Origin: a virus
Length of the DNA stretch: 21,234 nucleotides
IMG/VR virus record: IMGVR_UViG_3300038851_000016
Coordinates: 1-21,234 of that record
Strand: one strand, 5' to 3'
Shown: positions 1 through 21,234 of the stretch, piece by piece
Layout of the letters: every line of letters starts with the position of its first letter
Position numbering within the stretch: position 1 is the first letter of the stretch
The notes under the pieces: generated by a model
The model's input: only the letters and a program-made list of their open reading frames with translations
Database searches by the model: none
Told to the model about the DNA's origin: nothing
Made by a program: the position numbers and the translations under genes

Positions 1-481
1 CGTCTAAACTATCCACCCAACCTAATCTCCATAACATCCTAAACACGTGTGTGTCCACTGCTATGTGTGGTTCACCAAATACGAATCTCATCACTATGTC
101 TGAACTTTTTCTACCAACTCCGGGCAGTGTCATTAATTCTTTCTGTGTACTAGGGACCTGCCCGTTGAACTTCTCTAACAACATTTTACTTGTGGCAAGA
201 ATGTTTTTGCTTTTTGCATTGAACAATCCTGCAGGTTTGATTGCTTCTATTATATCGTCCTGTGACAGTTTTATCATCTCCTCGGGCGTGTCAGCTAAAG
301 CAAACAGTTGCCTACAAGCAACCGCAGTCCTTTTATCTTGACTTTGTGCAGACAGCATTACGCCAATTAAACTGGTATATGCTTTCGAATATATTTTTGC
401 TTTTGGTTTTCTGTTTGAGTAGTGTGGATATAGAGAACTTAACTTCTCGTATATGTAATCGATGTCATTACTGTTCTTCAT
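1..481 (-). CDS. nth: Endonuclease III-like DNA glycosylase/AP lyase (3' part outside window)
   Basis: Base-excision repair enzyme that removes oxidised pyrimidines and nicks abasic sites. The frame opens at ATG 481 and stays open for 160 codons to the window edge. Residues 43-48 read LSAQSQ, matching the LLSAQ helix of Nth. The helix-hairpin-helix LPGVGRK is at 119-125 with the expected catalytic Lys125, and AVDTH at 141-145 supplies the catalytic Asp143. Alignment to E. coli Nth from memory runs without gaps over most of this part. The C-terminal [4Fe-4S] cysteines would lie outside the window, so their presence is unknown. The start overlaps the end of the gp41 gene by 14 nt, so the two are probably translationally coupled and share the promoter in front of the primase gene. 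No strong ribosome binding site is visible. MutY-type activity is less likely because the K/D pair fits Nth. Confidence 0.9.
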   Translation of the reverse strand, partial: MKNSNDIDYIYEKLSSLYPHYSNRKPKAKIYSKAYTSLIGVMLSAQSQDKRTAVACRQLFALADTPEEMIKLSQDDIIEAIKPAGLFNAKSKNILATSKMLLEKFNGQVPSTQKELMTLPGVGRKSSDIVMRFVFGEPHIAVDTHVFRMLWRLGWVDSLD

Positions 482-1910
482 CTGAGTGCAGTTCGTTTAG
501 AAGTTGTCTCAGTTTGCCACCTTCCACGTTGGCCTTTACTTTGCCTATCGTGTCACCCTTACGAGGATCCGGCACTTTTGGTTGTGCATCCGTTGGCGTT
601 CCGTCTGCTGTTGAAACTTTAGATGTTTGTTTCAATGAGTCATATATTGTGCTTCTCTGTTTGTCAAACTGTTTGTATTCCGGATCATCTGCTAGGTCTC
701 TGATTCTTAAGCTATCAACGTCAAACTCCAAGTCTACTTTTTGCCCAACACCGCTAGATGATCTAGTCTTCATGAATTGTATTTGATACCTGCCACGTTC
801 TTTCATAGCCCTGCTTGTGAATATACCTATCACGTTGTCTGCTGTCTGTATCTTTGAAAGTCCACCTGATATGTGAGAGTGATCAAACTCTATCTCTTCG
901 ACACTGGCTCTGTTTAACTGTGATGCTGTTGCCAGTATGCATTGTTTCTCAACAACCAAGTTTCTAAGTTCTTCCGATACATACTTGTCTTTTATAAACA
1001 AGTCTGCCGGACTTATTCTTTTGCTCTTTGGCATCATTAAATCCAAGTAATCTATCAATATGCAATCAATTTTTTTCTTGTTTTTTAATTCTAATTCTTT
1101 AAGATAGGTTCTTATATCTAACACAGTGCTACCACTTGGCAAGTATTTGATCTGTAAGTTTCCTGATTTCTTTGCCATCATCTTGACCTTCATTTCAACA
1201 TTTTCTATTTCAGGAAATACTTTACGTGTTGGAATGTTAGTCATCATAGCATCTAATCTCATAGCAGTGAGCTGTTCGCTTAATTCAAAAGATATGTAAC
1301 AAACGTTCAGACCAGCAGTGGCCCAGTTTACTGCAAGATTCTGTAAGAACAAACTCTTACCTGCGCCTGATCCACCTGCAAAGATGTTTAGTTCTCCTCG
1401 GTTGAATCCACCGAATAGTTTCTTGTCAATGTTCTGCCAGCCAGTGCTGACCTGCCCGTTGTTTGCCTTGAGTGCCTCTAGTCTTCCTTTAGGATCCTCA
1501 AAGTAGTCTGTACCAAGATCACGTGTTAGTCCCACATTGACTGCGTCCTTGACCATGTCTTCTACTGGAGCATAGTCACCCTTCTCCAGCAAGTCTGCTG
1601 ATTGAAGTATTGCATGTTCTAGTGCCTTGTGTCTTGAAAAAGTTTCAAATTCATCTAACAGCCAATTGAAGTGGCTCGGATCTAAGTCTTTTGCCGATTT
1701 TAATTTAATATCATGTTTGGCATTAACCTGTTCCACGTCCGGCATCACTTTGTACTCGTCCATGTAGTCCTTAACAAATTTTGCGATTGGTTGTAGTTTA
1801 CGATCAAACGATTCCGGTTTGAATATATTCTGTGCTCTTGCAAACGATTCGGCATCTGCCAAAAGCATCTCTATATAAAGTTTTTGTACATCAAATGTGT
1901 ATTCAGCCAT
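468..1910 (-). CDS. 41: Replicative DNA helicase, T4 gp41-like (DnaB family)
   Basis: Hexameric 5'-3' helicase that unwinds the phage replication fork and partners the primase. At 480 aa it is close to T4 gp41. The N-terminal domain (about 1-150) is helical. The RecA-like core follows, with Walker A GGSGAGKS at 179-186, Walker B ending in DYLD at 287-290, the sensor-like motif TASQLNR at 328-334 and KTRSSSGVG at 381-389, which should carry the arginine finger. The last 60 or so residues are charged and low in complexity, probably a flexible tail. The start overlaps the end of the primase gene by 8 nt, and the end overlaps the nth start by 14 nt, making a three-gene unit. The family is clear; the T4 gp41 name rests on the adjoining gp61-type primase. 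Confidence 0.93.
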   Translation of the reverse strand: MAEYTFDVQKLYIEMLLADAESFARAQNIFKPESFDRKLQPIAKFVKDYMDEYKVMPDVEQVNAKHDIKLKSAKDLDPSHFNWLLDEFETFSRHKALEHAILQSADLLEKGDYAPVEDMVKDAVNVGLTRDLGTDYFEDPKGRLEALKANNGQVSTGWQNIDKKLFGGFNRGELNIFAGGSGAGKSLFLQNLAVNWATAGLNVCYISFELSEQLTAMRLDAMMTNIPTRKVFPEIENVEMKVKMMAKKSGNLQIKYLPSGSTVLDIRTYLKELELKNKKKIDCILIDYLDLMMPKSKRISPADLFIKDKYVSEELRNLVVEKQCILATASQLNRASVEEIEFDHSHISGGLSKIQTADNVIGIFTSRAMKERGRYQIQFMKTRSSSGVGQKVDLEFDVDSLRIRDLADDPEYKQFDKQRSTIYDSLKQTSKVSTADGTPTDAQPKVPDPRKGDTIGKVKANVEGGKLRQLLNELHSDEEQ

Positions 1911-2916
1911 ACATCTTTCTCTTTAGATCAATTTTTAGTTTACTTGACTCCGTTGTTTTCAGTATTGATTGTATAGTAAACAGCCTACCATATTTTAACA
2001 CAGCATCCGCCACATCGCCAACCGTTTTATCCCATTCTGGAAAAGCAACACTCCATCCAAATTCTATCGCTTGGTTAATAAGTTTCTCTCCTGGTGCATC
2101 TCTGTCTGGCACAACAATTACCTGTCTGCCCAAAGCATCTATCAACTCTCTTTGTGTATCATTTATCTCTGAACCAAGTATGCTCACACCAGAAACGGTA
2201 ATTGCATCAAAAGGTCCTTCTGTTACAATAACAAATTTTCTTGTCCAATCCTGTGCATCCATATTAAACACGTATCCTGGCTGTACATCTGTGTAGTATT
2301 TTACTTTGTCTGATTGCTCGAACATTCTTCCTGTGAATCCAACAATATCCCCTCGCCAATAGAATGGAATCAATAATCTTTTGTCGATGTCCCAGTGTGT
2401 GTCAGATGAATACATGAAGTCATACCAGTCTGCGCCGATACCCCTTCCTGATAGATAGTTTAACAGATTATCAATTTTAAGTTGTTGATCTTTTTGCATT
2501 GTTCCTACTGTGTATTCTTCTAGCCATTTGTCTAGCGTCCTTGTGTGCTTTGGCAGTGTTTTTTTCTTGAATGTAACAAATTTTTTCTTTTCGTATTTAG
2601 AATCACTTTCTTCTTCACGCATGGCCTCTATTGCCAATTTACGTATTGTGTCGTCTGGTATGCCAATGTAACCCATGAACTGTCTCATCTTGTAAGTTAG
2701 TTTCCGTCCAATTACATAACTTGCTTTGAATCCACAGTTGAAACAGTGATAACTTACTGTGCCGTCAGCACTGGTCATTATACCTCCGCGTTTTTTCTTG
2801 TCTTGGGTCTCTCCGTTGTGAACACAACAAGGAGCATTAAAGGCTATCCATCCGCTGGGTGTTTTTTTCCTACCCACAGGCAGGCTCGTCAGAATTGTAT
2901 TCTGGATCAGGTTCAT
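1903..2916 (-). CDS. 61: DNA primase, T4 gp61-like
   Basis: Makes RNA primers for lagging-strand synthesis and works in a primosome with the gp41 helicase encoded next to it. At 337 aa it matches T4 gp61 (about 342). An N-terminal zinc-binding domain has Cys30/Cys31, His33, Cys58 and Cys61 as likely ligands. A TOPRIM catalytic domain follows, with TEGPFDAI at 232-239 (Glu233) and the metal-binding DRD at 271-273. The ATG at 2916 begins only 7 nt after a good -10 box, so the transcript may start at or next to the start codon; I see no Shine-Dalgarno sequence. The promoter sits inside the 3' end of the structural gene upstream. Identity is secure at family level. Confidence 0.93.
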   Translation of the reverse strand: MNLIQNTILTSLPVGRKKTPSGWIAFNAPCCVHNGETQDKKKRGGIMTSADGTVSYHCFNCGFKASYVIGRKLTYKMRQFMGYIGIPDDTIRKLAIEAMREEESDSKYEKKKFVTFKKKTLPKHTRTLDKWLEEYTVGTMQKDQQLKIDNLLNYLSGRGIGADWYDFMYSSDTHWDIDKRLLIPFYWRGDIVGFTGRMFEQSDKVKYYTDVQPGYVFNMDAQDWTRKFVIVTEGPFDAITVSGVSILGSEINDTQRELIDALGRQVIVVPDRDAPGEKLINQAIEFGWSVAFPEWDKTVGDVADAVLKYGRLFTIQSILKTTESSKLKIDLKRKMYG

Positions 2917-2923
2917 AAACTAT

Positions 2924-2952
2924 ATTTTACTGTCTATATAGGATTTTGTCAA
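2924..2952 (-). promoter_or_regulatory. Sigma70-type promoter for gp61-gp41-nth
   Basis: Read on the minus strand: -35 TTGACA (2952-2947), a 17-nt spacer, and -10 TAAAAT (2929-2924). That is a full consensus -35 and a five-of-six -10 at ideal spacing. Transcription would start near 2917, essentially at the primase ATG at 2916. It overlaps the last codons of the structural gene at 2927-3739. Confidence 0.7.
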
Positions 2953-3739
2953 CTATACCAGTGTTGTCGGGATCATTATCCCAGGTAAATCTAATATTTT
3001 GGTATACGCCGAAGAAGTTGAACATGGTAACAGTGCTAGAACTTGAAAAAGTATTTGTGGCACTTGCCGCACCATCCATGGTAATATCAAAAAAGTCATC
3101 AGCCGATGTAGGACTTGTTGCCATCGTGCCCTGTACCTTAAGTGAACCGGTGAAGTCTTTTGTATAAACTGCTATTGTGTGTAATGCTTTGTTATTGTTA
3201 ATGCCTGGCCTTGCATCTACTGTGCTTGAGACCCTCTCCAATGATTTAGCATCAGTTGTTGCTGTGAATCCTGTTATCGAAGTGCTTGGCACGAAATCTG
3301 GATAAGCACCATCGAGAAGTTCGATTGTGCCAGCGGCCGCGTAGCCGGTGTCTGCGTATGTGACCTCTCTACTGCCGTCAGATTTAACTTCACGCACTGC
3401 AAAGTTGTAGAATCCTGAGTCAAGTGGTAATAGATCACCTTCTGTGATGGTAGTACTAGCGTCACCTCTTGTGCTTACAGTTGATCCATCATCTAGTATG
3501 GTTAGAGTCTTGGTGATAACGGACTTTTTGGATGTGGTATCAATCACATTCAGCTCGTATGTCTTTGATGTAATATCTTGAGCTTTTTGATCCTCGTTCT
3601 TGAACGTGAACGTTATTGGGTTCGATACGCCCCTATGGAGTGTTAAACGTCTATCGTACACCTGTGAATTTCTCCCGTGATAACCACTTATAAAGGCGAT
3701 TACCAAGTTGTCTATTAAATACCTTGATACTGTTTGCAT
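2927..3739 (-). CDS. Putative virion structural protein with BppU-like N-terminal domain
   Basis: 270 aa, rich in Ser, Thr, Asp and beta-forming residues, with no membrane segment or enzyme motif. Residues about 28-66 contain RLTLHRGVSNPITFTFKN followed by a beta-rich stretch. This resembles the N-terminal Ig-like domain of phage baseplate upper proteins (BppU type) and of structural proteins I recall from marine T4-like phages. The C-terminal half is a second beta-rich region. A perfect T4 late promoter lies just upstream, which supports a late virion role such as neck, baseplate or fibre attachment. It stands alone among replication genes, 10 nt from gp61. The opening residues MQTVSRYL also occur in related marine phage proteins as I remember them. 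Exact position in the virion is not determined. Confidence 0.65.
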   Translation of the reverse strand: MQTVSRYLIDNLVIAFISGYHGRNSQVYDRRLTLHRGVSNPITFTFKNEDQKAQDITSKTYELNVIDTTSKKSVITKTLTILDDGSTVSTRGDASTTITEGDLLPLDSGFYNFAVREVKSDGSREVTYADTGYAAAGTIELLDGAYPDFVPSTSITGFTATTDAKSLERVSSTVDARPGINNNKALHTIAVYTKDFTGSLKVQGTMATSPTSADDFFDITMDGAASATNTFSSSSTVTMFNFFGVYQNIRFTWDNDPDNTGIVDKILYRQ

Positions 3740-3751
3740 AGTACATATTTA
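3724..3751 (+). promoter_or_regulatory. Possible early promoter for the gene at 3772
   Basis: Plus strand TTGATA (3724-3729), 16-nt spacer, TATTTA (3746-3751). The match is moderate. It would start transcription near 3758, about 14 nt before the ATG at 3772, and would cross the divergent late promoter. Confidence 0.3.
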
Positions 3752-3755
3752 ACAG

Positions 3756-3763
3756 TATTTATA
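3756..3763 (-). promoter_or_regulatory. T4-type late promoter TATAAATA
   Basis: Minus-strand TATAAATA (3763-3756) matches the late promoter element recognised by gp55-type sigma factors. Its 3' end is 16 nt from the ATG at 3739, which gives a leader of about 10 nt with no Shine-Dalgarno sequence. It is the only perfect intergenic copy I found. Confidence 0.75.
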
Positions 3764-3771
3764 GATAGAGC

Positions 3772-4146
3772 ATGAACGAAATTTTTAACACACTGAGGGA
3801 CAAATTTCCCTTTTTGAGCCTTATACGAAAGGGAGACCTTGAATATGTAGGCATAGTACAAAACGAAGACGCAAATGTTATAAGTTTCTATGATTACGGA
3901 AGATTGTATTCTCCACAGGACAAGATGAAATTTTTAAAATTTGGAGAAACTTGGTGGCACGAGTCCAACAGGAAAATACCTATCAACATATTTCTAAAAG
4001 GTGATTTCCGTTACTTTCGTACAACACTAGTTACATTAAACTCTAAGGATATCGAGATAGTACATGGACCAACTGTTAGGCTTTCTGATATATCGAAGAA
4101 AAGGGTAAAGAGACGTACTATCCAATTAGTTAGAAAACCTGTCTAG
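3772..4146 (+). CDS. Conserved hypothetical protein of marine T4-like phages
   Basis: 124 aa with no catalytic motif or membrane segment that I recognise. It is a mixed alpha/beta sequence: FPFLSLIRKG near residue 13, YVGIVQNED at 25-33, a central WWHESNRKIPINIF, and a very basic C-terminus (KKRVKRRTIQLVRKP). The basic tail could contact nucleic acid, but that is a guess. I recall similar proteins in T4-like cyanophage genomes annotated only as hypothetical. It is the only plus-strand gene in this part of the window, divergent from the structural gene. Its stop overlaps by 4 nt, tail to tail, with the 47-aa gene on the other strand. Confidence 0.7.
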   Translation: MNEIFNTLRDKFPFLSLIRKGDLEYVGIVQNEDANVISFYDYGRLYSPQDKMKFLKFGETWWHESNRKIPINIFLKGDFRYFRTTLVTLNSKDIEIVHGPTVRLSDISKKRVKRRTIQLVRKPV

Positions 4147-4286
4147 TCTTCTTGCTTCTCAATATATTTTTTGTAATATATCGTTAAAGGATTATTTGGC
4201 TGATAGCCTAATAGTTCCTTTTGTGATGAAGTGGATTTTTTGGAGCGTCTTTTTGTTATTCTTCTTTTACTTTTTTGATGTTGCAT
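4143..4286 (-). CDS. Small basic protein, 47 aa, unknown function
   Basis: ATG 4286 to TAG 4143. The N-terminal half is extremely basic (MQHQKSKRRITKRRSKK). The second half reads as an ordinary protein, with KELLGYQPNNPLTIYYKKY near residues 24-41. The start lies 20 nt inside the end of the DnaE-like gene, the same overlap seen at three other junctions of this operon, and it fills a gap that would otherwise be 120 nt long. I see no strong ribosome binding site, so translation would rely on coupling. Composition suggests nucleic-acid binding. Confidence is limited because of its size. Confidence 0.5.
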   Translation of the reverse strand: MQHQKSKRRITKRRSKKSTSSQKELLGYQPNNPLTIYYKKYIEKQED

Positions 4287-4857
4287 CAAAACTATATTTA
4301 GCTCTGCTGATCAAATTCATCTGTACTACAATCGCCTGAGCGTATGCAACTGCGTGTGACTTCTTGAAGAAATAACTGCCATCGGCTGGCTTTACCCAAA
4401 CCTCTTTCATTATATTGGTCCAATCCTTTTGCATGAGATATCTCTTGGCAGGACGTATGATAGCCAATACAGCCGCAAGTTGTTCTATTGTTTTTGGTTG
4501 TAACTTAGACACTATGCTGTAATGACCATTAAGGTGGAAAAGGTTCTCAACCACTTTTGGATCTTTCAACATATCCCAATCCGGTTCCTGTATCATTAGT
4601 TCGACAAGTTCTTGTTCGGATTTTACGTCTTTGTATATGTTTACATTAAGGCAGTCTATCTTGAAGTATCCTCTATCTTCTGCTTTCTTGTAATCCAACG
4701 TAGCGTGTCCTGTGACAGGATGTTCTGGCACTGCATGGAAGTAGACTCCTGTCTTGTGTTTCTCTGTCTTGTCTTCCTTGATTATAGAAGCAGGTGTGTG
4801 CTTAAATAATTTTAGTGTGCCGTCTCTATCAAAAAAATCTATGTCTACGTCAGGCAT
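4267..4857 (-). CDS. Miniature DNA polymerase III alpha (DnaE)-like protein
   Basis: 196 aa that read like fragments of the DnaE catalytic core joined together. MPDVDIDF at 1-8 corresponds to the PDxDxDF palm motif that carries two catalytic aspartates in DnaE. GYFKIDCLN at 63-71 resembles the later 'KfDfLGL' segment. The stretch SKLQPKTIEQLAAVLAIIRP (117-136) resembles 'lkPtsfediva..alyRPGP', and FFKKSHAVAYA at 163-173 matches 'FnKSHaaaYa'. DnaE proteins are about 1,100 aa, so the PHP domain, most of the fingers and the tau- and clamp-binding parts are missing. It starts in a TAATG overlap with the gene before it. Independent polymerase activity is doubtful; a role in clamp or fork binding is possible. 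I believe related short proteins occur in T4-like cyanophages. Confidence 0.65.
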   Translation of the reverse strand: MPDVDIDFFDRDGTLKLFKHTPASIIKEDKTEKHKTGVYFHAVPEHPVTGHATLDYKKAEDRGYFKIDCLNVNIYKDVKSEQELVELMIQEPDWDMLKDPKVVENLFHLNGHYSIVSKLQPKTIEQLAAVLAIIRPAKRYLMQKDWTNIMKEVWVKPADGSYFFKKSHAVAYAQAIVVQMNLISRAKYSFDATSKK

Positions 4858-5090
4858 TAGTGTATGCTTCCTTTGTCTTTCTCGTTATATTTTATAAACT
4901 CTTCTTTTGCTCCAGGTTGCAATAAATCTATCACATCCAGTAATGCTCTGTACCCTGCACTGTTTAACATGTCTCTGTCCATCTTTGGTACCATAATTTT
5001 CCTAATGTCTCCATCACTGGTTATTATGACACAACAGTCCCCATCTTGGAAATCTAATTCATTCGAATGCTCTACATCTATCTTACCCAA
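4857..5090 (-). CDS. Conserved hypothetical protein, 77 aa, TTG start
   Basis: Small acidic protein (GKIDVEHSNELDFQDGDCC at the start, then a beta-rich segment and a helical C-terminus). I recognise no domain. I place the start at TTG 5090 because a strong Shine-Dalgarno sequence, AAAGGAGG (5104-5097), lies 6 nt upstream, whereas the open frame upstream of it (to 5126) has no usable signal and lies inside the preceding gene. The start overlaps the end of the zinc-finger gene by 8 nt and the stop overlaps the DnaE-like start as TAATG, so all three should be co-translated. Residues near 20-31 (CCVIITSDGDIR) look like a beta-hairpin. Function unknown; a replication-accessory role is suggested only by position. 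Confidence 0.65.
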   Translation of the reverse strand: MGKIDVEHSNELDFQDGDCCVIITSDGDIRKIMVPKMDRDMLNSAGYRALLDVIDLLQPGAKEEFIKYNEKDKGSIH

Positions 5091-5769
5091 TTTTAGCCTC
5101 CTTTGCTGTGTCCTGCACCAACACATGGTCTGCTGGATAACTTCTAAACTTATTTGCCCAATATTCCGGATTTATAAATCTTTGCGTCATTTGTAATTGT
5201 TCGTCGCTAAAAGATTTTAGCATCTTTTTACCTGCGTTGCAACCTAGTAACAACCATGGACTTATTTTGCCCTGTTGTATGTGTTGCACTGCTCTGTTTG
5301 TATTGACTAGTCGGAAATAGTCCGACCATTGTGCATTCTGTTCCACTGCCCAGTCCATCATTGTTGTAATCGTTCTTTGCAAGGCCGCCTCCACTGGTTC
5401 TCTTTTAATTGCATCTATAAGATATGCTTCATAAAGATCATCCCTTGCCCAATGATCCAATTTGATCTTGGAGTGCAACACGTAGTCAATATATCTTTCT
5501 GGATATAGTGGGTTGATGTGCATAATGTACCTTCCAAATTTCACAAATGCGTTGTAGTATGCACTCTTGACAAATTCGTCATATGTTTTTGGCTTTGTGT
5601 TTTTTTGATGTATCTGATAGAAACGCTGGAAAACCATGAATGCATTGACTACCCATTTCTCGTCTTTTTGTAAGTATCGTCTCTTAGGCTCACACATATG
5701 AACTTGTAAAGTTCTTTCTCTAGTGAATTCCTTACCACAATAAGGACATTTAAATTTTGTCGATGCCAT
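5083..5769 (-). CDS. Zinc-finger protein of unknown function, in replication operon
   Basis: 228 aa. The N-terminus holds a C2HC zinc finger: Cys8-x2-Cys11, His24 and Cys26 (KCPYCGKEF, then VHMCEPKRRY). The rest is mostly helical with many aromatic and basic residues, including AYYNAFVKFGRYIM near 71-84. I do not recognise a catalytic motif. I recall homologues in T4-like cyanophages annotated as hypothetical. Its size resembles T4 gp59, the helicase loader (217 aa), and the operon lacks an obvious gp59, but gp59 has no zinc finger, so I do not propose that name. The start overlaps the gp62-like gene by 20 nt and the end overlaps the TTG-started gene by 8 nt. DNA binding near the fork is an inference from finger and context. 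Confidence 0.75.
   Translation of the reverse strand: MASTKFKCPYCGKEFTRERTLQVHMCEPKRRYLQKDEKWVVNAFMVFQRFYQIHQKNTKPKTYDEFVKSAYYNAFVKFGRYIMHINPLYPERYIDYVLHSKIKLDHWARDDLYEAYLIDAIKREPVEAALQRTITTMMDWAVEQNAQWSDYFRLVNTNRAVQHIQQGKISPWLLLGCNAGKKMLKSFSDEQLQMTQRFINPEYWANKFRSYPADHVLVQDTAKEAKIG
5097..5104 (-). promoter_or_regulatory. Strong Shine-Dalgarno sequence deciding a TTG start
   Basis: Minus-strand AAAGGAGG, 6 nt before TTG 5090. It lies within the last codons of the zinc-finger gene and is the best ribosome binding site I found in the window. Confidence 0.75.
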
Positions 5770-6211
5770 GTGCTTCTATTAAGTCCTCTAATTCTCGATC
5801 GGTTATAATTTTATCTAGTATTTCGAGATCTGCTTCTTTCCATGTTGGATAAATTTTTTGTAGTTGCTTCAAACTTTTATTTGGCACACGTTTCATTGGT
5901 TTGATCCATGGATGGAACTGTTGTGTTTCCGCACCACACATGGCAGTCAGTATCCAACATAACTTCTTGTGCTTTGAGCTGAGAGTAAACAAATGTTTGT
6001 TGACACACTCGTTGACCATCTCTACATAGTGTTCCACGTAGAAAGGGTCTTTTGATGATACGCTCGAAACATATCTCATCAGCATGTAAGGTGAATACAA
6101 TGACCTCTCGTGGTCATCGATCCTGTCAAAGTAGTCTTTGTTTCTAAAGTCTACTGCTTTTAATCCGTTACGTAGTTCAAAGAACTTTCTTTTACTTTTT
6201 TCTGCTGGCAT
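5750..6211 (-). CDS. 62: Probable clamp-loader small subunit, T4 gp62-like
   Basis: 153 aa, mainly helical. The segment SLYSPYMLMRYVSSVSS at 37-53 and the following VEHYVEMVNECVNK resemble the conserved part of phage clamp-loader A subunits ('YsPfmvnr.ls...Ya.emN'), followed by a conserved Cys/Trp helix. In T4, gp62 and four copies of gp44 load the gp45 clamp. No ATPase motif is expected in gp62 and none is present. Its usual partner gp44 is not in this window, so the identification rests on a short motif, length and the replication setting. The start overlaps the 76-aa gene by 20 nt and the end overlaps the zinc-finger gene by 20 nt. Confidence 0.6.
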   Translation of the reverse strand: MPAEKSKRKFFELRNGLKAVDFRNKDYFDRIDDHERSLYSPYMLMRYVSSVSSKDPFYVEHYVEMVNECVNKHLFTLSSKHKKLCWILTAMCGAETQQFHPWIKPMKRVPNKSLKQLQKIYPTWKEADLEILDKIITDRELEDLIEAHGIDKI

Positions 6212-6416
6212 ATTTTAGTCCAAACATTGTGCATTCTTTTGCATTTATAAATGTTAATTTTAGTTTATTATGCATATGTGTCATACCTGTAATTTTGAAA
6301 TTATTTTTTTTAAGCCAAGCAAAGAAATCTCTGACCCAACGCTCGTCCATCCATACTGCTTTTCTTTGCACCATCATGACAGGAGCGTCTATCTTAATGC
6401 TTTTTTTACCAGACAT
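6192..6416 (-). CDS. Small conserved hypothetical protein, about 74 aa
   Basis: Basic, compact alpha/beta protein. It has a beta segment (SIKIDAPVMMV), a helix with WVRDFFAWLKKNNF near residues 26-39, and a beta segment KLKLTFINA. I recognise no family. Two in-frame starts exist, ATG 6422 and ATG 6416. I choose 6416 because AGGTGG ends 9 nt before it, against 3 nt for 6422, but the choice is not secure. The start lies inside the end of the 167-aa gene, and the stop overlaps the gp62-like start by 20 nt. Position in the operon is the only clue to function. Confidence 0.65.
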   Translation of the reverse strand: MSGKKSIKIDAPVMMVQRKAVWMDERWVRDFFAWLKKNNFKITGMTHMHNKLKLTFINAKECTMFGLKYASRKK

Positions 6417-6909
6417 CACCATAATCCACCTGTTCGCATTGTCTCGAAATATCTTTTACAAAATAAGCACAGACAGGCCTTGGTCCATTGCTTAATGGTA
6501 CTGCCAACATCTGTCCAGACTTAATTTTTGGAAAGTACCATTTAACCTCTGTGTAGATATCAACCACATCTATTGGATAAAAATCCGGCTTTGAACTAGA
6601 TAATGGATTGAAAGTAAATGCATCAAAGCCTCTATCGTTCAAACTTGTTATTGGTAGAACATGCATTTCTGGTTGTCCCTGCTCACCTATCAGCATCTTC
6701 CAGTCTAACGGCATTTTAATTTTGTAGTCACCAATCTCCAGGACGGCCGCCGGCGCATTGAAACTTTCAAGAAATATTAATGGTATATAGAAGAAATCAG
6801 GATTGCCTGGATCTGAATTGTCAAGCACTGCAAAACGCAATTTTTCATCTACCCATTCCGGTATTTTTTCTAGCTTAAACGGTCTATTTTCAAGTGTAAG
6901 GATTTTCAT
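6406..6909 (-). CDS. Conserved hypothetical protein beside uvsW
   Basis: 167 aa with no signal peptide, membrane segment or known catalytic motif. Mostly beta-rich, with a conserved-looking core FNPLSSSKPDFYPIDVVDIY at residues 102-121 and then VKWYFPKIKSGQMLAVPL. I recall proteins with this core in T4-like cyanophages next to uvsW, always listed as hypothetical. The start lies 20 nt inside the end of uvsW and the end overlaps the 74-aa gene. Because the gene travels with fork-remodelling and clamp-loader genes, a replication or recombination role is likely, but nothing in the sequence says which. Confidence 0.75.
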   Translation of the reverse strand: MKILTLENRPFKLEKIPEWVDEKLRFAVLDNSDPGNPDFFYIPLIFLESFNAPAAVLEIGDYKIKMPLDWKMLIGEQGQPEMHVLPITSLNDRGFDAFTFNPLSSSKPDFYPIDVVDIYTEVKWYFPKIKSGQMLAVPLSNGPRPVCAYFVKDISRQCEQVDYGDVW

Positions 6910-8353
6910 AATTTACTTTCTCTATATTATAAGGATAATTTGCCTCTTTGTAAAACTTTTTCCTTGCACCCAAATGTCTTTTTGCAAATTTGCAACTGCT
7001 GGTAATATCCCATATTTGCACATTCTCTTTGTCCTCTGCCTTACGTATGCCTCTTCCTATACTCTGTATCACACGGACAAATGACTTGCCAGGCTCTATG
7101 AGAACAAGATTAAAAATACGAGGAATATTAATACCAACACTGGCAACTCCATATGTGGCGATAATAACTTTATTTGTTGCAGTAGATACTTCATCATATT
7201 GCTCCTTTCTGTCTACGTTTTTTGTTGATCCTGATACAAACACAGAATCTTTTATTTTTTTCTCAAGCATTTGACCTGCTGATATTCTGTCGACTAATAT
7301 CAGTGTGTTACCTGACGTTGCTATGTCTTTTATTGTATTAGCAATCCATGTCATTCTAGTTGTGTCTGTCGTAAGCCATTTTAGTTCTTCTGCATATGTT
7401 TTGAACTGTGGATGGTCTTGTGTTTGCAAAACATTTACATGACAGTTTGCAAGTACACCTTTATCTTGCAGTTCACTTGCCTGGATCCTGTTTGCAACTT
7501 CTCCTATACTACATTTAATACCCATGAACTCGTAGTCTGCTTTGGGCACTGTGCCTGTAAGTCCCCAACGGATGCCACAGTGTGCGAAAGGTCCTGTAAG
7601 CAATCTTTTAAGTACATCTGCTTTTGCCATGTGTACCTCATCAATGATTACTGTATTGATACCTTCGCAAAATTCTTTGAACTCTGTGCTGTGTTCATTC
7701 TTTGCTTTTTTTTCAAGCACATTTAAACTTTGCCAAGTCGCGATTGTATTGTATCTTCCTACTTCTTTCCGATCACCATAGTAGACACCAACATCTAAAT
7801 TACAAGCGACAAAGTCTTCTTCTGTCTGTGTAACTAAACTTTTATTTGGTACTATTGTTATTGTGCGTCCATAAGGTTCCACTAGTTGGCATAGTGCCGC
7901 TGTAATAATTGTTTTACCTGCCCCTGTGGCAATTTCTTGTATGCATTGAGGATTTTTTATAAACTTGTTTATAGTTTCTATTTGATAATCTCTTAATTCA
8001 ATTGGTTGTCCTGCCATTGGATGCGTACTAGGCCATTTTATGTGACTTAGATAATTTTTGTCCACTGCCTTAAATTCGAAGTCGTGTTTCTCTCTGTGGT
8101 CTTCAAAATCCACATACACACCGCCCTCTTCTAGTATAGGAAGTATTTGGTCAACAAGGTTTAGATATGTTGTGCCTCCTAAACCAAAAAATGATATCTT
8201 ACCGTCCCATCTGCCTAGCTTCACGGCTGGAAGATGTCTTGCATATGGTATTTCGTATTTGAATTTATTAGATAGTCTCTTCCTCCATTCGAGTGATAAG
8301 TTCTCGAACTTCACATTTACTTCGTCTTTTATTACTAATTTACAACTGCTCAT
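6890..8353 (-). CDS. uvsW: UvsW-like superfamily 2 helicase
   Basis: ATP-dependent helicase that in T4 regresses stalled forks, migrates Holliday junctions and removes R-loops. At 487 aa it matches T4 UvsW (503). An N-terminal domain covers about 1-110, with RHLPAVKLGRWDGKISFF at 39-56 typical of UvsW. Then come the SF2 motifs: LRDYQ at 120-124, Walker A ATGAGKT at 142-148, DEVH at 238-241, LTGT at 265-268 and QSIGRGIRK at 430-438, whose arginines complete the ATPase site. All key residues are present. It follows the HARP-like gene by one nucleotide and overlaps the next gene by 20 nt. It belongs to the operon from the promoter at 9723-9750. Confidence 0.93.
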   Translation of the reverse strand: MSSCKLVIKDEVNVKFENLSLEWRKRLSNKFKYEIPYARHLPAVKLGRWDGKISFFGLGGTTYLNLVDQILPILEEGGVYVDFEDHREKHDFEFKAVDKNYLSHIKWPSTHPMAGQPIELRDYQIETINKFIKNPQCIQEIATGAGKTIITAALCQLVEPYGRTITIVPNKSLVTQTEEDFVACNLDVGVYYGDRKEVGRYNTIATWQSLNVLEKKAKNEHSTEFKEFCEGINTVIIDEVHMAKADVLKRLLTGPFAHCGIRWGLTGTVPKADYEFMGIKCSIGEVANRIQASELQDKGVLANCHVNVLQTQDHPQFKTYAEELKWLTTDTTRMTWIANTIKDIATSGNTLILVDRISAGQMLEKKIKDSVFVSGSTKNVDRKEQYDEVSTATNKVIIATYGVASVGINIPRIFNLVLIEPGKSFVRVIQSIGRGIRKAEDKENVQIWDITSSCKFAKRHLGARKKFYKEANYPYNIEKVNYENPYT

Positions 8354-8354
8354 T

Positions 8355-9698
8355 CTAAAGTTTTACTATAATTCGATCATGCCAATCCCAACTACTGGGT
8401 TGATGATTATTATAATACAACTTTTTTGGAAGATTTTCAAGAAGTCTTTTTAGGTTATCTGTGCCTGAAGCGTAATAACCACCACCTAATGTTATTAATG
8501 AAGCTTTTATTTTAATTTTACTTTTAATCAGTGCTCTCGGGATCCTATTTCTTACAAATAAAATTTTTGTTTCTTCATTTATGTATTTGAACTGTTTACT
8601 CATTTGATGTAATTCGTAAAGGTTCTCAAAAAATTCTTTTGGTTTATGACTATCTATCAAATAGGTTCTTTCGTTGAATTGGTCAATATCTTTTTTGTAA
8701 ATAGGTTCTTTAAGATCAAACCCCCACGAACATTGGTTAAGAATATCTATACCGTGAGCTTCTAACACCTTCAACCACTCCCAAAATTCTTTTACTTCTT
8801 CTTCTGTATTAACATCACCATTGACAGGTACAAGTAAAGGAAATATATCTAATTCTACCAATGCCTTAACTACTTCGTTCTTACTGTATGTGTTCTTGTC
8901 TATCCATAGCATGTGGTTATTGTTGTGTGCTATCTTGTAGCCTAAAGTTGTTTCTGCAGGAACATGGATACCGTTTGTGTTTATTTCGAAATTTTTTAAT
9001 GAATCAACCTGCACTAATTGTTTCTTATCTCGCAAATTTTTATTCCAATATTCTTGCAAACTATCCGATACATTACCTAACACAATTTCGCCTGCTATAA
9101 GTTTCGCAGTTGGTTGTCTATAATTAATTATTTCTTTTTTGATTTGATCATAATCATCTAGCAAAGATTCGTCTACAAATTTAAAATCATATCTCACCGC
9201 AATTAACGTAAGATAATATGTTGTAACATCTGTTTGTAGAAATGTCCATTTTTTTGATTCTCCATCATACTGATAATATCCTGCAGGTAGGTTTCTTTGA
9301 TCTTTTAATATTCTAATCAAAGATATAATTTTTTTGTGATAAGGAAAACGTAATTCAATTTTTGATACTCCATCCTCATCTGTGTATTTTTCAATTACTT
9401 TCTCAAAGTTTATTACACGAAAAGGATTGTCATACACTGGGTCGTCTAGTAATTTTTTTATGTCCATGCCGTATGCTTGAAACTTTGTTAGGTATCTTTT
9501 TAGAATTACTAACGCCAATCTCGCCTGTTTTTCAGTCCAGGTATATTGAGATTCCGCCAGCGATGTTACAGTTGCTTTGTCCTTTGGATGTGGCTTAATA
9601 TGGTTCTTTTGGGAATCTGCCCAAAAATAATCGTTATATGCTAGTATTTTGAGTGCTTCGTTAATTGTTTTTGGTAAATCTGTGTGCATATTCTCCAT
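8355..9698 (-). CDS. HARP-like domain protein, possible fork-remodelling partner of UvsW
   Basis: 447 aa, first gene of the operon. Residues 114-170 (IELRFPYHKKIISL, then YQYDGESKKWTFLQTDV) resemble the HARP domain of SMARCAL1: a basic beta strand, 'YH', a helix, then 'YD..tKkWsF...D'. In SMARCAL1 this domain binds fork DNA and is needed for annealing-helicase activity. The N-terminal helix at 52-73 may precede it as in other HARP proteins. I see no Walker A, DExH or motif VI, so this is not itself an active helicase. The C-terminal half (about 240-447) is unrecognised. ATG 9698 gives 447 aa; Met4 is an alternative start. Lower GC than the glycan genes. HARP assignment is my own alignment by eye. 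Confidence 0.6.
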   Translation of the reverse strand: MENMHTDLPKTINEALKILAYNDYFWADSQKNHIKPHPKDKATVTSLAESQYTWTEKQARLALVILKRYLTKFQAYGMDIKKLLDDPVYDNPFRVINFEKVIEKYTDEDGVSKIELRFPYHKKIISLIRILKDQRNLPAGYYQYDGESKKWTFLQTDVTTYYLTLIAVRYDFKFVDESLLDDYDQIKKEIINYRQPTAKLIAGEIVLGNVSDSLQEYWNKNLRDKKQLVQVDSLKNFEINTNGIHVPAETTLGYKIAHNNNHMLWIDKNTYSKNEVVKALVELDIFPLLVPVNGDVNTEEEVKEFWEWLKVLEAHGIDILNQCSWGFDLKEPIYKKDIDQFNERTYLIDSHKPKEFFENLYELHQMSKQFKYINEETKILFVRNRIPRALIKSKIKIKASLITLGGGYYASGTDNLKRLLENLPKKLYYNNHQPSSWDWHDRIIVKL

Positions 9699-9722
9699 GG
9701 TATTTTAGATAATTATTAGTAT

Positions 9723-9750
9723 ATTATAGCATAATTGGTAATATAGTCAA
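9723..9750 (-). promoter_or_regulatory. Sigma70-type promoter for the HARP-uvsW-gp62 operon
   Basis: Minus strand: TTGACT (9750-9745), 16-nt spacer, TATAAT (9728-9723). The -10 is perfect and the -35 is five of six. The start of transcription is expected near 9716, leaving about an 18-nt leader before ATG 9698. The -35 lies just before the divergent gene at 9753, so the two may share regulation. Confidence 0.72.
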
Positions 9751-9752
9751 CC

Positions 9753-10232
9753 ATGAAAAGAATAAAAAATAAAAGCGTTAACGTAAGAAAACAACTTAAG
9801 ATTAAGTTGCAGAATACTTTGGTAAGATACAAAAATAAAGTGGGATTCAAACCCACTGAGCATCAGGCTTATCATTGGTTTAGAATTATAAACAGAGGAC
9901 TGTTCAACAATAGGTTGCCTATGGTCCCTATTAGAATTAAAAAATTGCATCATGACTGGGGAAGGTGTGTGGCAGACTGGGATAACAGGAAATGTAGAAA
10001 AGGAACATACAACCAAAAAATTATTCCATATAACAAAACAAACGTCGTGCATTACATTGAATTGCATTGTAAGTTTCCAACATGGAAAGAGTTTATTGAA
10101 ACTTTATCACACGAAATGGTACATCTCTATCAAATGGCCTGGTTGAAGGATCCTTATTCTAATCACAATGCAAACTTCTTTGCGTGGAAAAACAAATTTA
10201 GACTTGCTGGCCTTAATCTATCAAGGTGTTAG
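9753..10232 (+). CDS. SprT-like zinc metalloprotease
   Basis: 159 aa. The gluzincin motif HEMVH at 120-124 has two zinc-binding histidines and the catalytic Glu121. The third ligand is probably His138 in SNHNANFF, followed by the W/F pattern of the SprT family ('HgpeFk.w'). Residues 43-71 (FRIINRGLFNNRLP, then HHDWGRC) match the family's N-terminal part, where a substrate-side Trp-Gly pair is common. Related cellular proteins (SPRTN) cut proteins cross-linked to DNA; phage homologues are common in marine myoviruses but little studied. The N-terminus is strongly basic, compatible with DNA binding. There is no signal peptide. It overlaps the convergent gene at 10221 by 12 nt. I see no clear promoter or ribosome binding site for it. 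Confidence 0.82.
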   Translation: MKRIKNKSVNVRKQLKIKLQNTLVRYKNKVGFKPTEHQAYHWFRIINRGLFNNRLPMVPIRIKKLHHDWGRCVADWDNRKCRKGTYNQKIIPYNKTNVVHYIELHCKFPTWKEFIETLSHEMVHLYQMAWLKDPYSNHNANFFAWKNKFRLAGLNLSRC

Positions 10233-10964
10233 AACCTTTTCAAACTCATTATAACTGATTAACTTGCTATTGCCTAGATCTGTACCGGTCTGAAAATAAT
10301 TCATGTACTCCGGTGGATTATCATGCACCACAGTGTAGTTAACGTCTGGCCGCATCTTTAACATATCTCTAAACTGTTTTAGCCAACCGTCGTACACCAC
10401 TTCGTTGTGCCGCGGCCCGTAGTTTTTTGTATCTTGGTAGATGTTGTTTAACTGATCTTTTCCATACTCTTTGAAATCATATCCTATCAAGTAAATGTTT
10501 TTGTGACCGTGGACTCCTGCTGTCCAAAAAGCCTGGTTCCCACATATCCAATGTGGATTGTTTGGAATCAAGTGGAGATACGATGGACCACCTTTTGGAT
10601 ATCGATTGACTTCTAATGATGTGGAGTAGTGAAAACACTTCTCATAAACTTTGGCCTCCACCATTTCTAGTGTGATAGGAGAGTCAACAGAAAAAATATA
10701 ATCTGGTATAAAATCTCTGTACAATGCATTACAGCCATAGGTCTGCCCTGTTGATTCCAATCTGTTAAGATCAAAATTTTTACGTGAAGGTCCATTGCCT
10801 ATACAGTATGCGTTGCCCCGAGGCACTGCTTTTACCCTGTCTTCGAAGAAAGCAGTTTCCTGTATCTTCTTGCCTTGCCTTATTATGAGATGTGTGTTAA
10901 CTGTCTCTCCTTCATAAGGTTTCCATTCTATTGGTTGTATTTTTGGTGCCCCACCTATTCTCAT
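10221..10964 (-). CDS. GT42/DUF115-like putative glycosyltransferase
   Basis: 247 aa. CIGNGPSRKNFDL at 54-66 is the nucleotide-binding loop shared by Cst-type sialyltransferases (GT42) and the DUF115/MAF family. It is followed by GCNALYRDF (77-85), and by a later helix-strand WTAGVHGHKNIYLIGYDF (147-164), the same order as in Cst-II ('CNqfy', 'G..aia.GykeIyl.GiDf'). These families transfer nonulosonic acids or related sugars from CMP or other donors. The first 45 residues are an extra N-terminal segment. It is the last gene of the minus-strand glycan operon and starts in an ATGA overlap. The donor cannot be read from sequence, and no CMP-sialate pathway genes are in the window. Confidence 0.68.
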   Translation of the reverse strand: MRIGGAPKIQPIEWKPYEGETVNTHLIIRQGKKIQETAFFEDRVKAVPRGNAYCIGNGPSRKNFDLNRLESTGQTYGCNALYRDFIPDYIFSVDSPITLEMVEAKVYEKCFHYSTSLEVNRYPKGGPSYLHLIPNNPHWICGNQAFWTAGVHGHKNIYLIGYDFKEYGKDQLNNIYQDTKNYGPRHNEVVYDGWLKQFRDMLKMRPDVNYTVVHDNPPEYMNYFQTGTDLGNSKLISYNEFEKVLTP

Positions 10965-11836
10965 TTGATATATTTTTCCTCTAGTCTCTTTTTAATTCTT
11001 TTCCATGGTACACCTTGTTCTATCTCGTCAGTCCACCATTCAGTATATGCTAACTTATTTGCCCAGTTTTGTCTATCCGGCATGTCAGGTTTTAGAATTT
11101 TCTGAAATGTTTTATTACCAACATCATAACTTAAACTGGCCTCCGAAACGAAAACAGGTATGCCAGAAAACACTGCCGTCATGGCAGGATTGCTTGAATG
11201 GCTTACCACCGCCCACGCTGACTTCAATCTTTCTGCAAGGTCTGTATCATCATATGTGTTTCTATCTTTATTAGGCCTAACCATCTTTACATCTTTGTAT
11301 TTTTTTGTGTCTATGATGACATGATTCCTAGGGTGTGGTCTGACTACTATAGGCTTGTTGGTGTGTTTTCTTATCTCCGTGATCTGTTGGTCAAACCATT
11401 TTGCCATTGGTGGATTATTTCTCCATTGGTGACTGTTAGTGTGTTGTCCACAAATTATAATATCGTTGCCAGTTTGTTTCCAAGGTTTCAGTTCTATGTT
11501 AAACTTTTTCCAACGTGCTGTATCCACATCATCATTCACAAAATCTGCTTCTCGATTAATACCATTGATCCCTATCTTCCATGTCTCGTTTCTTTTTATT
11601 CCTCCTACTTCTACAACAACCACGGGCTTGTTTTTATTTCTGTAAGTGTCCCATATGTTCCGATACTTGGCCATTCTACCTTGCCATAGCACTGACCATA
11701 TGACTGCAACATCACATTGACCATCATCCTGATTTACAAGGACAGTATCACCGGCCGCCCTCATACTTTTGATAAAGGCATCAAATACTTTTTTTGAATT
11801 TAGTGGTCCGTAATTTGTAAAACAACTAATTTTCAT
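10961..11836 (-). CDS. GT-B-like protein, paralog 1 of a four-member family
   Basis: 291 aa with a Rossmann-like two-domain pattern. The second half holds IVVRPHPRNH at 163-172, then AVVSHSSNPAMTAVFSGIPV at 209-228. This resembles the donor-binding half of capsule-type GT-B transferases (KpsC/KpsS or CDP-glycerol transferase style), in which a 'H.S....E....G.P' motif closes the site. The C-terminus has WANKLAYTEWWTDEIEQG (258-275), a signature shared with the genes at 14467, 15440 and 18858. It is most like the one at 14467, which also has RPHP. The gene is joined to both neighbours by ATGA overlaps. Family and substrate are unassigned; transfer of a sugar is inferred from fold pattern and context. 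Confidence 0.62.
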   Translation of the reverse strand: MKISCFTNYGPLNSKKVFDAFIKSMRAAGDTVLVNQDDGQCDVAVIWSVLWQGRMAKYRNIWDTYRNKNKPVVVVEVGGIKRNETWKIGINGINREADFVNDDVDTARWKKFNIELKPWKQTGNDIIICGQHTNSHQWRNNPPMAKWFDQQITEIRKHTNKPIVVRPHPRNHVIIDTKKYKDVKMVRPNKDRNTYDDTDLAERLKSAWAVVSHSSNPAMTAVFSGIPVFVSEASLSYDVGNKTFQKILKPDMPDRQNWANKLAYTEWWTDEIEQGVPWKRIKKRLEEKYIK

Positions 11837-12702
11837 TTGTTTTTCCAGTAATCAATTTTTTTCATTTCTGGTGTTTTCCTAATGTCTTCGGCTTTAGAAC
11901 TTTTAGCATCTTTCCTATCCCCTTTGAAGTGATCTATATACTGTCCTAGCTCACTGTTTACGAATACGTGATGGCCCCTAACACCTTTTGAATATCCTAT
12001 ATCGTGTACTTTTACTGAATGCTTCTGTTTGTATTCTTTGGTGAGATGCCAGAAAACATAAGAGTCGTGCCATTCTAGTAGTTGGAATATATCTGCAGAT
12101 GTATACAGTTTTTCCCAGTCATTTACAAAATTTTGTATCAAGCTATGTTTAATATTGTAACAAACCAGTCCACATTCAGGATATTTGTTACTACCACGAT
12201 CATTTTCTCTATCAAGATATGTAACCATTGTATCACTTGGACAGATGCCATTAACGAATTTCATTGGCATGTCTCTAAATGTGTATGTGTCATCATCAAG
12301 CCATATCACATAGTCATAATCCTTGTAAGTTTTGACTGCATGGGTAATACAAGAAACTTTGTAGCTAAATTTAACAGCGTTCCAAAGATAGGATTCTTTT
12401 TTAGCGTCAAGTCCGCCCTCTGTGGCCAACTTTGGTGAACGCCTTACACCGCCAGGTATTTCATTTAGTTTGCCCATCGCCACAGGATCATTTTTATATT
12501 GCTCTCTGAATTTATGTAATGCAGGATTTGCTTTGTCTATATCAATCCAATCAACTGCCTTTTCCAAAGATGTAGGTTTTTCTCCTTGATAGTAAACGGT
12601 GACATCAGCATTAGGCCATCTGTTTAGGACAGATTCCACCATTCTTTTTGCATATCTATCCCAGTCACCTGGTTTGAATGTTGTTATTACTTTGTATATC
12701 AT
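11833..12702 (-). CDS. GT-A fold glycosyltransferase
   Basis: 289 aa. The N-terminus MIYKVITTFKPGDWDRYAKR looks like the first beta strand and helix of a nucleotide-sugar-binding GT-A fold. YDYVIWLDDDTYTF at 129-142 contains the DxD-type metal-binding motif (Asp136-138). ECGLVCYNI further on resembles the acceptor-side 'n.Gvi.yn' segment. A likely catalytic loop around EWHDSYVFW follows. The C-terminal 30 residues are highly charged. No membrane segment is present, so it should act in the cytoplasm on a soluble or lipid-linked acceptor. Overlaps of 4 nt (ATGA) link it to asnB upstream and to paralog 1 downstream. The exact GT family is not determined. Confidence 0.75.
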   Translation of the reverse strand: MIYKVITTFKPGDWDRYAKRMVESVLNRWPNADVTVYYQGEKPTSLEKAVDWIDIDKANPALHKFREQYKNDPVAMGKLNEIPGGVRRSPKLATEGGLDAKKESYLWNAVKFSYKVSCITHAVKTYKDYDYVIWLDDDTYTFRDMPMKFVNGICPSDTMVTYLDRENDRGSNKYPECGLVCYNIKHSLIQNFVNDWEKLYTSADIFQLLEWHDSYVFWHLTKEYKQKHSVKVHDIGYSKGVRGHHVFVNSELGQYIDHFKGDRKDAKSSKAEDIRKTPEMKKIDYWKNK

Positions 12703-14465
12703 AGTTCAATTTTATATTTTTTGATCCAGTCGTTTATAATCCAGGATGGTATCAAAGCCTTTCCTGCCTTTTGACTTGCACTGATTATATCTAGTCCACT
12801 TTTTTCTTTTAAGGCTTTTTTGTATTTTTTTTGTAACCTGTCACTAGTGCCATTTGCTAACCAGTAGCCTAGTGGCACAGTCCATCCTGTCTTAAGTTTC
12901 GTGATAATATTCGATGGTAAAATATCTTTGTACGCTTGTTTAGTGGGCAATTTGGTGCTACCTTTTAATCTGCCTATCTTCTGTGAACTTGGTATGCTCA
13001 TGCAGTATTTCATAAACATTTTTGTGGCAAGTGGGAATCTTCCCTCCATTCCGTATGCCATACCGTATTTGTCGTTCCTACTAAAAAATTCTTCAGGTAC
13101 CTGGGTAACACAATCCAACGCCATATATGATGCAACTGGATCTTTTGGATTCCATAAGTCATCTGGATAACAAATTTTTAACTCTTGCAGTACTTCTTCC
13201 CTTGTTAGTGTTCCGCCCATCACCAGTCCTGCCAATGGACGTTTTATTCTTTGCATCCATAGTTTCAAAACATCATCCCAATTTTCGATATGTCTTTTTC
13301 CAATTTGTTTGTCTAAGTATTTAGGTTTTGTCATTTTCCAATACTTTGGATAACCACCTAATATTTCGTCTCCCATGTCGCCTGCCATTGTGACCACAAT
13401 GTTGTGTGCTCGTAGCACTTTGTTAGTGTAGCAGTACATGGCAATAGATTGATTATACATTGGCTGTTCCATGTAGTAGATGGAGTCGTCCCAACTGTCA
13501 AGTATCTTGTCAGGGGTAATTGTAACTTCTGTATGTCTGTATTTCTCTTCCATTGCAAGTCTTCTTGCCTCCTGGGCATCACTATTGAAATCCTCAGATA
13601 CAACTACATTTGGTTCCATTTTATTTGTAAAAGTACGGGCGGGTGCTTTTAATTTATTCAGTTCGTGTGCTATAAGGCTAGAGTCTAGTCCCCCGCTCAA
13701 GAATACTCCAATTGGTCTTTGTCCTATACTACACATTTTTACTGTTGCGGATGCCATCTGTCTGAATTCGAAACGATTAAAACGATGATCGCTTGTTGGT
13801 TTAATGAATATCCTTTTTGTTGCAACAAATTTTTTACTTGCTATGTCATATACTTTTGTTTCGCCCGCTAATAATTTTTTTATATTACTGAACACTGTAT
13901 TTCGTGTTGCATTTATTCCAGTCCATGCAAGGCAACTCATTGCCAACTTGTCTACGTGTCGTGATCCAGGCACTACGTCTAACATACCTTTTATTTCCGA
14001 GCCAAACACCAGTCCTCGGTCTATTTCTGCATAGTATACAGGTTTGATGCCTGCGTGATCTCTGCTGATTGTTATCTGTTTTTTATTTGGTTCGTAGTAG
14101 GCAAAGCCATGCATTGAATCTATCTCATCAAGGAAATCTATTCCGAATTCGTCAAGTCCCCATGCCAATAACTCTGTATCACATCCTGTGATACCTGTAA
14201 ATCCTTTGCCTTTGTATTTGGCCTTTAGTTCATAGTAATTGAAGATCTCTCCATTGTAAACAAGTATGTTTCCGTTTGGTGTCTTCCATGGTTGGATTGA
14301 CAACTGCGGTTGTGCCATTATGCTCAACAGGTTATGCCCCAGTGTAACTTGATGGTCAGGATCCCACCATATCTTGTGTCCGTCGGGTCCACGATGTTCA
14401 CACTTACGTATAAAATTTTGTATGAACTCAGGATCGTGAGCAGTAATTCCGTATATACCACACAT
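12699..14465 (-). CDS. asnB: Asparagine synthetase B-type glutamine amidotransferase
   Basis: 588 aa, two domains. The N-terminal Ntn glutaminase starts MCGIYG with nucleophile Cys2, and has RGPDG at 25-29, NGEIFN at 71-76 and the Asp96 of GCDTELL. The synthetase domain has the pyrophosphate loop SGGLDSS at 257-263 and AGDMGDEILGGY later. Members of this class make asparagine or amidate other carboxylates; several in O-antigen and capsule clusters amidate uronic acids or similar sugars. Because it sits between glycosyltransferases, glycan amidation is more likely here than amino-acid supply. Two positions are unusual: the glutamine-anchoring Arg (R49 in E. coli AsnB, 'ERLSI') is Leu in HNLLSI at 44-49, and the usual SGDGGDE is AGDMGDE. 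It lies 1 nt after the gene at 14467. Confidence 0.88.
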   Translation of the reverse strand: MCGIYGITAHDPEFIQNFIRKCEHRGPDGHKIWWDPDHQVTLGHNLLSIMAQPQLSIQPWKTPNGNILVYNGEIFNYYELKAKYKGKGFTGITGCDTELLAWGLDEFGIDFLDEIDSMHGFAYYEPNKKQITISRDHAGIKPVYYAEIDRGLVFGSEIKGMLDVVPGSRHVDKLAMSCLAWTGINATRNTVFSNIKKLLAGETKVYDIASKKFVATKRIFIKPTSDHRFNRFEFRQMASATVKMCSIGQRPIGVFLSGGLDSSLIAHELNKLKAPARTFTNKMEPNVVVSEDFNSDAQEARRLAMEEKYRHTEVTITPDKILDSWDDSIYYMEQPMYNQSIAMYCYTNKVLRAHNIVVTMAGDMGDEILGGYPKYWKMTKPKYLDKQIGKRHIENWDDVLKLWMQRIKRPLAGLVMGGTLTREEVLQELKICYPDDLWNPKDPVASYMALDCVTQVPEEFFSRNDKYGMAYGMEGRFPLATKMFMKYCMSIPSSQKIGRLKGSTKLPTKQAYKDILPSNIITKLKTGWTVPLGYWLANGTSDRLQKKYKKALKEKSGLDIISASQKAGKALIPSWIINDWIKKYKIEL

Positions 14466-14466
14466 T

Positions 14467-15450
14467 TTAGAATCCTAACTTTTGTTTGAAACGTTTGAAC
14501 ACGGTGCCGTTTTTAATTTCCGCTTCAGTCCACTGTTTGTATCCTAGGTCATAGACCCATTGATCCCTGTCAGGATATTCTGGATTTTCAATTTTTGACA
14601 AGTCTTTGTTTGCTACAGGCCAAGCCAGTGCAAGATCAGATGTAACAAAGGTAGGGACTCCACGAACGCAAGAGTCGATACAGGCAGTAGAATTGTGAGT
14701 AACAACAGCATGACAATTATTTAAGGCGTCCTGATAGTTGAATCTATAATGCTTTTTTTCATCACCTTTGAAAAACTTTTGTCCTATTACGACCTGCACA
14801 TCTTTGGGAAATTCGTTCATCCTGTTCTCCATCGCGGCAACATGATTTGGGTGTGGTCTCACAATAAATTTTCTTTTGGTTATAGGCCTTAGTTTTTCAT
14901 AAACGTCCTTGAACCATTTTATAGGGTCAAGTTCATTCATCGACCAGTTGTCCTGAGGCTGTAAGACAAACAGAATTGGATCGTCATGATTTGATTTTCT
15001 CCACGGCGCATAGTTGATGTTCCATATCTTTTTCATTCTTTCCCATCTATCCGGAGGACTATTGTCACTCAAAAAGTTTCCGTTGTTCATTGGTGAATAC
15101 AGTGCCACACGCCAGTGATGGTTTGGATCAGTGATCGTGTTACCAAAGCTAGATAGTATGCCTCCGTCAAAAGTTATAATGTAGATGCCTTTCTTCTTTG
15201 CACGTTCTACTAGATCTCTTCTACGTCCTTTTGTATGATGCATTTGATTTGTGCCACCGTATCCGAACATACAACCTATTGGTGCGGTTGGCTCCATCTC
15301 GTCCTTGTCCCATGGTCCTACTTTGTGTTCATTAACTATGATAGGTTCATCACCACATGCCCTTATACCAGTTGCCATGTGTTGCAACAGGTCCCAACTG
15401 GCACCTCTACGCCTGTCCTTTACTGTCCTTCGAAATATCTCAACTTTCAT
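14467..15450 (-). CDS. GT-B-like protein, paralog 2 of a four-member family
   Basis: 327 aa, the longest family member. The N-terminal half has a Rossmann-like pattern with CMFGYGGTNQMHHTKGRRRD (60-79) and a glycine-rich ITFDGGILSSFG (92-103). The second half has FIVRPHPNHVA at 195-205, AVVTHNSTACIDSCVRGVPT at 248-267, and a C-terminal signature WVYDLGYKQWTEAEIKNG. RPHP and the 'THNS' motif tie it to paralog 1, while DLSKIENPEYPD ties it to paralog 3 (DFSKIEKPRYED). It is preceded by paralog 3 with an 11-nt overlap and followed by asnB after 1 nt. Probable glycosyltransferase; donor and acceptor unknown. Confidence 0.62.
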   Translation of the reverse strand: MKVEIFRRTVKDRRRGASWDLLQHMATGIRACGDEPIIVNEHKVGPWDKDEMEPTAPIGCMFGYGGTNQMHHTKGRRRDLVERAKKKGIYIITFDGGILSSFGNTITDPNHHWRVALYSPMNNGNFLSDNSPPDRWERMKKIWNINYAPWRKSNHDDPILFVLQPQDNWSMNELDPIKWFKDVYEKLRPITKRKFIVRPHPNHVAAMENRMNEFPKDVQVVIGQKFFKGDEKKHYRFNYQDALNNCHAVVTHNSTACIDSCVRGVPTFVTSDLALAWPVANKDLSKIENPEYPDRDQWVYDLGYKQWTEAEIKNGTVFKRFKQKLGF

Positions 15451-16255
15451 CTAGTATCTCCATGTAGTATCCGTTACGAAATTCTTCCTGTGTGAATTGA
15501 TTGTATGCTAGACTGTATAAAACCGGTCTTGGATCTTCATACCTAGGTTTTTCTATTTTAGAAAAATCTTGTTCACATACAGGCATACACGGGTTGTCAA
15601 AGTTTGCAAATGCAGGCACGCCGTTAGTGAGTGCTTTGATCGATATAGAACTGTTAAATGTGACGACAGCATGTACCTTTTCCCATTCGAAAGGTTTAGC
15701 TGGTTTATTGTTTGCACTCTTTCCCGGCATCATCTTGCCCTCACCATCTATGACTGCTTCAGGATTGTAAGGCTTTTCACGTACAACAATTTCTCTATCT
15801 GTGTTTTCTTTTAAAATTTTCATTGTGTTATCTAGCCAATCTTTTCCATTAAACATTTCTGCCATAGCATGACTAGGTGGAACAACCAGCACATACGACC
15901 CGTTCTTGTGGAAGGGCTTTATCTCATCTTTGTATTGCTTCTTGAATCTGTCATCTGGTCTGTGATCTACAAATGTTTTAACATGTTGATTCTTAACACA
16001 TCTCATCCAGTATGGTGTGGCCCTGCTTTCTCCCCAGTAAGGCCTGTCGATGTAATAAAAATCTTTTTTGTTCTTCTGTGCATGTTTGTAGACAAGATGT
16101 GTGCCTCGTAACACGCCCATGAATACGACTTTGTCAAAGTCGGTTGTGCTTAAAACTGTTTCATAATTTGTTAGCTTACAGTTTGGCATTCCCCTTGCCG
16201 CACTTTCAACATATTTTTCAGTTTTTGCACGTTCGGTCCTAACCGCGTAATTCAT
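15440..16255 (-). CDS. GT-B-like protein, paralog 3 of a four-member family
   Basis: 271 aa. Compared with paralog 4 it shares FYYIDRPYWG at 66-75 (there FWFTDTPYFG), PYWMRCVKNQH (81-91), a DRF box near 102, GSYVLVVPPS (119-128), and REIVVREKP (154-162) where the RPHP of paralogs 1 and 2 has become 'REKP'. AVVTFNSSISIKALTNGVPA at 196-215 and VLYSLAYNQFTQEEFRNG near the C-terminus complete the family pattern. It starts in a TAATG overlap with the oxygenase gene and ends 11 nt inside paralog 2, so the three should be co-translated. Role in glycan transfer is inferred from motif pattern and neighbours. Confidence 0.62.
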   Translation of the reverse strand: MNYAVRTERAKTEKYVESAARGMPNCKLTNYETVLSTTDFDKVVFMGVLRGTHLVYKHAQKNKKDFYYIDRPYWGESRATPYWMRCVKNQHVKTFVDHRPDDRFKKQYKDEIKPFHKNGSYVLVVPPSHAMAEMFNGKDWLDNTMKILKENTDREIVVREKPYNPEAVIDGEGKMMPGKSANNKPAKPFEWEKVHAVVTFNSSISIKALTNGVPAFANFDNPCMPVCEQDFSKIEKPRYEDPRPVLYSLAYNQFTQEEFRNGYYMEILDES

Positions 16256-17019
16256 TACCTGACCTCTTCAACATTATACATTTTTGCGTAACCTCTCTTA
16301 AACTCCCCGATAATGTTTACACTTCTTCTATACTTTGTTGCATTTTCACGTAAAGAAACGCCATGCACGTTGTTTGGAGAGTTGTTAGCAAACATCACAA
16401 ATGTGTTTCGCTTGTAGGGTACCGTCTTCGTTATTTTGCCTAAATCATTTTCGTAAATTTGTCTTCCGCTTTTCATATCAACTTTTTTTACTTTTGATTG
16501 TGTTTCGTAGATTTGGAACTCTCCGCCCGAGCTGTCGTCATCTCTGTAAGGCATGTATAATAATCCTGCCCACATCTCCATTGGATTGTCTATGTGTGGA
16601 GTTCTAGATGTTTTTTCAACTATTGGTTTATGCATCACTACTTGGCAATCTGTCCAAATATTTTTATTTTTGTCAGCCCAGCCCCTTGCACCTAGATCAT
16701 TTTCTGTAAATTTTTTCTGTAACACATTTGGCATGAAAGGTTTAAACAGTCCGTTGACTTCATTAAACCATTCGGCTGAAGTGTGATACTGTGTAAACTT
16801 TTTCCAAACTTCTGGAATGTCCTCATCTGGATGTAGTAATCTATTAGCTTTCATCCTATAACATATGCCATTATCAAATGGCTCCGTGTTCAACACCTGT
16901 GACTCAGGAAAATTGTTTTCAAGTTCCTCATAAAGGTCCCATGGTAATGCATCTTCAATTACTATGTGTGGATAAGGATCAACCTGGACTGTTGGCTTTT
17001 TTTGTAACAATGAATACAT
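16255..17019 (-). CDS. 2-oxoglutarate/Fe(II)-dependent oxygenase
   Basis: 254 aa, a prolyl-4-hydroxylase-like double-stranded beta-helix protein. The iron triad is His142 and Asp144 in RTPHIDNP and His219 in NNVHGVSL. Arg231 or Arg232 in KYRRSVNI should bind 2-oxoglutarate. Between them are GLLYMPYRDDDSSGGEFQIY (152-171) and VPYKRNTFVMFANNSPN, typical of the family. Such enzymes hydroxylate amino-acid or sugar substrates, and many are found in phage and bacterial glycan clusters. The start codon is only 6 nt from a good -10 box, so the message may be leaderless. The stop overlaps the start of paralog 3 (TAATG). Substrate unknown, but a sugar or lipid carrier in the same pathway is likely. Confidence 0.85.
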   Translation of the reverse strand: MYSLLQKKPTVQVDPYPHIVIEDALPWDLYEELENNFPESQVLNTEPFDNGICYRMKANRLLHPDEDIPEVWKKFTQYHTSAEWFNEVNGLFKPFMPNVLQKKFTENDLGARGWADKNKNIWTDCQVVMHKPIVEKTSRTPHIDNPMEMWAGLLYMPYRDDDSSGGEFQIYETQSKVKKVDMKSGRQIYENDLGKITKTVPYKRNTFVMFANNSPNNVHGVSLRENATKYRRSVNIIGEFKRGYAKMYNVEEVR

Positions 17020-17025
17020 GGTTAT

Positions 17026-17054
17026 ATTATAGTTTCAATTAGTCTAAATGTCTA
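17026..17054 (-). promoter_or_regulatory. Sigma70-type promoter for the 17019-10221 glycan operon
   Basis: Minus strand TAGACA (17054-17049), 17-nt spacer, TATAAT (17031-17026). Five of six and six of six matches at ideal spacing. Predicted start is near 17019-17020, which is the ATG of the oxygenase gene. The -35 lies in the last codons of the GT61 gene. Confidence 0.7.
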
Positions 17055-18133
17055 ATTAATTTAGGTATATCAACATCAAAATTAATTAAGTCATTAAGTC
17101 TTTTCACTCCTTTTGGTTTTTTACCATCTGTTTCTATCGGCGTTGTCTTTGCAACAAAAACTTCGTGCTTTAGTTTCAAACTGTTTGACAATAACGGGTA
17201 TACTTTTTTGTGTAACATATTCCCGTCTTGAATTTCTATCACCTTAGTTCCCTCTTTGCACCAAAGTGCATTGACCATTCCTGCCCCGTGTGTTGCTAGA
17301 ACATGTGATGCCTCCGCAAACACTTTGACTTGTTCCTTTATAGGTAAGTCCTCTAGTGTAACAGACTCCCATCCTTTCAGTGCCATTAACACTTCACTAG
17401 CATTGTTTAATTTTCTAGTGTGTGCTTTGTCACGCGATACAAATATTTTCCTAAATGGTTTGATATTCTCTGGTATTCCAAACGATCCTTTGAAATGTCT
17501 TAACCATGGCGGCAAGTGTGGTGTGACAACACCGTCATTGCAGTTGCTCATCGATGGTGCTAGTAAATGTTGGAACCGCCATGTCTCTCCTTCAGGCATG
17601 ACATAGTACTTCAATTCCGGAAACAACTCCTTTGCCACTTTGTCAAAGTATGAACTGGGGTTAGCAAGTATGTAGATGTATTTGGCAAAATTTGTTGACC
17701 ATCTCTTCTCTATCAATCTAAACTTGCTGATCACGTCTATCCATATGTGCCATGGATTGCCTGTACTGTGTTTGTCAATTGGCAACCAGACATACTTGTA
17801 TGAGCCATCGAACTGCTTGGTTATAGGAGGCATTTTAATGTTGATCTCCTCACCCCAAAGGTCCCACAGTCCGTGATGCTTGTTTGGTTTATTCTTGTAA
17901 CGATCAAGCATCGGCCACAGATGCTCTGTTATCATATGTCTATCTTCAGTAATCAAAACTGGCAAACTGTTCACAGAACAGTTATTGAATTCAGCTACAA
18001 ATGTTGGATTACTTGTAAACTTACTTGGCACTTTTGGATGATAATTCATGTTAATGTCATAAGAATTATCAATGATATTGTGTTTGTCTAAGAAGTATCT
18101 TATGCTGGTAATATTTTTAACAAGTTGTGCCAT
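17039..18133 (-). CDS. Family 61 glycosyltransferase (DUF563-like)
   Basis: 364 aa. THGAGMVNALWCKEGTKVIE at 281-300 is the GT61/DUF563 signature ('HGAg..n..f...g..viEi'). KIFVSRDKAHTRKLNN at 229-244, with Arg234 and Arg240, matches the upstream 'yisR....R.i.Ne' box. GT61 enzymes include xylosyltransferases and GlcNAc transferases of eukaryotes and many bacterial capsule enzymes. No membrane segment is evident. It is the first gene on the minus strand after the divergent region at 18134-18166, which is too short to hold much leader. The gap to the oxygenase gene is 19 nt and contains that gene's -10 box, so GT61 may form its own transcription unit or read through. Confidence 0.85.
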   Translation of the reverse strand: MAQLVKNITSIRYFLDKHNIIDNSYDINMNYHPKVPSKFTSNPTFVAEFNNCSVNSLPVLITEDRHMITEHLWPMLDRYKNKPNKHHGLWDLWGEEINIKMPPITKQFDGSYKYVWLPIDKHSTGNPWHIWIDVISKFRLIEKRWSTNFAKYIYILANPSSYFDKVAKELFPELKYYVMPEGETWRFQHLLAPSMSNCNDGVVTPHLPPWLRHFKGSFGIPENIKPFRKIFVSRDKAHTRKLNNASEVLMALKGWESVTLEDLPIKEQVKVFAEASHVLATHGAGMVNALWCKEGTKVIEIQDGNMLHKKVYPLLSNSLKLKHEVFVAKTTPIETDGKKPKGVKRLNDLINFDVDIPKLIRHLD

Positions 18134-18153
18134 GGGTCAGTATACTGTATAAT
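18125..18153 (+). promoter_or_regulatory. Possible promoter for the 18167-21234 operon
   Basis: Plus strand TTGTGC (18125-18130), 17-nt spacer, TATAAT (18148-18153). The -10 is perfect and the -35 poor (three of six). Transcription would start near 18160, about 7 nt before ATG 18167. It overlaps the palindromes in this divergent gap. Confidence 0.45.
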
Positions 18154-18160
18154 TAATTAT
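18138..18160. repeat. Two adjacent perfect palindromes in a divergent intergenic gap
   Basis: CAGTATACTG (18138-18147) and ATAATTAATTAT (18149-18160) are perfect palindromes one nucleotide apart. They fill most of the 33-nt gap between the divergent glycan genes at 18133 and 18167. They could be an operator or simply contain the two -10 boxes (TATACT on minus, TATAAT on plus). Confidence 0.5.
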
Positions 18161-18166
18161 TATATT

Positions 18167-18883
18167 ATGCAACCTACTCATATTTTTAGCAACGGCTGTT
18201 CATTCCTCTCACAGAGATCCAGGCTAGGCGTGTACACTCATGCGGGAATAGAACTTGGCAAATTATTAAGACTTAAGGAAGCAAGGCATTTGGGTGCAGG
18301 TGGCAGGGGCAATAAAAGATTAAGCATATCTACAAAAGTTTGGTGTGAGAGGTATCCTGAAATCGCAGACAAATGTTTCTTTGTTATAGGTATAACCGCG
18401 GGACTGCGGGCAGACTTCCCAGTGACGGAATCATACAAGGCGCATAAGTTTCCTGAACTACATTCATTTTGGAAGACATACAAGCCATGGGAAAATAAAG
18501 AGACAGAAGCGTTTTTCAAACACCTGGATAAATCAGCCAATCTAGATATTGAACAAATGGCACACTTTGAATCGTTGGAAGCTACGCTTAATTTACAAAA
18601 TTATTTTAAAATAAAAAATTATCCATACGTGATGTATAAAACCTTGCCAGATCCAAATTTAATAATGGACAAAAGGGATATTAAAAACAAGGATGTCTAC
18701 ACGTTGAATAGACTCATAGACAAAAAGAGATACTTCAGGCCTGACTACTCACACTTAGAATACACAGAAGAGAATAAACAGCACTGTGCACCAGGCGATC
18801 ATCATCCGTCAGCAGATGGACACAGAGACTGGGCACAACAACTTAAGGAGTTCATTGATGCTAACAATCTACTCACCATTTAA
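18167..18883 (+). CDS. SGNH/GDSL hydrolase-like protein
   Basis: 238 aa starting at ATG 18167; an upstream TTG at 18125 would lie inside the opposite gene and before the likely transcript start. HIFSNGCSFLSQ at 5-16 has the N-terminal strand and nucleophile Ser12 of SGNH hydrolases ('GcSf'), and APGDHHPSADGH (208-219) has the C-terminal D-x-H pair, Asp211 and His213. SGNH enzymes in surface-glycan clusters are usually O-acetyl esterases or transferases. The oxyanion Gly and Asn blocks are hard to place by eye, and the middle of the protein is unusually charged, so activity is not certain. It is the first gene of the plus-strand glycan operon, and its end overlaps the next start by 26 nt. Confidence 0.6.
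   Translation: MQPTHIFSNGCSFLSQRSRLGVYTHAGIELGKLLRLKEARHLGAGGRGNKRLSISTKVWCERYPEIADKCFFVIGITAGLRADFPVTESYKAHKFPELHSFWKTYKPWENKETEAFFKHLDKSANLDIEQMAHFESLEATLNLQNYFKIKNYPYVMYKTLPDPNLIMDKRDIKNKDVYTLNRLIDKKRYFRPDYSHLEYTEENKQHCAPGDHHPSADGHRDWAQQLKEFIDANNLLTI
18845..18850 (+). promoter_or_regulatory. Shine-Dalgarno sequence selecting ATG 18858
   Basis: AAGGAG ends 7 nt before ATG 18858. It chooses this start over the in-frame upstream ATG at 18786, which lies deep within the preceding gene. Confidence 0.7.
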
Positions 18884-19670
18884 CAACAAGAAAAGTAAAG
18901 CATGGGAAGTTTTCAATGGCATCCAAAAGTCATGGCCGGAACAAACACAAATTTTAGATAACAACACTGAGTCAGATCCGTTACCTAATTCAATGTTCTG
19001 GGGATTTGTTAACAACAACATGCAAATGGTTAAAAAATTAGAACATCGTAAACATTCTTTTTGGTTTACTGATACTCCCTACTTTGGAAGATTTGATAAT
19101 AACAATTTGCAACCAGATAATCATTATTGGCGTATTTGTAAAAATAATATTCATGCATCGTATATTAAGATGTGCAAATCTGATAGATTTGATAAATTTG
19201 GAATCAAAATAAAGGCACCGGATTTCAAAGGATCATATGTTTTAGTTTGTCCAAGTTCAGACAGCATTCACAATTATATTGACCAACCAAACTGGACAGA
19301 AGACACTGTTGCACAAATTAAAAGGTACACAGATAGACCAATAAAGATTCGACATAAGCCTAGAGGCAGGGGAACATCTGGACCAAGTGAAGCAACCGTC
19401 CCTTTATCTGAGGATCTAAAAGATGCTTGGGTATGTGTAACAAGTTGTTCGATAGCGGCCATAGAAGCACAGTGTATGGGCATTCCTGTCATTTGTGATG
19501 AAAAAAGTTTTGCTAAAGAAGTTGGCGGACAAGAACTGGCAGACATTGAGAACCCTTATTTTGTTGGTTGTGAAGATTGGCTGTACAGCTTGGCTTATCA
19601 ACAGTTCACTCCAGAAGAAATTGCTAACGGAAAAGCGGTGGAGATACTAATGGACAAAGGAATATTGTAA
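18858..19670 (+). CDS. GT-B-like protein, paralog 4 of a four-member family
   Basis: 270 aa. I set the start at ATG 18858 because it follows AAGGAG by 7 nt. It matches paralog 3 along its length: FWFTDTPYFG at 68-77, HYWRICKNNIH (89-99), SDRF box (108-111), GSYVLVCPSS (125-134), IKIRHKP (162-168), then VCVTSCSIAAIEAQCMGIPV (192-211) and the tail WLYSLAYQQFTPEEIANG (241-258). The residue equivalent to the HxS histidine of paralogs 1 and 2 is Ser here, so catalysis may differ. It begins inside the SGNH gene end and shares a TAATG with the sulfotransferase. It is the only family member on the plus strand. Confidence 0.64.
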   Translation: MLTIYSPFNNKKSKAWEVFNGIQKSWPEQTQILDNNTESDPLPNSMFWGFVNNNMQMVKKLEHRKHSFWFTDTPYFGRFDNNNLQPDNHYWRICKNNIHASYIKMCKSDRFDKFGIKIKAPDFKGSYVLVCPSSDSIHNYIDQPNWTEDTVAQIKRYTDRPIKIRHKPRGRGTSGPSEATVPLSEDLKDAWVCVTSCSIAAIEAQCMGIPVICDEKSFAKEVGGQELADIENPYFVGCEDWLYSLAYQQFTPEEIANGKAVEILMDKGIL

Positions 19671-20287
19671 TGCAAATTGATCCGTGGTCTAAAATGCTAT
19701 ATGTACACATACCTAGGACCGGCGGTTCTTGGTTCACATATAGCTGGAGGATGAATTATGATAAGTCGGGACCTGTGTTGTGGCACGAGAGCAAAGTGCT
19801 TATGGACAGGAAACATAACAAAGTCGCTATGGGCAGACACGGTAAACTTTCTGGTATTAAAACAAAACTGAAACAACTTAAACTAGAAGTAAGCGACTAT
19901 AAGATAATAACATTAGTGAGAGATCCCATTGATAGAATTTTTAGTTCATGGAAATGGTTCTCCATAGTCAAGGACACTGCAAAAAAACACGGTTGGACCA
20001 GCATAGATGACATGCTAGATGAATACCAATCGGGTGAAAGGCGTGTGAATTACTTGCCACAAACATATTGGTTATGTGAACAGGACGCCAAATTTGATCA
20101 TATATTTAAATTTGAGGACTTACTTAAAGGACCTAAACAAGTGCAAAAGATATTTCCTGAATACAATCCAAAAGGAAAACTGAGAAGGACTGCTGATGTG
20201 CAAAACATCACGAATAAAAACATAAAAAGGATAAAAGAAATATACAAGGAAGACATAAGATATCTTAGAAAGTATTATGACTATTGA
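19670..20287 (+). CDS. Sulfotransferase family protein
   Basis: 205 aa. YVHIPRTGGSW at 11-21 is the 5'-phosphosulfate loop of PAPS-dependent sulfotransferases ('hipKtaGtS' type, here with Arg for Lys), and TLVRDPIDRIFSSW at 81-94 is the 3'-phosphate-binding motif with Arg84 and Ser92/93. FKFEDL near residue 146 matches the 'lryEdL' box. It should transfer sulfate from PAPS to a hydroxyl on a sugar. Arg for Lys at the loop occurs in heparan-type families. A Shine-Dalgarno AAAGGA (19656-19661) lies 8 nt before the ATG, which overlaps the previous stop as TAATG; its own end overlaps the next gene by 11 nt. PAPS would have to come from the host. Confidence 0.87.
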   Translation: MQIDPWSKMLYVHIPRTGGSWFTYSWRMNYDKSGPVLWHESKVLMDRKHNKVAMGRHGKLSGIKTKLKQLKLEVSDYKIITLVRDPIDRIFSSWKWFSIVKDTAKKHGWTSIDDMLDEYQSGERRVNYLPQTYWLCEQDAKFDHIFKFEDLLKGPKQVQKIFPEYNPKGKLRRTADVQNITNKNIKRIKEIYKEDIRYLRKYYDY

Positions 20288-20915
20288 AAAAATAAATGGT
20301 TTTTGGGTACCATCAAACGACGTACACATTGAGGATTGGAAAAAGAATAAGGATTTTACACAAAGTAGATGTTTGGACAAATTTATCGACCATTGTGAAA
20401 ATAAAAATGTAAAATTTAATCATGTGTTAGACATAGGCGCATGGGTTGGCACTTGGACAATGAAAATAAACCCTTTCTGTGGCAGGGTTATGGCCTTTGA
20501 ACCTGATCCGTTGCACTACGAGTGCCTTGTAAAGAATGTGCCAGAAGATGTTGAAACACATCAACTAGCGGTTGGCAATGATAGTAAAATGATATCATTA
20601 TCTGAAGATGATTTCACACAGGCGAAGCGAGTGCTTGGTGATGGCACTATACCAATGATAAGAATAGACAGCCTTGGCCTCGATGATGTTGATCTTATAA
20701 AGATTGATGTAGAAGGGTATGAGATGGAGGTGTTGAAAGGTGCTGAAAAAACCTTAGATAATGTTTCCTATTTAATGATAGAACTAAACAACAATAGTAA
20801 AAAATATGGTAGTAGTAATCTTAAAATTGAAAACTATCTTTATAAAAAAGGATTTACCACAATGATAAAGGCCTGGCCGGATGTGGTATGGCGTAAGAAA
20901 GGCAAACGTAAATAG
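20277..20915 (+). CDS. FkbM-family SAM-dependent methyltransferase
   Basis: 212 aa class I methyltransferase. Motif I VLDIGAWVGTWTM at 50-62 binds S-adenosylmethionine, AFEPDP at 73-78 provides the acidic residue for the ribose, and the FkbM signature is RIDSLGLDDVDLIKIDVEGY at 129-148 followed by EVLKGAEKTL (151-160). FkbM enzymes O-methylate sugars or polyketides; in phage and bacterial glycan clusters they cap or decorate polysaccharides. The ATG overlaps the sulfotransferase end by 11 nt, and the next gene starts 4 nt after the stop. No strong ribosome binding site is visible, so coupling is likely. Confidence 0.9.
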   Translation: MTIEKINGFWVPSNDVHIEDWKKNKDFTQSRCLDKFIDHCENKNVKFNHVLDIGAWVGTWTMKINPFCGRVMAFEPDPLHYECLVKNVPEDVETHQLAVGNDSKMISLSEDDFTQAKRVLGDGTIPMIRIDSLGLDDVDLIKIDVEGYEMEVLKGAEKTLDNVSYLMIELNNNSKKYGSSNLKIENYLYKKGFTTMIKAWPDVVWRKKGKRK

Positions 20916-20919
20916 ACAT

Positions 20920-21234
20920 ATGAAAATTTTCATTACAGGTGTGGCAGGATTCTTAGGTTCACACCTAGCAGATTTGATGCTATCGCAAGGACACAAAGTT
21001 GCAGGTAATGATAACATGATTGGTGGGTACACTGATAACGTGCCACAGGATGTTGAGTTTCACCAGGTTGATTGTTGTGACCTAGAAAATTTAACTAAAG
21101 CAATGGATGGTTGTGACATTGTATACCACACTGCCGCAACAGCGTATGAGGGACTGTCAGTTTTTTCTCCTGTGCTTGTTACTAGAAACATATTTGAAGC
21201 ATCGGTAACAACGATTACAGCGGCAATAAGAAAC
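20920..21234 (+). CDS. NAD-dependent sugar epimerase/dehydratase (3' part outside window)
   Basis: The first 105 codons are in the window and open to the edge. The N-terminus MKIFITGVAGFLGSHLADLM is the extended-SDR Rossmann motif GxxGxxG, followed by a second strand ending in AGNDN (Asp for NAD or NADP ribose) and YHTAATAYEG, where the 'h.AA' box of sugar-nucleotide epimerases sits. The catalytic YxxxK would be further along. These enzymes interconvert nucleotide sugars (UDP-glucose 4-epimerase and dTDP-glucose dehydratase types). It follows the FkbM gene by 4 nt in the same operon. The specific reaction cannot be fixed from this part. Confidence 0.9.
   Translation, partial: MKIFITGVAGFLGSHLADLMLSQGHKVAGNDNMIGGYTDNVPQDVEFHQVDCCDLENLTKAMDGCDIVYHTAATAYEGLSVFSPVLVTRNIFEASVTTITAAIRN

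Follow-up and report, generated by a model that had tools for sequence, protein, structure and literature searches.

A 196-residue protein encoded in the replication region of a marine phage is probably the catalytic half (C-half) of a minimal C-family DNA polymerase, which would reassemble with a separately encoded N-terminal half (N-half) into an accessory polymerase. The gene lies in the window analysed here, a stretch of 21,234 nucleotides comprising positions 1 to 21,234 of IMG/VR virus record IMGVR_UViG_3300038851_000016. From the predicted fold, the conservation of individual residues, the position of the split, the co-occurrence of the two halves and the gene context, we infer that the halves assemble, that the product is an active polymerase with an accessory role, and that the N-half is also present in the window's own genome.

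The C-half retains the catalytic residues of Pol III alpha

The initial annotation had recognised four DnaE motifs in DnaE order. All four are found in that order in a single open reading frame (ORF) on the minus strand (Table 1), while the plus strand of the same interval contains many stops. Residue mapping onto E. coli DnaE places PDVDIDF at residues 400-406, with D3 and D5 corresponding to D401 and D403. KHKTGVYF maps to 510-517, K66 and D68 to K553 and D555, and NLFHL to 608-612. LQPKTIEQLAAVLAIIRP forms the template/finger segment, and its last residues R135-P136 are equivalent to R639-P640. Finally, KKSHAVAYA corresponds to the steric-gate helix, with H168 in the position of H760.

In E. 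coli DnaE, the active-site triad consists of D401, D403 and D555, and H760 is the proposed steric gate (PMC8485763). The C-half residues D3, D5 and D68 align with this triad. Across 69 C-half homologues, D3, D5, D7, H34, K66, D68, R135, K138 and H168 are invariant. In line with this, 73 close coding sequences reveal strongly purifying selection, with a mean pN of 0.067, a mean pS of 0.66 and a pN/pS of ∼0.10; this is a raw value, given in place of a corrected dN/dS because pS is near saturation.

In total, the anchors on E. coli DnaE span residues 400-406, 510-517, 551-558, 608-613, 624-642 and 756-765. The stretches between them lack about 78 residues, which make up most of the thumb, as well as about 90 finger residues. 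The C-half also lacks the PHP, HhH, OB and C-terminal domains; its 196 residues are wholly covered by palm and fingers, and Pfam detected nothing besides DNA_pol3_finger in the C-half family. As the chain starts at E. coli residue 400, just ahead of the catalytic DxD, the GRGS part of the palm is not included, and this NTP-binding motif sits in a separate protein.

Profiles and predicted fold place the C-half in the C family

A search with the single C-half sequence (phmmer against the PDB) returned MutH alone (E 0.55), so that profiles were needed. The PHROG 11778 profile ('DNA polymerase') matched residues 2-186 with an E-value of 1.5e-66. The Pfam domain DNA_pol3_finger matched the window protein alone weakly (E 0.016) and was detected in 9 of 11 members of the family, with a best value of 3.3e-5. 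When the family profile was searched against all PDB sequences, Pol III alpha chains came out on top, albeit weakly (best E 0.027). Profile alignment with hhalign gave a weak match between the C-half profile and the single E. coli DnaE sequence (probability 5%), 24% with a compact DnaE described below and 91% between the N-half and E. coli DnaE.

An AlphaFold2 model of the C-half, built from 69 homologues, reached a mean pLDDT of 90.1. The top 16 structural matches in VIA-align 2 were all Pol III alpha or PolC (Z 9.6 to 6.0), followed by the first unrelated row at Z 3.0, and residues 1-196 of the model aligned on E. coli residues 400-815. Foldseek gave a best E-value of 0.0012 with a poor global TM score, which is due to the deletion of the DnaE thumb and fingers. 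The model indicates that the C-half derives from a C-family polymerase core and adopts the palm/finger fold of Pol III alpha. This agrees with the origin first proposed for the gene, including the loss of PHP, most of the fingers and the C-terminal domains: the expected match to the DnaE/PolC families was found, and the predicted palm retains all three catalytic aspartates.

The C-half family occurs in 65 phage records, with relatives encoded in at least 571 IMG/VR stretches. In the Atu_ph07 member (L082 14989-15564), the RefSeq start at 15070 lies 27 codons inside the ORF and cuts off the catalytic DIDIDF; both homology and reading frame begin at 14989. Contigs with a C-half are also found in at least two archaeal metagenome-assembled genomes, assigned to Natrialbaceae and Pacearchaeota (L425, L426). 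These are probably misbinned phage contigs. The Pacearchaeota bin (G099) holds the N-half as well as the C-half.

The missing part of the palm is encoded by a second, distant gene

Searching ten complete relatives with PF07733 revealed the NTP-binding part of the palm in all ten, in each case as a separate and distant gene. The encoded N-half proteins have ∼170-185 residues, belong to PHROG 11127 and retain an arginine, a glutamate and GxGRGS in 21 genomes. In the N-half model, residues 79-173 align on E. coli residues 279-393 (highest Z 12.1). The N-half therefore ends at E. coli residue 393 and the C-half starts at 400, so that the two are complementary, with the break falling inside the palm domain. 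Since the second gene encodes the missing NTP-binding part, the active site is complete between the two proteins. Residues 1-78 of the N-half (e.g. in L126 9076-9594) form a small domain without a match in DnaE, whose structural matches were no more than weak, receiver-like ones (Z ∼3). None of 34 N-half ORFs was fused to a C-half.

Of the 25 records with a length of 140 kb or more that were tested for both halves, 23 contain both. This set comprises the ten isolates and G072-G078, found via the C-half; G053, G064, G066 and G068, found via the N-half; and G087-G090, found via a capsid gene. As each record was fetched through one half or a capsid gene, none was selected for having the second half. 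The two exceptions are G089 (186 kb), which carries the C-half and a B-family polymerase (PolB) and in which the N-half was not detected even with an N-half profile, and G068 (191 kb), in which the N-half is present and no C-half was detected. Both may be incomplete records. The N-half was also found in G079 and G080, which are outside the 25-record count. PolB was present in every large C-half record tested.

The protein distances of the N- and C-halves correlate across 21 genomes (r 0.73, compared with a maximum of 0.48 in 5000 permutations), a correlation that could arise from shared phylogeny alone.

The C-half gene is part of a conserved replication block

The C-half gene is located between the genes for UvsW and for the gp61 primase and gp41 helicase (Table 1), and this arrangement recurs in RaK2, PBECO4 and other phages. 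The 'replication operon' of the initial annotation is thus real, with gp41 and gp61 downstream and UvsW upstream. The stop codon of the small ORF directly upstream shares one base with the start codon (ATG) of the C-half, a layout that suggests translational coupling. Slightly further upstream, a PHROG 11058 member is found in 7 of the 10 isolates checked.

On the 3' side of the C-half and on the opposite strand, a PHROG 11637 gene is present in the window and in nine of the ten isolate genomes examined. It adjoins the C-half even in XacN1 and RAS14, which have no annotated primase-helicase genes adjacent. We regard the PHROG 11637 protein as a candidate partner of the C-half. No terminator-like site was found between the two convergent genes.

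Outside this block, an SprT-like ORF with an HEMVH metallopeptidase motif (9753-10232, plus strand) lies between the replication and glycan genes of the window. A long run of ORFs at 10221-20915 resembles, as judged by eye only, surface-sugar, asparagine-synthase, sulfotransferase and methyltransferase genes.

Table 1. Features of the C-half locus in the window, and the compact DnaE of related contigs.
Feature	Position	Strand	Remarks
Endonuclease III (Nth)	2..481	minus	cut by contig end
Replicative helicase, T4 gp41/DnaB-like	468..1910	minus	assigned by synteny
Primase, T4 gp61-like	1903..2916	minus	assigned from synteny with annotated relatives including RaK2
Convergent gene, PHROG 11637	3772..4146	plus	124 aa
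C-half of split minimal DNA polymerase III alpha (putative)	4267..4857	minus	196 aa, ATG start
Small ORF	4857..5126	minus	89 aa, directly upstream of the C-half
C2H2-type zinc-finger protein, PHROG 11058	5083..5769	minus	228 aa
UvsW-type helicase	6890..8353	minus	upstream end of the conserved block
Compact DnaE	L105 1438-3123; L104 1429-3129		contigs G032-G052, G082

A close relative of the window carries the N-half and PolB

A PF07733 search of the window record, a 32.5-kb fragment, did not detect an N-half, nor is PolB evident on it; at this length, the contig cannot be expected to include the partner gene. Likewise, no N-half was found in 31 close contigs, in which the search instead brought up the compact DnaE, and shared genes gave no link between contigs of the window clade and marine contigs with an N-half. 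A link was provided by G087 (196.6 kb), which was reached by extension from a gp23-like gene of the related contig G035. It has the same gene order as the window over the twelve genes that run from gp41 up to the ORF at 8355, and its C-half is 86% identical to that of the window. In G087, the N-half gene lies at 187 kb and that for PolB at 153 kb, which makes it most likely that the window phage has both as well. The coexistence with a B-family polymerase that had been assumed for the window is hence borne out in its relatives, G087 being a close one.

Some relatives encode an additional, unsplit DnaE

Several close marine relatives possess a single-chain DnaE-like protein of 562 residues, which is encoded after gp41 and usually also after endonuclease III. 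This compact DnaE has the full palm, with the motifs RGSAGSS, PDVDIDF, KHCGG, KVD and RAHAV, and is matched by PF07733 (2.6e-42) and the Pfam finger domain (8.1e-15), with no PHP domain. In all 21 compact-DnaE contigs tested, the same strand also carries a C-half, ∼5-8 kb upstream; many other C-half contigs are without a compact DnaE.

Where 3.5 kb or more of sequence was available beyond Nth, the compact DnaE came next in 36 of 36 loci; most of these loci were fetched by the compact DnaE itself, and a few share a contig. The same order was seen in all four loci fetched by the C-half. As the window contig ends inside Nth, a compact DnaE probably lies just beyond it. G087 has no compact DnaE beside gp41, and since the gene is missing from other close relatives too, the region after gp41 is plastic. 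We consider it an evenly balanced possibility that some members of the window clade, among them the window phage, combine a B-family replicase, the split C-family enzyme and the compact unsplit DnaE in one genome, with the split and unsplit forms dividing the labour. The combination of a split C-half with a compact unsplit DnaE is possibly new, as a limited search of the open-access literature found no report of both forms together.

Proposed function and alternatives

We propose that the C-half supplies the C-terminal part of the enzyme, which binds metal and template, and that the product of the distant second gene provides the N-terminal half with the NTP-binding motif GxGRGSS. The two would bind each other and rebuild a single nucleotidyltransferase site of the Pol-beta type. 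Here, GRGS would hold the triphosphate, D3, D5 and D68 would bind two Mg2+ ions, and H168 would exclude the ribose. The rebuilt enzyme may then add nucleotides beside the B-family replicase, in primer extension, gap filling or repair; a role in repair, if there is one, would be that of a polymerase. DnaE grips its DNA with the thumb and fingers, which are largely gone here, so the heterodimer on its own may bind DNA poorly.

The same losses, set against a catalytic core that is kept, would also fit a pair of halves that acts as a nucleotidyltransferase other than a usual DNA polymerase, which might extend ends without a template, repair RNA or DNA ends, or make primers. PolB is already present in the large relatives, and the C-half adjoins the primase and helicase genes. 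However, LQPKTIEQLAAVLAIIRP and KKSHAVAYA are conserved, suggesting selection of paired dNTPs, and we regard this alternative as unlikely.

It is more doubtful still that the C-half is a non-catalytic structural or regulatory subunit, which might bind the primase, the helicase or fork DNA. Its linkage to gp41 and gp61 and to the conserved neighbours of PHROG 11637 and 11058 would suit such a role, but the aspartates and the steric gate are invariant in 69 sequences, and the partner has an invariant GRGS.

The initial annotation viewed the gene as a relic with some other job, such as clamp binding, acting as a decoy for host Pol III assembly, or repair. The small size of the C-half and the absence of most DnaE domains would fit a relic or decoy. 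In Pol III alpha, the PHP domain binds DnaQ, a motif after the OB domain binds DnaN and the C-terminal domain binds DnaX. All of these regions are absent from the C-half, and no QL[SD]LF-type clamp motif was found in 162 C-half homologues, which argues against clamp binding and against a decoy. A relic is at odds with the intact, invariant catalytic residues, the low pN/pS and the presence of the missing palm part in a second gene. Furthermore, the C-half is conserved across phages of very different hosts, and we consider a relic or decoy that disturbs host Pol III assembly very improbable.

Least probable of all is a C-half that, in the window clade, works with or backs up the compact DnaE a few kb away: although every compact-DnaE contig tested also has a C-half, many C-half contigs lack the compact form, the isolates pair the C-half with an N-half, and G087 has no compact DnaE next to gp41.

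If the two halves work together as a polymerase, as we favour, the pair tests how little Pol III alpha catalysis needs. A C-family polymerase in two pieces, reduced to the catalytic core, would be among the smallest known designs in the family. T4-like phages with many different hosts, as well as hundreds of marine contigs, retain it alongside a B-family replicase, and the descriptions that we found come from genomes only. A working pair would also bear on the claim of Iyer et al. 2021 that forms of this kind are similar to the ancestral bacterial replicase. With the residues mapped and the partner sequences at hand, the idea of a split polymerase is directly testable; we found no laboratory test of split Pol III alpha (activity, binding or expression) in the literature.

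Comparison with known systems

Bacterial DnaE and PolC share with the C-half the order of palm and finger motifs, the catalytic triad, the steric-gate histidine and the predicted fold. Unlike these enzymes, the phage form is split in two and is devoid of PHP, HhH, OB, the C-terminal domain and the clamp motif, as well as of most of the thumb and ∼90 finger residues. The DnaE-like polymerases of other phages, for example those of Streptomyces and Gordonia, are likewise C-family enzymes carried by phages and are kin to the compact DnaE, but they are single chains and unsplit.

Two phages that carry the C-half have been annotated with a truncated or plain alpha subunit, leaving the partner unrecognised. 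These are vB_PcaM_CBB, with a truncated alpha of 172 residues (CBB_328; PMC5259590), and Atu_ph07, with the Pol III alpha subunit gp316 (PMC6102473), which may be either the C-half or the N-half.

The closest known system is a split minimal Pol III alpha that Iyer et al. 2021 (PMC7824862) described in jumbo phages of group 2.2. It was suggested there to act together with the B-family polymerase, in the synthesis of one strand or in repair. From the description of the two proteins and the list of phages in that report, we identify them with PHROG 11778 (C-half) and PHROG 11127 (N-half). The window gene is a further member of the split polymerase system published in 2021, with which it shares the C-half family and, in its relatives, the split into distant N- and C-half genes and the coexistence with PolB. 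In contrast to the isolates described there, the window comes from a marine IMG/VR clade, its presumed N-half lies off the contig, and some of its close relatives add a compact DnaE.
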